From Bradyrhizobium guangxiense (GTDB taxonomy: Bacteria; Pseudomonadota; Alphaproteobacteria; Rhizobiales; Xanthobacteraceae): 64,000 bases of DNA. The translations under genes were made by a program, and so were the position numbers. Shown piece by piece: positions 1 to 64,000 of the stretch. Under the pieces are notes generated by a model. That model did not search any database. It saw only the letters and a list, made by a program, of their open reading frames with translations, and was not told the DNA's origin. Position 1 is the first letter of the stretch. Every line of letters starts with the position of its first letter. Location: contig NZ_CP022220.1 of assembly GCF_004114915.1 (NCBI RefSeq), positions 744,001 through 808,000 of the forward strand. The letters are read 5' to 3'.

Positions 1-698
1 TAAACGCCCCAAATGATCAGCATCTTGCCAACGCATTCCTTGCTCCCGCCAAGCCTTAAGGTACGTTGACAGGCGGCATGGCTTCCGTCGGACGCAACGC
101 GACACTCTCACGCTGGTGTCCGCGCACGGCCAAGATAATTGCAAAGATGGCAAGGACAATCAGAGACCCACGCATGTCGAAAGGATACTCCCGAACTCTT
201 ATCGCAATTATGAAGCCGCTCACATCTACCTGGACGGAGGTTCTGGACCATCTTGTACGGCCAACGTCCAAGCAGCTTAAGTCGTATGCCAAGCCTTAAA
301 CGAGGCCTGCTGCTGCAACACGCCTCAGTCGTCTCGAGCAGTGTCCAAAAAATGCATTTTCAACGCGCAATAGCCGAAAAAGTGCGAGCAAGCGGGCTAA
401 CAACAGCCGCTCCAAACCTGCTCTGATTCGAAGCTGGCAGAGACAGCTGAGGCACTCATGCGCGAACATGATCTCATCTCAGGAAGCTTCCTGGGCCTGA
501 CTGGAGCGGGATTTGTCCTCCTGTGCGCAAGCCTGTTTGCATTCACCTTTTTATAGAGAACCGCTAGATCGGAGCCGGCGCGGATCAAGCCACAGTTACT
601 TTGATGTTTCGGTCTGGGCAGAGACGTGCGCTGGCCTTCTGCTCTTCGACTTCTAATTGCAATGATTTTGTTTGAAGGCGCCGTCAGGCGGAGTCTTG
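1..698. other. Gene-poor left edge
   Basis: No recognisable gene. A possible 39-codon minus-strand ORF (about 56-175) begins with a hydrophobic stretch, MRGSLIVLAIFAIILAV, but has only a weak GGGAG upstream and no recognisable family. A 12-bp direct repeat, GCCAAGCCTTAA, occurs at 48-59 and 288-299, exactly 240 bp apart. Nothing else stands out. Confidence 0.4.
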
Positions 699-980
699 AT
701 GCTCCCGACCAAGAGAGGAACCCGATTCGTCCGTTTTGAACATGAACATCGGATGACCCTCCTGGCAGCGGACGGGCGATGGTGGCGCAACTGTATACTA
801 ATCGAGGCGTCCGAAACTGGCGCCCGCGTTCTTATCGACGGATCGCCAGACGTGCTGCGATCACGGCATTTTTTCTTGCTGCTTTCAACGACTGGCTTGG
901 CGTTTCGGCGCTGCGAATTGGTCAGGCTGGACGGTTCTGAGGCGGACATTCTGTTCAAAACCGGCAACGCACCTTGCTGA
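699..980 (+). CDS. PilZ-like small protein
   Basis: A 93-residue protein starting at an ATG preceded by GGCGGAG; an upstream TTG at 672 is less likely. It has the shape of a rhizobial single-domain PilZ protein: an early arginine-rich stretch (RGTRFVRF), then a segment like the C-x-L-x-x-x-S-x-x-G-A core (NCILIEASETGARVLI, residues about 31-46) and a beta-rich end. PilZ domains bind cyclic di-GMP or act as degenerate scaffolds. The RxxxR motif is not clearly canonical, so ligand binding is uncertain. It stands alone between gene-free DNA and the convergent LLM gene. Confidence 0.55.
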   Translation: MLPTKRGTRFVRFEHEHRMTLLAADGRWWRNCILIEASETGARVLIDGSPDVLRSRHFFLLLSTTGLAFRRCELVRLDGSEADILFKTGNAPC

Positions 981-1018
981 AGAGACGACGTGCGCACGGC
1001 CCGACTGGTTTTCCACCC

Positions 1019-2362
1019 TCACGCAATGGCCCGCACGGCGCCCGAGAACAGGCTGGCCGGGCGGCTCAAACCGTAGTGATCGCGCAGACTGCTGCCCGCA
1101 TAATCACGGCGGAAGAGGCCGCGCTTGCGCAAGATCGGCACGACCTGTTCGGCGAACAGGTCGAACCCGCCCGGCAGCCACGGAGGCATGACGTTGAAAC
1201 CGTCGGCTGCGCCGTTCTCGAACCAGGTCTGGATGTTGTCGGCGATCTTTTCCGGGGGGCCGGCGATGACCCAATGCCCGCGCGCACCGGCGAGGCGCTG
1301 CACCAGCTGGCGGATCGTGGGCTTTTCGCGATCGATGATGTCGACGATCAGCTTGAAGCGGCTGGCAACGCCATGCGCACCGTCGGTATCGATCAGGTGA
1401 CGTGGGAAGGGGCCATCGAGATCAAAGCCGGCGAGGTCGAGCCCGGTCATCTGGCGGAGCTGGGCGAGCGAGAACTCCGGCTGGATCAGCGCGTTGAACT
1501 CGTCCTGAAGCCGGTCGGCCTCCGCTTGTGTGCTGGCGATGAACGGCGAGATGCCGGGCAGGATCTTGATCTGGTCAGGGCTGCGATCGAACGCACGCGC
1601 CTGCCGTTTGATGTCGGCATAGAACTCCTGCGCGCTCGCCAACGTCTGGTGCGCCGTGAAGATGGCCTCGGCAAAGCGCGCTGCGAAGGCGCGTCCGTCC
1701 TCGGAAGAGCCGGCCTGGACATAGACGGGCCGGCCCTGCGGCGTCCGTGAGACGTTGAGCGGGCCGCGCACGCGGAAGTATTTCCCTATATGGTCGATCG
1801 CGTGGATCTTGCTGGTATCAGCGAAAATGCCGGAGACGGGGTCATTGACGAGCGCATCGTCCTCCCAGCTGTCCCATAGCGCGGTGACGACATCGAGATA
1901 TTCGCGCGCCCGCTCGTACCGCTCGTGATGCGGAGGATGCTCAGGCAGGCCGAAGTTCTGCGCTGCCTGTGGCGAGCTTGTCGTCACGATGTTCCATCCT
2001 GCACGCCCGCGGCTGAGGTGATCGAGCGACGCGAACAGCCGAGCGAGATTGTAGGGTTCGGTGTAGGTGGTTGAAGCGGTCGCGATCAGGCCGATGTGCG
2101 TGGTAGCCGACGCGATCGCGGCGAGAAGCGTGATCGGCTCGAGCCGGAAGCGCTGCGCGTAGCGGACGTTATCCGAGAGCACCGGCCCGTCGGCGAAGAA
2201 GACCGCGTCGAACTTGTGCGCTTCGGCGCGTTGCGCCAGTTCCTGATAGTAGGTGACGTCGAGAATGCGGTCCGTCGTCGAGGCCTTGTGCCGCCACGCG
2301 GCCTCGTGATGACCGTCCGGATAGATGAAGAAGTTGAGGGAAAGCTGGCGTTTGCTCATCAT
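1019..2362 (-). CDS. LLM-class FMN-dependent monooxygenase (NtaA/SnaA/DszA family)
   Basis: A 447-residue luciferase-like monooxygenase of the nitrilotriacetate/dibenzothiophene type. The N-terminus (SLNFFIYPDGHHEAAWRH), the FADGPVL strand, GRAGWNIVTT near residue 120 and the VYVQAGSSEDGRAFAA block near 215-230 are typical of this subgroup, as is the length of about 440-450. Such enzymes use FMNH2 and O2 to cleave C-S or C-N bonds. A separate flavin reductase is normally required and none is seen here. It diverges from the TauD/ABC operon across a 640-bp gap, so a role in releasing sulfur from an imported organosulfur compound is inferred. The exact substrate cannot be read from sequence. Confidence 0.85.
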   Translation of the reverse strand: MMSKRQLSLNFFIYPDGHHEAAWRHKASTTDRILDVTYYQELAQRAEAHKFDAVFFADGPVLSDNVRYAQRFRLEPITLLAAIASATTHIGLIATASTTYTEPYNLARLFASLDHLSRGRAGWNIVTTSSPQAAQNFGLPEHPPHHERYERAREYLDVVTALWDSWEDDALVNDPVSGIFADTSKIHAIDHIGKYFRVRGPLNVSRTPQGRPVYVQAGSSEDGRAFAARFAEAIFTAHQTLASAQEFYADIKRQARAFDRSPDQIKILPGISPFIASTQAEADRLQDEFNALIQPEFSLAQLRQMTGLDLAGFDLDGPFPRHLIDTDGAHGVASRFKLIVDIIDREKPTIRQLVQRLAGARGHWVIAGPPEKIADNIQTWFENGAADGFNVMPPWLPGGFDLFAEQVVPILRKRGLFRRDYAGSSLRDHYGLSRPASLFSGAVRAIA

Positions 2363-3002
2363 CTGGCTCGCAATGGTTGGTTATCTCCGGATCGCGGCGT
2401 CACCGCGCGCGTTGCAGTTGACTCTATGTCGATGCTCGCAAAGCTGTCGATGTAATGAATTTGCGTTGTTGTCGGCGAAGCGAGCATGAACGATACGAGC
2501 GCGTCGCTAGCGGGAGATGAGTGCGTTCGTGCTGGTGATCAAGGCAAATGAACCGCGTCGTTTCGTGCGTCCGTTGGCTCGATTTTGCTCGTCTTCGCGC
2601 ATGTGAGGCGCTCGCATGGGCCGTCATGATCGCAAATCTTTCCGTGCTCGCCGTCCCAACGAAGCGATCATTGCGCGGCGCCGAAAACAACGCTGGTTTC
2701 GTTTCATTGACTGGAGCGCCATCGCTTTTACCATCGGCAACGTCCAAGCGAGGTCGTTCACCATGCGGCAATCCGATCCAAACATCGTTCGCAATGTGGC
2801 CCGGCTAATGGTGCTGTGCGCATCGCTTCGCACTGCGGCGATGGCGGAGAGCTGTACCGCCGGGATCCGCCTGCTGCCGACTGTCTAGCCGCCGACGTGA
2901 TCCCCTAGGGCCAACCAGGAAACCACCCGTCACTGTCCGCCGCCGCCGGCATGACCGGCGTATGGCGGAGCTTTGTCCACGAATTCAATGAGAGATACGA
3001 TC
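2363..3002. other. Divergent intergenic region, LLM / TauD operon
   Basis: About 640 bp between the divergent monooxygenase and dioxygenase genes. Several ORFs open here on both strands, but none resembles a known family or has a good ribosome-binding site. The region should hold the promoters of both units. No clear operator was found by eye. Confidence 0.4.
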
Positions 3003-3932
3003 ATGAGCAACCCGATCACCATCGACAACGTCATTCCGCGCGCCGATATCGTCAAACGTGCGGCCCGGCTCGGTGCCGAAATCCGGAACGTCAAATTATC
3101 AGGCGATTTGTCCGACGACGTCATTCGCGCCATCAATCATGTGCTGCTGGAGCACAAGGTCACCTTCTTCCGCAACCAGGGGCATCTCGACGATGCCGAG
3201 CAGGAGCGCTTTGCTATCAGGCTCGGTAAGCTCGTGCCGCATCCGACGGTCGGTGCGACCAAGGGCACTTCATCGATCCTGGAGCTCGATTCAGGTCGTG
3301 GCGGCGGTCGTGCAGACCAGTGGCACACGGACGTCACCTTCGTCGATGCCTATCCGAAAATCTCGGTGCTGCGTGGCGTTGTGATCCCGCCATACGGCGG
3401 CGATACCGTGTGGTCGAACACGGCGGCGGCCTATCTCGACCTGCCGGCGCCGCTGCGCAAGCTTGCCGACGAGCTCTGGGCGGTCCACAGCAACGCTTAC
3501 GACTACGCGGTGAAGACGCCCGCGAGCGAAGCGGATCGCAAGCATTTCGACGAGGTTTTTACCGGCACGATCTATGAGACGGAGCATCCGGTCGTGCGGG
3601 TTCATCCCGAAACCGGCGAACGCACCCTGGTGCTCGGCAACTTCGTGCAGCGCTTCGTCGGCTTGCCGAAATATGATGGCCAGAAGCTGTTCGAGCTTTT
3701 CCAGTCCCACATCACCGCGCCCGAGAACACCGTACGCTGGACCTGGCAGGCCGGTGACCTCGCGATCTGGGACAACCGGGCAACCCAGCACTACGCCGTC
3801 AACGATTATGGCGATCAGCACCGCGTCGTCCGCCGCGCCACCATCGATGGGGAAGTGCCTGTCAGCGTCGACGGTCGTCACAGCGTGACGCGCGTCAAGG
3901 CGCCGAAGGCGCAGGCGCCCAAGGCCGCTTGA
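3003..3932 (+). CDS. TauD/TfdA-family Fe(II)/2-oxoglutarate dioxygenase
   Basis: A 309-residue dioxygenase beginning at the ATG of MSNPITIDNV; a longer in-frame start at 2973 adds a poorly supported leader. The metal triad is visible: H108 and D110 in DQWHTDVTF, and the distal H263 in WDNRATQHYA. The 2-oxoglutarate-binding arginine lies in HRVVRRATI about ten residues later. Members hydroxylate taurine, alkyl sulfates or aryloxyacids, letting the C-S or C-O bond break and release sulfite, sulfate or phenol. Position at the head of a SsuA/TauA-type ABC operon supports taurine-like or alkylsulfate use, but the substrate is inferred. The Lys/Ala/Pro-rich C-terminal tail is probably disordered. 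Confidence 0.9.
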   Translation: MSNPITIDNVIPRADIVKRAARLGAEIRNVKLSGDLSDDVIRAINHVLLEHKVTFFRNQGHLDDAEQERFAIRLGKLVPHPTVGATKGTSSILELDSGRGGGRADQWHTDVTFVDAYPKISVLRGVVIPPYGGDTVWSNTAAAYLDLPAPLRKLADELWAVHSNAYDYAVKTPASEADRKHFDEVFTGTIYETEHPVVRVHPETGERTLVLGNFVQRFVGLPKYDGQKLFELFQSHITAPENTVRWTWQAGDLAIWDNRATQHYAVNDYGDQHRVVRRATIDGEVPVSVDGRHSVTRVKAPKAQAPKAA

Positions 3933-3959
3933 TCTCCAACACTTGACCGGGTTTGACAC

Positions 3960-5015
3960 ATGAACTCTCTGTTTCAATTTTTTCAAGCGCGGCATCGTGC
4001 TGCACGGAGCGCCGCACGGCGGCTGCTTGTCAGCGCGCTGGCATTGGGCCTTGCCGCTCCCGCCTTCGCCGAGCCGCCGCTCGACAAGAGCGAGATCCGG
4101 TATCAGGGCTGGGCGGGGCAGGTGACCTTCATCGAGCTCGCCGACGACCTCGGCTATCTGGCGCCCCTGAAGCTGAAATGGGTCGGCAACACCATCAGCG
4201 GCCCACAGGACATCCAGACCGTGGTGACCGGGGATATCGACATCGGCGGGGCTTTCTACGGCGCGATCCTCAAGCTGATCGCGGCAAAGGCGCCCATCAA
4301 GGCCGTGGTCGGCTATTACGGCTCGGACGCCAACACCTATAACGGCTACTTCGTCAGGGACGACAGCCCAATCAAGACCGCGCGCGACCTGATCGGCAAG
4401 AAGGTCGCCGTCAATACGCTCGGTGCCCATCTGGAATTTGTGCTCCGCGAATATCTCGCCCGCAACGGCTTGACATCAGCGGAAGCCAAGCAGGTGACGC
4501 TGGTCGCGATCCCGCCGGTCAGCGGTGAACAGGCCTTACGCCAGGGCCAGGTCGAAGTGAGCACCCTTAGCGGCGTGCTGCGCGACAAGGCACTGGAGCG
4601 TGGCGGCATCCACTCGCTGTTCAACGACACCGGTCTGTTCGGCAATTTCACCGGCGGCTCCTACGTCCTGCGCGACAAGTTCATCAAGGACAATCCGGAG
4701 GCCTCACGCAAGCTGATCGAGGGCATTTCGCGCGCCATCGCTTGGGCGCAGTCGACGCCGCCCGAGGAGGTGCGCGCGCGCTTCGGGCGCATCATCGCGG
4801 AGCGCAAACGTAATGAGGACGCGACGCCGATCAAATACTGGAAGAGCACGGGCGTCGCGAGCAAAGGCGGGGTGATCTCGGATGCCGAGATCCAGGTGTG
4901 GATCGACTGGCTGGAGAAGGACGGTCTGTTCAAGCCGGGCCAGGTCAAGGCCTCCGAGACCTACACCAACGCCTTCAACTATTTCCGTCCCGGCAAGACG
5001 GCGGAGGCCCAGTGA
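3960..5015 (+). CDS. ABC transporter periplasmic binding protein, SsuA/TauA (NMT1-like) type
   Basis: A 351-residue exported binding protein. Basic residues at 11-21 precede a hydrophobic stretch (LLVSALALGLAAPAFA), with probable cleavage after AFA at 37. The mature part has the NMT1/SsuA features IRYQGWAGQVTFIELADDLG, GDIDIGGAFYGAILKL and a later DLIGKKVAVNTLG. It would capture an organosulfur or similar anion in the periplasm and pass it to the downstream ATPase and permease. It follows the dioxygenase by 27 bp. Its stop overlaps the GTG start of the ATPase (GTGA), so the genes are translationally coupled. Confidence 0.9.
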   Translation: MNSLFQFFQARHRAARSAARRLLVSALALGLAAPAFAEPPLDKSEIRYQGWAGQVTFIELADDLGYLAPLKLKWVGNTISGPQDIQTVVTGDIDIGGAFYGAILKLIAAKAPIKAVVGYYGSDANTYNGYFVRDDSPIKTARDLIGKKVAVNTLGAHLEFVLREYLARNGLTSAEAKQVTLVAIPPVSGEQALRQGQVEVSTLSGVLRDKALERGGIHSLFNDTGLFGNFTGGSYVLRDKFIKDNPEASRKLIEGISRAIAWAQSTPPEEVRARFGRIIAERKRNEDATPIKYWKSTGVASKGGVISDAEIQVWIDWLEKDGLFKPGQVKASETYTNAFNYFRPGKTAEAQ

Positions 5016-5887
5016 CCCAAGCGAGCCCGATCAAAATCAGCTTCGAACACGTCCGCAAGGAATTCGTGACGCGCGGCGAGGGAGGCGGCCCGTTGGGCCG
5101 TTTCACCGCCCTCGAGGACATCACGCTCGATGTTCGCACTGGTGAGTTCCTGGCCCTGGTCGGTCCCAGCGGCTGCGGGAAATCGACCCTGCTCGATCTG
5201 TTGGGTGGGCTGACGACGCCGACCAGCGGCCGCATCCTGCTCGACGGGCGGCAGATCAAAGGGCCCGGCCGCGACCGCGGCATCGTGTTCCAGCAATACG
5301 CGCTGTTTCCCTGGCGCACCGCCCTGGAGAATGTCGAGTTCGGGCTCGACATCGCCGGGCTGAAGGCCGCGCAGCGACGCGAGATCGCGCGGCATTTCCT
5401 CGACCTCGTTGGCCTGTCCGGATTTGCCAGCCGCTATCCGCACGAGCTCTCCGGCGGCATGAAGCAGCGCGTCGCGATTGCCCGCAGTCTTGCTTACGAT
5501 CCCGAGGTGCTGCTGATGGACGAGCCGTTTGCCGCGTTGGATGCCCAGACGCGCGAGACGCTCCAGACCGAGCTGCTGCGGATCTGGCGCGCCACCGGCA
5601 AGACCATCGTCTTTATCACCCATGGCATAGACGAGGCCGTAGCGCTTGGCCAACGCGTGGCCGTGATGACCTCGCGCCCGGGCCGGATCAAGCAAATCTT
5701 CGACATTCCGGCCTCGCTGCGCAGCGAAGATGAGGACGTGCGTTCGCTGCCGGAGTTCGGTCAGGTCAGGCACGAGATATGGAGCCTGCTCCGGGAAGAG
5801 GTGCAGAAGGCGCAGCAGGGACAATCGAGCCGCCCCGCCGATGTCCGTCGCGGCAACAGTGACGTGAAGGAGATCGCGCATGTCTAG
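5012..5887 (+). CDS. ABC transporter ATPase, SsuB/TauB type
   Basis: The 291-residue nucleotide-binding subunit of the importer. The GTG at 5012 overlaps the binding-protein stop and is preferred over an upstream in-frame start that would lie inside the previous gene. Walker A is GPSGCGKST, the Q-loop VFQQYALFPWR, the signature LSGGMKQR, Walker B VLLMDEPFAALD, and the H-loop THGIDEAV. FPWRTALENVEFGL after the Q-loop is typical of nitrate/sulfonate/taurine ATPases. It overlaps the permease start by 8 bp. Confidence 0.92.
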   Translation: MTQASPIKISFEHVRKEFVTRGEGGGPLGRFTALEDITLDVRTGEFLALVGPSGCGKSTLLDLLGGLTTPTSGRILLDGRQIKGPGRDRGIVFQQYALFPWRTALENVEFGLDIAGLKAAQRREIARHFLDLVGLSGFASRYPHELSGGMKQRVAIARSLAYDPEVLLMDEPFAALDAQTRETLQTELLRIWRATGKTIVFITHGIDEAVALGQRVAVMTSRPGRIKQIFDIPASLRSEDEDVRSLPEFGQVRHEIWSLLREEVQKAQQGQSSRPADVRRGNSDVKEIAHV

Positions 5888-6755
5888 CCTTGAAACGCTG
5901 ACGCTGCTGGAGCTCGCGCATGGGCGTCCGAACGCGTTGTCAGGCGGAGATCGCGCATCCCCACGGATCGCCGGCCGGCTTCATGCTGCCCTGCGCGCGC
6001 TCGGCGCATTGGGGCATCGCTCGCTGCTGCTCATCGTGCTGCTGTCGGTGTGGGAGGTTGCCCCGCGACTTGGGGTGGTCGATCCGGTATTCCTGCCGCC
6101 GTTCTCCGAGGTGATTGCCGCCGGCTGGCAGCTCGCACAGAGCGGCGAGCTCTATGACGACGTGTCAGCAAGCCTGCTGCGTGCCTTGAGCGGGTTTCTG
6201 ATCTCGGTTGCCTTGATCGTTCCGCTTGGCCTTCTCGTCGGCTGGTACGCGCGGCTCGGCAATCTCCTGAACCAGTTCATCGAAATCTGCCGTAACACCG
6301 CGCCGCTGGCGCTGCTGCCGGTCTTCATCCTGCTGCTCGGCATCGGCGAGATGTCGAAGATCACGATGGTAATCTACAGTTGCGCCTGGCCGCTGCTGCT
6401 CAACACGATCGCCGCCGTCAAGCAGGTCGATCCGCTCCTGATCAAGTCGGCGCGCACCATGGGCGCGAGCCCGCAGCAATTGTTCCGCAAGGTCATTCTT
6501 CCGGCAGCGCTTCCGACCATCTTCGTCGGCATTCGCCTCGCCAGCGCCTCTGCCATGCTGGTGCTGGTCGCCTCCGAGATGGTCGGGGCGAAGGCGGGGC
6601 TCGGCTATCTCATCATCAACAGCCAGTACAGCTTCCTGATCCCGCAGATGTATTTCGGCATCCTGGGCATCACTGTGATCGGGCTGGCGTTCAACGCTGT
6701 GCTCGAGGTGATCGAGCGGCGCTTCATGCGCTGGAAGGCGCCGGTTTCGGCGTGA
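5880..6755 (+). CDS. ABC transporter permease, SsuC/TauC type
   Basis: A 291-residue inner-membrane permease with about six hydrophobic segments, the first near residues 47-65 (LLLIVLLSVWEVAPRLG). The cytoplasmic EAA loop that contacts the ATPase is seen as SARTMGASPQQLFRKVILPA, followed by LPTIFVGIRLA, which is characteristic of this family. Length and order (binding protein, ATPase, permease) match Ssu/Tau importers. Its substrate is taken to be that of its neighbours. Confidence 0.92.
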   Translation: MSSLETLTLLELAHGRPNALSGGDRASPRIAGRLHAALRALGALGHRSLLLIVLLSVWEVAPRLGVVDPVFLPPFSEVIAAGWQLAQSGELYDDVSASLLRALSGFLISVALIVPLGLLVGWYARLGNLLNQFIEICRNTAPLALLPVFILLLGIGEMSKITMVIYSCAWPLLLNTIAAVKQVDPLLIKSARTMGASPQQLFRKVILPAALPTIFVGIRLASASAMLVLVASEMVGAKAGLGYLIINSQYSFLIPQMYFGILGITVIGLAFNAVLEVIERRFMRWKAPVSA

Positions 6756-6795
6756 GCGCGCCAATTGTAATGGTTCGAACTTGGGGACGTGTTCA

Positions 6796-8411
6796 ATGAC
6801 CAACCAAATCCATCGCGCCGAGCGTAGGTCCGCACCTTCAGGATCGGTCGAATATGATGCAGACGTGCTGGTGCTGGGTGGCGGGCCCGCGGGCACCTGG
6901 GCAGCGGTAAGCGCGGCCGAACGCGGCGCGCGTGTTGTTCTCGCCGATAAGGGCTTTTGCGGCACCTCGGGCTCGACCGCGGCGGCGGGAACCGGCGTCT
7001 GGTACGTCGATCCCACGCCGACTGACCGCGAGGCGTCGATGGCGAGCCGCGAGAAGCTCGGCGGATATCTTCAGGACCGCCGCTGGATGGTCCGCACGCT
7101 CGATCTCACTTTTCAGCAGAGCAATCGCCTCGCCGAATGGGGCTATCCCTATCCCGTGGATGACCACGGCAAGTCGCAGCGCAACTCGCTGCAAGGCCCC
7201 GAATATATGCGCTTGATGCGCAAGCGGACCAAGCAGGCCGGCGTCACCGTCCTCGATCACAGCCCGGCGCTGGAATTATTGCTCGACGAGGCCGGGGCGG
7301 TTGCGGGCGCGAGCGGCCTGCGTCGCCAGAAGCAGGATCGCTGGACCGTGCGCGCCAAAGCGGTGGTGATTGCGACCGGCGGCTGTGCGTTTCTGAGCAA
7401 GACGCTAGGTTCGAACGTGCTCACCGGTGACGGCTATCTCATGGCCGCCGAAGCCGGCGCCGAATTCAGCAGCATGGAGTTTTCCAATCCCTACGCGATC
7501 TCGCCGGCGTTCGGCTCGGTCACCAAGACGCTGTTCTATGGCTGGGCCAACTTCACCTATGAAGACGGCAGCTGGTGCTGCATCCAAAGGCGGTCGTTCC
7601 GCGATTGCCCGAGCCCTGCTTCGGGGGGCCGGTCTATGCGCGGCTCGACAAGGCCGACGCGGACGTCCAGCTGCACATGCGGGCCTCGCAACCGAATTTC
7701 TTCCTGCCCTTCGACCGCACCGGAATCGATCCGTTCAAGGATCGTTTTCCGGTTACGCTGCGACTGGAAGGCACCGTGCGTGGCACCGGCGGCCTTCGCA
7801 TCGTCGACGAGACCTGCGCAACCACCGTCCCCGGGCTCTATGCCGCCGGAGATGCGGCGACGCGCGAATTGATCTGCGGTGGCTTCACCGGCGGCGGCAG
7901 CCACAACGCCGCCTGGGCGATGACGTCGGGGACGCTGGCCGGGCAGGGCGCCGCGGACTACGCGCGGAAAGCCGCTGACGGTCGAGAGCTGTCCTCGGCT
8001 GGAACGGTCGGCCTCCGGAGCCGGTCGCGGCGCGCATTCGAGCCGGCCGCGCTGGCGCGAGCCGTCCAGGACGAGGTCTTCCCCTATGAGCTGAATTATT
8101 TCCGCGAGGCCTCACGGCTCGGTGGTGCGCTGGCGCGCCTCGATGCCGCCTGGCGCGATGTCTCGGAAGCAGGCGCTGCCGGCGCGGCCGAATTGCTCCG
8201 CACGCGTGAAAGCGCGGCGATGCTGGCCACAGCGCGATGGATGTACCGCAGCGCACTGGCGCGTCAGGAAAGCCGCGGCATGCATCGTCGTGACGATTTC
8301 CCCGAGCAGGACCATCGGCAGCGCCACTACCTGACATCGGGCGGCCTTGACGAAGTCTGGACCGCCGTCCGGCCCCATGCCGAGGCGGCTTACGCGGAGG
8401 CTGCGGAATGA
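6796..8411 (+). pseudogene. FAD-binding fumarate-reductase/AprA-like flavoprotein, frameshifted
   Basis: Two overlapping reading frames together make one flavoprotein of about 538 residues. The first part starts at ATG 6796 and carries the FAD fingerprint VLVLGGGPAGTWAA and the glycine loop GTSGSTAAAGTG. It runs in frame to NFTYEDGSW near 7574. The homologous continuation (VLHPKAVVPRLPEPCFGGP, then PGLYAAGDAATRELICGGF) lies one frame away. Restoring a single G in the GG run near 7575 joins them (tgg-gtg-ctg). The family reduces or oxidises small acids using FAD and Fe-S electrons. The 4Fe-4S gene follows directly, as AprB follows AprA. The gene is otherwise complete, so this may be a recent mutation or a sequence error. 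Confidence 0.8.
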
Positions 8412-8728
8412 TCGAGGTCATCGATAGCGAGCGCTGCACCTCTTGCGACATTTGTGTCGCGGTATGTCCGACCAACGTATTCGACAAAACGGACGGGCTT
8501 CCGGTGATCGCGCGGCAGAGCGATTGCCAGACCTGCTTCCTCTGCGAGCTCTATTGTCCTGAGGACGCGCTCTACGTCTCCCCTTTTGCCGATGAGACAG
8601 AGCGGGTCGATCTTGTCACCGTCAAGGAGGCCGGGGTGATGGGCAGCTATCGCCGTGCCGTCGGCTGGACCGACGAGACGAGCAATCGGCGCAACGCTGA
8701 TCGCAGCTACCTCCTCTTTGTGCATTGA
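8408..8728 (+). CDS. Two-cluster 4Fe-4S ferredoxin, AprB-like partner
   Basis: A 106-residue ferredoxin with two cysteine sets: CTSCDICVAVCP (residues 12-23) and CQTCFLCELYCP near residues 40-51. Each set is C-x2-C-x2-C-x3-C followed by proline, the pattern for a pair of 4Fe-4S clusters. The start overlaps the flavoprotein stop by 4 bp, so it is almost certainly its electron donor or acceptor. Such flavoprotein/ferredoxin pairs recur in Ssu-like operons and resemble APS reductase. A role in sulfur-oxyanion chemistry is inferred, not shown. Confidence 0.88.
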   Translation: MIEVIDSERCTSCDICVAVCPTNVFDKTDGLPVIARQSDCQTCFLCELYCPEDALYVSPFADETERVDLVTVKEAGVMGSYRRAVGWTDETSNRRNADRSYLLFVH

Positions 8729-9006
8729 GGACAGTGCATGCATTCGCTCCCGCTCCGCCATCAATGCGACTAACGTTGCGGCGTAGGTGCGTAACGCGAT
8801 GGAGGCAACTTCGCTGGGATCGACGCATAGATCTGATAGAAACCGTCAATGACGGTCTACTCGCAACTCAAGAATTTCATATCCAGCGCCGGGCGAGGCT
8901 CGCCTGACCCCACAGTCCGCGCGCAGGGACTTCATCGAATTCAAATAACCAGTGGGAAGGAAGCGTCTCTCACTCTATTCTGTCAGAAACCCCGGCTATT
9001 CAAGCC

Positions 9007-10230
9007 TTAGAGCTCCTTGTAGATCGGGATCGTCTCGGTATGTGCATCGATGACTTCGATGACTTGTCGTTGCAGCGGGAGTTCTGTCTTGCGCTCCTTC
9101 CAAAGTTTCTTGAAGCGCTGCACCGTTTCCGCAGCCGTTTCGAGCGCAAGCGTCTCCGACATCTTCGCCTTGGCAGCCAGATGCGCCAGCTCGTCCTTTG
9201 AGAATTCGGCCATCTTCTTCGTGCGCGAATAGTTCAACGCCATCTTGTCGTCCGGGATGTACGCAATAGTCGAGAGCAGATCGTAGGCGGGCGACAGGAC
9301 GGGTGTCCGCCCATCAGGGTAGATCAATGACCAGTTCTTCAGGTGCATGTCGGCGTTGCCGATCAGTGTGCTGAATACGAGTCGTCGGACGAACTCGGCG
9401 AGGTCGGCCTCACCAGTCTCAATGCCGAGGACACGCGCGATGCTTCGGTAATTCGCCTTGTCGTATTTTTCATCCGGAAAGACGCCGAATACCTGAGCGA
9501 AATCCTCCATGTGGACCGGAGCATCAGCCGTGCGGTCGAACCGCTTCACGGCAAACGCCCGCCCCTCGAGTTCGCCGATTCCGTCCGGAAGACCTTTGAT
9601 TGCCTCGACGTCGATCAGTTGAAGCTCGGGCACATCCATGCCGATGTCCTTCGCCAGGGTCATCATGGAGTATTCGTTCTCAGGCACGCCGATATACTGA
9701 TGTGACGGTAGCTTGACGATCCATGAACCGCCGACACCTTCGACCGGAATAGTGAGTCCGCCCTTCTTGGGATCATTCTTGAGCGCGGAGAACTTCAGCT
9801 GCACGCCCGCAAGCGAGAAGCGCATCATGTTCTGCCGTTTATCGGGCGTAAGATTCTCCTCGACCTGGGGGGGCAGCGCGTCTCCATCGGCCGGGTGGAC
9901 CGACAGGGCACCCGGAAGGTCTCGGCCCAGCATCCACAGGAGGAAGAACTCGCGCCGTTCCTTCACGCCCGCCCGTTCCGCAAGATAGCGACGAAGCGGC
10001 CCTTCCGGCAGAAGATTGGAGAAGAATGGCGCGAGAACTTGTTGATACGGTTTGAACGAGGTGAGCAGATTCCCGAACGAGTCCTTGAAAGACAGGCTCA
10101 AGGTGGAACGGTGGGCGTCATCGATGTAGGTCTGATTGAAGGCGAGCAGCGAACGATCGCCCTGCACGAGTGTGAGAGTCGCGATCGGGGTATCGTGCAG
10201 GTGGACATTTAGAACGGATACGTCAGGCAT
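9007..10230 (-). CDS. hipA: HipA-family serine/threonine kinase toxin
   Basis: A 407-residue HipA-like kinase. The start is placed at ATG 10230 (MPDVSVLNVH), overlapping the antitoxin stop by 8 bp; a longer in-frame start would run deep into the antitoxin gene. Recognisable blocks are LPEGPLRRYLA in the N-terminal domain, the P-loop-like FSLAGVQLKFS, GGSWIVKLPS, ENEYSMM, the catalytic IGNADMHLKNW and the metal-binding LSPAYDLLST. HipA of E. coli phosphorylates GltX and causes persistence; the target here is unknown. The gene is intact. Confidence 0.9.
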   Translation of the reverse strand: MPDVSVLNVHLHDTPIATLTLVQGDRSLLAFNQTYIDDAHRSTLSLSFKDSFGNLLTSFKPYQQVLAPFFSNLLPEGPLRRYLAERAGVKERREFFLLWMLGRDLPGALSVHPADGDALPPQVEENLTPDKRQNMMRFSLAGVQLKFSALKNDPKKGGLTIPVEGVGGSWIVKLPSHQYIGVPENEYSMMTLAKDIGMDVPELQLIDVEAIKGLPDGIGELEGRAFAVKRFDRTADAPVHMEDFAQVFGVFPDEKYDKANYRSIARVLGIETGEADLAEFVRRLVFSTLIGNADMHLKNWSLIYPDGRTPVLSPAYDLLSTIAYIPDDKMALNYSRTKKMAEFSKDELAHLAAKAKMSETLALETAAETVQRFKKLWKERKTELPLQRQVIEVIDAHTETIPIYKEL

Positions 10231-10801
10231 CGTCGTCCTCATCGTCGAGAGCGTAGGCGGGGCGAGGGGCTTCTTCGGGATGAGCGACCCTGTTGCGTAC
10301 ACCCTGTAACGCGCCTGCAGAATCTTCCAGCAGAGCCCTGGGTATAGGTTCGACGCTATAGGGACGCAGGCTCTCGACGATATCTGAGACAAGTGCCAGG
10401 TCGGTTTTTGAAAGATGGACCTGTTTCAGAAAGCGAAAATATTCGGCGATGCGGTCGAGGGTGGCTGAACTGCCATAGCGTTTCCTTTGACCAGAGACGA
10501 TGCGTTCGGCCTTGCTGAAGACATCCGACGATCCTTGTTCGGACGAGAATTCGGCAGCGTTTGATCGCAGTAAGCCCTCTATCGCGGGAAGAAGTTTCTT
10601 CGGCACAAGGACGAGCTCCAGGTCGAGCGCCCGCGCCATCTGCATGAAGCTCGACAGGCCCGGTTCGAGGCGACTGGTCTCGATTTGCGAGATGTGCGCC
10701 TGGGTCATACCCGCGCGGGCCGCCAGCGCGCGTTGGCTCATGCCCGCCTTTGCGCGCTGAGCGGAGGCGGCTTTGATGAGCTCTTCACTTTGGTAAGTCA
10801 C
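10223..10801 (-). CDS. hipB: HipB-like XRE-family antitoxin, long form
   Basis: A 192-residue DNA-binding antitoxin with a GTG start. Residues about 12-70 form an XRE helix-turn-helix (AGMSQRALAARAGMTQAHISQIE). At twice the length of E. coli HipB, it has an extra C-terminal region (about 90-192) ending in an acidic DDEDDDA tail. The extra part is probably a HipA-binding or regulatory extension. It is first in the operon and shares its last 8 bp with hipA. Confidence 0.85.
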   Translation of the reverse strand: MTYQSEELIKAASAQRAKAGMSQRALAARAGMTQAHISQIETSRLEPGLSSFMQMARALDLELVLVPKKLLPAIEGLLRSNAAEFSSEQGSSDVFSKAERIVSGQRKRYGSSATLDRIAEYFRFLKQVHLSKTDLALVSDIVESLRPYSVEPIPRALLEDSAGALQGVRNRVAHPEEAPRPAYALDDEDDDA

Positions 10802-10868
10802 AATATATTATCCTGATCAAATAAGTCATTCGATCTGTATTATATATCGAAACGCCGACATGTCTCAA
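10799..10868 (-). promoter_or_regulatory. hipBA promoter
   Basis: On the minus strand a TTGAGA -35 (10863-10868) and a perfect TATAAT -10 (10839-10844) are separated by 18 bp, with the GTG start of hipB 38 bp below the -10. Between -10 and start lies TTATTTGATCAGGATAA with TTAT/ATAA ends and a TGATCA core, a plausible autoregulatory operator. A further inverted repeat, GATAA-N6-TTATC, lies upstream at 10905-10920. Confidence 0.6.
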
Positions 10869-11233
10869 GCTGACCGATCAGTATTGTTATCAAGCAGCCA
10901 TCATGATAAGTAAAATTATCGATGAAGCGCGGACGAATTTCGCTTGCGCGCGGCCTTCGCCGGGCCGGCTCTTGACTAGGCCGCCCGGCCCAGGCCCTGC
11001 GGCGTTCCCGCCCGCGCAAGAAACTGCGAAAAACCTAGCTGCCTAGACGATCATCGCTGCCATAGCCGAGAGGCGAACGGATCCATCGTGGACCGATAAC
11101 GAAAGAGACTTTGAGAGCCTCAGATCCATCAACCCGCTTTGCAAAGGCCGGAACTCATAAACACGAGGGAATTGCTTCCTTGCGAACCAAAATAAAGCCT
11201 CAGCGATCGCGGTGTGTTATGGTTTTTTGCAAC
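10869..11233. other. Intergenic region hipB / fic remnant
   Basis: No gene recognised. It holds the inverted repeat at 10905-10920 and otherwise unremarkable GC-rich sequence. Confidence 0.35.
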
Positions 11234-11276
11234 AACCCAAAATATAACTAGCAAAATTAGCCTCTTAGTTTGGGTT
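11234..11276. promoter_or_regulatory. Inverted repeat before fic start
   Basis: AACCCAAA at 11234-11241 and its exact complement TTTGGGTT at 11269-11276 flank an AT-rich 27-bp spacer, ending 2 bp before the fic ATG. The position suggests an operator or a structure covering the ribosome-binding region; no Shine-Dalgarno sequence is visible. Confidence 0.45.
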
Positions 11277-11278
11277 CC

Positions 11279-12475
11279 ATGAAGCGTAGCGATCTCAGCC
11301 GCACCATCCGGGAAACCCTAAAACGGCTTCCGCCACCCTACGATTCCCACTACGGGATCGTTCCACCGGCACCTCCAGAGGACGGCGTATTCGCCCCCGG
11401 TGCAGCGAAAGCCCTGGAAGCGGCACAAGCGGCATTCGGGACGGTCAACGCCATCCTTACCAGGCGCGAGGCGGTCAGTTCCTCGTCGATCGAAGGCACC
11501 CAGAGCACTCTCGACGAACTGCTTTCCGTCGAAGAGACGGGCGATGACGGCGCCCGCAACGAGGCACGCCAGGTCTGCAGCTACGCCGTCGCCCTCGATA
11601 GGTTTGTCCCGCGGGCCACCGAGCTTGGCTACGGCGTCTTCACTATTGATCGATCAAGGATCTCCATCGCGCGTGATGAAGGACGACCCGGATTATCAGG
11701 ACGATCCCGGCGACTTCCGAACGCGCGTAGTCTGGATCGGCGGGGACAAAGACATCGCATATTCAAGTATAAATCCTCCCCCCCCACCCGACGTGCCAGA
11801 TTGCCTCGCTCAGGCGGTCGACTACCTCCGGAACGAGGGCATGCAGCAGATGACTCAAGGGTTCATCACGCGCATGGCCATTGCGCACGCCCATTTCGAA
11901 GCGGTACACCCCTTTCGCGCCGGCAACGGTCGCGTGGGTCGTCTCCTCCTCCCGCTCATGATGGCGGCGGAGAAGCGTGTACCGCTGTACCTTTCTCCCT
12001 ACATCGAAAGCAAGAAGGGCACGTACTACGCATCCCTCAAGAACGCCCAGCAGCGGCTCGACTGGGAGCCGATCATCACGTTCATGGCCGACGCCGTGAC
12101 CGCCACCGTTGAAGAGCTCATCCGCACCCGGCAGGCGCTGTCGGAGTTGTCCGAACGCTGGAGGGGTCGCCGGAAATTCCGTAAGGGTTTCTGCGGCTCT
12201 TCGGGCGCTGGACGAGCTTCACAACTATCCGGTCGTGACGGCGAAACGGCTCCGCGAACTTCTCGACATCTCTACCGCCCAGATCAACCAGGGCATCGCG
12301 CAGCTGGAAGAGGTGGGCATCCTACGGGAGCGGACCGGCTACGCGCGCAACCGCGTACGCCGCCTCGGAGGCGCTTGCCATCATCAACCGCCCGTTCGGC
12401 GAAGAGCCGGTTCTCGCAAACGTCAGTCCCGAGGTCGGTCCTGACAAGATCTCGGTCGGCCCCAAGGGGCCATAG
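11279..12475 (+). pseudogene. Fic-domain protein (class II), multiply frameshifted
   Basis: A Fic AMP-transferase remnant readable only by changing frame several times. It begins MKRSDLSRTIRETLKRLPPP with an intact inhibitory helix motif SSSIEGT, then loses single bases near 11653 and 11676. The Fic core follows (RMAIAHAHFEAVHPFRAGNG, near 11868-11930), and the frame shifts again near 12170. A C-terminal winged-helix segment (LHNYPVVTAKRLRELLDIS) follows, with a last shift near 12357 before EALAIINRPFGE and the stop. The Fic motif reads HPFRAGNGR, with alanine where the metal-binding Asp/Glu usually sits. No full product can be made, so it is a decayed toxin-like gene. Confidence 0.82.
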
Positions 12476-13128
12476 AGCGAATTCCGGAAGATGGCTGCGG
12501 CTCAGAATCGAAGAGGCGCTCCGGCTGCTTCATCGAAATAAATCCGTTCTCTTATGCCGGTATTGGCGGATGAAAAATTTAGAACTGGCAAATTTGGAAC
12601 TATGGGCAGGCAAACTATGCCGCGAGAGCTAAGCGGATCGTCCAGGTGGTCCACGGCCATGGATGCTCGCGTCATGTTCAACCGCGGCCTTCTTCGCATC
12701 CGTCGCAACTGGCCGACCACTGTCCACGCCGCCGGCCTTTATTCGGTATTGGCTATCCGTTGAGCCTACGGCTGGCCGTCTGACAACGAACTCGGCCCCC
12801 GCAACCGAATTGCTGCCGGAGCCGGAATTCACCTCGTCCAAATGCTTTCGCCATCAAACTGCAATCCCACGCCTCGTTCCATCGAACGTGGCTCACGGTG
12901 CTGTCGACGCAGATCAAGGCGCGCAGGCTCGGAGTGCCGAGGAGTCCGGGGGTGCAACGTAACAGTGCCGGGGACCACGCTCGTGCCGATCGGCAGAATT
13001 CAACCTGCGTCTCGGCATGTCGCTTTGAACAGCGTCAACATCGCATCGGCCCACATAGCGGTGCCCATTCCGCAATGCGTCCGTCTGATCGTATTGCGGT
13101 CTTTTTCGAATGAACTCAGAGCCTTGAT
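12476..13128. other. Gene-free stretch after fic remnant
   Basis: About 650 bp with only short ORFs in all frames and no recognised family. It is probably degraded accessory DNA. Confidence 0.35.
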
Positions 13129-13527
13129 TTAGGCTGCTTCTCCTATGAGTCTCTTCGCGGCCTGAGTTAGGAGGCCCGATCTCGTAAAGCCGTGCGCTTC
13201 AGCATATTTGTCGATCTGATTCAGAACGTCCTCAGGAAGGGTGACATTCACACGTATAGCCTTTGGTTGTTCGGGTTTGACCGACACCAAAATAGCTACC
13301 CCAGTTCGATGATCAGGATCTGCCATAACATCCTCTAGAGTAGAGGGCTCCGGAATGGCTTCTCCATCTTCAGCAAGACCCTCGATATGAAGGGTGAGGG
13401 CTTCCTCTGCCATAGCACGAGCGTCATCAAGGCTTTTGCCTGCCGTGATCACTCCGGGGAAGTCTGGAAATGAGACGCCGAAATCGCTGTCGGCATCCTT
13501 ATGGATAAGACCAATATAGTTACGCAT
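13129..13527 (-). CDS. hicB: HicB antitoxin
   Basis: A 132-residue antitoxin. Residues 1-60 form the HicB partial RNase-H-like fold (YIGLIHKDADSDFGVSFPDF, then GVITAGKSLDDARAMAEEAL). Residues about 88-130 form a ribbon-helix-helix DNA-binding domain (IRVNVTLPEDVLNQIDKYAE). It neutralises HicA and should bind the palindrome over the hicA start. It follows hicA by 5 bp and appears intact. Confidence 0.92.
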   Translation of the reverse strand: MRNYIGLIHKDADSDFGVSFPDFPGVITAGKSLDDARAMAEEALTLHIEGLAEDGEAIPEPSTLEDVMADPDHRTGVAILVSVKPEQPKAIRVNVTLPEDVLNQIDKYAEAHGFTRSGLLTQAAKRLIGEAA

Positions 13528-13532
13528 GGCGC

Positions 13533-13721
13533 TTACCTCAGTTTGAGACCTGACTGCTTTTCAATACTCTTCAGTGTCCCGAGTGGGACATCCCGTTCGG
13601 GGTGCGGAACAATTACGCGACCCTTCTTGAATGGATGTTTGAACTGCACATGGCTGCCTTTCCGGCCCACCTCAAACCATCCATCCCCTTGAAGGATCGA
13701 GATAATTTCCCGGCTTTTCAT
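13533..13721 (-). CDS. hicA: HicA toxin (mRNA interferase)
   Basis: A 62-residue HicA toxin with the double-stranded-RNA-binding-like fold. The catalytic histidine is H24 in RKGSHVQFKHP, followed by VIVPHPERDVPLGTLKSIEK. HicA cleaves mRNA independently of translation. There is no alternative internal methionine, so the start at 13721 is firm even though it lies inside the operator palindrome and lacks a Shine-Dalgarno sequence. It is transcribed with hicB. Confidence 0.92.
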   Translation of the reverse strand: MKSREIISILQGDGWFEVGRKGSHVQFKHPFKKGRVIVPHPERDVPLGTLKSIEKQSGLKLR

Positions 13722-13757
13722 AGTGTGTATTTATACACACTATGTGTAGACTGTCAA
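13719..13757 (-). promoter_or_regulatory. hicAB promoter with operator over the start codon
   Basis: A 26-bp palindrome at 13719-13744 has 12-bp perfect arms (arm CATAGTGTGTAT) around a 2-bp centre. On the minus strand a consensus TTGACA -35 (13752-13757) and TATAAA -10 (13730-13735) are 16 bp apart, and the -10 sits inside the palindrome. Only 8 bp separate the -10 from the hicA ATG, predicting a leaderless or nearly leaderless mRNA. The palindrome covers both -10 and start codon, fitting tight HicB autorepression. Confidence 0.75.
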
Positions 13758-13796
13758 CCCAATGGTAACCGGTATGAGCTCCCACGTCTGCAGTGA

Positions 13797-14423
13797 TCAG
13801 CCTGTGCGAGCGTAGCGGGTCGGCATCCAGTACTGACGCATGGCCTCGACGACGTCCGGAATGTCGGCATGGGCGTTGCGCAGGAATTCCTCGGTCTCGC
13901 GGCCTTTCCTTGGTGGTCCAAGCAGTGGACGCCCTTGATCGTCGACGCAATGCAGCAGGATGGGCAGGAGCAAGCCGTGGTGTATGTTGCTGACGTCGAG
14001 CAGTGGGCCCCAGGCTGATAGTCGCAACCGCATGGCGGCATGGAATCCCTGACACCACGGCCGCGCATCAACGTCGCCATTCGGCTTGCGGCCATGGACC
14101 GGTGCGAACCGATGTGGTGCGGTGGAAAGAACATTACTGATGTCGTTGTGGCGCAGCGCGACGGCCGAAATCGCGGCGAACTCCGGCGTGCCGCCATGGT
14201 TGAATGCGTCGGCGTCGATGGCGAGCAGCGGACAGATCCAGTCGAGCGGACTCATCGACACCGGCCCGGCCACGATCGCGGCGACATAGCCGTCGAGCAT
14301 GGGAAGACTGGTGGCGACGGGATGCTGCTCGGCACGAGCCTGTAGCCAAGGCTCAAGTTCGTCGAGCGGCATCGCGGCTGCCGCCATCGATGATGAAGAT
14401 GATGAACGGCGGCGGCGGGTCAT
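13797..14423 (-). CDS. UPF0149-family passenger protein of IS66
   Basis: A 208-residue protein of the UPF0149/YecA-like family, with conserved blocks MLDGYVAAIVAGPVSMSP, FNHGGTPEFAAISAVALRHN and FRPVH-like FAPVHGRK. Its start overlaps the tnpC stop by 4 bp. This gene is a common companion of IS66 tnpC in rhizobia; its function in transposition is unknown. The serine-rich N-terminus (RRRRSSSSSS) is probably disordered. Confidence 0.75.
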   Translation of the reverse strand: MTRRRRSSSSSSMAAAAMPLDELEPWLQARAEQHPVATSLPMLDGYVAAIVAGPVSMSPLDWICPLLAIDADAFNHGGTPEFAAISAVALRHNDISNVLSTAPHRFAPVHGRKPNGDVDARPWCQGFHAAMRLRLSAWGPLLDVSNIHHGLLLPILLHCVDDQGRPLLGPPRKGRETEEFLRNAHADIPDVVEAMRQYWMPTRYARTG

Positions 14424-15979
14424 GCGGCCACCCGTGCGCTGAGCTCGCGGGTCGCCTTCCAGTTCCAGGGGAGAAGTTCGTGCAGCTGGTGGCTCTTGGT
14501 CTGACCGGAGACGATGCGCTCCAGCACATCGGCCAGATAGGCCTGCGGATCGAGTTCGTGGAGCTTTGCCGTATTGACCAGCGACGCAAGGATTGCCCAG
14601 CTCTCGGCGCCGCCCTCGCTGCCGCTGAACAATGAGTTACGGCGCCCCATCGCAATCGGGCGCATTGAACGCTCGACGGTGTTGCTGTCGACCTCGACGC
14701 GGCCATCGCGGAGAAATAGCGTCAGTCCGTCCCAGTGATTGAGCGTATAGTTGATGGCCTCCACTAGCTTCGATTGGGAGAACAGGTGGTCGAGCATCGA
14801 GGTCAGTCGCGCCTTCAGCACCTCCATCAGCGGTGCGGACCTGGTGCGGCGGGCGGCAAGCCGCTGTTCGGCGCTCAAGCCACGGATCTCGGCCTCGATG
14901 GCGTAGACCGCTTGCAGGCGCTCGATCACTTCGTGAGCGAACGGCGACTGCATCGTCTTGTACACCTCGACGAATTTGCGTCGGGCATGCGCGAGACAAA
15001 AAGCCAGCTGGATCGCCCCGCCTTGACCGCGGGCAAGCGCTTTGTAGGCGGCATAGCCATCCACCTGCAGAATGCCGGAGAAGCCGGCCAATTGCCCGGC
15101 GATCTCCTCGGTGCCGCGGCCATCCGCAAACACATAGGCGACCGCCGGCGGCGATGGGCCACCCCATGGGCGATCATCCATCGCATGCGCCCAGAACTGG
15201 CAGATACGAGTGCGATGTCGTCCGGGATCGAGCACCGGCATCGGCGTCTCGTCGCAGAACAGCCGCGGCGAAGCCTGGATCGTCCGCAGCTGAAGCTCAT
15301 AAAGACTCTTAAGCCACCATGCCGCACGCTTCACCCAGCCGGCGAGCGTCGCGCGGTCGAGATGAAGGCCCTGACCGGCCAGGATCTGCACCTGGCGGTA
15401 CAGCGGCAGATACCAGGCGAACTTCGAGATCACCACGTGAGCCACGAGTGCCGTCGATGCCATGCCGCTGTCGATCAGACGCGGCAGCACCTTCGCCTGC
15501 ACCACGCCGTCGGTGCAGCCGCGGCAGGCGTATTTGGGACGAATCGTGCGCAGTACCCGCAGGATCGCCGGGATCACGTCCAGTACCTCGCTCACATCCT
15601 CGCCGATCCGGTGCAGAAGGCCCTGGCAGCACGGGCACGCTGTCGTGTCTGGCTCGAGCACCTGCTCGCAGCGAGGCAAATGCTTGGGTAGCGCGCCGAT
15701 GTTGCGCCTCGCCTTCTTGCGCGGCTTCCCAGCCGGCTTCGTCGCAGGCAAATCGTCGTTGGCTGGCGCAGGTGATGTGACGCCAGTCGCGAGATCGTCC
15801 AGTTCGAGCGCGAGCTGCTCGGCCACGATCGCCGCCAGCCGCTCTGAGCGCTTGCCGAAGATCATCTCCTTCAGCGTCTGCATCGCCACACGTAGCTTCT
15901 CGTTCTCGGCGTCAAGCGCGAGCACCATCTCGGCCAGAGCCGCTGCATCGGTCGGAAGAGCTTCGGGACGAATCGCCAT
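14420..15979 (-). CDS. tnpC: IS66 transposase TnpC
   Basis: A 519-residue IS66 transposase. The start is set at MAIRPEALPTDAAALAEMVL; an upstream in-frame ATG adds an atypical leader. Features in order: an N-terminal leucine-rich coiled coil (VLALDAENEKLRVAMQTLKE), a zinc-binding region (CPCCQG ... YACRGC), then the DDE catalytic domain with FCDETPMPVL, LQVDGYAAYKAL and the glutamate in NTVERSMRPIAMGRRN, followed by LFSGSEGGAESWAI. It is complete and intact. Confidence 0.93.
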   Translation of the reverse strand: MAIRPEALPTDAAALAEMVLALDAENEKLRVAMQTLKEMIFGKRSERLAAIVAEQLALELDDLATGVTSPAPANDDLPATKPAGKPRKKARRNIGALPKHLPRCEQVLEPDTTACPCCQGLLHRIGEDVSEVLDVIPAILRVLRTIRPKYACRGCTDGVVQAKVLPRLIDSGMASTALVAHVVISKFAWYLPLYRQVQILAGQGLHLDRATLAGWVKRAAWWLKSLYELQLRTIQASPRLFCDETPMPVLDPGRHRTRICQFWAHAMDDRPWGGPSPPAVAYVFADGRGTEEIAGQLAGFSGILQVDGYAAYKALARGQGGAIQLAFCLAHARRKFVEVYKTMQSPFAHEVIERLQAVYAIEAEIRGLSAEQRLAARRTRSAPLMEVLKARLTSMLDHLFSQSKLVEAINYTLNHWDGLTLFLRDGRVEVDSNTVERSMRPIAMGRRNSLFSGSEGGAESWAILASLVNTAKLHELDPQAYLADVLERIVSGQTKSHQLHELLPWNWKATRELSARVAA

Positions 15980-16029
15980 GATCGAACGATATATCCGCCC
16001 ATCACAGGCTCCAGCAAAATCTTCGCCTC

Positions 16030-16384
16030 TCAGCCGACAACGGCCGGCTGCTTCACAGGCTTGTGTGAAACACGCGTCCACTCAAGTCCGTCGAGCAGCA
16101 TCGCGAGTTGTGTCGCACTCAGATGCACCACGCCGTCGCGGACCGGCGGCCAGGTGAAGTGTCCCTGGTGCAGCCACTTCGTCACCAGCACCATGCCGCT
16201 ACCATCCCATGCCAGAAGCTTCACTCTGTCCGCGCGCTTGCTGCGGAACACGAAGATGTCGCCGCAATACGAGGTTCGCGTGCAACGCTTCGCTCACCAG
16301 CGCCGACAGCGTGTGCACCGACTTGCGAAAGTCGACTGGCTGTGCCGCCAGCACCACCTTGAGGTCAGACCGTAATGCAATCAA
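16030..16384 (-). pseudogene. tnpB: IS66 TnpB, single-base frameshift
   Basis: The family start MIALRSDLKVVLAAQPVDFR is in one frame to about SEALHAN, and the rest (FRSKRADRVKLLAWDGSGMV to the stop) is in another. Removing one base, the A at 16272 on the plus strand, restores HANPYCGDIFVFRSK and a 117-residue protein, the usual TnpB length. TnpB is needed for IS66 transposition, so this copy may be inactive unless TnpB comes from elsewhere. The start overlaps the tnpA stop. Confidence 0.85.
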
Positions 16385-16854
16385 CGGATGCCCCGAAGCG
16401 CCGATAGCACTGTCGAAAGCGTCGCCAGCTCCACTCCGGGCTCGACCCGGATGCGTGCCCCGCCCAGCTCGATCTCGATCATTCCGCCAAGCTTGCCTGG
16501 AGCCGATGCCATCTGCGGCGGCACCTTATGCGCGCACGCTAACCGGTCCGACTCGTCTGCCGTCGCCGGACCGCTCTCGGAAGCGATCCGGACCGGCACG
16601 AAGCCTGGCGCCTGAAAGCTCACTGCCGTCGCGAACTTGCGCCGCCACACCGTCAGCAACCCACGGACAACGCCATGGCGCCGAGCGACCTCGGAAATAT
16701 TGGCCCCTTCCTCGAAGCTCTCGGCCACGATCCGAGCCTTCTCTTCAGCCGTCCAGCGCCGTCGTCGACGCTGCCCTGTGATCACCTCGATCCGACGATA
16801 GGAGCCGCTTTCCTGCCTGGCATCAAGCCTGGCTTCATGCATGGCATCTGCCAT
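16381..16854 (-). CDS. tnpA: IS66 TnpA (helix-turn-helix accessory protein)
   Basis: A 157-residue first ORF of IS66. It has the transposase-8-like helix-turn-helix RRRRWTAEEKARIVAESFEE, then SEVARRHGVVRGLLTVWRRK, and a C-terminal region ending IRVEPGVELATLSTVLSALR, matching the family layout. It is thought to bind the element ends. It overlaps tnpB by 4 bp and is intact. Confidence 0.9.
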   Translation of the reverse strand: MADAMHEARLDARQESGSYRRIEVITGQRRRRRWTAEEKARIVAESFEEGANISEVARRHGVVRGLLTVWRRKFATAVSFQAPGFVPVRIASESGPATADESDRLACAHKVPPQMASAPGKLGGMIEIELGGARIRVEPGVELATLSTVLSALRGIR

Positions 16855-17029
16855 AGCCCACCTCCAAAAAACAGTTCATGCCAGGCTGTATCGCAGCTCA
16901 TTCGCGCGATGCCCAGGTGGGGGCTCATGCCGGTTACACCCAATGTTGACCCCAGGGTTCCGCCTTCGATACCGGAATTTCTGAGGCGGCGGTAACAGGA
17001 CCGAATCTGCAGCGGGCTGGCGTGTGGCT

Positions 17030-17496
17030 CTAAGCGGTTGGCTGATACAGTGTTGGAAACCAACGATCGACAACCGCAGTTGGGAAGCCGAGCTTCACCG
17101 GCGAGCGTGTTGTGGACGAGACGAGGTAACCCTTTTCAATAAGGGAGTTGAGCACCGCCCGCGCCTGGCGCTCTTTGTAGCCGGTGAGGCCGCGCGCAGG
17201 GCCCCGAGCATATTCGCCCGCCATGACCGCTTCGCGCAGCAAAGGCCATGAACCCTTTGGAAGGCGCTTTGCACGCGTCTCCTCCTCGGTCCAAATCTCC
17301 ATCCGCCTCAGTAATTCTTCCGGCTCCAAAAGCCCGGCCATGAAGTTGACCTGGTCAACACAGGTGGCCAGGAAGAATTTGCAGAAATCAAGAAGCCCTG
17401 CCATCGTAAGATTGCCTCGGCTATCGAGGTCGCCGCGACGCGGCTCGTCAGCAGCCTGCAGATAGGCGTGGTATTCCTCGTGAAGCCAAGTCAGTC
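17030..17496 (-). pseudogene. Fic-family protein, C-terminal fragment
   Basis: Reading on the minus strand from about 17496, the frame gives TWLHEEYHAYLQAADEPRRG and then MAGLLDFCKFFLATCVDQVN. It ends with a winged-helix-like part (LTGYKERQARAVLNSLIEKG) and DRWFPTLYQPTA. This is the C-terminal third of a rhizobial Fic protein. The Fic motif half is absent because the sequence switches abruptly to an EAL fragment on the other strand at about 17496. Identification is by remembered family pattern. Confidence 0.65.
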
Positions 17497-17802
17497 GATT
17501 ACCTCCACGCTTTCCTATTCGATCGCATCAAAGTCGATCGCCCCTTCGTCGCGGAGCTTGGAACCAACCAGCGCTCCGACGCGATCATGCGTGCCATCGT
17601 GAGCAGGACCAGGAGTCTTGGAATACCGCTGCTGGCCGAGGGTATCGAAACGGAGCAGCAATGGTCGTGGTTGCCCAAACTCGGCTGCAACGCAGCACAA
17701 GGCTATTTGATCGGTAGGCTAAAACTGCCACACGCCGTTTTGTCCCACATGATGAGTGGCAGGTCACGTCGACGAAAGATGGGGCTTGGGCACTCCGTGT
17801 AA
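17497..17802 (+). pseudogene. EAL-domain phosphodiesterase, C-terminal fragment
   Basis: About 100 codons open from GAT 17497: DYLHAFLFDRIKVDRPFVAE, ... LAEGIETEQQWSWLPKLGCN, AAQGYLIGR. These are the last conserved strands of an EAL cyclic-di-GMP phosphodiesterase (the FDxIKVDRxFV and AEGVET motifs). The first half including the EAL motif itself is missing, so it is inactive. It abuts the Fic fragment head to head, marking a recombination or deletion junction. Confidence 0.8.
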
Positions 17803-18645
17803 TGCACATTGTAGCATACCGTTCGGGACCGTGAAGATCATGAAGTCTGCTTGATTTGCCGATGACAGCAGATCTTTCTGGTCGCTTTCCGTGACGCGCC
17901 TTTTCTTATCATTTTTCGAAATAATTTCGATCGGGAAGTGGGCATTGCGACGACGGCGCCGGAAGGCGCGCGACCAAAAAATTCGACGGTTGCGGGCGAG
18001 GGGGCCAGACGGCTTGGCCGGCAGGTCACTACACCCCGAAACACGCCAGTTGGCTCATCATGGTCGAGTGCGAGATCAGCGTGTTTCAGCGCCAGTGTCT
18101 TGGCCGCCGCATCGACGACCCCAAAAGGTCCCGAAACGAGATCGCAGCATGGCAAAGCCGGCGAAGCAAAACTCGAGCTCGCATCAAGTGGATGTTCGCA
18201 ACCTGACAAAGCACGCGCCAAACTCGGCCGCGCCTATCCAGCCACCGCAAAGAGTCAAAATCACTGAGCTGAACCACTAGGTGCTCGCGCATTTTAGTCG
18301 TTCCAAAAAACGTTAGGGTGATCCCGCTCAAATTTCGGAGTTTCAGTCGTTTCCGACACCGATAAGCCGGGCTAGTAAGAGCAATAACCAGAAGGCACCG
18401 TTCATTCGAACACTCCCTTCTTCTCTACGCCGAAACGACGCACTCCATCCTGCTTCGATCCGTCGCGGAACGAGGAGCGGAGCTCCTCGCCGGGGGCGCT
18501 CGGGAACGGCATGCATGCCTATCTGTAGGTTCAATCCTAATTCGGACTCCGTAACGATGAATTAGGACACCGCGGTTAGGCGGAGATCGTCGGGTGCTTC
18601 CTCAGTCCCACCCGACACAGCTTAAATGCGTATATCGGAAAAGGG
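17803..18645. other. Gene-poor stretch before kyn operon end
   Basis: No convincing gene. A 127-codon minus-strand ORF at 17838-18221 has low-complexity composition and no recognised family and is not called. Confidence 0.35.
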
Positions 18646-18649
18646 AGGT

Positions 18650-18673
18650 CCCGGCGGCAAACCGGGGCTTTTT
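18650..18673 (+). terminator. Rho-independent terminator-like hairpin
   Basis: CCCGG (18650-18654) pairs with CCGGG (18662-18666) across a 7-base loop, followed by GCTTTTT on the plus strand. No plus-strand gene was recognised just upstream, so what it ends is unknown. Confidence 0.45.
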
Positions 18674-18705
18674 CGTTTGGCTCAAGGCGGTAAACACAAA
18701 AAGGC

Positions 18706-18746
18706 AAAAACGCCGCCCGCTTGAAAAACCGATGCGAGCGGCGTTT
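18706..18746 (-). terminator. Terminator of the kyn operon
   Basis: A 13-bp stem with one mismatch (18708-18720 with 18734-18746; arm AAACGCCGCCCGC) and 13-base loop. Read on the minus strand it runs into GTTTTTGCCTTTTT, a good intrinsic terminator about 170 bp past the kynU stop. Confidence 0.65.
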
Positions 18747-18914
18747 AGCCAGCCAAGGGAAGGTGATGCAAAATCCCAGCGAGCACTAGTATGCACAGAC
18801 TGTAACACGATTTTGTGTCGGGGAAAGGGACACCCGCCAGACGAGTACCTGCTATCTCGCAGCAGGGTATTGTGTGTGAGCAGACTTGGTGGAGACGCAC
18901 GCATTGCTAAGCGC

Positions 18915-20129
18915 TCATGTCACGGCATGCACAACGTCATATTCTGGCCGCCGCCAAAGCTCCCGCGTAAATACCCGCTCGATCACCTCGATTGCTCTCA
19001 TCACTTCGGCCTTGCCGATATAAAGCGGGGTGATACCGAACCGCATGATGTCGGGCGCCCGAAAGTCGCCGATCACGCCATGGGCAATCAGGGCTTGCAT
19101 CGCTGCGTAGCCCCTTTCAAATGCGAACGAAACCTGTGAGCCTCGCTCTTCATGCGAGCGCGGCGTCACCAGCCTGAGCTGCGGGCAGAGACGCTCGACT
19201 TCGCCAATCAGCAGATCGGCGAGCTCGAGCGAGCGAGCGCGGACTTCATGCATGTCGATGCGGTCCCAGATATCGAGCGAGGCTTCCAGCGCTGCCATAG
19301 CGAGCACGGGCGGAGTGCCGATCCTCATGCGCTCAATGCCAACTGCTGGTGCATAGCCGAGATCGAAGGCGAAGGGCTTGGCGTGGCCCATCCAGCCCGA
19401 CAGAGCAGGCCGCGCGTGATCAGCATGGCGCGGCGCAATGTAGAGAAACGCCGGCGCCCCAGGGCCGCCGTTGAGATACTTGTAGGTGCATCCGGCCGCG
19501 AAGTCGGCGCCAACGCGTGCGAGATCGACGGGCAACGCGCCGGTAGAATGTGCGAGGTCCCAGACAGTGACGATGCCCAGTGCGTGGGCTCTTGCGGTGA
19601 GCTCGGCCATGTTATGACGCCGCCCCGTGCGATAGTCCACCTCCGTGATATAGAGCACCGCGATTTCCTCGGACAGCGATTCCTCTATCTCCTCAGGCCG
19701 AACGAGCCGCAATTGGTGCCCGCGTCCCAAGGTCGCGATCAAGCCTTCGGCCATATAAAGATCGGTCGGGAAATTGCCGGTATCCGACAACACGATTTTG
19801 CGATCACGATTCATCTCGAGCGCGGCGGAGAGCGCCTGATAGACCTTCAACGACAGCGTATCGCCAACGGTGACAGACCCAGTTTCAGCGCCAATAAGCC
19901 GTGCAATCCGATCACCCAGCTTGCGCGGCTGCACATACCAGCCGGCAGTATTCCAGGCGCGGATCAGCTCGACGCCCCACTGCTGCTGGATGACGCGGCC
20001 CATTCGATCAGCCGTGCTAAGCGGCAGCGGACCAAGCGAATTGCCATCCAGATATGTCACACCGTCCGGAATGTTGAACAGCGGCTTTGTCTGTTCGTAA
20101 ACGCGCAATCTGTTTTCTGTAGTGCTCAT
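18915..20129 (-). CDS. kynU: Kynureninase
   Basis: A 404-residue PLP enzyme splitting kynurenine (or 3-hydroxykynurenine) to anthranilate (or 3-hydroxyanthranilate) and alanine. Family landmarks: [13 protein letters not shown] near residues 19-31, the PLP lysine in the block [19 protein letters not shown], preceding [15 protein letters not shown], and the late [13 protein letters not shown]. Length fits bacterial KynU. The start overlaps the kynA stop by 4 bp (ATGA). It is last in the operon, followed by a terminator. Confidence 0.95.
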
Positions 20130-20965
20130 AGGACCGTTCGGACGCGCCAGAGTTCCGGGAATAGTTCGACCTCCAGCATTCGCTTGAGATAGCTGACGCC
20201 GCCGGTGCCTCCCGTACCTCGTTTGAAGCCGATGATGCGCTCCACGGTGGTCACATGGTTAAAGCGCCAACGGCGGAAATAGTCCTCGAAGTCGACGAGC
20301 TTCTCAGCAAGCTCGTAGAGCAGCCAATGCGTTTCCGGCGCCTCATAGACACAGCGCCAGGCCTCGACCACTGCATCGTTGAGGCGATGCGTTTCACGGA
20401 CATCACGTTCCAGTACGGAGCGCGGAATCGCAAGCCCCTTGCGGTTGCCGAGGCGCAGCACCTCGTCGTACAGGCTTGGGATTGTGAGCTCCCTCTCAAG
20501 AAGCCGTGTCGCCTCCGCATCATGCGCGTGCGGCTTCAGCATGGCTGGATTGCGATTGCCCAAAACATATTCGATGAGGCGGTACTGACGGGATTGGAAG
20601 CCGGACGACTGTCCGAGCTTCGCCCGGAAATGCGTATACTCGCTTGGCGTCATCGTGCGCAGCACGTCCCATGCGCTGTTCAACTGTTCGAAGATACGTG
20701 AGACGCGCGCCAGCATTTTCATTGCCGGCGCGACGGCGTCGCGTGCAATCGCGTCGCGGGCCGCACCCAATTCATGAATGGCAAGTCGCATCCAGAGCTC
20801 CGAGGCCTGATGCTGCACAATGAACAGCATCTCATCGTGCGCATCCGACAGCGGATGCTGCGCGCTGAGAATGGTCTCCAATCGCAGATAATCGCTATAG
20901 GACATCCGCGCAGCGAAATTCGTTTCTGCGCCTTCTGCTGTTGGATCGTAGTCATTGTTGGCCAT
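20126..20965 (-). CDS. kynA: Tryptophan 2,3-dioxygenase
   Basis: A 279-residue heme dioxygenase that opens the tryptophan indole ring to N-formylkynurenine. Landmarks are [58 protein letters not shown], and the C-terminal [20 protein letters not shown] (heme-ligand histidine and substrate loop). It is coupled to kynU. The formamidase kynB, the usual third gene, is not in this window. Confidence 0.96.
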
Positions 20966-21221
20966 CGCGGGCGTCCTTAGTCAGACCGATCAGACAAGGG
21001 GTGAGCTCTGACCAGGGATCTCTTAGTGGGACGACTGCGCCTGCAGGGGTTGCGATTTGGCTCGACGACGAGACGACTCGGAACCTCCCGCCTGATCCGG
21101 ACATCCCCCATCAGCTCGGCTTGGCAACTTAAGCTGAGACGTTCACCGCCGCCCACCCGCGCTGCGAGCGTGCCAAATTGCGCATTCATCGTCGCTGTTC
21201 CATCATCTGCCGGTCGACGAT
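20966..21221. other. Gap between ABC permease and kynA
   Basis: 256 bp without a gene. It is long enough for a separate kynA promoter, so kynAU may be transcribed apart from the ABC/CoA-transferase genes. No operator was identified. Confidence 0.4.
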
Positions 21222-22079
21222 TTATGCAGATCTTTCGAACTGCGGCTGCCAACGCAAGAGGTATGATTGCAAATATTGTACAAGCAGCGCCAGCATGGTT
21301 CCGACGATCATCATTATAAAGATCGCGACCATCATTTCGCTGGCATTGGCGCGTGCCTCTGCCTCAATGATGAGCTTGCCGAGGCCACGTTCAGCGCCGA
21401 TAAACTCTCCGACGATCACGCCGACAAGTGCAAACGACACTGCAGGGAGCAGAGACGCGAACACCCAGGCCAGCGCAGACGGAATGACAACGGTACGCAA
21501 GATGGTCAGCTCGCTCGCGCCCAATAGGCGGGCGGCGGCAATTTGATCTCTGTCGACCGCCCGCGTGCCTTCGAACGTATTAAAGAACACGATGAAGAAC
21601 ACGACGAGTGCGGCGGTCACCACCTTCGACACATCGCCAAGGCCAAACATGAGAATGATCAGTGGCACGAGCGCGATGCGTGGGATCGAATTGAACGCCA
21701 GAATGAACGGTCCAAATATGCGCGCAAGAACGTCCGAGCGTCCGAGGAGGAGGCCAACGACGATGCCGGCGGCCGAGCCGAACAGAAATCCCCACCAAGT
21801 ATTCTTCAGCGTGACAAGCGTCGCTATCCAAAGATTGTTATCGGCATTCCTGAAGCAGACCAGAAAATCCGATGGGTCGTTGAGGCAGCTAAGCCGCAAG
21901 AAGCTCTGCCAGATCAATGACGGCTTCGCCACGAAATACGGGTCGAGAATCTTGGGAACATAGGCTCTTGGCAGAACTGCTTTGCTCCATTCAAAGCCCC
22001 ATTGCCAAATCACAAGCAGAAAAGCGAAAATTGCGATCTGCCAGAGCACGATCACCTGACGACGGGTAGCCATGATCAA
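21222..22079 (-). CDS. ABC transporter permease, SsuC/NMT1-linked type
   Basis: A 285-residue inner-membrane permease of the BPD_transp_1 family with about six hydrophobic segments. The EAA loop reads AARLLGASELTILRTVVIPS; ERGLGKLIIEAEARANASEM is typical of sulfonate/NMT1-type permeases. The start overlaps the ATPase stop by 4 bp. Neighbours suggest an aromatic or organic-acid substrate rather than a sulfonate, but this is inference. Confidence 0.9.
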   Translation of the reverse strand: MIMATRRQVIVLWQIAIFAFLLVIWQWGFEWSKAVLPRAYVPKILDPYFVAKPSLIWQSFLRLSCLNDPSDFLVCFRNADNNLWIATLVTLKNTWWGFLFGSAAGIVVGLLLGRSDVLARIFGPFILAFNSIPRIALVPLIILMFGLGDVSKVVTAALVVFFIVFFNTFEGTRAVDRDQIAAARLLGASELTILRTVVIPSALAWVFASLLPAVSFALVGVIVGEFIGAERGLGKLIIEAEARANASEMMVAIFIMMIVGTMLALLVQYLQSYLLRWQPQFERSA

Positions 22080-22921
22080 TCGGCCTTGGTACGGCGAAAC
22101 TCTTCGCCAAGCGAATGCCAGATGTGAGAATACAGGCGGCCGAATTCGGCCGTTTCGCGCAACCCGACTGGATCTCGCGGACGAGGAAAGGGCACCTGGA
22201 AGTCATCCTTCAGCCGTCCGGGCCTTGCGGACAGGACGATGATGCGGCTGGCCAGTGTAAGCGCCTCGCCGAGGTCGTGAGTTACGAACAGCACAGTCTG
22301 CCGTTCGCGCTCCCAGATATCGAGCAATGTCTTGTGCATTTCCAGCTTGGTATGAGTATCAAGCGCGCCGAAAGGCTCATCCATCAGGAGAATTTCAGGT
22401 TCGAGGATGAGGGTGCGCATTAAGGCCACCCGCTGACGCATCCCGCCCGAAAGCATCCGAGGAAAGCTCTGGCCGAAGCCAGTCAACCCGGCCTTTCCAA
22501 TCGCATCGGCAACCCGCGCGGAACGCTCCGTCTTCGTGATACCGGAGATTTCGAGCCCGTAGCCGATATTCTGCTCGACCGTTCGCCAAGGAAATAGTGT
22601 GTCGCGCTGAAACACGTAACCGACGTTGGAATTTACCTTGCCGGTATCAACTAAGTCGCCGTCGACGAGAATTCGGCCGCCTGAATGTGGCAAGAGCCCG
22701 GCCACCATGTTGAGGATCGTGCTCTTTCCGCAGCCGGAGGGGCCGAGCAAGGCAACGAATTCGCCTTGGCGAACCTCGAATGATACATTGTCGACGGCAG
22801 CAAAATCGCCTCGACCGGCGCTGAAGCGCTTAACTAGTCCTTGCACAGCAATCCGAGTGCGACCAGCGTCCGCATTCGTCGTTTCTCGGGCAACGGCGAG
22901 GCTGGGGCCAGGCGCGGACAT
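22076..22921 (-). CDS. ABC transporter ATPase, SsuB-like
   Basis: The 281-residue ATP-binding subunit. The start is placed at ATG 22921 (MSAPGPSLAVARE), whose A overlaps the binding-protein stop (TGATG); a longer start would lie inside the previous gene. Walker A GPSGCGKST, Q-loop VFQRDTLFPWRT, signature LSGGMRQR, Walker B ILLMDEPFGALD and VTHDLGEA are all present. It is coupled to both neighbours. Confidence 0.92.
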   Translation of the reverse strand: MSAPGPSLAVARETTNADAGRTRIAVQGLVKRFSAGRGDFAAVDNVSFEVRQGEFVALLGPSGCGKSTILNMVAGLLPHSGGRILVDGDLVDTGKVNSNVGYVFQRDTLFPWRTVEQNIGYGLEISGITKTERSARVADAIGKAGLTGFGQSFPRMLSGGMRQRVALMRTLILEPEILLMDEPFGALDTHTKLEMHKTLLDIWERERQTVLFVTHDLGEALTLASRIIVLSARPGRLKDDFQVPFPRPRDPVGLRETAEFGRLYSHIWHSLGEEFRRTKAD

Positions 22922-23967
22922 CACTTGTATTTTGCCTTCGCTACATTGAGAAAGCTCATATCGACAACGTCCTCGTATGCAGTCTCCGGAATTTCTGTAC
23001 CCTTGCGGGACCAAATTCTGCTGCCCCGATCATAGGCGGCTTTGTCGATGTTTCCGTCATATGCCCAAGTCAATTTGTCAAAGCCAAGCTCTGCGCTAAC
23101 GGCGGTGGGATCGATTCCAGAAAACCACTTGGGCGCAACCAGTGCCTGGACTTCGGCGAGCGGCGTCGTTTTGACCCACTTCATCGCCCGATAAATCGCG
23201 TTCACGAAGGCCTGTACCGTCGGCTTGTCCTGCTCGATCGTGTCCGCCAGCGTGTAGACGACCAGCACCGGAACCGTGCCCCCGAAATCTTTCTCAAACA
23301 TCCCCGGTTGGGAGGTATCGTAGATCAGAGTGCCAAAGCCCTTTTTCTTGATTTCGATGATCCAACTTGGCGGTGCCATGATGGCATCAAACTGCTTGGT
23401 TTCGAGAGACGGAAACATGATCTCCTGCCCGCCGCCAGCGACCCAATTCACTTTTCCGCCAAGCCCTCGTGCTTCAAACAGATAAGTGCCATAGACCCAA
23501 CTGCCCGATCCGATGGCCGTGGCCGCGATGATCGGCTTGGCCCCGTCTGGGCGCTTGTAGGCCGCTAGCTTCTCGAGCGACGTGATGCCGCTTTCATAGA
23601 GGTCTTGCCGCACAACAACATTGGCGTACGAGCACGCCATTTCAGTTGCGAGCAGAATTTTGCATGCCTTGCCGCGCGCCGTGAGTTGAAGGGGGTGACT
23701 GGCGTCACCGTGGGCGAACATCGCTTGGTCCGAAGCGAGCATCTGGCGACCGAAACTGCCCGAGTTGCCTGTAATCAGTTTCGAATTGAGTCCTTCATCC
23801 CTGAAATAGTTCTTGAGCTCGGCGATCATGCCGATGGCATAGATTGGCGTTGTGGGGCCGAAGGCGAGGGTGACCGGCTTGCCTTGAGCGCGCGACTGGC
23901 TCGGCAGCAACGAGGTGCCCGCAAATGCGGAGCCCGAAACAAGGACTCGGCGCCGTGTGATGGTCAT
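22921..23967 (-). CDS. ABC transporter periplasmic binding protein, NMT1/SsuA type
   Basis: A 348-residue exported protein. Its N-terminus has arginines (TITRRRVLVSG) and a Tat-like or Sec leader ending in SQSRAQG near residue 28. The NMT1 fold shows in ITGNSGSFGRQMLASDQAMFAHG and MWVKTTPLAEVQALV. It should deliver the importer's substrate. It sits 46 bp downstream of the CoA-transferase, consistent with one operon. Confidence 0.88.
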   Translation of the reverse strand: MTITRRRVLVSGSAFAGTSLLPSQSRAQGKPVTLAFGPTTPIYAIGMIAELKNYFRDEGLNSKLITGNSGSFGRQMLASDQAMFAHGDASHPLQLTARGKACKILLATEMACSYANVVVRQDLYESGITSLEKLAAYKRPDGAKPIIAATAIGSGSWVYGTYLFEARGLGGKVNWVAGGGQEIMFPSLETKQFDAIMAPPSWIIEIKKKGFGTLIYDTSQPGMFEKDFGGTVPVLVVYTLADTIEQDKPTVQAFVNAIYRAMKWVKTTPLAEVQALVAPKWFSGIDPTAVSAELGFDKLTWAYDGNIDKAAYDRGSRIWSRKGTEIPETAYEDVVDMSFLNVAKAKYK

Positions 23968-24013
23968 GCATTACTCCCCTGCTGCTTGTTGCGAACCAGG
24001 CGCTTAAGATCCG

Positions 24014-25231
24014 TCATACGGCCGACGAGGCGATTGTCCCCGCTTTTTCTAACGCAGCGATTTCGTTTGTCGAAAACCCGATATCGCCGAGGATGTCGTG
24101 TGTATGTTCGCCGACCTGAGGCGGGTCATTGCCATTTGCGAGGCGGCGGCCGTCGAGCGATATCGGCAGCAAGGGGGGTTTGGTGTTACGGCCATCGGGC
24201 AAGCGGATCTCGGTCAAACCACCCGATTTATTGAGGTGGGGATCGCTGAACAAATCACCCGGTTTGTTCACGGGCGCATAGGGCAGCTCAAGTTCTTCCA
24301 GCTTCGCGGCAAGTTCGGCCTTGTTCCAGCCGCCAAATATCTTGGCGACTTCCGGGATCAGCCAGTCGCGATGATCAACTCGACCTTGAGCCGTGATGAA
24401 ACGCGGATCGCTCAGCCAGGCAGCCCGATCAAACGCGAGGCAGAACGCCTGCCATTGCTCCTCCCCAACGACAGTGACGAAAAGCTTTGATCCGTCCTTT
24501 GTATCGAACAGGTCATAGATCGGCCAAGGACTGTCCTTCACCGAGTACGGAATTGAAGGGCGTCCGGTGACGACCTCGCACATCATCGCCTGTGCCATTA
24601 GAAAGACGTTGTTCTCGAAGAGGGCGCTTTGGATGTAACGACCGCGGCCGGTGCGCTGTCGTTCGGCGAGCGCGGCTTGGATCGCGATCACCCCAAACAT
24701 GCCACCCATGACGTCATTCACTGAGGCGCCCGCGCGCATTGGCTGGCCCGGCAGGCCGGTCATGTAGGCGAGCCCGCCCATCATCTGAACGACTTCATCG
24801 AGCGCAAGACGGTTCTCGTAGGGTCCGGGGAGATATCCCTTGAGTGAGCAATAAATCAGCCGCGGCGCGAATGCGGCCACTGAATTGTAGTCGAGACCGA
24901 CCCTCTTCATCAAACCCGGTCGGAAGTTTTCGATCAAAACATCGCTGCGCTCAGTGAGCCGGCGCGCCACCTGTTTGCCTCCCGGGCTCGACGTGTCGAG
25001 CGCGATGCTGCGTTTGTTCCTGCTGTATGTCGCAAAAAAACCCGCGGCAGGCCCCTTGAAATAGCGAGTGCGATCGCCCTTGAGCGGCTCGACTTTGACC
25101 ACATCGGCGCCCAGGTCGGCGAGGATGAGCCCACAGGTAGGGCCCATGACCATCTGACTGAATTCAACGACGCGCACGCCTTCGAGGGGGCGGGGAATTG
25201 TCGGCCCTGATGTGGGATTGCCGCCCATCAT
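24014..25231 (-). CDS. CaiB/BaiF-family CoA-transferase (family III)
   Basis: A 405-residue family III CoA-transferase that moves CoA between carboxylic acids. It shows PLEGVRVVEFSQMVMGPTCG, LADLGADVVKVEPLKGDRTR, the NKRSIALD block, and the catalytic-aspartate region CSLKGYLPGPYENRLALDEV. It starts within the stop of the lyase gene (4-bp overlap). CaiB plus an HMG-CoA-lyase homologue commonly means that a substituted dicarboxylic or hydroxy-acid is CoA-activated and then cleaved by retro-aldol reaction. The substrate is not known. Confidence 0.92.
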   Translation of the reverse strand: MMGGNPTSGPTIPRPLEGVRVVEFSQMVMGPTCGLILADLGADVVKVEPLKGDRTRYFKGPAAGFFATYSRNKRSIALDTSSPGGKQVARRLTERSDVLIENFRPGLMKRVGLDYNSVAAFAPRLIYCSLKGYLPGPYENRLALDEVVQMMGGLAYMTGLPGQPMRAGASVNDVMGGMFGVIAIQAALAERQRTGRGRYIQSALFENNVFLMAQAMMCEVVTGRPSIPYSVKDSPWPIYDLFDTKDGSKLFVTVVGEEQWQAFCLAFDRAAWLSDPRFITAQGRVDHRDWLIPEVAKIFGGWNKAELAAKLEELELPYAPVNKPGDLFSDPHLNKSGGLTEIRLPDGRNTKPPLLPISLDGRRLANGNDPPQVGEHTHDILGDIGFSTNEIAALEKAGTIASSAV

Positions 25232-26163
25232 GCCACCCTCCGCAACACCCTTGGAATTCCAGCCTCGTGCAGATGACCTGTCAGGTGCTTCTGCTCAACG
25301 TGCCGGGCGAGAATTTCGCGTGTCGCCATCAACCGATCCAGATCGATCCCAGTGGAGAGGCCCATCCGTTCGAGCATGAACACGAGATCCTCAGTCACAA
25401 TATTGCCCCGTGCGCCCGGTGCGAAGGGACAGCCGCCAAGCCCCGAAACAGCAGCATCGAAGCGCCGGACATCCGCTTCGAGCCCCGCGACGACGTTGGC
25501 AAGACCGGCGCCAAGCGTGTCATGCAGATGTAGCCTGAGCATCATTTTTGGGCCGGTCTCGTTGCGAACCGCGCGTACGATCCGCTTAACCTGCGTTGGG
25601 GTGCCGTAGCCGACGGTATCTGCTAGTCCGATCTCGTCCGCACCCGCCTCGGCGAAACCCTGCACAAGGCGACACACCGCGGCCTCACTGACGTCGCCTT
25701 CCATTGAGCAGCCAAAAGCTGTCGCTACAGCGCCCACAAGATGCGGCCGCTCAGGAGCTTTTTGCGCGTTGATCCTCGCACGAACTACACGGAATGCTTC
25801 GAGCTGTTCCTCAATCGTGCGGCGCACATTCGCCCGGTTGTGCGTTTCGCTCGCCGAGATCACGAAATACATGCTGTTGACTCCGGCCGCGAGCGCGCGC
25901 TCAGCACCTTTAACGTTCGGTACGACCGCGCCGATGGTCGTAGACTTATGGGTCAACGCGTGCGCAACAACTGCTCCAACGTCGCCGAATTGCGGCACGA
26001 CCGTAGCCGGTACAAATGAGCCCGCATCGACCTCGCTCACCCCCGCGGCGACGATCGCACTGATCAGCTCGCATTTTGCGCCTGTTGGCACAATGACATC
26101 CAAGTTTTGAAGGCCATCGCGCGGTGCAACTTCGCAGATGTGCACATCCGGTGAATTGTCCAT
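25228..26163 (-). CDS. Hydroxymethylglutaryl-CoA lyase-like enzyme
   Basis: A 311-residue DRE-TIM metallolyase. The start is set at ATG 26163 (MDNSPDVHICEVAPRDGLQN), preceded by AGGG; an upstream in-frame ATG at 26199 is possible. Key sites are EVAPRDGLQN (substrate and metal), SASETHNRANVRRT, the metal ligands in LRLHLHDTLGAGLAN, and the flexible loop GLGGCPFAPGARGN carrying the catalytic cysteine. HMG-CoA lyases give acetyl-CoA and a keto acid. With CaiB next door the true substrate may be a related 3-hydroxy-3-alkyl acyl-CoA. Confidence 0.92.
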   Translation of the reverse strand: MDNSPDVHICEVAPRDGLQNLDVIVPTGAKCELISAIVAAGVSEVDAGSFVPATVVPQFGDVGAVVAHALTHKSTTIGAVVPNVKGAERALAAGVNSMYFVISASETHNRANVRRTIEEQLEAFRVVRARINAQKAPERPHLVGAVATAFGCSMEGDVSEAAVCRLVQGFAEAGADEIGLADTVGYGTPTQVKRIVRAVRNETGPKMMLRLHLHDTLGAGLANVVAGLEADVRRFDAAVSGLGGCPFAPGARGNIVTEDLVFMLERMGLSTGIDLDRLMATREILARHVEQKHLTGHLHEAGIPRVLRRVA

Positions 26164-26609
26164 TGGCGCCCTATTGTATATTCTTGCATTAAAGAACAAT
26201 ATGTGACATCATCTGTCAATGAAGATTCCGAACCGCTTCGGGGGCCCCGGAACGAGGCTCTGCCGGTGGGCGGCCAGGACATGATCCGCTCGCATTCCGC
26301 GGAATTCTATTTTCGGGTGAGGTTTGCATGGATTATCCTGTTGGCTGAACTGCCTGGCGCTGCCTGTTCGCGCGCCGCGCGGCGATATTCATCGGGCGTC
26401 CGCTTCAGGGGTGCATCCCGACGGAATCCTTTCGCCCTGCGGTTCTGGCGTAAGCCAAATAGCGTTCTTGGTGAAACGGAAGCGCCGCACCAAGAATGCC
26501 TTTCGTCCACGAAGCCACGCCCGTGCCCGATTGAAGAGGCGCGCCAACTCCAGCCCTCATTGCATAGAGCCAATGAGCCGCACAAACGATCGTTCAGTAA
26601 GGAGAAGCT
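26164..26609. promoter_or_regulatory. Divergent control region, lyase operon / aminotransferase
   Basis: About 450 bp between divergent starts. Just above the lyase start lie two dyads: TTCTT-N6-AAGAA at 26181-26196, and TGACA-N5-TGTCA at 26204-26218. The second is the best operator candidate, possibly for the nearby GntR regulator. The right half (26300-26600) has no recognised gene; the aminotransferase has a strong AAGGAG ribosome-binding site. Confidence 0.5.
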
Positions 26610-27770
26610 ATGTTTCAAGCCCTGCCTGATCTGCCGGCCGACGCCGTGTTGGCGTTAGCCGAGGCATGCCGCAACGATCCTCGGCGGGACAAGATCGACC
26701 TGAGTGTGGGGGTCTATCGAAACGATAACGGCGTTACGCCCGTCCTGTCCGCGGTGAAGGCCGCCGAACATCTCTTGGTCGAGGGACAGGACACCAAATC
26801 ATACGTAAGCCCACTCGGTGACACAAAGTTCGTCAGCCTTATCCGCGAGCTCGCGATCGGAAACATCGAGGTGGATCGACTAGGTGGCGTTCAGACACCT
26901 GGCGGCGGCGGTGCGGTCCGGTTAGCTTGCGAGGTCATAAAGCTGGCGGCACCCTTTAGCCGGATATTTGTGGGCCTGCCGACATGGGGCAACCACATTC
27001 CAATCTTTGAGGCCGTGGGATTGGAAATAGGTACGTACACCTATTACGACGTCATTTCTCAAACGCTTCGCTTCGACGAAATGCTCTCATCGCTCAAGAG
27101 CGCAAGGAGAGGGGATATCGTGCTGCTTCACGCGACTTGCCACAATCCATCGGGCACGGATCTTAGCCTTGATCAATGGCGGGCGATCGCGCAACTTGTG
27201 GAGGAGAGAGGCCTCATTCCTCTCATCGACTTTGCCTATCAGGGATTCGGTGATGGTTTAGAGCAGGATAGAGAAGGACTAGAAATAGTGCTGTCCAGCG
27301 TGAGCGAAGCGTTCGTCGCTTATTCTTGTAGCAAAAACTTCGGACTGTATCGGGAGCGGACCGGAGCGCTCTTCGTCTATGGCACGAACCCGGTCTCAGT
27401 AGGGCGGACTGTTCAAGCCATGGCTGCCCTAGCGAGAGTTAACTGGTCCATGCCGCCCGACCATGGTGCTGCGGTCGTCGGCACTATCCTGTCGAACACC
27501 GCCCTTCGTCAGGATTGGCTTCGCGAGCTCACGACGATGCGGGAAAGAATTTTAAAAATTCGTGCGGCCGTCGGACGGGGTATGCCCGAATTTTCTCAGC
27601 TCGGGGCGCAAAAGGGAATGTTCTCCACCTTACCCTTGCATTCTGCCACGATCGACCGTCTCCGCAAGGATGATGCGATCTATATCGTTGGAAACGGCAG
27701 GATCAATCTGGCCGGCCTTACAACTGACGACGTGCCACGCTTTGTCGACAGTGTCCGGCGAGCAGTTTAA
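26610..27770 (+). CDS. Class I aromatic/aspartate aminotransferase
   Basis: A 386-residue PLP aminotransferase of the AspC/TyrB family. Landmarks: KIDLSVGVYRNDNGVTPVL, the residue run LLHATCHNPSGTDLSL, FAYQGFGDGLEQD, the PLP lysine in YSCSKNFGLYRERTGAL, and the late GRINLAGL with its substrate-binding arginine. The AAGGAG site fixes the start. Divergent to the lyase/CoA-transferase operon and near kynAU, it may handle an aromatic amino acid or kynurenine; that link is inference. Confidence 0.9.
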   Translation: MFQALPDLPADAVLALAEACRNDPRRDKIDLSVGVYRNDNGVTPVLSAVKAAEHLLVEGQDTKSYVSPLGDTKFVSLIRELAIGNIEVDRLGGVQTPGGGGAVRLACEVIKLAAPFSRIFVGLPTWGNHIPIFEAVGLEIGTYTYYDVISQTLRFDEMLSSLKSARRGDIVLLHATCHNPSGTDLSLDQWRAIAQLVEERGLIPLIDFAYQGFGDGLEQDREGLEIVLSSVSEAFVAYSCSKNFGLYRERTGALFVYGTNPVSVGRTVQAMAALARVNWSMPPDHGAAVVGTILSNTALRQDWLRELTTMRERILKIRAAVGRGMPEFSQLGAQKGMFSTLPLHSATIDRLRKDDAIYIVGNGRINLAGLTTDDVPRFVDSVRRAV

Positions 27771-27811
27771 GCTGTCGAAATGCAACTCGGAAACGGATCC
27801 GCCTGTGGCAC

Positions 27812-28798
27812 CTATCTGAAGACGTACACCTTAAGCGGGCGTCGAATATGACGCATCATCAGAGCCGATGCATCAGCATACCGGCGGGCCTCCAGGACGT
27901 CGAGCAGCCTCAGGTGTTCCTTCACGTGCCGGCGCATGCCGTCGCGATCAGCGAAGCTTCGGTATGCAAACAAGCGACGAATCGAATTTACGCGCTTAAG
28001 TGACTCGACGAAGAAGGGATTCTTGGCACCGCGCGCGATCTCCTCATGGAAATCACATCCCCATTGAAACACTTCACCTATCGTGAATTTTTCCAGCTCG
28101 CCATCAAAAATGCGCAGCTGGCGCTCGCGAAGTCGCTCGATGACCTCTGGCGCCAGAGCGTAACCAGGTTGAGCAATTGCTGCTGGTTCGATCACCGCGC
28201 GGAACGCCATAACTTGTGTCTGCGCTTCGGGACTTGATACAGTTTCAGCAAAACGCCACCCGTAGCCCGGTGAGCGCGCGATCCACCCTTCCGCTGCGAT
28301 CCGATCCAGCAGTCGTTGTAATTCGGTGCGTGTTAGATCGTAACGGCGCAGCAATTCGGCTTCCGTGACATCGGCGGGAAGGCGCTTTGCGACCACGTCC
28401 GTTGCAATCGTCGCGTAGGCCTCTTCCGCGCGGCTTACCGCCGCCAGTGTGGATTGTGCGGCTACGCTCGTAGGGTCTCTTGTCAAGACAAAGCCGCGGT
28501 GCAATTCACCGCGCGCGAACCCCGCCTCTTCTAGAGCCTTTAAGCCTAGGCGAATTGGCGCGCGCGACAGGCCAAGCGCATCGGCAAGCTTTTGCTCGAT
28601 GAGGCGATCGCCGGTCTTCATCCCATCGCGACGGACAACGGACAAAATGAGCCCAGCCAAGTGCTCGGCACGACCGAGCGGGCTCTTTTTCTTGGGCCGT
28701 CGTGAGATGGGCGACAACGGCCGAGCATCTCGATTCAAAGGTCTTTCTTTCCCGTTTGCCAGCATGTGGATGTAACTCGTGGCCAAGAGCGAAGTCAA
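27812..28798 (-). CDS. GntR-family (FCD) transcriptional regulator with duplicated winged helix
   Basis: A 328-residue regulator. A first GntR winged helix (LIEQKLADALGLSRAPIRLG) is followed by a second wHTH-like region (EAELLRRYDLTRTELQRLLD) and then an all-helical FCD ligand domain (FHEEIARGAKNPFFVESLKR, HVKEHLRLLDVLEARRYADA). Two tandem DNA-binding modules before FCD are less usual than one. It is convergent with the aminotransferase and probably controls this catabolic block in response to its acid or CoA substrate. Confidence 0.85.
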   Translation of the reverse strand: MTSLLATSYIHMLANGKERPLNRDARPLSPISRRPKKKSPLGRAEHLAGLILSVVRRDGMKTGDRLIEQKLADALGLSRAPIRLGLKALEEAGFARGELHRGFVLTRDPTSVAAQSTLAAVSRAEEAYATIATDVVAKRLPADVTEAELLRRYDLTRTELQRLLDRIAAEGWIARSPGYGWRFAETVSSPEAQTQVMAFRAVIEPAAIAQPGYALAPEVIERLRERQLRIFDGELEKFTIGEVFQWGCDFHEEIARGAKNPFFVESLKRVNSIRRLFAYRSFADRDGMRRHVKEHLRLLDVLEARRYADASALMMRHIRRPLKVYVFR

Positions 28799-29717
28799 CT
28801 TGGAGCTATTGTACTAAGGATGCGAACATTGCCGCTGTGGCAAGGCTCCAAGTCCGCCGCCTTCCAACTTAAGGAGGCGCAACGCGAAGTTTGGCGAAGC
28901 CAGTTGCGGCTTTCGGATGGACGCGTCTGATTTCGCGCTCAATCTCGTCGAGGCGCACTTCGATCCGGCGTACTCCTGGTTCGCGTCCTCCTTTCTACGT
29001 AGATGCATCGACAAACTCGGTAACAATCTTATGCGCGAGATGCTGGCATAGCCCTCCTAATCTTGAACGCCTCAAGCCCATCGAGGTAGATTGCGCGACC
29101 GTCAACACAAGCCTTCGTCCATGGATCGAGATGAAGCGTCGGCAGATAGAACAGCCGGCGTTCCAGTTCGATGTCCTCTGATGCGGTACTTCCGGCTGCG
29201 CTCATGGCACCCCTCAACGTAACCTAATTTTTTGCGAGCAGCGTCAGCTATTTCCCGGAAGGGTATTGCTGCGGCAAGATCGCCAAGAAAGTGCCAGATC
29301 CCGAGCTGTCGTTCCAGGAAAGCGGACTTGAGGATGTCAACCATCTGGTTCGGCTGCACCCGTCCTCGGAGCTTGGGTTGCGTCTATGGACTTCTGGCCT
29401 GGGCTGCCATTCTTAATGCCGCCCGACCCGCGGGCGCGTCTCACCGCGCCCCAAATACAACCCTCCGCGGACGCACACGCCTGAAGGGGCGGTCGGCTCG
29501 GCGAGCCACGGTGAGGAGCAGCCGAATAGTCGCCACTGGTCTGCTGATCTTTCACCGGGAAAATACGGGACCGACGGCATTCATCTCCTGCTGAAATGGC
29601 CAAGATTCTGGAGAGGGTAAGATCAAACCGGAAATCAAACGGAATATTTACGCTTCGCCGAAGTGGTCCGGTAACGCATAGAAACTATACTGCCGCTTGT
29701 CCGAGTGGCAGGTTGGA
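28799..29717. other. Gene-poor gap before the GGDEF gene
   Basis: About 920 bp with short overlapping minus-strand ORFs (near 29029-29359) that show no known family and may be remnants. No repeat or RNA gene was recognised. Confidence 0.35.
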
Positions 29718-30974
29718 ATGAACGAGATCGCAGTAACATTAGCTTCCGTCGACGCCTGCGTGAACGGGCGACGGACGCGATCGATCAGATTCCCCCCGGA
29801 CATCGAACGGCAATTTGAAGCCGACATGCACGACAAGCGGTGTAAGCGCTTGACGATCGGACTGCTCGTTTCGGCTCCCCTCTATAACCTTTTTCTGCTC
29901 GGAGATTGGCTGCTGGTCCCGGACGTCGTGCGGCTGGCCATGTGGGTACATTTCTCAATAGTGACTCCGTGGATGCTATTGGTCGCCTGGCTCGTATCGC
30001 GCAAACCGAGGCCCTTCGTACGGGAGCTCCTAGCAGCCAGTGTTCCGCTACTCATCATCTTGCAGATCGACCTCGGTTTTGCCCTGACGGCGAGCGAGAG
30101 CGCTGCGCACTACCAGTACGTGGTGATTCCAACTTTGCTCTACACCAATGTCTCACTGCACAGACTCGAATTCCGCTTCGCTCGTGTCGTGACTGCCGCG
30201 ATCCTGTTGCTTCACACCGCGTTCGTCATATCCGCAAGCTACATCTCCGCCCCGATAGCGGTGACCATCATCGTTCAGCTCCTCATCTGCGGTTACATCA
30301 CTCTGATCGCAAACTATACAATGGAGCGCGATCTCCGTAGAGCCTACCTCTATTCGCTGAGAGATCGGCTCAGGCACGCCGATGCGGACGCCGCTTCACG
30401 CCGCGATCCATTGACGGGGTTAGCAAACCGGCTGCATCTTGATGATGAACTGTCGCGAGTTTGGTCTCGCCCCGAGTGCCGAGCATCGCCCGTTTCAGCT
30501 GTCATGATCGATATCGACCATTTCAAGCACTTGAACGATCGCTACGGACATGCTGCAGGCGACCTCTGCCTGAAACGAGTCGCCGCCATACTTCAGGCAG
30601 AGATACGAAGGACGGGTGACCTCGTCGCCCGATATGGAGGCGAAGAATTCCTGATAATCCTGCCGGATATGGCGATGATGGATGCCGTGCGGCTGGCCGA
30701 ACGCATTCGCCGATCGATCGAAATTGCTGCGATCCCCAATGAAGGCCGGAGCCTCTTAGGCATCGTCACCGCCAGTTTTGGCGTCGCAGCTTGTTCGCCG
30801 TCGGATTTGTCTCCTCTGGAATTAATTGCTGCGGCCGATCACGCCCTGTATGCCGCCAAAGGCAAAGGACGTAATCAGGTCTGGCCTCCACTTGTGGCCG
30901 ACGCCACCGTTCGCTCGTTGACTGAACCATTGACGTTTATGGCGTCGTCCTCAGAAGCAGCACGAGGGGTTTGA
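29718..30974 (+). CDS. Membrane-bound GGDEF diguanylate cyclase
   Basis: A 418-residue protein starting at ATG 29718 with AGGTTGGA upstream, preferred to an in-frame TTG at 29697. About six membrane segments occupy residues 45-200 (for example LLVSAPLYNLFLLGDWLLV and LLIILQIDLGFALTA). The C-terminal GGDEF domain begins at RRDPLTGLANRLHLDDEL, binds metal and GTP at MIDIDHFKHLNDRYGHAAGD, and has an active GGEEF at 307-311. The inhibitory I-site RTGD (298-301) lies at the expected distance, so product feedback is likely. It should make cyclic di-GMP in response to an unknown membrane signal. It stands alone. Confidence 0.93.
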   Translation: MNEIAVTLASVDACVNGRRTRSIRFPPDIERQFEADMHDKRCKRLTIGLLVSAPLYNLFLLGDWLLVPDVVRLAMWVHFSIVTPWMLLVAWLVSRKPRPFVRELLAASVPLLIILQIDLGFALTASESAAHYQYVVIPTLLYTNVSLHRLEFRFARVVTAAILLLHTAFVISASYISAPIAVTIIVQLLICGYITLIANYTMERDLRRAYLYSLRDRLRHADADAASRRDPLTGLANRLHLDDELSRVWSRPECRASPVSAVMIDIDHFKHLNDRYGHAAGDLCLKRVAAILQAEIRRTGDLVARYGGEEFLIILPDMAMMDAVRLAERIRRSIEIAAIPNEGRSLLGIVTASFGVAACSPSDLSPLELIAAADHALYAAKGKGRNQVWPPLVADATVRSLTEPLTFMASSSEAARGV

Positions 30975-31184
30975 TTTTCCTGCTTGGGCAAACCCGTGGG
31001 AAGCTGCGTAAGCCAGGGACATACGCTAAGCTCTCGATTGCTTCCGTGCCTCCCCCGATCCGGGCTGGGGTAGCCGATCTCGCGTCGAGTCTGATCCACT
31101 TGAGCAGTCATATTCAGATTCCAGGATCTGAAAAAGCGATACTCGCTCGCTGCACGGCAGAGACTTGGCTACGGCTCTGCTTTG

Positions 31185-31804
31185 CCAAATGAACCTGCGT
31201 ATAACTGTTCAATCCTCTCGACTTCCTCTTGGGTCAGCGCCGCGAACTCATTGGCTCGTGCGCGGTTTGATAGCTTACCTTGATTTTGCCGAAGAAAGCC
31301 GAAGAGGTTATTCAGCGTCCTCTCGGGCATATCGACTAAACGCTCGACGCCGGCGCAGAACGTGTCGAACCCTTGAAGAACTCTGGCTTCATTCGGAAGA
31401 TCTTTCTCAGTTCAGCTCTCGACCGAGCAGCCACTCATACAGGAACCAGATGCGACGCCTGTAAAGACCGGTCAGCTTCTGTTTGACCAGCTCGACGATT
31501 TCGCCTTCGGCCACAGCAAGAAAAAGCCGCTTCAGGACGGCAAGATCCACGCCCTCGTATTTCAGCGCAATGTTAGATGCGCCTCAAGGGAAGCTTCTGG
31601 GGCGTGCCGAGGTGTGTAAAGGCGCCAGCCATCCTGCTCTAGGATACGATGCTTGGTCCCGATCGCCGAGAGCGTCCGTGGAATTGGAGCGGAGAGGTGA
31701 TAAGCGTCGATGAGGGCGGCATAGCCGGCCGGAGCACCGGCTTCGGGCAAACGCCGGTCATGAAAAATCGTCCCTGCTCCTGAAAACTGTGCGCTCAACG
31801 ACAT
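31185..31804 (-). pseudogene. Fic-family protein remnant with central deletion
   Basis: On the minus strand the N-terminal part of a rhizobial Fic protein is readable (GYAALIDAYHLSAPIPRTLS, DGWRLYTPRHAPEASLEAHL). It then shifts frame near 31570 to LKYEGVDLAVLKRLFLAVAE and IWFLYEWLLGRELN. Straight after comes a C-terminal segment (DMPERTLNNLFGFLRQNQGK, FAALTQEEVERIEQLYAG). The HPFxxGNGR catalytic core between them is missing. It is therefore a deleted and frameshifted copy. Identification is from remembered family pattern. Confidence 0.65.
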
Positions 31805-32099
31805 ATTCCCGAAAGTTCAGCGGCATTAGAGGAGGCGGACGTCGCCGATCTTACGAGATGAGATTCTTCAAGGCCGGATAGCTCGCGCCGAACACGAAAC
31901 CGTCCACGCTGCGGGAATCGAAGGCGAGCAACCAGAGACCTTGGGCTTCATTGCCTGAGAACCTGAGAATTTCAAAGGTGCAAAAGCTGCGCCGTTTGGC
32001 CCGGGATTTCAACCTCTTGGATTGATGCGGCACCTCCGGGCACCTTAGGCAGGCCCATCGCTGGTGAGATCCGTCTTTCAAAGGTCGAGCACAATCGAG
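31805..32099. other. Short gap after the Fic remnant
   Basis: A 76-codon minus-strand ORF opens here (31851-32081), but no family is recognised and it is not called. Confidence 0.3.
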
Positions 32100-34634
32100 C
32101 TAGCGGACCGGAACGGCAATGGGCGGCGCAATCCGCGCTCGAGCCTCATTGTAGACCTCAATGATGCCTGGCATGGCTACGGTTACAGCAACGCCGAACG
32201 GAACTTGCTCGTCTATCTTGCTGCCTCTGTCAGGCTCGCGTTGAATGATCAGCTCGATTTCAGAATCGACTGTCAGAGCCGGCGCCTTGTCGCCCAGCCA
32301 GCGCCGAGAGAAAACGGTCCCCTTGCTTGCCTGATTGACATCAGGCTGCGTCTTGGATGGCTGCACGCGGAACTGATCGATCTCATCTGAACTCGCCAAA
32401 AGCGAAAGCTTCACTGAGCGATACGATTGTCGACCGGGATGCACGGGCGTGAACCATGCAAGCGTTGCGGTCACCGAGTGGGGGAGAGATTGGCCGCTCA
32501 TGCAAGCCGGTAACGGAACAACAACCGAACGTCTTGTCTCCTGCGCCAGCGTTCCGACGGCCCAAAACGTCGCCCTGTCGGAAGCGCAATAAATTGCATC
32601 GTCCGGACTAACAACGCCGTAGCCTAAGAAGCGCCGGATATTATCCTTCTGCCTGACGAATTGCTTTGCATCAGCTGGACCTAGCACGCTCTTGATGAGC
32701 TCGGCGCTATCTTGCGGCCACGAGGCTGTATGCACTAACAGCGCCTTGAGAAGCGCGGCGCGCTGATGGTGGGGCAGGGACAGAAAGTCCTGCCCGTACG
32801 TGTCTTCCAAAGCGTCATGAATTCTGTGAGCCGTCCTGGAGGCCAGAGCTGCCGCAGCACTTGTGCCGGAAGTGTAATGCTCCCAATTGCTGCTGCCCTC
32901 GCGCGGCGGAGCTGCAACCTTGAGCCCATGCGGTCGAGCAGGTCCACTTGGCCTTACAGCAAGCGCCGTTCCACTGGCCACCATGGTTAAATGCTCACGA
33001 GAGCCAGGCATCAAAATATCCGGTTTGACGCCGTTTGCAAATCCTGGACCCAATCCGCTGGATGGATTGGTGATGATCATCGGATGATACGGATCGACCC
33101 TGCCTCTAGCGCTACGGCGATCGGCTGCGCTAACGGCGTCGATATTGGCGGAGCCTACCGTGATCCCGTTCACTGTTTCCGACGGTGAAAGCAGCCGGCG
33201 AGAAGTGATCAATCGCGACAGCGCGGACAACGTATGTCTGGCCCGATCGGGCTGGTCCGTCGCTTCATAAGCAGCCATGGTGGGGATGGATGCTATCTCG
33301 AATGAGCCGGCGTGATTGCCGGCACTCACGCAGAACAGAATTCCATATCGATGGGCCAATCTGTCGACCAACCTCGCCCAGGGCGACAGCCGCCCATGAA
33401 ATGGCTTTCGGACATTGCCGAGCGAAAGATTGACGATCACAACTGACGGAGCGCTCGGATCGTCGTTGCGCCGCATCGAGACCACAGCTTGATAAACCAG
33501 GTCGACAATCAGCCGGTCCTCAGGAAATTGATCAGCAGCCCCCAAGAGCGGTATGCAATGGATGCGGCGCGCCAGCGGCGGCTCATTGGTGTTTCGGTCG
33601 CCATGCACGATCAGAGAAGCCATAGCTGTGCCGTGAGCCCTTTCAGCCACGACGGCTGCGCCCTCTAAATCGAATTGATCGTCGACATTCATTCGATCAC
33701 GAAGCAGAGGGTGCTGGGAAACGGGCACGCCATCCAATAAGGCCAAAATTGGTTGGCCTTCAGAAGGAAGCGGTCCCAGTCCGCCTTGGAGCTGACTGGC
33801 GTCTTCGACTTGCACCGGCGCAACAATACTCTGTGGCCGAATGTGCATGACCGGGTCCATGCCGCTCAACCCGGTCGCGGAGCGCTCGGTAATTTGCCGG
33901 ATCGCGGCAACTGGCAGGTTAGCCAAAAGGGCATGATAGGCGATGTCCGGGATCCGGCACTGCGTCACAAGAGTGCCACCGACCGCCCTAATCTCGCTGA
34001 TGACTCCTTGTTGGTTCGAAGCCGCCATGTCCTCCGACGATCGAAACACAAGCTCGATCTCAACGGGGAGAATTTCCTCATCTCCCATGAGCTCGATCTC
34101 GTGCGCAAGGATCTCTCGATCACCATCTTGAACACGATCTCCCGGCCCCCATACTCTGATGTCACGGAGCGTCGCAAAGACATCCCGCCAGGGTGCGAAC
34201 CCCTCCCCAATTGCTTGCCCGGATACCCATCTCTTCCAGAGCGACAGGATGTTCTGCAAAGCCGTGACATCTGGCACAAGAAGATAGGCCTCAGGCGACT
34301 TGTCCTTCTCATCGCCCTCCAGCTCCTCTTCATCGATGAGCTCCAGACCAGGCACTCTTCGGATCGCATTCGCAAAATTCGCAACTGCCCCCCGAACCTC
34401 AAAAACCAGCAGCCGCTCTGGCGCCAGCGCGGACGGGTCTGATCGCAAAGTTAAGCCGCTTGGGTCTCGACCCAAGACTTGTTCGAGGCGACGGAAGCGG
34501 GGGCCAAATGCTGCATTCTGTGCAGCAGCCGTGAATTTAGCCGGCCTGGGGATCGGTTGCGGCCTGCCTTTTGGTCTTGCCGCCTGATTGCCTGGCGTCA
34601 GTCGCAGCAGAGGCTTCGTTGGATCGGCCGCCAT
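32100..34634 (-). CDS. IetS-like subtilisin-family serine protease (toxin)
   Basis: An 844-residue S8-family protease without a signal peptide, so cytoplasmic. The catalytic triad is visible: D301 (LALLDGVPVSQHPLL), H334 (AHGTAMASLIVHGD), and S592 (YTSGTSAAAALASR), with the oxyanion asparagine in VSAGNHAG. About 280 N-terminal residues form an acidic and basic leader of unknown fold. It overlaps the upstream AAA-ATPase gene by 98 bp. A cytoplasmic subtilase paired this way with an AAA-ATPase matches the IetA-IetS plasmid-stability toxin-antitoxin system of Agrobacterium pTiC58, where the protease is the toxin. Subtilase/AAA pairs are also proposed in phage defence. Confidence 0.85.
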   Translation of the reverse strand: MAADPTKPLLRLTPGNQAARPKGRPQPIPRPAKFTAAAQNAAFGPRFRRLEQVLGRDPSGLTLRSDPSALAPERLLVFEVRGAVANFANAIRRVPGLELIDEEELEGDEKDKSPEAYLLVPDVTALQNILSLWKRWVSGQAIGEGFAPWRDVFATLRDIRVWGPGDRVQDGDREILAHEIELMGDEEILPVEIELVFRSSEDMAASNQQGVISEIRAVGGTLVTQCRIPDIAYHALLANLPVAAIRQITERSATGLSGMDPVMHIRPQSIVAPVQVEDASQLQGGLGPLPSEGQPILALLDGVPVSQHPLLRDRMNVDDQFDLEGAAVVAERAHGTAMASLIVHGDRNTNEPPLARRIHCIPLLGAADQFPEDRLIVDLVYQAVVSMRRNDDPSAPSVVIVNLSLGNVRKPFHGRLSPWARLVDRLAHRYGILFCVSAGNHAGSFEIASIPTMAAYEATDQPDRARHTLSALSRLITSRRLLSPSETVNGITVGSANIDAVSAADRRSARGRVDPYHPMIITNPSSGLGPGFANGVKPDILMPGSREHLTMVASGTALAVRPSGPARPHGLKVAAPPREGSSNWEHYTSGTSAAAALASRTAHRIHDALEDTYGQDFLSLPHHQRAALLKALLVHTASWPQDSAELIKSVLGPADAKQFVRQKDNIRRFLGYGVVSPDDAIYCASDRATFWAVGTLAQETRRSVVVPLPACMSGQSLPHSVTATLAWFTPVHPGRQSYRSVKLSLLASSDEIDQFRVQPSKTQPDVNQASKGTVFSRRWLGDKAPALTVDSEIELIIQREPDRGSKIDEQVPFGVAVTVAMPGIIEVYNEARARIAPPIAVPVR

Positions 34635-35613
34635 GCAGGTTCTCTGGCTTTACTCTCGATGACCAAAATTCGAGTTCAGTCTTGACCGCAGAATCGATCG
34701 AGATCTCACCAAGACCAAGAATTTGTCGCCGTCGAACGTTCTGACAGAAATCAAGCACTTCAGCATAGGAGGTTGCGTCAATCTTTTGCGCGAGTTCAAA
34801 AGCCGACAGCGAAGGGCGCTCGGGCCAGCCCATATAAATTCGTTCTATGAAATGTGCGATTTCCGCAACTTGCGGAGCGGGAAATGCAATCTTTATCTGA
34901 AAACGTCTCCATACGGCTCGATCAAGCAATTCAGCATGATTCGTAGCCGCTATTGTTACCACGTAACTGGGAAGTTTATCGATCTGCATCAAGAGAAACG
35001 AAACAACGCGCTTGATTTCGCCCGTTTCGTGATCATCTCCACGCTCTTTTCCAATCGCATCGAACTCGTCGAAAAACAAAACGCAAGGTTGGGTTCGCGC
35101 ATAGTCGAATAGCGCGCGAAGACGCGCGTTTGTTTCGCCTAGATAGCTTCCTACGAGCGCGTCGTACCGCACCACGAAAAACGGCAGAGAAAGGCCCTCT
35201 GCAATCGCTTCTGCAAAGGAAGTTTTGCCGTTGCCTGGAGGACCAGACAGGAGAACCCGATGCCGCGGCTCATATCCGCTTGCCCGCAGCACGTCTGCCC
35301 GCACATGCTCCTCGATCAGCTGCATCCCTTCGGCGCGCGCAGGCAAGGGTAAAACCAGCTCATCGAGAGATATGCGTGGCGTAACTTCTAAAATCGTGTC
35401 GCGCCCAGCAGCTTGCGGAGACCGCTGAGAGGCAACCAGACTTGGCGGCGTCACAGCTATCGTCTGCAGCGCTCGCTCAAGCCGATCGGCCAGCGCGTGA
35501 TGACTCTTTGCGCGCTCATCAGCCACAATCGCTTCGACCGCCGAGCGCATCATTGGCCGATCGCCGGTCACACCGGCGCGCACGAGAGATATGAGTAAGT
35601 CGCTCTTGGCCAT
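34537..35613 (-). CDS. IetA-like AAA+ ATPase (antitoxin)
   Basis: A 358-residue AAA+ ATPase, started at ATG 35613 (MAKSDLLISLVRAGVTGDRP). The N-terminal helical part holds the likely partner-binding region; Walker A is SGPPGNGKTS (123-132), Walker B CVLFFDEFDAIG (177-188), sensor-1 is in VVTIAATNHAELLDRAVWRR with the arginine finger nearby. In the IetAS system the ATPase restrains the protease. The 98-bp overlap with the protease gene implies strict co-expression. Confidence 0.85.
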   Translation of the reverse strand: MAKSDLLISLVRAGVTGDRPMMRSAVEAIVADERAKSHHALADRLERALQTIAVTPPSLVASQRSPQAAGRDTILEVTPRISLDELVLPLPARAEGMQLIEEHVRADVLRASGYEPRHRVLLSGPPGNGKTSFAEAIAEGLSLPFFVVRYDALVGSYLGETNARLRALFDYARTQPCVLFFDEFDAIGKERGDDHETGEIKRVVSFLLMQIDKLPSYVVTIAATNHAELLDRAVWRRFQIKIAFPAPQVAEIAHFIERIYMGWPERPSLSAFELAQKIDATSYAEVLDFCQNVRRRQILGLGEISIDSAVKTELEFWSSRVKPENLHGGRSNEASAATDARQSGGKTKRQAATDPQAG

Positions 35614-36228
35614 GACAGACAGCCTATTACAGGATTGCGCGCCCACGCTGCTAGAAATGGTCCCAGCTTGTGAACAACTCGCCGATAACCAAGGTTCCTT
35701 GCCGGGGTCGCTCGGCGAGCCTATCCGGCGGGGATTAACATATTGAAAAGCTGCAACAAATAAGACTTCTCGTCCGCCGTCATGACTGGTCGAGTCTGTT
35801 CTGCCTGCTCAAGCATTCCCCGTCATCCTGTTGACTGCCTGCCTCTGACAAAACTAGCCAGCCTTCATAGCTAGCGCCGACCGAAAGTCCGGCAGAGCCT
35901 TCGAGCACTCGCCTCGCGCGCTTTGGCGCTTTATGCCCATCCGAGAGGGGTCGTCAGGGGATTGTTCACTTTTTGTTCAATGCCGTCAAGTCGCAGTCCA
36001 ATACCGGCGTTCGACCTGTTCCGGAGCGAGAATCGTGAGCAAATGGATCAAGCCCACCGGGGGCGCCGATGCTCGTATCCGTGCATAGTCGAGCTGCTGC
36101 AAGCAATGGATGACCCTAATCCCTAAAAGGCGTTGGAATCGCATGCGCTGAACTTTCTCGCGTCGATGCAAATATTCACGGCCGCCGAGCAAAGTAGCCC
36201 CCTATCGAAAGTCATGGTCCCGATTGAC
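35614..36228. other. Gap between ietA-like gene and higA
   Basis: About 615 bp, presumably including the ietAS promoter. Short ORFs only, with no recognised gene. Confidence 0.35.
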
Positions 36229-36606
36229 CTAAGCCGCAACACTTCCGCTCGCGGAGATCAGCAAATCCGCTGGAATATGGAAACGTTCGCGCAGACGCTT
36301 CACCATCGTCATGCTCAATTCGCGCTTGCCGGACATGACCTCACTGACGCGACTAGCAGTGCCCAGAAGCGGCACAAGATCAGCGCGCGTCAAACCATGT
36401 TGTTCCACCAGATAGGTTAGCAAATCGGGCAACGGCGGCGCTTTGCGCGGCCAGCGTGCGCGTTCATAAGCCTCGATAAGGCGAGCCTGAGCTACCATAC
36501 GCGCTCGATCGGCAGCCTCGTTAGATTGCATCAGCTTGCCGACAAGCGCCTTGGCCGCCTCATGATCGGCCTGGTTCTGGATAATTATCAATGTTGCCTT
36601 CATCAC
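36229..36606 (-). CDS. higA: HigA-like XRE antitoxin
   Basis: A 125-residue antitoxin. The C-terminal helix-turn-helix (HGLTRADLVPLLGTASRVSE, then KRELSMTMVKRLRERFHIPA) matches the HigA family, whose DNA-binding domain follows a helical toxin-binding part. It begins within the higB stop (ATGA), giving the reversed toxin-first order of higBA. It should repress from the palindrome upstream of higB. Confidence 0.88.
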   Translation of the reverse strand: MMKATLIIIQNQADHEAAKALVGKLMQSNEAADRARMVAQARLIEAYERARWPRKAPPLPDLLTYLVEQHGLTRADLVPLLGTASRVSEVMSGKRELSMTMVKRLRERFHIPADLLISASGSVAA

Positions 36607-36914
36607 ACCGTCTCCGCGTCCACCTTGTCACAGTCTTCATGACTGCCGAAAAAGCGGATCATCAACACGCCATCACGATATTGAACCATGGCGATCAGGC
36701 GGTAGTCATTGGCCTTGATGTTGAACACCACGCGTCCGCCTTTCAGGATGCTTGCCTTGGGATGCGATCGCTTCACCTGTTGCGGCGTCCGCCAGTCCGA
36801 AGCCTCAGCAATTGCCAGCCATGCCCTGTATTGAGCGCGCGCTGCATCGATGCCCCGATGACCAGAGCGTTCGGCAAAATAGCGCTCACCAAGGTCCGTG
36901 CCGACCACCAGCAT
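36603..36914 (-). CDS. higB: HigB-like mRNA interferase toxin
   Basis: A 103-residue RelE-superfamily toxin (HigB_toxin type): WRTPQQVKRSHPKASILKGG, RVVFNIKANDYRLIAMVQYR, and the end VLMIRFFGSHEDCDKVDAET. Members cut mRNA on the ribosome. The N-terminus MLVVGTDLGERYFAERSGHR is slightly longer than the minimal family. There is no clear Shine-Dalgarno sequence. The start lies 20 bp below the large palindrome. Confidence 0.9.
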   Translation of the reverse strand: MLVVGTDLGERYFAERSGHRGIDAARAQYRAWLAIAEASDWRTPQQVKRSHPKASILKGGRVVFNIKANDYRLIAMVQYRDGVLMIRFFGSHEDCDKVDAETV

Positions 36915-36933
36915 GAAGGGATACTACCGTCGA

Positions 36934-36974
36934 TTTCCCAAAAATGGAAGAGGGGAATTTCCATTTTTGGGAAA
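36934..36974 (-). promoter_or_regulatory. higBA operator palindrome
   Basis: Perfect 16-bp arms TTTCCCAAAAATGGAA (36934-36949) and its complement (36959-36974) around a 9-bp spacer, 20 bp before the higB ATG. A palindrome this long beside an XRE antitoxin is almost certainly the autoregulatory site, and could also bury a promoter element. Confidence 0.75.
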
Positions 36975-37211
36975 CGCATGCCGCCCGCCGACAGTAAGAT
37001 AGTCTTGCCACTCGGGGCTAATTCACGATCCGATCGGCTCGCACTTTCGCGGCGAAGCCGAAGCCCGCCGCGAACGCTTCTAGGCACGCCCCGCGGTTGA
37101 TAAATCAAAATCGCATTTCGAACTCAGAATGACGCGGTCAATTGCGACTGGACAATTTTGTGCGTTAGAAGCAAAAGAATCGTCTCGCCGCAGATGCTCT
37201 CAAGACTTCCG

Positions 37212-37673
37212 CTAGGGAAGATTGGGCGGCTGACCAATTCGCTCCAGATCGGCGAGACACTTGTCCAGGTTGCTTTTGGCGTCCTGCAGGAACCTGCTCG
37301 TTTCGGCAAGCCGCCTGAGATCAGGCTTGACCGGTCCCTCGCTCACAGCGCTCAGCTGGTGGCAAACAGTTGCAAGATCACCCGAGATGTCTTCGAGGAC
37401 GAAGGCGAGGTTTTCCAGCGGCACGAGCTCCGAAAAGAAAGACTTCAAGGCGCTTTCGTCCTGGCCAGAGGGACCTTCGAATCTGACTTCGACCAGTGGC
37501 ACCAACACCTCGCGGTTGTCGCGCCCGACCCTTCCCATGCTCATGATGAGCGAGCTGAACGTCGTCGAAACAAAGGTCAACCGATCGAGCAGGGTGTTTC
37601 CATACAATACTAGCGATTCCGATTCGCCTTGCGCCTGCTCCGTTGTCGAAGCCCCGAGATCCTCATTCGACAT
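37212..37673 (-). CDS. Unrecognised 153-residue protein of the nitrilase-linked operon
   Basis: I do not recognise a family. The protein is acidic, starts MSNEDLGASTTEQAQGESES (low complexity) and is predicted mainly helical afterwards (SFFSELVPLENLAFVLEDIS, then RRLAETSRFLQDAKSNLDKC with heptad-like spacing). No membrane segment or catalytic motif is seen. Its start overlaps the winged-helix gene by 11 bp, so it is probably co-translated and perhaps physically associated with it. Confidence 0.6.
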   Translation of the reverse strand: MSNEDLGASTTEQAQGESESLVLYGNTLLDRLTFVSTTFSSLIMSMGRVGRDNREVLVPLVEVRFEGPSGQDESALKSFFSELVPLENLAFVLEDISGDLATVCHQLSAVSEGPVKPDLRRLAETSRFLQDAKSNLDKCLADLERIGQPPNLP

Positions 37674-38631
37674 GCTCGGAGTCCTCTCCTGCGCTCAAGT
37701 GCAGCATACCCGAAGGGAACGAGACGGGCTTTGGACTGTTCACCGCCTCAATCGATGTGGAGGCGCCGTGACCTTCGGCTTTCTTCACCTGCACGACCGT
37801 CCCCGACGAGCCATGATACGAGCTCTTCGTTCGCGCCTTCATATAGCCGGGAGCTGTCGGTGCCGGCGGATGAAGCAGGTAGTCCTCCATCACCTGACGG
37901 ACGCCAAGCGGGTCACGCATCACTAGTCCCGCCGCATGCAACGTAGGATGCATCGGGCTCGGCAAATCAAACAGGCTGCGAAGAACGACATTTTCTTCAG
38001 CCGTGAGGGCAGGGTGGGTTCTGAGACCCATTTTCCTGCGCATAAGCTGCGCCAATTGGCCAGCGCCCCTTGCTGTGGGCCCTTCGTGCCTTTCAAGCGC
38101 CATAAGGCCATCGCGCGTCAGCGCGAAATGAGCAAACTTTCCAGCCGCCGTTCGTTCCACAAAACGCGCATTGGTCATCAGGCGAAGAATGCGGCTGAGA
38201 TTGGCATCCTTCAGATCCAGTTTCTTAGCAATGACCGTCTTCTCCAGCTGACGCGACGGTGCATCCCGCAACAACCGAAGTATCTCGACGACATGCTGAC
38301 GGTGCATGACCTCGCTTGGACGAGCAACCTTGGCGGTGTTGATCGACATCTGCAGAAGATCGTAAAACGCTCTGAAGCGCTCGGCATAGGCGGCATTCTT
38401 CGGCGCGAGCGAGGCGCTCACCCGACGCAGAATATCAAACCATTCCCGCAGCTCCGGATCGCGGCGCCGGCTCTCCAGAGAATTCCAGAGCCAAGCCCCA
38501 AGTGTTGCGTAAATACGCTCCAGGCTGCTTTCGGATCCCTCTTTAAGGAATTCCGAAATGACGCTCCGCGCCTCAGTCGCGGTGGCCTCGCCGCTCTCTA
38601 TCTTTTCCAATGCTACGTCCGACATGGCCAT
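37663..38631 (-). CDS. Winged-helix (MarR-like) protein of unknown function
   Basis: A 322-residue protein whose middle (residues about 110-175) reads as a winged helix: HRQHVVEILRLLRDAPSRQL, then IAKKLDLKDANLSRILRLMT with a following wing. The N-terminal 100 residues are helical. The C-terminal third has two histidine/proline-rich loops and ends with a disordered tail. It resembles transcriptional regulators only in this domain. It lies 70 bp after the nitrilase-like gene and overlaps the next gene, which fits a sensor or effector-regulator role in one operon. This is inference. Confidence 0.6.
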   Translation of the reverse strand: MAMSDVALEKIESGEATATEARSVISEFLKEGSESSLERIYATLGAWLWNSLESRRRDPELREWFDILRRVSASLAPKNAAYAERFRAFYDLLQMSINTAKVARPSEVMHRQHVVEILRLLRDAPSRQLEKTVIAKKLDLKDANLSRILRLMTNARFVERTAAGKFAHFALTRDGLMALERHEGPTARGAGQLAQLMRRKMGLRTHPALTAEENVVLRSLFDLPSPMHPTLHAAGLVMRDPLGVRQVMEDYLLHPPAPTAPGYMKARTKSSYHGSSGTVVQVKKAEGHGASTSIEAVNSPKPVSFPSGMLHLSAGEDSEHVE

Positions 38632-38701
38632 ACCCTACGTCACAACCCTTAAGATCATTTTACAACGCTTTACTCTGATTTTAGTCTCTGAATCTAGGGT
38701 G

Positions 38702-40063
38702 TCACCGGCCCCATTTGTAGGCAGTCCAAACGGTCTTTTGACCGAGTTCCCGGGCGGAAACAGCGTTCGGCTCTTTGAGGAGGGGTAATATAGTACCAAG
38801 CCGGCCATCCCCGTAGCGGTTGTGGGTGGGATGTTGCACGACAAAACTTCGCGTGCCGAACTTCACTTCCACCTGGCTCGCAGTCGTCTGGTGGCCCTGC
38901 ATGGTGCGGTCGTTCCCCATCGAGGGGACCAGCATCACATCGACATCCAGGTCCCTGAAGGGCGTGTCGCAGACGTCACAGAAGTCGAGGCAAATTGCGA
39001 CGCCAATCAGGGCGCCTTCAGTCGCAAGCACGCACATCCGCTCGCCAGCAGTTATGTTTTCGATCCCCCAGTCGTCATCGGCGTAAGGGGCGATCTTGTC
39101 GTAGACGAGCCGCTCCTCGCCATAACCGTCATAAATCCGGGCCCGATTCACAATCTCCTTGCCTGCCACCTCGTGCCACGTTCCCGGAATGACGATCTCC
39201 GGAGGCTCCAGCGGGTCGGCCACATCTCGCTCGCGGATGAACTTGACGATCTTTTCTCGCAGTCCTGGTGGTACCGTGAGCTCGGGCCAGACGATTGCGA
39301 TGCAGTTCTCCTGCAACGCGTTCGCCATCTGAAGCAAGACCGCGTTCCCCGCCGCCGGCGCATCGACGCCGCTGACGATGAAACGCTTGTCCCCGTCTAC
39401 CGTTGCGAACTCCGCCTCAAGCTTGAGCGCCTCGAAAAGGCAGGCGCCCATTTTCCAATTCGTGGGGTCTTGAGCGGCACTATGCAAGGTACGGCTATCG
39501 ACCACCTCGACGGCATAGCCGTCAATGAAGGTGGGCAGGATCCGATGAAATAGCAGGCCTCGCTTTGAATAGGCTTGGCTCCGCCGGGCAGGGCGGCCGG
39601 CGCTCACGCCCTGTCGCGGAATGAACCAGCATCCGAGCGCCTCCAGGCGCCACTCGCCCGATGCAATCGGCCATTGCGACCGCCGCTCGAGCAGCACGCG
39701 GTCGATGGCCCGGATGAGACCTCCAAGCGACACAGCAACCTGCTCGGGGGTCTCCTCGGAAACGGACCAAAGGAGGCGGCCTTCTCCGACGCTGTCACCG
39801 AAACTCCGGGCAGATTCTTCAAGACGCCGCTCCGAAAGATTGCGGTAAGCCTTGTACACGCTCGGCGGCGCCTTGCGGAACAACTTGTCGAGCTCGATCA
39901 GAGCCTTCCTCAGTTCGTCCCTTCTGGCATGCGTCATCGAGGCCTGTGATTGAGCAAGCTCACCAGCTGCCTTCTTCCACTTGCCGAACTCCGTTGTCTT
40001 CAGGCGGCTGTCCGCAGGCCCAGGCAAACGACTCGTCCAAACGACTTCGCCAATATGTGCCAT
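38702..40063 (-). CDS. Nitrilase-superfamily (C-N hydrolase fold) protein with unusual N-terminal region
   Basis: A 453-residue cytoplasmic protein. The C-terminal half carries a credible Glu-Lys-Cys triad: E261 in AIVWPELTVP, K323 in VYDKIAPYADDDWG, and C358 in GVAICLDFCD. The 62- and 35-residue spacings match nitrilases. The first 220 residues (helical MTHARRDELRKALIELDKLF, then EWRLEALGCWFIPRQGVSAG) are not part of a known nitrilase. Nitrilase-fold domains also occur attached to reverse transcriptases in some phage-defence genes, but no transcriptase is present. It heads the three-gene operon and diverges from the exported-protease operon across 243 bp. Confidence 0.7.
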   Translation of the reverse strand: MAHIGEVVWTSRLPGPADSRLKTTEFGKWKKAAGELAQSQASMTHARRDELRKALIELDKLFRKAPPSVYKAYRNLSERRLEESARSFGDSVGEGRLLWSVSEETPEQVAVSLGGLIRAIDRVLLERRSQWPIASGEWRLEALGCWFIPRQGVSAGRPARRSQAYSKRGLLFHRILPTFIDGYAVEVVDSRTLHSAAQDPTNWKMGACLFEALKLEAEFATVDGDKRFIVSGVDAPAAGNAVLLQMANALQENCIAIVWPELTVPPGLREKIVKFIRERDVADPLEPPEIVIPGTWHEVAGKEIVNRARIYDGYGEERLVYDKIAPYADDDWGIENITAGERMCVLATEGALIGVAICLDFCDVCDTPFRDLDVDVMLVPSMGNDRTMQGHQTTASQVEVKFGTRSFVVQHPTHNRYGDGRLGTILPLLKEPNAVSARELGQKTVWTAYKWGR

Positions 40064-40306
40064 TGATAGGCGTACGGTTCGCTATTTGCAATCGGCCCGA
40101 CTGTGACTTACGCGCGTCTCATCATCTAGCTGCGGGCGCAGTTGCTCTGAATGTCAGAACGCGCAGAAACTCTGCATCGAATTATACGATGGCAACGAAA
40201 AGCTGCATATGGCTTCCGATACTCTTGACGAAGCACGAGCAAAGCATTTCAATCTGGGCGGGAGATCCGCGCGCGAGCGACGCGAAGCGGACAGGGGGCA
40301 CAATCG

Positions 40307-41395
40307 ATGTGGAAGATCAGCCGGGCCGCGGCTTGCCTTGGCGCCTGCTTTGCGATGGGCGGATGCCCCAGCCTGTACTATGTGCACGATCCGCAGACTG
40401 GCGTGATCACAGCCGGCGAACTGCCATATTTTCTCAAATCGATCCGGTGCGAGGTCGTCACCTTTTATCAGATCGAGCGCGAAAGGCGGAAGCACTACCT
40501 CAAGATCTACAAGACCAGGCCGGAAGAGGCGTTCGACCGCTTCGCCCATTTCGACATCGACCCGTTCCTATACGGCACCTTCTTCCTGGAACTGAAAGTA
40601 ACCGATACCGGCGGTGTCGGGTCCGGCACCGCCTTCGACTATAAGCGCGTTCTAAGTGCCACCACCGCCGAAGTGACCCATGTCGGCCCCACGGCTTCGG
40701 CGCAGGACACCTACGACCTGATCTGGTCATTTCTCTTGAAACAGAATGCCGAGCTTGCGTCTGATACCTTGCCGCTGGCATCTAGCCCGGCAACATATGA
40801 GCGCGGCTGCTACCGGGGAACGCCGACCGAGCTCCTCGAGCTCGAAGCTCTCGCCGAAAACAAATATCCGGAACGGGCCGCTTTCAAGCGCATCACCGTC
40901 GATGCCTCCAAGCCATTGGCGGCCTGGCTGCGCGACAATGCAATTTTGATCGCCGCCAACAACCTGACGCCGGCTATGCCATCGGAAATAGCTGAGCCAG
41001 CGCAGATGACCTATACTTTTTCGATCCAAGTGACCGGAGGCATCGAGGCCAAATACTCCCTTACATCGGCGCGCTGGACACCGGCCGCCATCCAAGCCTC
41101 CGCATCTGCGCAGCAATTCAGCAATCTCGGTATCTACATCAATGGGCCGAATGCCGTCTTGGCCAACGGAGCAAAGTCTGGCTCGGCCAGCTATGCAGCC
41201 AAACAGCCGGCGCTCGGATCAAAGGACAATCCGATTTACACGACACCAATCCCGGGAGGGGAAAAGTCGCAGGAGTTGCCGGAGAGCGGGGGGGCCGCAG
41301 CCCGCCGGCCAAGGGCTGGTGGTGGCCCGCGGACGAACGGCTTTATCTTCGCGCCGGTGCCAGTCTTCCCGCCATCTCCAACGCCTACTCAATAA
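40307..41395 (+). CDS. Exported lipoprotein of unknown function
   Basis: A 362-residue lipoprotein with an ideal N-terminus: MWKISRAAACLGACFAMGGC, lipobox cysteine at C20. ACAGGGGG precedes the start. The mature part shows no recognised family; it is beta-rich with a repeat-like QVTGGIEAKYSLTSA stretch, and the C-terminal 60 residues are Gly/Pro-rich (AGGGPRTNGFIFAPVPVFPP). It is first of four exported proteins on this strand and probably serves as anchor or substrate for the proteases that follow, which is inference. Confidence 0.7.
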   Translation: MWKISRAAACLGACFAMGGCPSLYYVHDPQTGVITAGELPYFLKSIRCEVVTFYQIERERRKHYLKIYKTRPEEAFDRFAHFDIDPFLYGTFFLELKVTDTGGVGSGTAFDYKRVLSATTAEVTHVGPTASAQDTYDLIWSFLLKQNAELASDTLPLASSPATYERGCYRGTPTELLELEALAENKYPERAAFKRITVDASKPLAAWLRDNAILIAANNLTPAMPSEIAEPAQMTYTFSIQVTGGIEAKYSLTSARWTPAAIQASASAQQFSNLGIYINGPNAVLANGAKSGSASYAAKQPALGSKDNPIYTTPIPGGEKSQELPESGGAAARRPRAGGGPRTNGFIFAPVPVFPPSPTPTQ

Positions 41396-41398
41396 AAC

Positions 41399-42073
41399 AT
41401 GACTCGTTACTGCCTGCTCGGATTGCTGGTTCTTCTCGTGCTCCTCCCCTGCAGCAGCGCGAAGGCTCAGCCTGCGCTTCCCTCAGGGGTGTCGGAGATG
41501 GAGCTCTTCGGAACTGTGATCCGCAGCTCCAAATGGGACGTGAAGGAAATCCCGGTCTGCTGGGAAAACCTCAATCCTCATGACCAGAAATATGCAGAAC
41601 TCGTCCGAAAAGCCGTGGCCGAGACCTGGGAAAGCGCAGCACAAGGAGGCGTTTGGTTCGCCAAGACCTGGCCTGCCTGTAAAGAGGGCGCAGCCGGCGT
41701 CCATGTGCGCATCGCCGACGAGGGCGCGCACACCGACGTCGTCGGCAAGTATCTCGATGGCAAGTCTTCGGGCATGACCTTGAATTTCAGCTCCAATCAT
41801 TGGAGTAAAGGATGCATCAATAAGCGCGAATTCTGCATTCGTGCGGTCGCTGTCCACGAATTCGGGCACGCGCTCGGCTTTACTCACGAGCAGAACCGCG
41901 ACGATGCTCCGGAACAGTGCCGCAACGAGAAATTTTCAGGATCGGTCGGCGACTACAAAGTCACTAAATACGACCCCAATTCCATCATGAACTATTGTAA
42001 TCCAGCATGGAACGGAAGCGGACAACTCAGCCCACTCGATATCGCAGCCGTCAGAACGTTTTATCCGTCCTGA
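41399..42073 (+). CDS. Exported metzincin-type zinc metalloprotease
   Basis: A 224-residue secreted protease. A signal peptide (LLGLLVLLVLLPCSSAKAQ) precedes a catalytic domain with the full zinc site HEFGHALGFTHE (H153, H157, H163; E154 catalytic) and the Met-turn SIMNYC with Met197. Six cysteines may form disulfides. The metzincin clan includes astacin, matrixin and related families; assignment to one is uncertain. It starts 3 bp after the lipoprotein and its end overlaps the next start by 67 bp. Confidence 0.82.
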   Translation: MTRYCLLGLLVLLVLLPCSSAKAQPALPSGVSEMELFGTVIRSSKWDVKEIPVCWENLNPHDQKYAELVRKAVAETWESAAQGGVWFAKTWPACKEGAAGVHVRIADEGAHTDVVGKYLDGKSSGMTLNFSSNHWSKGCINKREFCIRAVAVHEFGHALGFTHEQNRDDAPEQCRNEKFSGSVGDYKVTKYDPNSIMNYCNPAWNGSGQLSPLDIAAVRTFYPS

Positions 42074-43248
42074 CCCTCGCCTTGCTCTTTGTCATCTCCG
42101 GGCAGGCGCTAGCCGATCGCGCCGCGGTGCAGATCGCCGCGCGCTATAACGTCAGGACTGTTCATGTCCAGTTTGTCGGCGTTATGTACAACGGCAAGCA
42201 GGAAGTCGGAGGCGGCTCCGGCCTTCTGATCGGCGACAACCTCGTGCTCACCAACAGCCATGTGGTCGGACGCGAGGAAAACTACAAGAGCTTTGAGGTC
42301 GATGCTCGCCTTGGCTCGCGCAACGCAAACCCAATCAAAGTCAGCGCGATTCACCGCGACGACGCCAACGATCTTGCCCTTCTCGAGTTGGCCCAGCCGG
42401 CCAGCAACAGCGGCGGAGCATCGCGCTGCCCAATGCCGGTCATCAATGAAAGCCAGCAGGCCCCAATGGGAACCCAACTCTATCTGCTCGGCTATCCCCT
42501 CGACCTGGATCTGAGCATATCGAGCGGCCTGATCAGCAATCAAACCAGCCCAAATGGGCGCTGGCAAACCGATACTGTCATGAACGTCGGCAACAGCGGA
42601 GGTCCCGCGTTCAACGAGTTCGGCGCGCTCCTCGGTATCGCTGTCGGCGGCATCGTCAAATGGAACGATGCCCAGGTCAACGGAGTGAATTTCATCATTC
42701 CTGCCACGGTCATAGCCGCGAGTCCGCTCTACAAGCTGATTGCGGCTATCCCCCAACCATCCGTCTGCTGGACCAAATGGGTCGACACTACAATCTCATT
42801 CGAGAACTGGAGCAAGCTCAACTCGACCCATGTGCAGACGCAAGCCAATCAGGGCGTGAAAATTCCCGAGATCCTGGCCGGCGCGCTTCACACGTTGCTT
42901 CCAGAAGACCGGCGGCTCATCGTCAATGTTCCGCTATCGCAACTCGTCGAGCTCAAGCAGATCGAGCGCTCATACACCGTCGACAAGACCAAGGATGATC
43001 ATCCCGTCGTGTTTGCCGAGCATTCGGCCGACTACGCCGAGACGTTCCCAGCCGAGCCGGGCTACCGTATCACCGGCTGCTCCTGGCATGTCGAGACGGC
43101 AAACGGAGCCGGCAACATTGCTTGCGCCATCAACGATGGCGGTGCAGAGGCGCGCTTCACCTACAAGCTGACCAGTGGACCCGCCGTCGATCGGTACCGT
43201 GGATGGCTCGGTGCTACCGTCAATCTATCTCAAGTTCTTGCGAAGTAA
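42007..43248 (+). CDS. Exported trypsin-like (DegP/HtrA-type) serine protease
   Basis: A 413-residue protein. The leader RSRQNVLSVLTLALLFVISG ends near ALA at 36. The trypsin-fold triad is H85 (LTNSHVVG), D122 (DDANDLALLEL), and S197 (GNSGGPAF). The fold resembles DegP but there is no recognisable PDZ domain. Residues about 250-413 form an unrecognised C-terminal module, with cysteines at WHVETANGAGNIACAINDGG. It overlaps the metzincin gene by 67 bp, so the two proteases are made together. Confidence 0.85.
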   Translation: MERKRTTQPTRYRSRQNVLSVLTLALLFVISGQALADRAAVQIAARYNVRTVHVQFVGVMYNGKQEVGGGSGLLIGDNLVLTNSHVVGREENYKSFEVDARLGSRNANPIKVSAIHRDDANDLALLELAQPASNSGGASRCPMPVINESQQAPMGTQLYLLGYPLDLDLSISSGLISNQTSPNGRWQTDTVMNVGNSGGPAFNEFGALLGIAVGGIVKWNDAQVNGVNFIIPATVIAASPLYKLIAAIPQPSVCWTKWVDTTISFENWSKLNSTHVQTQANQGVKIPEILAGALHTLLPEDRRLIVNVPLSQLVELKQIERSYTVDKTKDDHPVVFAEHSADYAETFPAEPGYRITGCSWHVETANGAGNIACAINDGGAEARFTYKLTSGPAVDRYRGWLGATVNLSQVLAK

Positions 43249-43260
43249 GGAGGAGGGGCC

Positions 43261-44610
43261 ATGGTCGTCTCGACATTGCGAGCCGATTCTTCAAATGCGC
43301 TGCACTGGCTCTCGTCGTTCCGGCAGCTCCGCGCGGCTTTAATTGCTCTGGTCTGCATGTTTGTCGTCGGCTGCGCTCATCAAGCACCTATCTCGAGACC
43401 GTCAAAGCCCCAAGCCCAAAACACGCATCAGCACCACGGGCGTGCATTGACAGGATATCACCATCATGCCGCAAGGTATTACGGCCCGAGGTATTATGGT
43501 CCGAGACGCCATGATTATGGCTATCATCGCCCCACAACGGGTGAGGCAAGTGAGGAAGCACCTCCCGAGAAACCGACGCCAACTGGCGCCGAGGCTCCCA
43601 ACAAGCCCGCCATCAAGGGCTTGGTGCCCGTTTATTTTGCGACCAACCGCGAGGTGATGGGAGGCCCGAATCTGCAGCTGAAACAGATCACCTATGATCG
43701 TTCGGCCACGAATACCTATGGCTGCGTGACTGTGAGCATACCGATCGTTCACAAGATGGGCGAAGTCGAAACGCCAAAGACATATCTGTACGGCATTTGG
43801 ACAGAGGCCGAGCAGGACGGAAAGCACTTTCGAATCCAGACTCTATCGAAGCTCTCACGAGAGGAGTTTGCCTCCGCGATCGCCAATCCTGCCGACAGCC
43901 TGATGCTGTTCGTCCATGGCTACAATGTTCCTTTCTCGGATGCAGCGTTCAAGGCCGCTCAGATTGCCTTCGATGCAAATTACAAGGGCCGCGTCATGAT
44001 TTATTCCTGGCCCTCGAAAGGCGGGTTGGCGGATTACGATTACGACCGCGAAAGTGCTTTGCATGCCACCGATGGATTGTTCGATCTTCTCAAGCTCATC
44101 AAGACGGAGGGGAACGTTTCGCGGATCATCCTGATCGCACACAGCCTTGGCAGCGAAGTGGTATTGGGCGCCTTGCAGCAGGCAGCGCTGAGCCAAACAG
44201 CGCTTGGCATTACCGAGCTGATTTTCGCAGCACCCGACGTCGACCGTGACCTCTATCTGGAGCGGGCTAACCAGATCAAAGCGGCCGCGGGTGCGGTGAC
44301 CGTGTACGCCTCGTCAACTGATCTGGCTCTGCTCGCCTCGATGAAGAAGGCGCAGTCGAAATCGCGAATGGGCTATGTGACTAAGAGCGGTCCAACTCTC
44401 GTCTCGGGCATCGAGACGATCGATGTCTCTGCGGTCGGAAGCGAAATGTTCGCGCTCAATCATAGTACCTATTCAACGAGCCGGGCGGTCCTCGACGATA
44501 TCGGCCGGATCATCTCCTCATCTAGCCACCTCAAGCCACCGCAGCGGACCCCAACTTTGCGCTCGATGCCTAACGAGCTCAACGCGACCTATTGGATGTA
44601 TCCTTACTAG
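43261..44610 (+). CDS. DUF900-type alpha/beta hydrolase, exported
   Basis: A 449-residue protein with a strong AAGGAGG site. An N-terminal hydrophobic segment ends in a possible lipobox (MFVVGC, C38). Residues 56-90 are a His/Tyr-rich linker (YHHHAARYYGPRYYGPRRHD). The DUF900 catalytic core follows: LMLFVHGYNVPF near 215-225, the nucleophile S295 in LIAHSLGSEV, the aspartate region FAAPDVDRDLYLERA, and the histidine near FALNHSTYS. Members are serine hydrolases with unknown substrates. The stop TAG coincides with the end of an IS630 element; without the insertion a TAG would still form here. Confidence 0.85.
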   Translation: MVVSTLRADSSNALHWLSSFRQLRAALIALVCMFVVGCAHQAPISRPSKPQAQNTHQHHGRALTGYHHHAARYYGPRYYGPRRHDYGYHRPTTGEASEEAPPEKPTPTGAEAPNKPAIKGLVPVYFATNREVMGGPNLQLKQITYDRSATNTYGCVTVSIPIVHKMGEVETPKTYLYGIWTEAEQDGKHFRIQTLSKLSREEFASAIANPADSLMLFVHGYNVPFSDAAFKAAQIAFDANYKGRVMIYSWPSKGGLADYDYDRESALHATDGLFDLLKLIKTEGNVSRIILIAHSLGSEVVLGALQQAALSQTALGITELIFAAPDVDRDLYLERANQIKAAAGAVTVYASSTDLALLASMKKAQSKSRMGYVTKSGPTLVSGIETIDVSAVGSEMFALNHSTYSTSRAVLDDIGRIISSSSHLKPPQRTPTLRSMPNELNATYWMYPY

Positions 44611-45792
44611 TCATCTGGAACGCAAGTTCATCACATTAGTTGATGGCTCGAATCTTTGTAGAGGAGAGCGCTTGTGGGGAATGCAGGTGTGAGAGGCCGG
44701 CCGATCGCGCCGTTAGTGCTCAGTCCGCAGGAGCGCACGTACCTAGAGAGGCAAGTTCGTCGTCATCGTGTCGCGCGGTGCTATCTGAGCGATGCCGCGC
44801 GATCCTGCGATGTGCGGATGGCCTGCCAAGCAAGTCTGTGGCTGCTGAACTCGGCATCCATGAACACACCGTTGGCAAGTGGCGCCGTCGGTTTTTTTAG
44901 AAGGATCGCTGTGATGGCCTGCTTGATGAAGCCCGCCCGAGCCGCCCTCGCACCATCGACGACGATCAGGTTGCTGAGGTAATCGAGCGGACATTGCGTA
45001 CGACGCCGGCCGACGCGACGCACTGGTTGATCCGCTCGATGGCTGCGGAAACTGGCTTTTCCCACACCACGATCCGCCGAATGTGGTCGGCGTTCAGCTT
45101 GCAACCGCACCGTAGCCAGACATTCAAGTTGTCGAGCGATCCACTGTTCGTCGACAAGGTACATTGTCGGCCTTTATCTATCCCCACCGAACCGAGCCGT
45201 TGTCCTCAGCGTTGATGAGAAAGCCAGATCCTGGCACTCGATCGCGAGCAGCCGGTCTTGCCGATGATGCCTGGGATGCCAGAACGTCGCACGCACAGTT
45301 ATGTGCGACATGGCACGACCACACTGTTTGCCGCGCTCGATGTCGCTTCCGGCTTTGTCATTGGCAAATGCTACAAGCGTCATCGGGCGGTCGAGTTCTT
45401 GAAGTTCCTCAAGGAAATCGACGCTCAAATCCCCGAGGGGCTTGCGGTCCACATCGTCATGGACAACTACGCCACCCACAAGACACCTAAGATCAAGGCG
45501 TGGCTCGCTCGCCGGCCGCACAACCATGTCCACTTTACGCCGACTTCCGCGTCATGGATCAATCAGAACGAGCGCTGGTTCGCTGAACTCACCAGAAAGC
45601 AGATCCAGCGAGGTGTTCACACCTCCGTCAGACAGCTCGAGGCCGACATCCGTACCTTCATCGAACTGCACAACAATAACCCGAGGCCCTTCAAATGGAC
45701 CAAGTCTGCAGACCAGATCTTGGCTTCCGTCAAACGCTTCTGCCACAAAGCCCAGCAGACTTTATGCGGCGAACTTTAGATTCACGTGACTA
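44608..45792 (+). mobile_element. IS630-family insertion sequence, degenerate
   Basis: A 1,185-bp element. Its ends begin TAGTCA and continue with matching bases (16 of 22 agree, including AAGTTC), and each end finishes in TA, the IS630 target dinucleotide. It holds one broken transposase gene on the plus strand. The left end lies exactly on the stop codon of the DUF900 gene. Confidence 0.75.
44674..45779 (+). pseudogene. IS630 transposase, multiply disrupted
   Basis: Recognisable pieces of an IS630 DDE transposase lie in different frames. RPIAPLVLSPQERTYLERQV precedes a frameshift near 44790. The helix-turn-helix part (LPSKSVAAELGIHEHTVGKW) ends in an in-frame TAG at 44898. DGLLDEARPSRPRTIDDDQ and GFSHTTIRRMWSAFSLQPHR follow. 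A 5-bp loss lies near 45170 and a 1-bp loss near 45225. The catalytic C-terminus then continues intact (LFAALDVASGFVIGKCYKRH, VHIVMDNYATHKTPKIKAWL, ASWINQNERWFAELTRKQIQ). It cannot be active. Confidence 0.88.
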
Positions 45793-46328
45793 GGGGGGCG
45801 TGCGCATTAATCCTCGTTGATGTGCGGCTCGTTCCTATTTCGAAGCCTTTATGTAACGGCAGCAAATGTCGCGCAGCTTTCGCGGAATCGAGCAGTCTTG
45901 CACGATAGTGAGAAGCGGGCCGTGGTGAGATCGGGGACCGTACATGCATGCGCCCGGGAAGACCACAGTTTGGATCGGGATAGCGCGCATCTCGTCGTAC
46001 GAGTGCCGCTTACTCAGTTGATGGTAAAAGTCCGTTCGGGCTTTTGATGTTTGAGCGTGCGACGCTCCATCATAACAGCCAGCCTTTGCGCTTTTTAGGT
46101 CTTGCCGAAGGAGGCGCCCTCTGGGTCCTCTGGCCGGGTCCGCTCTTCAGCATGAAGCCCATCAGAATGAGAGCTGAATACAGGGCTGCGCCGTCACCGC
46201 ACTTGATCGCGGGGCGAGCATCTCTGAGGGGCCGCTCAGTCCGTGGTGGCGGCGCAAAGATCCGGCAGGCCAAAAGCATGATGGGCAACGACTGCAGTGT
46301 CCGAACGGATCCTCCGCTATTAATACTT
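45793..46328. other. Gap between IS630 and hipAB
   Basis: No gene recognised in about 540 bp; short ORFs only, none with family similarity. Confidence 0.35.
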
Positions 46329-46383
46329 CCATTATAATGGGTTGATTCTTGAGCTCACCTGCCATATACATCCCTAAAGGGAT
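46329..46383 (+). promoter_or_regulatory. Operators upstream of the second hipA
   Basis: Two palindromes precede the start: perfect CCATTATAATGG at 46329-46340 and ATCCCT-AA-AGGGAT at 46370-46383, the latter only 6 bp before the ATG and containing the only Shine-Dalgarno-like AAGGGA. Binding by the XRE antitoxin here would block both transcription and translation start. Confidence 0.6.
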
Positions 46384-46389
46384 TTGTAA

Positions 46390-47721
46390 ATGGACCTGAC
46401 TGTAGAAACTTTCATAGAAGGCACGTGGCACGAGGCGGCCATTGTCAACTTGGAAGCCCCCGAAAAGGGCTACACGACGCCTTCCAGAACTAGCTACGAA
46501 ATGGGCTATTTTGCCAAGTTCGGCGCCATTCCATTTGCGGAAGACCGTCCCCTTAAAGGCGTACATGCTTACTCGATCAACGCCCCAGTCGATCTGGTGG
46601 ATCGCGCAGCAAGCACCTGGCCAGCTTTTCTACTGGACCTAATTCCTCAAGGTCACCACGCCGAGAGGATCGCGCGATTTCTGAACCTTCCGGTCGAGGC
46701 GCCTTCTACCCAAGTCCATCTTCTCATGAGAGCTGCGAGTTCTCCCGTCGGCAATATTCGCATCAAAGAAGCATATGATCAGGAGGTCGAACGTCTTCAG
46801 GACATATCGGTCGCGGGAATCACTATGGAAGAAATTCTCGATCGGAGCGATGCGTTTCTCGAAGTTGCTGATCGCTTTTCCTTGCTTGCCTCGGGTTCGA
46901 GTGGGCTGCAAGGTGACTGGCCCAAGGTGTCACTGACTCGCTCCCGAGACGGACTTTGGTATCCGAATTCGATGGTCCCGGACGCGGACGCCCTCGAATT
47001 TATCATCGTAAAGCTTCTGCGTAGTGATGAGCCGGTGGATCAGCGGATCCTGGAGTCTGAATCGGGCTATTCGGTGGTCGCAAAAGAGTTTGGCGTCAAC
47101 GTCGAACGCACGAGCACCTACGGCAATGGTGTGCTTGTCATTCCACGGTTTGACCGCAGGGTGACGTCGGGTGGTCTAATCCGCTACGGACAAGAGAGTC
47201 TGGTCTCTGCGATTGGCGTTGCGGAGTTTGCATTTCAGAGCAGGCACGAAACTTATCTGAAAACAATCCAACAGGTCTCGTCGTGTCCGCTGGAGGACAC
47301 GACGGAGTATCTGCTGCGAGATGTCTTGAACCTGGCTATGGGCAATCCCGATAATCATGGTCGAAACGCCGCGCTTAGAAAATTCCCGGATGGAAGCATA
47401 CGTCTCGCCCCCTTGTTCGATTTCGCACCAATGAAGATCGCGACAGCGGGCATCGTCCGTTCCACAAGGTGGGGGTGCATGCTCGATGGTGGAGGACAGG
47501 ACACCAATCCTGATTGGAGGCTCGTCTGTGAGACAGTTTCTAGCCCCAAGGTGCCCGCCCACAAATTGATGTCCGCTTTGGCAGCTAAGGAAGATCTTCT
47601 CCGGGCCCTTCCAGAGATTGCAAGAAAGTGCGGCGTGCCGGTCTCCGTCGTGACGAATGCAATCATTCGCAACGAAGATATGGCGAACGGTGTTGCCAAA
47701 CTGCGCAATGTGACAGATTAG
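46390..47721 (+). CDS. HipA-like kinase toxin, second copy
   Basis: A 443-residue HipA homologue distant from the one at 9-10 kb. Key blocks are FLLDLIPQGHHAERIARFLN in the N-terminal part, SLLASGSSGLQGDWPKVSLT, the catalytic AMGNPDNHGRNAAL and metal site LAPLFDFAPMKIA. The conserved P-loop is less canonical than in the first copy. Here the toxin comes first and the antitoxin second, unlike the first module. Confidence 0.85.
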   Translation: MDLTVETFIEGTWHEAAIVNLEAPEKGYTTPSRTSYEMGYFAKFGAIPFAEDRPLKGVHAYSINAPVDLVDRAASTWPAFLLDLIPQGHHAERIARFLNLPVEAPSTQVHLLMRAASSPVGNIRIKEAYDQEVERLQDISVAGITMEEILDRSDAFLEVADRFSLLASGSSGLQGDWPKVSLTRSRDGLWYPNSMVPDADALEFIIVKLLRSDEPVDQRILESESGYSVVAKEFGVNVERTSTYGNGVLVIPRFDRRVTSGGLIRYGQESLVSAIGVAEFAFQSRHETYLKTIQQVSSCPLEDTTEYLLRDVLNLAMGNPDNHGRNAALRKFPDGSIRLAPLFDFAPMKIATAGIVRSTRWGCMLDGGGQDTNPDWRLVCETVSSPKVPAHKLMSALAAKEDLLRALPEIARKCGVPVSVVTNAIIRNEDMANGVAKLRNVTD

Positions 47722-47730
47722 GCGAGCCTC

Positions 47731-48057
47731 ATGGCCAGATGGCGTAAACCTACGAAAGAGGAGATCCGAGATCGTCGCGCCGCAATTGCAGCCAAAGCGC
47801 GCGCGGGTACTCTCCGCTTGCCGGAGGCTGTCGCCGAGATGCGTCAAGCCCTCGGGCTCACCCAGATTGAGTTCGCCCGACTGTTTAAGCTGACACCGCG
47901 CCAAGTCGCCGACATTGAAAGAGGAGCGGCCAATCCTACTGCGCAAACGCTAGACAAAATAGGTCGCGCATTCGGTTTCCAAATCGGCTTTATTCCGATC
48001 GCTGCTGGGGCGACAACGGCCTCTCGCGAAGATGAGAAATCTGCCGGGCCACATTGA
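47731..48057 (+). CDS. XRE-family antitoxin partner of the second HipA
   Basis: A 108-residue DNA-binding protein 9 bp after hipA. The helix-turn-helix is LGLTQIEFARLFKLTPRQVA followed by DIERGAANPTAQTLDKIGRA, preceded by a helical N-terminus rich in Arg/Lys (WRKPTKEEIRDRR). It is probably both antitoxin and repressor at the palindromes upstream. Confidence 0.82.
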   Translation: MARWRKPTKEEIRDRRAAIAAKARAGTLRLPEAVAEMRQALGLTQIEFARLFKLTPRQVADIERGAANPTAQTLDKIGRAFGFQIGFIPIAAGATTASREDEKSAGPH

Positions 48058-48704
48058 TGATGAGCGCGTCTCGAACCGAATAGATTCTTCCGAATGGCCA
48101 TTCGTGAGGAATCTCTTTGGCGTGTTCGCAAACGGTCCGTAATGCTCTGGAGTTTTGAGGAGGCGCAAATCCGGTACGCTGGTCTATTTCAAGATGACAC
48201 TGCCGGTGTGCCGGGCGAGCCCTTGGCCGACCAAAGGAGCGACGCTGATCGCAAAAAACAGCGGCAAGAGGTTGCGTCGAAGTGCAATTCTGCGAGATCT
48301 TGGCCTCTTTTCATCCACCTTGGTCGCCTTCGAACATCTTCGGCCGGTCGGCTTCCCCGTGGCGTTGCTGCAAGATCTTCGTTCAAACTTGACTGGAGGA
48401 CGAATGTCTTGAACTGAAGAACTGACCTCGTACCCAGGAGGACAATGTCATAATCTTGAGCCGTGGGGTTCACAAACAAAGACAGCGCTCCATATCCCCA
48501 GCGAAAGTCGCGAGGCTTTTCGCATAGGAGAGAAGCCGAGCCCGGGCTGGATGCGCGTTAAACCCAAGCTCGCTCCAAGAGATTCGTATCATCAAATGTC
48601 GTGGAATGCGTAACCATTTGCGTCTTTTCGTTTCCGCTAGCGTTCACCGGACGACAGAGCCTTGAATTGCCAAGGCTCCCACCACGAAACTGACGTCATC
48701 AGCT
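48058..48704. other. Gene-poor gap before leuD
   Basis: Short ORFs on both strands without recognised family. A hydrophobic minus-strand run near 48190-48260 (PLFFAISVAPLVGQGLARHT) might be a membrane-protein remnant but is too short to assign. Confidence 0.3.
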
Positions 48705-49339
48705 CTACGGCGATCGGCCAAAAGATGACGTGGGGCGACGCATCCATGGCCGCGCGACCCCGTCGAAGGCCTCGAATGCGTCGATATCGCTGACATAACG
48801 CAGCGTCAGCTGGATATCGTCGAGCCCTTCAAGCAATGCTGTCCGACGCGAAGGCGACACGACAAACGGTATCGATAGCGAACACGACATCCTGATCTCA
48901 CATCGCTCAAGATCGACCTTAATTTCACGCCCGGGGTCTTTCGCAAGCGCGCCTAGGATTTGCTCATAGTCGGCTTTGGGCAATGTGATCGGAAGAACGC
49001 CATTCTTGAAGCAGTTCTCGAAGAATATTTCCCCGAAGCTCTCGCGATAACGCAGCGAATACCAAATTGCTTCAGCGCCCAGACTGCTGCTTCTCGCGAG
49101 CTGCCGCAGCCAAAGTTATCGCCTGCCACGAGGATCGAGCTGCTCCGAAATGGCGGAATATTCAGCACAAAGTCGGCGCGTTCGGATCCGTCGTCCTGAA
49201 ATCGGCTGTTGGCGAACAGGGCCTTACCCAAATTAGCGTTCGCAGAACGCATGAAGCGGGCAGGGATAATTGCATCTGTATCAATATTCGGGTCCGCCAG
49301 CACTGCGGCGACACCTTCCAACGTCACAAACTTTTCCAT
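48705..49339 (-). pseudogene. leuD: 3-isopropylmalate dehydratase small subunit-like (first copy), frameshifted
   Basis: An aconitase-family small subunit in two frames. The start [20 protein letters not shown] through [20 protein letters not shown] and [10 protein letters not shown] is in one frame. The rest ([20 protein letters not shown], then RRTALLEGLDDIQLTLRYVS) is in the next. Adding one T after GCT (giving [12 protein letters not shown]) restores a 211-residue protein, the normal length. It pairs with the LeuC-like gene 10 bp upstream. Either inactive or a sequence error; the intact second copy could compensate only if subunits are interchangeable. Confidence 0.85.
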
Positions 49340-49348
49340 TTGCCGCCT

Positions 49349-50761
49349 CTATGCGTGCGCGAGCTTGCGAACGTCGGTGATGACACCCGTCACGGCGGCC
49401 GCCGCCACCGATGCCGGACTTGCAAGATGCGTGCGGCTATTTGGTCCTTGGCGATGCTCGAAGTTGCGATTAGAGGTCGCCATGCAGCGCTCACCTGGCG
49501 CGACTTGGTCGTCGTTGATCCCCAGACACATTGAACACCCGGCCTCTCTCCAGTCGAAGCCTGCATCGAGAAATACTTTGTTTAGACCGAGGGCCTCAGC
49601 CGCGCGCTTGACCGACGTCGATCCAGGCACAACCAGCGCCCGCACGCCTTTGGCGACCTTGCGCCCCTTGACGATGGCCGCTGCCGCCTGAAGGTCCGAT
49701 AGGCGGCTGTTGGTGCAGGATCCAATGAAGGCGACGTTGATCGGAATGCCTTCAAGAGGCTGATTAGGTTTGAGGCCGATATAGTGCAGCGCCTGCTCCG
49801 CCATGGCGCGACGGACAGGATCGCCAATCAACACGGGATCTGGGATGTTTTCGTCGATACCTACGACATCGCCAGGTGTTGTCCCCCACGTCACCTGGGG
49901 GGCAATCTCGCTACAGTTAACCCTGATTTCCTTGTCGAAGAGAGCTTGCTCGTCTGTGTTAAGAGTGCGCCACTGATCTAATGCGGCCTGCCAATGCGCA
50001 CCTTTGGGAGCATAGTCGCGGCCAGCGATATATTCATACGTGGTATCGTCCGGCCCGATCATGCCAGCACGTCCACCAAATTCAATGGACATGTTGCAGA
50101 TCGTCATCCTGCCTTCCATGGACATCGCACGAATGACGGGTCCGCAATATTCGATGGCATATCCGCGCGCCGCCTGTGTTCCCTCTTTGCCGATCAAGTA
50201 AAGTATGAGGTCCTTGGCACAGACATCCTTTCCCAGACGTCCGGCGAACGTCACCCGTAGCGCCTTTGGCTTGCGCTGAAGTACGGTTTGGGTTGCTAGA
50301 ACGTGCTCGACATCGCTTGTGCCAAAACCCCACGCATAGGCACCGAGCGCGCCATTTGTTGGTGTATGGCTGTCTGCGCAAACAACAGTCATCCCTGGCG
50401 TGATAAGCCCGAGCTCCGGCGCCACGACGTGTTCGATACCCTGCCTGGCATCAGCCAAGTCAAACAGCTCAATTCCGTGTTCGCTGCAGTTCCGTTCCAT
50501 CAAGGTGATTAGCTCGCGCCCCTCGGGGTTCGAATCGACCGTGCGCCCAGGACGTGTCGAAACGATGTGATCCGTGACACCGAAAGTGAGATCAGGTCGA
50601 CGCACAGATCGCGAGGCGCGCCGTAGCCCATCAAATGCTTGTCCGCTCGCCGATTCCTGGATGATGTGGCGATCGACATAGAGCAAGAAGACGCCGTCAC
50701 CCATTTCCCGGATGACATGACTGTTCCAGATCTTTTCAAAGATAGACCGCGGTTGGATCAT
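49349..50761 (-). CDS. leuC: LeuC-like aconitase-family dehydratase large subunit (first copy)
   Basis: A 470-residue large subunit, started at ATG 50761 (MIQPRSIFEKIWNSHVIREM). Landmarks: TPGMTVVCADSHTPTNGALG, SEVEHV-like TSDVEHVLATQTVLQ, and three 4Fe-4S cysteines, one in FIGSCTNSRL and two in EAGCSMCLGIN. Members hydrate or dehydrate 2-alkylmalates. The context is catabolic rather than leucine biosynthesis (no leuB beside it), so the substrate may be a citramalate or dimethylmalate-like acid. A shared motif precedes it about 100 bp upstream. Confidence 0.88.
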   Translation of the reverse strand: MIQPRSIFEKIWNSHVIREMGDGVFLLYVDRHIIQESASGQAFDGLRRASRSVRRPDLTFGVTDHIVSTRPGRTVDSNPEGRELITLMERNCSEHGIELFDLADARQGIEHVVAPELGLITPGMTVVCADSHTPTNGALGAYAWGFGTSDVEHVLATQTVLQRKPKALRVTFAGRLGKDVCAKDLILYLIGKEGTQAARGYAIEYCGPVIRAMSMEGRMTICNMSIEFGGRAGMIGPDDTTYEYIAGRDYAPKGAHWQAALDQWRTLNTDEQALFDKEIRVNCSEIAPQVTWGTTPGDVVGIDENIPDPVLIGDPVRRAMAEQALHYIGLKPNQPLEGIPINVAFIGSCTNSRLSDLQAAAAIVKGRKVAKGVRALVVPGSTSVKRAAEALGLNKVFLDAGFDWREAGCSMCLGINDDQVAPGERCMATSNRNFEHRQGPNSRTHLASPASVAAAAVTGVITDVRKLAHA

Positions 50762-50860
50762 GTTACACCATGGCCGAGTTGCTCCCACGCTAAGAGCGGG
50801 TAGGCTTCACGCCAATTGCGTGATCGGCGACACCGGTCTTGATGCAGGAGGAGCTCGTCG

Positions 50861-50887
50861 ACTAGTAAGAAATTGCAATTTCGAGCG
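50861..50887 (-). promoter_or_regulatory. Shared motif, site A (upstream of first leuC)
   Basis: A perfect 14-bp palindrome GAAATTGCAATTTC (50869-50882), about 108 bp above leuC. On the minus strand it continues into CTTACTAGT; sites B and C carry the related TGCAATTTTCTCCTA. Candidate operator of a common regulator. Confidence 0.5.
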
Positions 50888-50932
50888 GATGAGGGCTTAT
50901 GGTCCGGTCGCCCACTTTTTGATATTTAGTCC

Positions 50933-51742
50933 TTACCCCTTCAGGCCCGATGCACCGGTAACACGGGACGGCTCTCGACTGAGCAGTCGAAACTTCTCAA
51001 CCCAAGACTTGGCCTGGAACGCCAATGCGCGAGCGTCAGTGGAAAGCGTGACGAATCGAAAGCCACGCGTGACCATGCGCCACGCTTGTTCGGGACCAGG
51101 TGCGAAAATGCCTGCAATCAGACCCTTCTTAATGCACCCCTTCAAAACGCGATCGATGGCAGCGTCCACCTCGGTATCAAACTCCTCCAGCTGCGGCTTC
51201 CTGTTCAGGGACAGCGAGAGATCGCCTGGTCCGATATAGACACCATCCAGACCTGGCACATCAAGAATACTCTCGATGTTGGCGACGGCTTCAGCGGTTT
51301 CAATCATAGCGATGACGCTGAGCTCCCGGTTCGCATGCGCAGCATAGTCCTCGCCATAGGCCGTCGCCGCACGGACGGGGCCTAAGCTGCGCTGGCCCAT
51401 CGGTGGATATTTGCAATATTGGACGAGGCGCTCAGCGTCCGCTGCCGTGTTGACCATAGGGCATGTCACACCAAGAGCACCTGCATCAAGCGCTTTCATG
51501 ATGATTGCCGGGTCGAGCCAGGGGATGCGTACCAACGGGAGCACGTCCACGGCCGTAATGGCTTGTAGCATCGCGACGGCGGCATCGTACCCGATGAGAC
51601 CATGCTGCAGGTCAAGCGTGATTACGTCGAAGCCTTGTCGAGCATAAAGTTCTGCCGAAAACGCATCGGGGATCGCGCAATAGCCGTTCAGTAAATGGCC
51701 ATTTTCGGCCATGCGGCGATTTAGTCCTCGAAAGGGGGCCAT
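50933..51742 (-). CDS. HpcH/HpaI-family 2-keto-3-deoxy-acid aldolase
   Basis: A 269-residue class II pyruvate aldolase. Landmarks: DVITLDLQHGLIGYDAAVAM, VLPLVRIPWLDPAIIMKALD (substrate arginine), GALGVTCPMVNTAADAERLV, and the metal site VIAMIETAEAVANIESI with LDGVYIGPGDLSLSL. Members cleave 4-hydroxy-2-oxo acids to pyruvate and an aldehyde. Its product or substrate would connect to the hydratases beside it. Intact. Confidence 0.88.
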   Translation of the reverse strand: MAPFRGLNRRMAENGHLLNGYCAIPDAFSAELYARQGFDVITLDLQHGLIGYDAAVAMLQAITAVDVLPLVRIPWLDPAIIMKALDAGALGVTCPMVNTAADAERLVQYCKYPPMGQRSLGPVRAATAYGEDYAAHANRELSVIAMIETAEAVANIESILDVPGLDGVYIGPGDLSLSLNRKPQLEEFDTEVDAAIDRVLKGCIKKGLIAGIFAPGPEQAWRMVTRGFRFVTLSTDARALAFQAKSWVEKFRLLSREPSRVTGASGLKG

Positions 51743-51993
51743 AAGGAAGCTTTCTTTGCTGTGAATATGACGACTGGCCTCGATATCCTGTTGACGGCTG
51801 CTGGCATCGGAATGTCGTCGACGCCGCGCGCAACAAGTACACCACTGACCGCGTGATCACTTGACTGCTCCGATTGCGCCGGCAACCGCGCCTTGTTGTG
51901 CGCCGGAGCGGATTAGACCCTCAAGAACTCTAGACAAGCTTTTGCAAAAGGTCTGTCGCCAGTGGCGAACTTCTCATGCGCTCGATTTGCCAG
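51743..51993. other. Gap with a TTGCAA-centred palindrome
   Basis: 251 bp between the aldolase start and the AraC-like gene end. Contains the perfect palindrome CTTTTGCAAAAG at 51939-51950, whose TTGCAA centre recalls the motif at sites A-C. No gene seen. Confidence 0.4.
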
Positions 51994-52386
51994 CTAGCTG
52001 GTGGCTACCGCAACATAGCGCTTTGGCGTCACGCCGTGGACACGCTTGAAGTGCTTCGTGAAGTGACTTTGGTCAACGAAACCGACCTCGTAAGCTACTT
52101 GTGCCGCTGGCTCTCCCTGAAGAAGAAGATCAGCGCCGCGCGCGACGCGCCGTTTTATCAGATAGGCATGGGGCGTTACTCCCAAATCTCTTCGGAATGC
52201 CCTAATCAGTTGAAAGATACTTGCGCCCGTCTGACGCTCAAGATCGCGAAGCGTAATCCTGATCTCAGGGCTCTTCTTAATAAACGCGAGCGCAACTTCT
52301 GTAATGCTTCCGTCAGGGTCGCCGGGCGGAGCAGAGAATGCGTCTGCCGATACGACTGCCGTTTCCATCCCACAAGTCATGTCCAA
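51994..52386 (-). CDS. AraC-family DNA-binding domain, probably N-terminally truncated
   Basis: A 130-residue ORF that is mostly the AraC C-terminal double helix-turn-helix: ITLRDLERQTGASIFQLIRA, DLLLQGEPAAQVAYEVGFVD, then SHFTKHFKRVHGVTPKRYVA. The usual 150-residue ligand domain is missing. The reading frame continues upstream without a good start for about 25 codons (ADRLHPQPRDETRPLQQEL), suggesting a truncated gene. It may still bind DNA. It diverges from the LysR gene. Confidence 0.7.
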   Translation of the reverse strand: MDMTCGMETAVVSADAFSAPPGDPDGSITEVALAFIKKSPEIRITLRDLERQTGASIFQLIRAFRRDLGVTPHAYLIKRRVARGADLLLQGEPAAQVAYEVGFVDQSHFTKHFKRVHGVTPKRYVAVATS

Positions 52387-52519
52387 CTCTTGCTGCAGTG
52401 GACGAGTTTCATCGCGGGGCTGAGGATGAAGGCGATCAGCATGCCGCGCAAAGCAAGTTAACTGATGACTTGCATGAGTTTTTGCGATATAAGCGAAAAC
52501 CTAGGGAGAATAATGGGTT

Positions 52520-53395
52520 ATGGGCCAATACTTGCCCATGAATGCGCTACGAGCCTTCGATGCTGCGGCGCGTCATGGCAATTTCAGTCGAGCGGCGGAA
52601 GAGCTTTGCATTACCCAAGGGGCCGTCAGCAGGCATATCGCGGTACTTGAGACCCACCTCGGAATAAAGTTATTTGTTCGTAAGCATCGTCGCATCGAAC
52701 TGACGGAAGAGGCTCGACGATATCATAAGCGGCTTCAGGTTGCGTTTGACGAGATAAGGTCCGCGACGTCCGAGATCTGCGCGTCGTCAAAACACAATGT
52801 CCTAAAGCTTAGGTGTTTACCCACCTTTGCCATGCGCTGGTTGATCCCTCGCCTCGCGAGGTTTCGCGAGCAATATCCGCAGGTGGAAATTCAGGTCTCA
52901 ACCTCACAACAATCCCCTGCCAATTTTGAAGCGCAAGGCATCGATGCCTCGATCGAGTACGGATTGGGCCAGTGGCCTGGGCTCGAGGCCAAACATCTGT
53001 TCGACGAACTGCTCATCGTCGTATGCGGCCCCAAGCTTGCGAATGGAATGCCGGTCCCGCGCTATCCGCACGAACTCGATCATCACGTTCTTCTCCATTC
53101 CTTGCAGCGCCCGGATTTTTGGCGGCAATGGCTCCAGACTGCAGGCGCGCCGCAGGTCCCGGCCAACACGGGCCTACGATTTGAAAACTCGGGGCTCGCG
53201 TGCCAAGCAGCTATCGACGGCCTTGGTATTGCAATTGTGCATCTTCCCTTGATTGAAAGGGATCTCGAAACCGGCCGACTGATCGCACCGTTCAATCTCA
53301 TTGTCCGCAACCAGATGGCATTCTATCTCGCTTATCCAACCGAAAAGAGCGATTTGCCGGCACTTGTCGCGTTCCGCGCAATGGCTGCTCGGTGA
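52520..53395 (+). CDS. LysR-family regulator, GcvA-like
   Basis: A 291-residue LysR protein. The N-terminal winged helix reads MNALRAFDAAARHGNFSRAA then LCITQGAVSRHIAVLETHLG, and the effector domain begins KLRCLPTFAMRWLIPRLARF (GcvA-type). An ATG at 52538 is an alternative start. It lies between the aldolase block and the Liv-like operon and is the best local candidate to control the shared-motif promoters. That link is inference. Confidence 0.9.
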   Translation: MGQYLPMNALRAFDAAARHGNFSRAAEELCITQGAVSRHIAVLETHLGIKLFVRKHRRIELTEEARRYHKRLQVAFDEIRSATSEICASSKHNVLKLRCLPTFAMRWLIPRLARFREQYPQVEIQVSTSQQSPANFEAQGIDASIEYGLGQWPGLEAKHLFDELLIVVCGPKLANGMPVPRYPHELDHHVLLHSLQRPDFWRQWLQTAGAPQVPANTGLRFENSGLACQAAIDGLGIAIVHLPLIERDLETGRLIAPFNLIVRNQMAFYLAYPTEKSDLPALVAFRAMAAR

Positions 53396-53665
53396 GGCGG
53401 CGGCAACCGTCAGATCCATCGATCTGAAATGGACGGGAAAGAAGCGACTCTCAGCCCCGGACATGGACCTTGTGACATCCGCGTAATATAGCGTGAGCAG
53501 CCCTTAACTGGTCTGCCCTCCGCGACCTGCGACTAACAGTCCCGGCGTCCCGCAAGATTATACAAGAATGCACTCCTCTAATGCCCTCTATCTGGGCCGA
53601 ACGATGGGCGCAGTCGTCGCCTTGCTTGCGGCGCATGGCGGTGCACAAATAGGGGGACGGAAACA
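53396..53665. other. Promoter region of the Liv-like operon
   Basis: 270 bp with no gene. It ends in an AGGGGG ribosome-binding site before the binding-protein ATG. The shared motif seen at A-C was not found in convincing form here. Confidence 0.4.
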
Positions 53666-54855
53666 ATGAAGCGCTTCAGCTTGCTGGCCTTCGCGGCGGT
53701 TCTTGCCTCACTGTCCATTTCTACAGATGCGCATTCTGCCGAGGTCAAGATCGGCATCATCGGCTCTTTTAGCGGCCCCTATGCCGAGTGGGGCGTCCAA
53801 TTCAAACGAGCCGTTGACCTCTATGTCGAGAAGCACGGAGGAAAGCTTGGAGGCCACACCGTTGAGGTCCTCTATCGTGATTCTGGCGGCCCAAATCCCG
53901 CTCGAGCGAAACAACTCGCTCAAGAGCTGATCACCCGAGAGGGGGTACAATTTCTCGGCGGTATGGACTTCACGCCTAACGCGGTAGCCGTTGCCGATGT
54001 TGTGACGCAAGCGAAAATTCCCTTCGTCATTTTCAACGCAAATACCGCAGATACCACACGTAAATCGCCATATTTTTTAAGAGTGGGCTGCACCATCTGG
54101 CAATTGGCGTATGGCATCACGCGCTATGCTATTGATCAGGGCAAGAAGAAAGCTGTTGTCTTTGCCGTCGACTACGCCCCCGGTCACGACGCAATTGCAG
54201 CTTATGATGCCAATTACGGCAAGCTCGGCGGCAAGATCGTCGATGTCGTAAAGGTGCCTTTGGATACAACTGACTTCTCCAGCTACTTCCAGCGGCTGCA
54301 GGACGCGAACGCTGACGTTCTATTTACGTTCGTCCCGAACGGGCCCATCTCCGTTGCACTGTTCAAAGGGTATTTCGAGCGCGGCTTGGCACAACGGGGC
54401 TTGCAGTACTTTGGCCTCGGTGAAACCGAGGAGGCACCCCTCGCGGCATTGGGACAAACCGGCGAACTGGCCATCGGTGTATATTCCTCTCTCTTTTATG
54501 GTCCTCATTCGCCAGAAAGCACCGCGAATAAGGAGTTCGTCAATGCGCTGGAAGCAAAATACGGGAAGGGCGCCATACCTAATATCGGGACCGTTGAGGC
54601 GTGGGACGGCATACACCTGATCGCCCATATGACCGAAGCAACCGACGGGAAACTTGATGGTGAAAAAGCCTTGGCGGCCGCCAAAGGGTACTCCTGGGAG
54701 AGCCCGCGCGGATCGATCCGGTCGAACGGGACCTGATCCAAAACGTCTATATCCGAAAGGTCGAGAAGATCGACGGCGTCCTCGTAAATAAACAGGTCGC
54801 CGTAATTCCGAATCTCAAAGATCCCTGGAAGGAGGCCAATCCTGCCTCGCGCTGA
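53666..54855 (+). pseudogene. Branched-chain amino-acid-type ABC binding protein, C-terminal frameshift
   Basis: A periplasmic LivK-like binding protein. It has a signal peptide (LLAFAAVLASLSISTDAHSA), the fold start IGIIGSFSGPYAEWGVQFKR, and SGGPNPARAKQLAQELITRE. The frame runs to SPRGSIRSNGT and stops at 54736. The homologous C-terminus (RDLIQNVYIRKVEKIDGVLV ... NLKDPWKEANPASR) lies in another frame up to TGA 54853-54855. The break falls at a tandem GATCGATC (54711-54718); one more GATC unit would rejoin the frames (IDPVERD) to about 397 residues. The last 45 residues are lost in the current frame, so function is doubtful. Confidence 0.82.
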
Positions 54856-54976
54856 CGACGTTTAGGCGCGCGAAAATAGGGGAGTAGAATCAGGCCGCAT
54901 GACTCCAGGCCAATGCGGCGGGACGTAATGGCCATTGGCAGCATGCTTGTGATGCAGGCGGTGTTTGAGGGATCAA

Positions 54977-55849
54977 GTGAATAGCTACTGGACGACGGGT
55001 ATATCGCTTTTGATCGACGGCCTGTCCTTCGGGATGATCCTCTTTCTGATCTCCTCTGGCCTGACGATCACGCTCGGCGTGATGCGTCTTCTAAACATTG
55101 CACATTGTGGTTTCGCCATGATCGGCGGTTACACTGCACTCTCGCTCGTCAATCATTTTGGCCTGGGTTTGCTCGCCGCGCTTCCGATTGCTGTTGCAAT
55201 CACGGCGATACTCGGGGCCATTCTTGAACGGACCGTATATCGATGGATCTATGAGACGAGTGCTCTCGGTCAAATCCTGATGACAATTGGCCTCACATTC
55301 ATAATGATCGCCTCGATCAACGCCGGTTATGGCTCGCTGACGCATACATTACCAACGCCTGAATTCCTGGCGGGAGCATGGCATTTTGAAGAGATATCGA
55401 TTTCTGCTTACCGTAGCTTTCTTTCAATCGTCAGCCTGACAATCGCAGGCCTGATTTGGTACGTCATCGAACAGACCGATTTTGGCGCCCGCTTGCGCGC
55501 CTCCGTCGATAATCCGCGCATGGCTCGCTGTGTCGGGATCAATGTGCGGCGGGGGTTCGCTCAGACCTTCGTTGCTGGGTGCGCGTTAGCGGCCATAGCC
55601 GGCGTACTTGGAACGCAGATGCTGCCGCTGCAGCCATACTATGCCACGAACTATATGGTCATGGTTTTGATCGTCGTTGCGGTTGGCGGCTTTGGCAGTC
55701 TCAAAGGATCGCTTATCGCCGCGCTCGGCTATAGCATCTTCGATACCTATTTTCGCTATCTCTTTCCGGCGGCCGGCGCTTTCGGCATCTACATTCTTCT
55801 GGCCCTCATTCTGTCCATTCGACCTTTTGGGCTTTATGGCCGTGCTTAA
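54977..55849 (+). CDS. LivH-like ABC permease
   Basis: A 290-residue inner-membrane permease with about eight hydrophobic segments. The GTG at 54977 has AGGGA upstream; an in-frame TTG at 54965 is an alternative. Family blocks are SGLTITLGVMRLLNIAHCGF and RASVDNPRMARCVGINVRRG, with VAVGGFGSLKGSLIAALGYS near the end. It overlaps livM by 14 bp. It should form a heterodimer with LivM for import of a branched or substituted acid. Confidence 0.92.
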   Translation: MNSYWTTGISLLIDGLSFGMILFLISSGLTITLGVMRLLNIAHCGFAMIGGYTALSLVNHFGLGLLAALPIAVAITAILGAILERTVYRWIYETSALGQILMTIGLTFIMIASINAGYGSLTHTLPTPEFLAGAWHFEEISISAYRSFLSIVSLTIAGLIWYVIEQTDFGARLRASVDNPRMARCVGINVRRGFAQTFVAGCALAAIAGVLGTQMLPLQPYYATNYMVMVLIVVAVGGFGSLKGSLIAALGYSIFDTYFRYLFPAAGAFGIYILLALILSIRPFGLYGRA

Positions 55850-56855
55850 GGTAACTCCCTCAAAGGACACACCTAAACGGGACATCGCCGCGTCCTTTGG
55901 ATCCCACCGCTTGGGACTTAGCGATGCGCTGGTGTGGGCGCTTGCAATTTTCGCTTATTTCTTCTTGGGCGCCTATCACCAGCTCGGCACCCAAGTCATC
56001 ATCATGATCATCTTGGCTCTGTCGCTCGATCTCGCCATCGGTTACTCTGGAATCGAAAGTTTAGGTCATGCCGTCTTTTTTGGTATCGGAGCCTACGCCG
56101 CCGCCCTTTTTGCGCTCAATGTTTTATCTGAACCCTTGACCGGCCTTGTGGTAGGAGGGCTAGCTGCCGGCGCGTTCGGCTTCGTCACGGGTTTGCTGGT
56201 TCTTCGTGTTCGCGGCTTGACTCAAGTCATCCTCACGATCGCCATTGGTGCCGTCGTCCTCCAAGTTGCGACAACCTGGAAATCAGTAACGGGCGGAGAT
56301 GATGGCCTTGCGGGGTATCAGGTCGCACCCATCTTGGGACGTTACTCGTTCGACCTCTATGGCCATACTGCCTATCTCTATTCGCTTTGCGTGCTGGCCT
56401 TCGTGTTTGCCCTTGCCCGGATCTTGGTAAACTCGCCATTTGGATATGTTCTGCGTGGGATACGCGACAACGACCAACGCATGCGCATGCTAGGCGTACC
56501 GGTCGCCGCACGGTTGCTTCTCATCTATTCGATTTCGGCAGCAATAGCGGGTGTGGCCGGTGCAATTTCCGCACAAGTCACCGGGCTTGTCGCAACCGAC
56601 TCACTCTCATTCCTGCTATCCGGAAACGTCCTCATCATGTTGCTAATCGGCGGGATGGGGCGCCTGACCGGCGCATTCATTGGGGGCATTATTTTCGTCA
56701 TTTTTTCTGATCGGGCCGCGGCGATAGACCCCTTCAATTGGTTGTTTATGCTGGGTGGACTCCTCATTCTCGCCGTCAGGTTTACACCTCAAGGCGTTGG
56801 TCCCTGGATTGATCGTATGGGTGGCTATCTCCTCGATCGCAGGCGGAAACCATGA
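55836..56855 (+). CDS. LivM-like ABC permease
   Basis: A 339-residue permease starting at ATG 55836 (MAVLKVTPSKDTPKRD); a longer in-frame start would lie inside LivH. Blocks: MIILALSLDLAIGYSGIESL, GHAVFFGIGAYAAALFA, and RGIRDNDQRMRMLGVPVAAR, the cytoplasmic loop facing the ATPases, with LLIGGMGRLTGAFIGGIIFV. It overlaps the next gene by 4 bp. Confidence 0.92.
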   Translation: MAVLKVTPSKDTPKRDIAASFGSHRLGLSDALVWALAIFAYFFLGAYHQLGTQVIIMIILALSLDLAIGYSGIESLGHAVFFGIGAYAAALFALNVLSEPLTGLVVGGLAAGAFGFVTGLLVLRVRGLTQVILTIAIGAVVLQVATTWKSVTGGDDGLAGYQVAPILGRYSFDLYGHTAYLYSLCVLAFVFALARILVNSPFGYVLRGIRDNDQRMRMLGVPVAARLLLIYSISAAIAGVAGAISAQVTGLVATDSLSFLLSGNVLIMLLIGGMGRLTGAFIGGIIFVIFSDRAAAIDPFNWLFMLGGLLILAVRFTPQGVGPWIDRMGGYLLDRRRKP

Positions 56856-57607
56856 ATGATACGGTCCTCGAAATCGTCGGTCTGCACAAAAGCTTCGGTG
56901 CTCTCGCCGTCACGCGTAATATCAACTTCCGCCTTGAGATTGGTGCAAGACACGCTCTGATTGGTCCGAATGGCGCAGGAAAGACCACCCTTGTAAATCT
57001 CATCACGGGAGCGTTGGCTCCATCCTCTGGGTCGATCCGACTTGAAGGACGTGACATCACACGGTATTCGCCGCAACGCCGAGTCTCTCTGGGGCTCGCG
57101 CGAACGTTTCAAATAAACTCGCTATTCCCGTCCATGACGGTGGTCGAAAATATTGCCCTCGCGGTCGTTGCAAATATGCATATCGACGCAAAACTGTGGG
57201 GCGCGCTCAATAGGCGCAAGCAGGTTCTGATCGAACTCGAGCGGCTCCTAGACGTTTTTAACCTCAGTGGTTCGGCATGCCAATTGATTTCCAATCTCGC
57301 ATATGGTCAACGGCGGCTCGTTGAGCTCGCGCTGGCGCTGGCTCTCAAGCCAAAGGTGCTCATTCTCGACGAACCTGCTGCTGGCTTGCCGAAAGAAGAC
57401 AGCGGAAAACTTTCGGAATTGCTGCGGCGGTTGCCCGCCGACCTCGCAGTCATCGTCATCGAGCACGACATGCAGATCGTTTTTGGTTTCGCTGACCGTA
57501 TCACGGTGTTGGCAGAGGGAAGCGTGCTGACGCAGGGAACCCCGTCCGAGATTCGAGCAGATGCTAAGGTACGAGAGGTTTACCTCGGACAGGCGCGCAA
57601 TGACTGA
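56852..57607 (+). CDS. LivG-like ABC ATPase
   Basis: A 251-residue ATPase. Walker A GPNGAGKTTLVN, LARTFQINSLFPSMTVVENI, a less common signature SNLAYGQRRLVEL in place of LSGGQ, Walker B VLILDEPAAGLP, and the H-loop IEHDM. The signature replacement YGQRR is typical of LivG. It overlaps LivF by 8 bp. Confidence 0.93.
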   Translation: MNDTVLEIVGLHKSFGALAVTRNINFRLEIGARHALIGPNGAGKTTLVNLITGALAPSSGSIRLEGRDITRYSPQRRVSLGLARTFQINSLFPSMTVVENIALAVVANMHIDAKLWGALNRRKQVLIELERLLDVFNLSGSACQLISNLAYGQRRLVELALALALKPKVLILDEPAAGLPKEDSGKLSELLRRLPADLAVIVIEHDMQIVFGFADRITVLAEGSVLTQGTPSEIRADAKVREVYLGQARND

Positions 57608-58307
57608 TTTGCTGAGACTGGAAGCTGTCACCGCAGGATATGGCTATGGCGCCGCGGCTATTGAAAACGTGGCTCTTTCGCTCCCGAGAGGGTCGTCATT
57701 GGCCGTGTTGGGACGCAATGGTGTCGGCAAGACGTCCCTGCTTGCGACCATTATGGGCCTAACGCAAATGGCCTCCGGCAAGATCACATTTGACGGCGGC
57801 GAGATCGGAGGCATCGATACCTACGAGCGGGCTCGCCTGGGCCTCGGTTACGTGCCTCAGGAACGAGAGATCTTTCCTTCCCTGACGGTAGAGGAAAACC
57901 TTTCCGTTGCAAGGGTTGATCGGGGAAAGTGGAACATTGAATCCGTGTTTGAGCTATTCCCCCGGCTTGCTGAGCGACGGCAGAACTTCGGAAATCATTT
58001 GTCGGGTGGAGAGCAGCAGATGCTGGCTGTCGGCCGAGCGCTCGTCAGCAATCCCGCTTTGCTTATTCTCGACGAGCCGTTCGAAGGATTGGCTCCGGTC
58101 ATTGTTGACCAGCTTGTGGAAGCGCTCAAACGCATCAGAAAAGAAAGCGATATGACGTTTATCCTCGTAGAACACCATGTTGATCTAGCGCTGTCACTAA
58201 CGGTCCAGGCCCTAATTCTGGATCGAGGCCAAGTGGTTTGGAACGGCAAAAGCAACGATCTGGCGGGCAATAAGTCCGTTCTATCGAGCCTCGTTGGCAT
58301 CAGCTAG
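57600..58307 (+). CDS. LivF-like ABC ATPase
   Basis: A 235-residue ATPase starting at ATG 57600 (MTDLLRLEAVTAGYGYG). Walker A GRNGVGKTSLLA, LGYVPQEREIFPSLTVEENL, signature LSGGEQQMLAVGRAL, Walker B LLILDEPFEGLAP and VEHHVDLAL. It completes the five-gene importer. Only the binding protein is broken. Confidence 0.93.
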   Translation: MTDLLRLEAVTAGYGYGAAAIENVALSLPRGSSLAVLGRNGVGKTSLLATIMGLTQMASGKITFDGGEIGGIDTYERARLGLGYVPQEREIFPSLTVEENLSVARVDRGKWNIESVFELFPRLAERRQNFGNHLSGGEQQMLAVGRALVSNPALLILDEPFEGLAPVIVDQLVEALKRIRKESDMTFILVEHHVDLALSLTVQALILDRGQVVWNGKSNDLAGNKSVLSSLVGIS

Positions 58308-58361
58308 GGAGGTAGACGACCTCCGATTACATACCTACCGGCAACGATACCAGTGCCGAGG

Positions 58362-59141
58362 TTACGGTACGGGACAATTGCCTCCATCGACATTAATGGC
58401 TGTTCCCGTTACGAACGAGGCTAGGTCCGAGGCTAGAAAGCAGGCCACATTCGCAACCTCGGTCACAGTTCCAAGCCGACCGAGACGCACGCTCTTTCCT
58501 TTCTGCAAAACGAAGTCTTCGTAGCTCGCTTGCGGTGCGGTGGACCGGTGCATTCGTTTCCACTGGTCGGTTTCGATCGATCCAAGGCAGATGGCGTTGA
58601 TAAGGACGTTATCCGGCGCGCATTCGTTAGCCAGCAGCTTCGTCATGGATAGGCCGGCCGCCCGGCTCAGCGCCGACGGAGCGGCGCCGGTACCGGCCTT
58701 TGCCGCAATGCTGAGAATATTGACAACTCGTCCCCAGCGTCTTGCTCGCATTCCAGAGAGGCAACGCTGAGTTAAGTAAAGTGCCCCTCCGACTTTCAGC
58801 ATGAAATCGGACTGGAGTGCGTCCCACTCAACTCCCGATATTGGCTCCTGGGCAGCGTTGCCTGCGTTGTTAACGAGGACGTCAACATGACTGAAGTCGG
58901 GGGAGAGCCTCGACCAGGCCTGGTCAATCTGCAATTTGTTTCCGAGATCACATGAGATTCCAATCACGCGCTGACCGGTTGTGCTACTTATCTGGTCGGC
59001 GGTATCACTCACTTGTTGTTTATCTCGGGCGAGAATTGCAACAGAAGCGCCGGCCTCGGCGAACGCCAGAGCTATCGCTCGGCCAATGCCTCGGCTTCCG
59101 CCCGTTACGATTGCGGTTCGGCTTTTCAGCGAAATCTGCAC
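58362..59141 (-). CDS. SDR-family oxidoreductase lacking the YxxxK motif
   Basis: A 259-residue SDR. The NAD(P) site TGGSRGIGRAIALAFAEAGA and NNAG are present. The catalytic position, usually YxxxK, reads SALSRAAG (SxxxR), in GTGAAPSALSRAAGLSMTK. The end FVTGTAINVDGGNCPV is normal. A known SDR subgroup has this SxxxR variant, so it may use other chemistry. It is convergent with the Liv-like operon. Confidence 0.82.
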   Translation of the reverse strand: MQISLKSRTAIVTGGSRGIGRAIALAFAEAGASVAILARDKQQVSDTADQISSTTGQRVIGISCDLGNKLQIDQAWSRLSPDFSHVDVLVNNAGNAAQEPISGVEWDALQSDFMLKVGGALYLTQRCLSGMRARRWGRVVNILSIAAKAGTGAAPSALSRAAGLSMTKLLANECAPDNVLINAICLGSIETDQWKRMHRSTAPQASYEDFVLQKGKSVRLGRLGTVTEVANVACFLASDLASFVTGTAINVDGGNCPVP

Positions 59142-59213
59142 TAAACTATCCTTGCTTGCTCTAGCACCGAGATTTCCATCGCAGCAGTCCGAAAATGCGG
59201 AACCGCGGACGAG

Positions 59214-60116
59214 TTACGTGGCGGGCGCAGAGGCCTGGGACCGGGCAACTTTGTCGAGCGCCTGCCAGTCTCGAAGTCCGACCGCCTCAGCAAAGGCCGC
59301 GCGAGCCGCCGGAAAATCGGCCAGTGCCGGGAGAGGGGACCCGTCGGCCGTGGACAACAACAACCCTGCGAGCGCGCTCGCCATCGCTTCTGTGGTCCGC
59401 AGCATCAAATAACTCGGATAAGCGATAAGATCGTAGCCCATCACAAAGAGATCTTGTGCCCGCGGCAGTTGCGCTTTCCCATCTTCAGTTAGGGCAAGCA
59501 GCTGGTGTTTCCCCCGGAAGGCACTCCCAACCGTCACGAGATCGTCATGTGCTTTCAATCCTGGAATAAATACACCATCCGCGCCCGCGGCTAAGCTGCG
59601 CTCCGCTCGCTTTAGGGCGCCATCTAGGCCAAGCGTTGTTAAGGAGTCCGTGCGGGCGATAATCAACATGTCGCCTGAACTGCGGGCATCAACAGCTGCC
59701 CGAAGCTTTGTTTCGAATTCTGCCATCGCGACAACAGCAGGAGCAGGATTATCGCCGGGTTGCTTGCTCGGGCGAGCCTGGTCCTCCAGGATCACGGCGC
59801 CAACACCAAGCGCCTCGTACGCGCGGATCATGCGAACAACGCTCTTGATGTCACCGTAGCCGTCATCGCCATCGGTGATGAAGGGTAGATCGGAGGCCGC
59901 CGCAATATCCTGAATACCGGCGACCATCTCGCCAAGCGCCGCAATGCCTAGGTCCGGCAACCCGTAACGGGCAGCAAGCATTGCCGACCCACCAATTGCA
60001 AACGCTTTGAACCCAGCCCGCCCTATCAGCCGGGCGGCAAAAGCATCTTGAGCAACCGGAAGGACGAGCGGTCGTCCGGCTTCCATGACCTTGCGCAGAG
60101 GAATACGAGCTTTCAA
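59214..60116 (-). CDS. PEP-mutase/isocitrate-lyase superfamily lyase
   Basis: About 300 residues, starting at a TTG near 60116; ATG 60086 and TTG 60161 are alternatives and none has a strong ribosome-binding site. Family landmarks are PLVLPVAQDAFAARLIGRAG, FITDGDDGYGDIKSVVRMIR (metal site), GVGAVILEDQ, and IIARTDSLTTLGLDGALKRA. The usual KKCGH loop with the catalytic cysteine reads ARPSKQPGD, so a true isocitrate- or methylisocitrate-lyase reaction is unlikely. Oxaloacetate decarboxylase, hydrolase or dimethylmalate-lyase chemistry is possible. A shared motif lies about 107 bp upstream of the longest start. Confidence 0.82.
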   Translation of the reverse strand: MKARIPLRKVMEAGRPLVLPVAQDAFAARLIGRAGFKAFAIGGSAMLAARYGLPDLGIAALGEMVAGIQDIAAASDLPFITDGDDGYGDIKSVVRMIRAYEALGVGAVILEDQARPSKQPGDNPAPAVVAMAEFETKLRAAVDARSSGDMLIIARTDSLTTLGLDGALKRAERSLAAGADGVFIPGLKAHDDLVTVGSAFRGKHQLLALTEDGKAQLPRAQDLFVMGYDLIAYPSYLMLRTTEAMASALAGLLLSTADGSPLPALADFPAARAAFAEAVGLRDWQALDKVARSQASAPAT

Positions 60117-60161
60117 AAGACACCCAATGATGCGAGTACGGCAACGACGCGAGTCCGACAA

Positions 60162-60710
60162 CCGTGAAAGCGGTTAGTGAAGGTCGCTCCAGTGCAGAAG
60201 ACCATCGTTGGACTCAGCACGTTTCATAAAGCACGTGTACTATCAACCGACAGGCGCCGGCATCACTAGGAGAAAATTGCACGATGGGCTGCCCCGATAG
60301 CATTGCAATTTCTTGCTAGCGGATCAGCGCCTAAAACCCTGTACTCGCGCAAAATCCTGTGGCGACACGGCGGGCCTCAGGGCTAGTACTGCTCAAGCCA
60401 GAGGAGAACGTCGCACTCTTCTTTCATGGACGAGGTCGCATGACGAGTGGCCACCTTAGCTAGCCAAAGGGTGCGCCATGCCATAGTGCACTCAGCCAAG
60501 CGCGTGGTCTCTTGGTTCGCTGGGTCAGTGTCCGACGTGACGACATGGAGTAGATCTCGACAGGCGCCAAGGCCGGTCGAGCCTGGCCTTTTACTCAACC
60601 GAGCTCGCAAGGCACACATCTGGGCAGCTCAGACTAATGTTGCGTCCCGATGCGTGTGGCCGGTTCTGTCAACAATCCCATTCAATCGACCAGACACGGA
60701 GACTTCCACG
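60162..60710. other. Divergent intergenic region, lyase / SDR
   Basis: About 550 bp between the minus-strand lyase and plus-strand SDR. It contains shared-motif site B. A long in-frame leader before the SDR start exists but has no recognised content. Confidence 0.4.
60268..60349 (-). promoter_or_regulatory. Shared motif, site B (upstream of lyase)
   Basis: AGGAGAAAATTGCA (60268-60281) is identical to site C. ATTGCAATTTC followed by AGCGGAT (60302-60322) resembles site A. GTACTCGCG (60341-60349) recurs at site C at a similar distance (73 versus 67 bp). Confidence 0.55.
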
Positions 60711-61535
60711 ATGACAGGACACACCAAACAGGAGCCTCGCCTGGCGGGAGGCGAAGATGCGTCCCTCCGGGGCAAGGTTGCGATCGTAACGGGCGCAAGC
60801 CGAGGCATCGGTGCTGCCATTGCGCTCGAGCTCGCGCAAGCAGGCGTCGATTCCGTTATCGTCGCCCGGGATGAGGCCATGCTCAACAGCGTTGCCGAAC
60901 GCGCACGATCATTTGGAACAAGGGTAGAGGTCGTTGCTGGCGACCTGCGAAACGTGGAAACCGTTTCCTGGACGATCGACCGGGCCTTGGCCGCTTTTCA
61001 GAAGATTGATATTCTTGTCAACAACGCCGGTGCGACCACGCGGGGGCACTTCCTGGAGCTGCCCGATAGTGATTGGGAGGATGGTTTCGGCCTAAAATTC
61101 TTTGGTGCAATGCGCCTCTGTCGGGCGGCCTGGCCTACACTTGTTCAGACGAGTGGATCCGTCGTGAATATCGCCGGTGCAGGCGGCCGAACACCCGACA
61201 TCTATTTCGCTATCGGTTCGCCAGTGAATGCCGCACTCAATAGTTTCAGCAAATTCCTCGCCGAGCTTGGCATTAGGGACGGCGTGAGGGTCAATTGTAT
61301 CAATCCCGGCTTGGTGAGGACAGACAGATTGACAAAGCGCCTGACGCTGGAGAGCCGCGAACGACGCATCGACCCTGCCGAAATGGAATATCAGCTCAGC
61401 CGCGAGTTGCGCATTGCGCGAATCGGCGAGCCTGAGGATATCGCGGCGCTGGTTAGATTTGTCTTGTCAGATCGCGGTCGTCTCCTGCAAGGGGCTGCTA
61501 TCGATGCGGATGCAGGTCTGACAAAAACGCTTTAG
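60711..61535 (+). CDS. SDR-family oxidoreductase with atypical catalytic segment
   Basis: A 274-residue SDR beginning at ATG 60711 (MTGHTKQEPRLAGGEDAS). The NAD(P) site is VTGASRGIGAAIALELAQAG, with NNAG in ILVNNAGATTRGHFLELPDS. The usual YxxxK is replaced by IYFAIGSPVNAALNSFSK, in which the tyrosine is present but the lysine four residues on is glycine or serine. The remaining fold (RVNCINPGLVRTDR) is normal. Together with the first SDR it suggests reduction or oxidation of pathway intermediates, but activity is uncertain. Confidence 0.82.
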   Translation: MTGHTKQEPRLAGGEDASLRGKVAIVTGASRGIGAAIALELAQAGVDSVIVARDEAMLNSVAERARSFGTRVEVVAGDLRNVETVSWTIDRALAAFQKIDILVNNAGATTRGHFLELPDSDWEDGFGLKFFGAMRLCRAAWPTLVQTSGSVVNIAGAGGRTPDIYFAIGSPVNAALNSFSKFLAELGIRDGVRVNCINPGLVRTDRLTKRLTLESRERRIDPAEMEYQLSRELRIARIGEPEDIAALVRFVLSDRGRLLQGAAIDADAGLTKTL

Positions 61536-61573
61536 ATTCGCCTAACCGCGCAACTCTGGTTCGTCGGCCCCAC

Positions 61574-62206
61574 TCAGGGAGAATGCCGAGGTTCAGGTCG
61601 CGCGTATAACCAGGGCTGGCACGCTCGGCTCTTCTGCTGGAAGTCCTCAATGTCGGCGACGAATCTTAGCGTTTGACCAATCTCGTCGAGGCCCTCTAGC
61701 AGCGTTGCGCGACGGGCAGTTGGAATGTTAAAAGCGATTGTCCTGTCGTTCGGTAATTCGATGGTGCAGCTTTCGAGATCCACCGACATCGTCGGATCGT
61801 TCGTGGTCGCCAGGTGGTGATGGATCTCATCAACCTCTGCCTGCGGTAACGTGACGAGTAGCAGCCCGTTCTTGAACGAGTTTTCGTAAAAAATGTCGCC
61901 AAAGGTGGGTGCAATCACGCAGCGAATACCGAACCGTACCAGGGCCCAAACCGCGAACTCGCGGGAGCTGCCACAACCAAAATTGGCTCCCGCAACAATA
62001 ACTTTGCTCTTGCGAAAGGGGGCGCGGTTCAAGATAAAGTCCGGCACCTCTTGGCCTTGCAGATCATACCGCCAGATCGCAAACAGGCCTTCCCCCGGAT
62101 TGCTCTTCAAGCTGCGTTGCCAAGCGACCGAAATGATCGCGTCTGTATCGATGTTAGGGCGCGGGAAACTGGCCGCGACACCCTCGACACGTGTGTATTT
62201 CTCCAT
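61574..62206 (-). CDS. leuD: LeuD-like aconitase-family small subunit (second copy)
   Basis: A 210-residue small subunit started at ATG 62206 (MEKYTRVEGVAASFPRPNID); the longer upstream frame overlaps the large-subunit gene. Landmarks: [60 protein letters not shown]. It is intact, pairs with the following leuC and is the functional counterpart of the broken first copy. The spacing to leuC is 17 bp. Confidence 0.9.
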   Translation of the reverse strand: MEKYTRVEGVAASFPRPNIDTDAIISVAWQRSLKSNPGEGLFAIWRYDLQGQEVPDFILNRAPFRKSKVIVAGANFGCGSSREFAVWALVRFGIRCVIAPTFGDIFYENSFKNGLLLVTLPQAEVDEIHHHLATTNDPTMSVDLESCTIELPNDRTIAFNIPTARRATLLEGLDEIGQTLRFVADIEDFQQKSRACQPWLYARPEPRHSP

Positions 62207-62223
62207 ACGAATTCTCCGGCGGC

Positions 62224-63633
62224 CTAGGTTAAGTACCTTCTGACGTCCGTTACCGCCCCGGCAATCGCAGCGGCGGCCACCGAGGCGGGACTGGCTAGGT
62301 GGGTGCGACTCTTTTGGCCTTGGCGCCCCTCGAAATTGCGGTTCGACGTAGAGATGCAACGCTTACCGGGTCCTACAAAGTCATCATTGATGGCGACGCA
62401 CATGGAACATCCGGCCTCCCGCCACTCAAACCCAGCTTCCAGGAAGACTTTGTCGAGCCCCAGAGATTCAGCGGCATGTTTAACCTGCGCTGAGCCGGGT
62501 ACCACAAGCGCGCGTACATGCGAAGCGACCTTGCGCCCCCGCACGACTTCGGCGGCAGCCTCTATATCGGAAAGGCGGCTGTTGGTGCATGAACCGATAA
62601 ACGCCACGTCGACGGTGAGCCCTTCGAGAGACTGACCGGCCTCAAGACCGAGATAAGTCAGCGAACGGTCCATTGCGGCGCGACGCGCAAGGTCGTTAAC
62701 CGCCGCGGGATCAGGAATCGGATCGCTGACGCTGCCAACATCCTCGGGGGTCGTCCCCCAGGTGACCTGCGGGCCGATGCTCGTGCAATCAACATCGACC
62801 TCTCGATCGAAAACCGCTTCTGGGTCGGTCGGGAGCGAACGCCAGTAAGCCAATGACTGTTCCCACATTTCTCCCTTGGGCGAATAAGGCAGATCGTGGA
62901 GATATTCGAATGTGACGTCATCGGCAGCTATAAGTCCAGCTCTCGCACCGAACTCGATCGACATATTGCAGATGGTTTGGCGTTCTTCTATCGACAAAGA
63001 CCGTATGACGCTGCCGGCATATTCCACAGCGTAGCCACGTCCCGCCGCAACGCCGATCTGACCAATCAATCTCAAAATGAGATCCTTGGCGTATACCCCT
63101 CGGTTGAGCTTGCCTTCGAAATTGATACGCATGCGTTTCGGCCGCCGCTGGACGATTGTCTGGGTCGCGAGCACATGCTCCACCTCGCTGGTGCCAATGC
63201 CCCAAGCCCAACAACCAAGTCCTCCACACGTTGCCGTATGGCTGTCGCCGCATACCAGTGTTGTGCCGGGCAAGACGATGCCGAGCTCAGGTGCGATTAC
63301 ATGGACAATGCCTTGCCGAGGATCGTCAACATCAATGAGTTCAATCTTATGAGCCTGACAATTTTCACGTAACAGCTGCACGAATTCCCGACCACCAGCG
63401 AACGTCTCTCCCGTACGACCTTTCGCCGTGGAAAGGATGTGATCGACAACAGCATAGGTCAGTTCGGGATTACGGGTCTTGCGGCCAGCACGCTTCAAGC
63501 CCTCGAAGGCGGCAGCCGATGTGCATTCATGAACCATGTGCCGGTCCACATGAAGAAGAAACACGCCATCTTCAATCTCCCGGATAACATGCGACAGCCA
63601 GATCTTGTCGAACAGAGTTTCGCTGTTTGCCAT
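62224..63633 (-). CDS. leuC: LeuC-like aconitase-family large subunit (second copy)
   Basis: A 469-residue large subunit started at ATG 63633 (MANSETLFDKIWLSHVIREI). It has LPGTTLVCGDSHTATCGGLG and the Fe-S cysteines in FIGSCTNSRL and EAGCSMCVAIN. It is similar throughout to the first copy, suggesting duplication followed by specialisation. A shared motif precedes it about 98 bp upstream. Confidence 0.9.
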   Translation of the reverse strand: MANSETLFDKIWLSHVIREIEDGVFLLHVDRHMVHECTSAAAFEGLKRAGRKTRNPELTYAVVDHILSTAKGRTGETFAGGREFVQLLRENCQAHKIELIDVDDPRQGIVHVIAPELGIVLPGTTLVCGDSHTATCGGLGCWAWGIGTSEVEHVLATQTIVQRRPKRMRINFEGKLNRGVYAKDLILRLIGQIGVAAGRGYAVEYAGSVIRSLSIEERQTICNMSIEFGARAGLIAADDVTFEYLHDLPYSPKGEMWEQSLAYWRSLPTDPEAVFDREVDVDCTSIGPQVTWGTTPEDVGSVSDPIPDPAAVNDLARRAAMDRSLTYLGLEAGQSLEGLTVDVAFIGSCTNSRLSDIEAAAEVVRGRKVASHVRALVVPGSAQVKHAAESLGLDKVFLEAGFEWREAGCSMCVAINDDFVGPGKRCISTSNRNFEGRQGQKSRTHLASPASVAAAAIAGAVTDVRRYLT

Positions 63634-64000
63634 GGCGCTAATCGACTTGTCCCAAGGGGCTTGAATTCTCACGAGGTGAGCGAGCCGTACACGAGCTTTG
63701 GGAAGTTAAGAACCTCGGACATTGCCCAATAGGAGAAAATTGCAAACACCCCTTTTGCCCGGCTAGCAAATCGATGCTGTGCGTCAGATGCGCTTAAGTA
63801 CTCGCGGTCCACGCAAAATAGAACGATCGGCCTGCATCAGGCCTGCGCTATCTACAAGAGCAACTTTCTGGAAACGCGGAGCGAGCCAACGGGTATTGCC
63901 TGCGCAAACAACTACGCCGGGCACAACGATTGCAAGAGGCGAAAGCTGCCTATTGACGTCCGTTCGGATGATCTTCTTGGCGAGCCAAACCGAAAGGTTC
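63634..64000. other. Right edge with leuC promoter
   Basis: About 370 bp holding the second leuC promoter and shared-motif site C. A further gene may begin beyond the window; none is recognised within it. Confidence 0.4.
63731..63806 (-). promoter_or_regulatory. Shared motif, site C (upstream of second leuC)
   Basis: AGGAGAAAATTGCA at 63731-63744, then GTACTCGCG at 63798-63806, both identical to site B and similarly spaced. On the minus strand the first element reads TGCAATTTTCTCCTA, matching A and B. Confidence 0.55.

Follow-up and report, generated by a model that had tools for sequence, protein, structure and literature searches.

Layout of the locus

The window, a 64,000-nucleotide stretch of Bradyrhizobium guangxiense DNA (contig NZ_CP022220.1), contains four compactly arranged open reading frames between positions 40307 and 44610, where an earlier note on this DNA had described them (Table 1). 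LP and MZ are separated by 3 bases and SP and AB by 12 bases; MZ and SP overlap by 67 bases if the first ATG of SP is taken as its start. In RefSeq MZ starts at window position 41498 and SP at 42082, and most of the signal sequences are thereby lost. Relatives, however, retain hydrophobic N-termini ahead of the same conserved MZ segment.

Table 1. Genes and candidate control elements of the locus (window coordinates)
Feature	Position	Strand	Description
LP	40307..41395	+	362-aa predicted lipoprotein
MZ	41399..42073	+	224-aa predicted secreted astacin-type metzincin
SP	42007..43248	+	413-aa predicted secreted HtrA/DegS-like serine protease
AB	43261..44610	+	449-aa DUF900 alpha/beta hydrolase, predicted lipoprotein
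Candidate operator, direct repeat GAAAAnCTGC	40166..40206	+	Copies 31 bases apart
TTGAC, candidate -35 element	40225..40229	+	11/11 loci
Divergent gene 1, nitrilase-like by eye	38702..40063	-	453 aa
Divergent gene 2, candidate regulator	37663..38631	-	322 aa; sub-threshold winged-helix/MarR-like matches
Divergent gene 3	37212..37673	-	153 aa; no Pfam match

Upstream of LP, both copies of the direct repeat are exact in 9 of 11 loci, and the first copy in the window has one mismatch. The TTGAC element lies 75-82 bases ahead of the LP start in every locus. Control of LP by a nod box was considered, and only core matches with 1-2 mismatches were found in 8 of the 11 loci, which is not convincing. 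No tts box, sigma-54 or NifA site was found in the 260 bases before LP. A divergent trio (nitrilase-like, HTH and gene 3) accompanies the cassette, but 5 of 11 loci have only a broken or partial copy of its gene 1. By eye, gene 1 has nitrilase-like residues (E in WPELTVP, K in YDKIAPY, C in GVAICLDFCD); it had no Pfam match at E 0.1 and no PDB match at E 1, and gave one weak match to a PADLOC CARF-nitrilase (E 0.009).

Features of the encoded proteins

The metzincin motif HEFGHALGFTHE with the Met-turn SIMNYC, the triad H85/D122/S197 and the AHSLGS element, which the earlier note had named, are all present in the sequence. MZ has the zinc motif HEFGHALGFTHEQNRDD and six conserved cysteines, and the HExxHxxGxxHE motif and SxMxY Met-turn are found in all 19 aligned sequences (window MZ and 18 relatives). 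These motifs MZ shares with the astacins (M12A), and it scores above the Pfam Astacin cut-off (PF01400; 29.7 bits, cut-off 22.5). Unlike a plain astacin it also exceeds the Matrixin cut-off (29.4 bits, cut-off 24) and has MMP-14 as its best PDB sequence match (E 5.6e-5), so the assignment to the astacin subfamily is provisional. The catalytic region begins at about residue 41-45, some 20 residues after the likely signal cleavage site, and there is no obvious long prodomain.

SP matches Trypsin_2 in Pfam (73.5 bits, cut-off 27.6), and its catalytic residues are invariant in 17 of 17 sequences and kept in 18 of 18 in a further alignment. The fold of the protease domain comes nearest to that of DegS/DegP structures (best E 5.8e-13); SP thus has the chymotrypsin-fold domain and the His-Asp-Ser triad of the HtrA/DegS proteases. 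It differs from these proteases, which carry at least one PDZ domain, in giving no PDZ match in Pfam at E 0.1 and in having instead a C-terminal part (about residues 318-411) that was modelled as a beta-sandwich. Against the NCBIfam Do-family model SP scored 63.6 bits (cut-off 416.2), and only 15 relatives of the C-terminal domain turned up when 5.8 billion proteins were covered by a word-based search.

AB belongs to DUF900 (PF05990; 156.2 bits, cut-off 20.5). Its nucleophile lies in AHSLGS, the elbow reads AHSLG or AHSMG in all 14 aligned sequences, and the linker is rich in His and Tyr. The earlier note had counted a single lipoprotein in the set. This stands for LP, but AB also has a lipobox (VVGC, with the Cys kept in 11 of 11 cassette copies, and lipidation predicted), so there are two predicted lipoproteins. 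The LP lipobox, which had been called ideal, is not: it reads AMGGC, yet at least 90% of 29 relatives have its Cys20, which, like the lipobox Cys of AB, follows a hydrophobic signal as in bacterial lipoproteins; lipidation is predicted. LP also has an invariant Cys48-Glu49 pair (the C-E motif) and a conserved Pro-rich C-terminal end, and it was modelled as two halves, each consisting of a helix and a long hairpin.

LP had no Pfam family above cut-off and only a sub-threshold match to PAN_4 (E 0.088), and none of the distant-homology tests was significant against controls. By eye LP resembles Trypco2 in having a helix followed by long strands and in the likeness of 'LRxEL' to 'RCEL'. Trypco2 (PF19631) was, however, absent from the Pfam matches of 29 LP sequences at E 1, and hhalign gave P values of 0.013-0.015 for the N-terminal half (probability about 3%) and 0.054 for the whole profile, which is not significant. 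The profile of a second lipoprotein type (L099-type, LP-B) was likewise not significant against Trypco2 in hhalign. LP itself (LP-A) and LP-B have the lipobox and the C-E motif in common and occur in similar gene settings. Their profiles aligned with P 3e-5 and 3.7e-4 in two runs that included the signal sequences. Without signal sequences P was 0.041, and the controls gave 5.8e-4 (reversed columns) and 0.0068 (best of 60 column shuffles), so we claim no homology between the two. LP-B and a 279-aa lipoprotein of locus L101 gave P 8e-7 in a comparison that included signal sequences and had no control.

Conservation of the four-gene unit

The order LP-MZ-SP-AB is kept in all 17 Bradyrhizobium genomes with a close LP; it was read directly in 15 carriers and derived in two from coordinates and a full-length 100% DNA match. 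The neighbours therefore do not vary freely among relatives, which supports the earlier description of the four genes as one unit. The MZ/SP overlap is exactly 67 bases in each of 11 non-identical loci, in which the distance from the LP start to the SP start is 1693-1701 bases. As judged from the sequences, purifying selection acts on all four genes (median dN/dS 0.064 for LP, 0.082 for MZ, 0.044 for SP and 0.067 for AB). Because of this selection and the constant order, we regard the cassette as more than a chance assembly.

The distribution is patchy: any LP match was found in 24 of 265 genomes, and decayed copies of the cassette were found in eight genomes. The cassette is near-identical in seven carriers, and in six of these it sits on a plasmid of about 980 kb; genome counts therefore exaggerate the number of independent cases.

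Linkage to nodulation DNA

The gene nodA is present in all 17 carriers and in all eight genomes with decayed copies. Cassette and nodA lie on one contig in 14 genomes, 96-333 kb apart, and on different draft contigs, which carry no distance information, in 11 of 25. When these cases were grouped into six lineages, a division of our own, the distances of 96-333 kb gave a combined P of 4e-4. In a survey of 146 genomes, 84 had a strong nodA, and all 11 carriers were among these (P 0.0017); when decayed copies were counted, nodA was present in 16 of 16 (P 7e-5). On NZ_CP030054 the cassette comes after nodABC, nodU, nodI, nifA, nifDKEN, nifB, nifH and fix-type genes. The association of the cassette with nodulation DNA is new. 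The earlier note had raised the possibility of action on rivals or host; the linkage to nodA makes a plant-related setting more likely than could be judged from the sequence alone, without indicating a target.

Only 11 of the 84 strong-nodA genomes carry the cassette, and in eight genomes it has decayed; the cassette is therefore dispensable for nodulation. The part of a Tn5 screen report consulted here (PMC7324677) gives seven genes, none named as part of the cassette. Some LP relatives of about 50% identity come from genomes that gave no match to NodA (G014, G438), so the wider LP family is not symbiotic.

Recombination of the parts outside the cassette

In 6 of the 7 other intact Bradyrhizobium MZ loci that were read, a trypsin-like gene comes next after MZ, and MZ-SP pairs also occur beside other lipoproteins. 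LP relatives adjoin caspase-trypsin, trypsin-subtilase-LCAT or CHAT-subtilase genes. A peptidase gene was found within 4 kb at 7 of 9 LP-type loci, 5 of 8 LP-B loci and 3 of 33 loci of short LP-B relatives, in a sample of 40 loci chosen from a larger set of matches and 11 others; the reference peptidases were drawn partly from LP-type loci, which biases these rates in favour of that group, and the nine LP-type loci are not independent, as L029/L077 and L030/L082 are related sets; at L118 and L136 the MZ matches were assigned by motif only. The two LP-type loci without a peptidase gene at this distance are L020, near a contig end, and L083.

A tentative generalization, which we think could be right but would not call probable, is that the lipoproteins with the C-E motif form a common envelope chassis on which exported peptidases can be exchanged for one another (astacin, HtrA-like, trypsin, subtilase, caspase, CHAT). 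Outside the cytoplasm they would be the counterpart of the peptidase conflict systems within it, and nodulation islands would have taken up one version as cargo. If confirmed, a recurring lipoprotein partner of diverse peptidases would mean that proteins so far labelled hypothetical have a function.

Proposed function and alternatives

The earlier note had suggested an envelope or extracellular role. Such a role is a prediction based only on signal sequences and lipoboxes. In the reading that we favour, and to which we give slightly less than even chances, the four genes are one conserved cassette found on nodulation plasmids of Bradyrhizobium and probably also in chromosomal nodulation islands. 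Their products, two predicted exported proteases and two predicted lipoproteins, would act jointly, as a proteolytic unit that lipoproteins anchor in the periplasm or on the surface of the cell. Export of all four proteins would be by Sec, with LP and AB held by a lipid anchor. Since such lipoproteins recur beside exchangeable peptidases, LP is proposed to be the membrane anchor or adaptor of the proteases. SP, as an HtrA-like enzyme with its PDZ replaced by a beta-sandwich, and MZ would cleave proteins or peptides arriving at the envelope, and AB may remove ester groups or cleave lipids at the same site. The divergently encoded HTH protein may bind the 31-base-spaced repeat and so control the operon. 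Conflict or negotiation at the envelope while the bacterium lives with its plant, rather than housekeeping, appears the likeliest setting.

LP could instead be an inhibitor that shields the envelope of the producer from MZ and SP, in the manner of Inh/AprI, a periplasmic inhibitor made together with serralysin. The position of LP as first gene of the operon, its partly beta-rich model (of moderate confidence) and the lack of an obvious long prodomain in MZ would suit such a role, which we nevertheless consider rather unlikely, because a partner shared by several enzymes fits better with the occurrence of LP-type lipoproteins beside metzincin, trypsin, caspase, subtilase and CHAT genes. The genes might also encode secreted hydrolases that are co-transcribed simply for nutrient scavenging or for quality control of the envelope. 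The DegS/DegP-like fold of the SP protease domain would agree with so ordinary a role, and soil bacteria commonly secrete proteases and esterases. The patchy distribution, the linkage to nodulation DNA, and an SP without PDZ and with so rare a C-terminal domain all speak against it, and we hold this explanation to be improbable.

The cassette might cleave antimicrobial peptides of the host nodule, NCR-like or others, that enter the bacteroid envelope, much as HrrP does with NCR peptides in Ensifer. The linkage to nod and nif DNA would fit this, and the carriers include peanut isolates. HrrP, an M16-family peptidase, comes from a family unrelated to the cassette proteases; some carrier species come from hosts that are not known for NCR peptides, and similar parts are in use in genomes that have no nodA (G014, G031). 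A precedent is that HrrP, plasmid-borne, cuts NCR peptides (PMC9325427, in the part consulted), and 55 NCR-like genes are tabled for peanut (PMC12461094, likewise in part). On balance we judge this target improbable. An anti-phage or anti-predator envelope defence, with the region being a defence and toxin-antitoxin cluster within the symbiosis plasmid, seems equally improbable. IetAS flanks the cassette (PADLOC E 2.6e-164 and 1.5e-277), RefSeq names HigB/XRE and HipA genes in the flanks, and the sets of caspase, CHAT, trypsin and subtilase peptidases resemble the conflict systems of PMC7159879, as far as described in the part consulted. However, LP, MZ and AB had no PADLOC match at E 0.01, SP matches PADLOC systems only through its protease part, and IetAS and HipA were not seen in the fetched flanks of carriers whose LP is 82-86% identical. 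Nor is there a conserved NTPase, on which such conflict systems depend; none was matched among seven recurring genes.

If a jointly acting, lipoprotein-anchored proteolytic unit is the right reading, nodulation DNA would carry a protease module of a new kind. The cargoes linked to nodulation, which may influence how rhizobium and legume interact at their contact, would then include a multi-enzyme module with predicted export.

Comparison with known systems

As the earlier note held, no named system with exactly this set was found in Pfam, NCBIfam, PADLOC or the open-access literature. A description of the cassette was likewise not found among the open-access full texts listed. Peptidase-centred conflict systems with Trypco partners are NTPase-centred and act within the cell. 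In the Trypco and caspase-alpha/beta-hydrolase systems (PMC7159879, in the part consulted), as here, peptidases of several types share one neighbourhood with an alpha/beta hydrolase and with a partner family of their own, and trypsin, caspase and subtilase recur beside LP-type genes. Unlike these systems, the cassette is without a conserved NTPase, all four of its proteins have predicted export signals, and LP has no Trypco2 match in Pfam and no significant similarity to Trypco2 in profile comparison. In the antiviral nuclease-protease pairs (PMC12799240, in part), too, a trypsin-like protease has a recurrent enzyme partner, and the pair has been acquired by different systems; the partner there is an MBL-fold nuclease proenzyme and not, as in the cassette, a metzincin together with predicted lipoproteins. 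HrrP (PMC9325427, in part), compared here by its description, is similarly an accessory rhizobial peptidase carried on a plasmid, but it is a single enzyme, while the cassette has four genes and predicted export.

Organization of the four-gene cassette

Four plus-strand ORFs fill the cassette (see the table); two of their three junctions are gaps, of 3 and 12 bases, and the remaining one is an overlap. RefSeq names them as a hypothetical protein (LP), an M12 metallopeptidase (MZ), a serine protease (SP) and an alpha/beta hydrolase (AB). It places the starts of MZ and SP further downstream, whereby most of their signal sequences is lost. In the Pfam search LP had no family above cut-off.

Features of the cassette, its surroundings and related loci
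Feature	Location	Coordinates	Strand	Length	Description
IetAS pair	window	32100-35646	minus		anti-phage pair
Toxin-antitoxin genes	window	36229-36914			HigB-type toxin, XRE antitoxin (RefSeq names)
Divergent trio	window	37212-40063	minus		nitrilase-like, HTH and 153-aa genes
Cassette	window	40307-44610	plus		LP-MZ-SP-AB
LP	cassette			362 aa	hydrophobic N-terminus, lipobox AMGGC
MZ	cassette			224 aa	above Pfam cut-offs for both Astacin and Matrixin
SP	cassette			413 aa	above Pfam cut-off for Trypsin_2 and Trypsin
AB	cassette			449 aa	DUF900; lipobox of its own
Transposase-like ORF pieces	window	44674-45779			directly 3' of AB; IS630 type by eye
HipA-domain and HTH genes	window	46390-48057			RefSeq names
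Cassette	NZ_CP030054	577-581 kb
nod, nif and fix-type genes	NZ_CP030054	~476-526 kb			nodA, nodB, nodC, nodU, nodI, nifA, nifD, nifK, nifE, nifN, nifB, nifH, fix-type genes
Locus with MZ relative (L042)	Sinorhizobium sojae pSJ05684b	5093-8231			57.6% (MZ relative)
Locus with split LP relative (L082)	G538	8196-13388			matches B. barranii plasmid NZ_CP086137
Second LP relative (L020)	G000 chromosome	7217869-7218981			37%; lipobox Cys replaced (GGGAS)

The catalytic residues are conserved in all aligned sequences: the zinc motif and Met-turn of MZ (19/19), the catalytic triad of SP (18/18) and the nucleophile Ser of AB (14/14). In the predicted structure of SP a DegS-like domain (best E 5.8e-13) is joined to a beta-sandwich; residues 245-413 had 15 relatives in a word-based search. 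Unlike HtrA, SP gave no PDZ match in the Pfam search. The LP model (mean pLDDT 66.8) consists of two halves, each with a helix and a long hairpin.

Conservation of the cassette

The LP profile matched 24 of 265 Bradyrhizobium genomes, 17 of which (the carriers) had LP at an identity of at least 82%. Among 397 genomes of the order there were three matches, including a weak one from outside the genus. The earlier note had read the four genes as an operon, and their order is conserved: LP-MZ-SP-AB could be read directly in 15 of the 17 carriers, and in the other two (G593, G594) the positions of LP, MZ and SP agree and the full 4304 bases are found at 100%, at the same coordinates, in plasmid records.

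Seven carriers have a near-identical cassette, which was counted once to give 11 non-identical loci. All 11 have an MZ/SP overlap of exactly 67 bases, and the start of SP comes 1693-1701 bases after that of LP. The distance from SP to the start of AB is about 10-12 bases in most loci, with alternative starts possible in some; in G628 the final ~10 residues of AB are in another frame. Median dN/dS against the window copy (10 pairs) was 0.064 for LP, 0.082 for MZ, 0.044 for SP and 0.067 for AB, rough ratios because dS exceeded 1.

Decayed copies were also found. Pieces of MZ and SP with interrupted frames, mostly 78-88% identical, occur in G005, G058, G072, G122, G545 and G538 (inspected directly in G005 and G122). 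G142 has a whole SP, a cut MZ and AB in pieces, with no LP seen, and in G572 the cassette genes are reduced to fragments.

The divergent trio upstream of the cassette is encoded on the minus strand and comprises a nitrilase-like gene, an HTH gene and a third gene of 153 aa. Its nitrilase-like member was recognized by eye and had no Pfam or PDB match. It is full length in six of the 11 loci and partial or frameshifted in five (G107, G055, G094, G127 and, close to the end of its contig, G060), in which the four cassette genes remain open. G572 is the reverse case, with the trio whole and the cassette decayed. The trio is therefore dispensable for the four genes. The sequence GAAAAnCTGC is directly repeated between trio and cassette at a spacing of 31 bases (exact in 9/11 loci), and TTGAC stands 75-82 bases before LP in all 11.

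Link to nodulation genes

Six plasmid records of ~980 kb match the cassette DNA at 100%; they come from peanut isolates (Bradyrhizobium guangzhouense, B. guangdongense and relatives). A seventh record matches at 95.4%. NZ_CP030054 holds nodulation and nitrogen fixation genes as well as the cassette, at the positions given in the table.

NodA matches were found in 94 of 146 genomes, 84 at E <1e-89 and ten weak. All 11 carriers in this set belong to the 84 strong-nodA genomes (P 0.0017), as do all 16 genomes when five with decayed copies are included (P 7e-5). A second NodA search, of 12 genomes, added six carriers and three decayed-copy genomes, all with nodA, which brings the totals to 17/17 carriers and 8/8 genomes with decayed copies. 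In 14 genomes (7.8-11.4 Mb) having both on one contig, six of them on a 980-kb plasmid, the cassette lies 96-333 kb from nodA; in the other 11, all drafts, the two are on different contigs. A distance test over six lineages, grouped by ourselves, gave a combined P of 4e-4, and the same value without the plasmid lineage. Since only 11 of the 84 strong-nodA genomes have the cassette, it is accessory.

Related parts in other loci

A trypsin-like gene comes next after MZ in six of seven other intact Bradyrhizobium loci read (G024, G031, G114, G623, G638 and, by motif, G575); the exception is G580, where a 489-aa relative of LP-B, another lipoprotein type, adjoins MZ. The lipoproteins near such MZ/trypsin-like genes vary: G031 has a 401-aa LP-B and G114 a 279-aa type, while none was noticed in G623, G638 and G575. 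On the Sinorhizobium sojae plasmid, from another nodule isolate, the MZ relative comes after genes for a subtilase-like protein of 532 aa and an exported-looking one of 251 aa, with no SP following.

LP relatives in turn occur with caspase and trypsin (G553), with trypsin, subtilase and an LCAT-like hydrolase (G438, G014), with trypsin, CHAT and subtilase (G055), with subtilase (G538), and, on the G593 chromosome, with a metzincin below Pfam cut-offs and a Tle1-like hydrolase. In the G538 locus a transposase-like gene splits the LP relative, which is flanked by a trypsin-like gene (by eye) and the subtilase. On the G000 chromosome and in G630 the LP relative accompanies a PLD-like gene recognized by eye (Pfam weak in G630, none in G000), with no peptidase at either locus. 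The G000 copy, a second LP relative, adjoins its PLD-like gene; the similar pair in G630 (L083) has an intact lipobox.

In G438 and G014 the lipoprotein encoded between the subtilase and LCAT-like genes is LP, in G044 and G009 it is LP-B; caspase and trypsin lie upstream of LP in G553 and of a 311-aa lipoprotein in G096. Loci L077, L029, L113 and L114 form a distinct set of trypsin, subtilase, lipoprotein (two different types) and LCAT-like hydrolase. LP, LP-B and the 279-aa type have in common a lipobox followed by C-E-(L/V). Among the fetched loci 22 lipobox ORFs were screened, and this motif was present in 8, all of these three types, though most had been fetched as LP relatives.

Short (~270-350 aa) C-E-motif relatives of LP-B occur in many of the 46 matched genomes among 146 Bradyrhizobium, mostly without a peptidase nearby. 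A peptidase lay within 4 kb at 7/9 loci of LP type, 5/8 of LP-B and 3/33 of the short relatives (Fisher 1.4e-4 and 0.003), counted over 40 loci selected from the LP-B-relative match list and 11 others, with reference peptidases partly from LP-type loci, a choice that tilts the count towards that type, related sets among the loci (L029/L077, L030/L082), so that the nine LP-type cases are not all independent, and MZ assigned by motif only in L118 and L136.

Possible function and known systems

All four proteins would be exported by Sec, with LP and AB lipid-anchored and LP serving as anchor or adaptor. At the envelope SP and MZ may cut peptides or proteins and AB may act on esters or lipids, and the target may be host peptides, rivals, phage or self; the HTH protein of the trio is a candidate regulator. 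Given the nodulation link, the likeliest setting is the nodule of the plant or the competition that surrounds it.

The four proteins correspond to no PADLOC system. The nearest described kin are the peptidase-rich conflict systems of PMC7159879, which feature Trypco partners and caspase-hydrolase pairs. Like the cassette, these combine varied peptidases with a partner; unlike them, the cassette has no NTPase and its products are predicted to be exported, and the partner families, as far as tested, are not shared.

The window, on a symbiosis plasmid, also contains an IetAS pair (PADLOC E 2.6e-164 for IetA and 1.5e-277 for the subtilase IetS), which was not seen in the fetched flanks of carriers with 82-86% identical LP. 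Toxin-antitoxin genes on one side and HipA-domain and HTH genes on the other flank the cassette.
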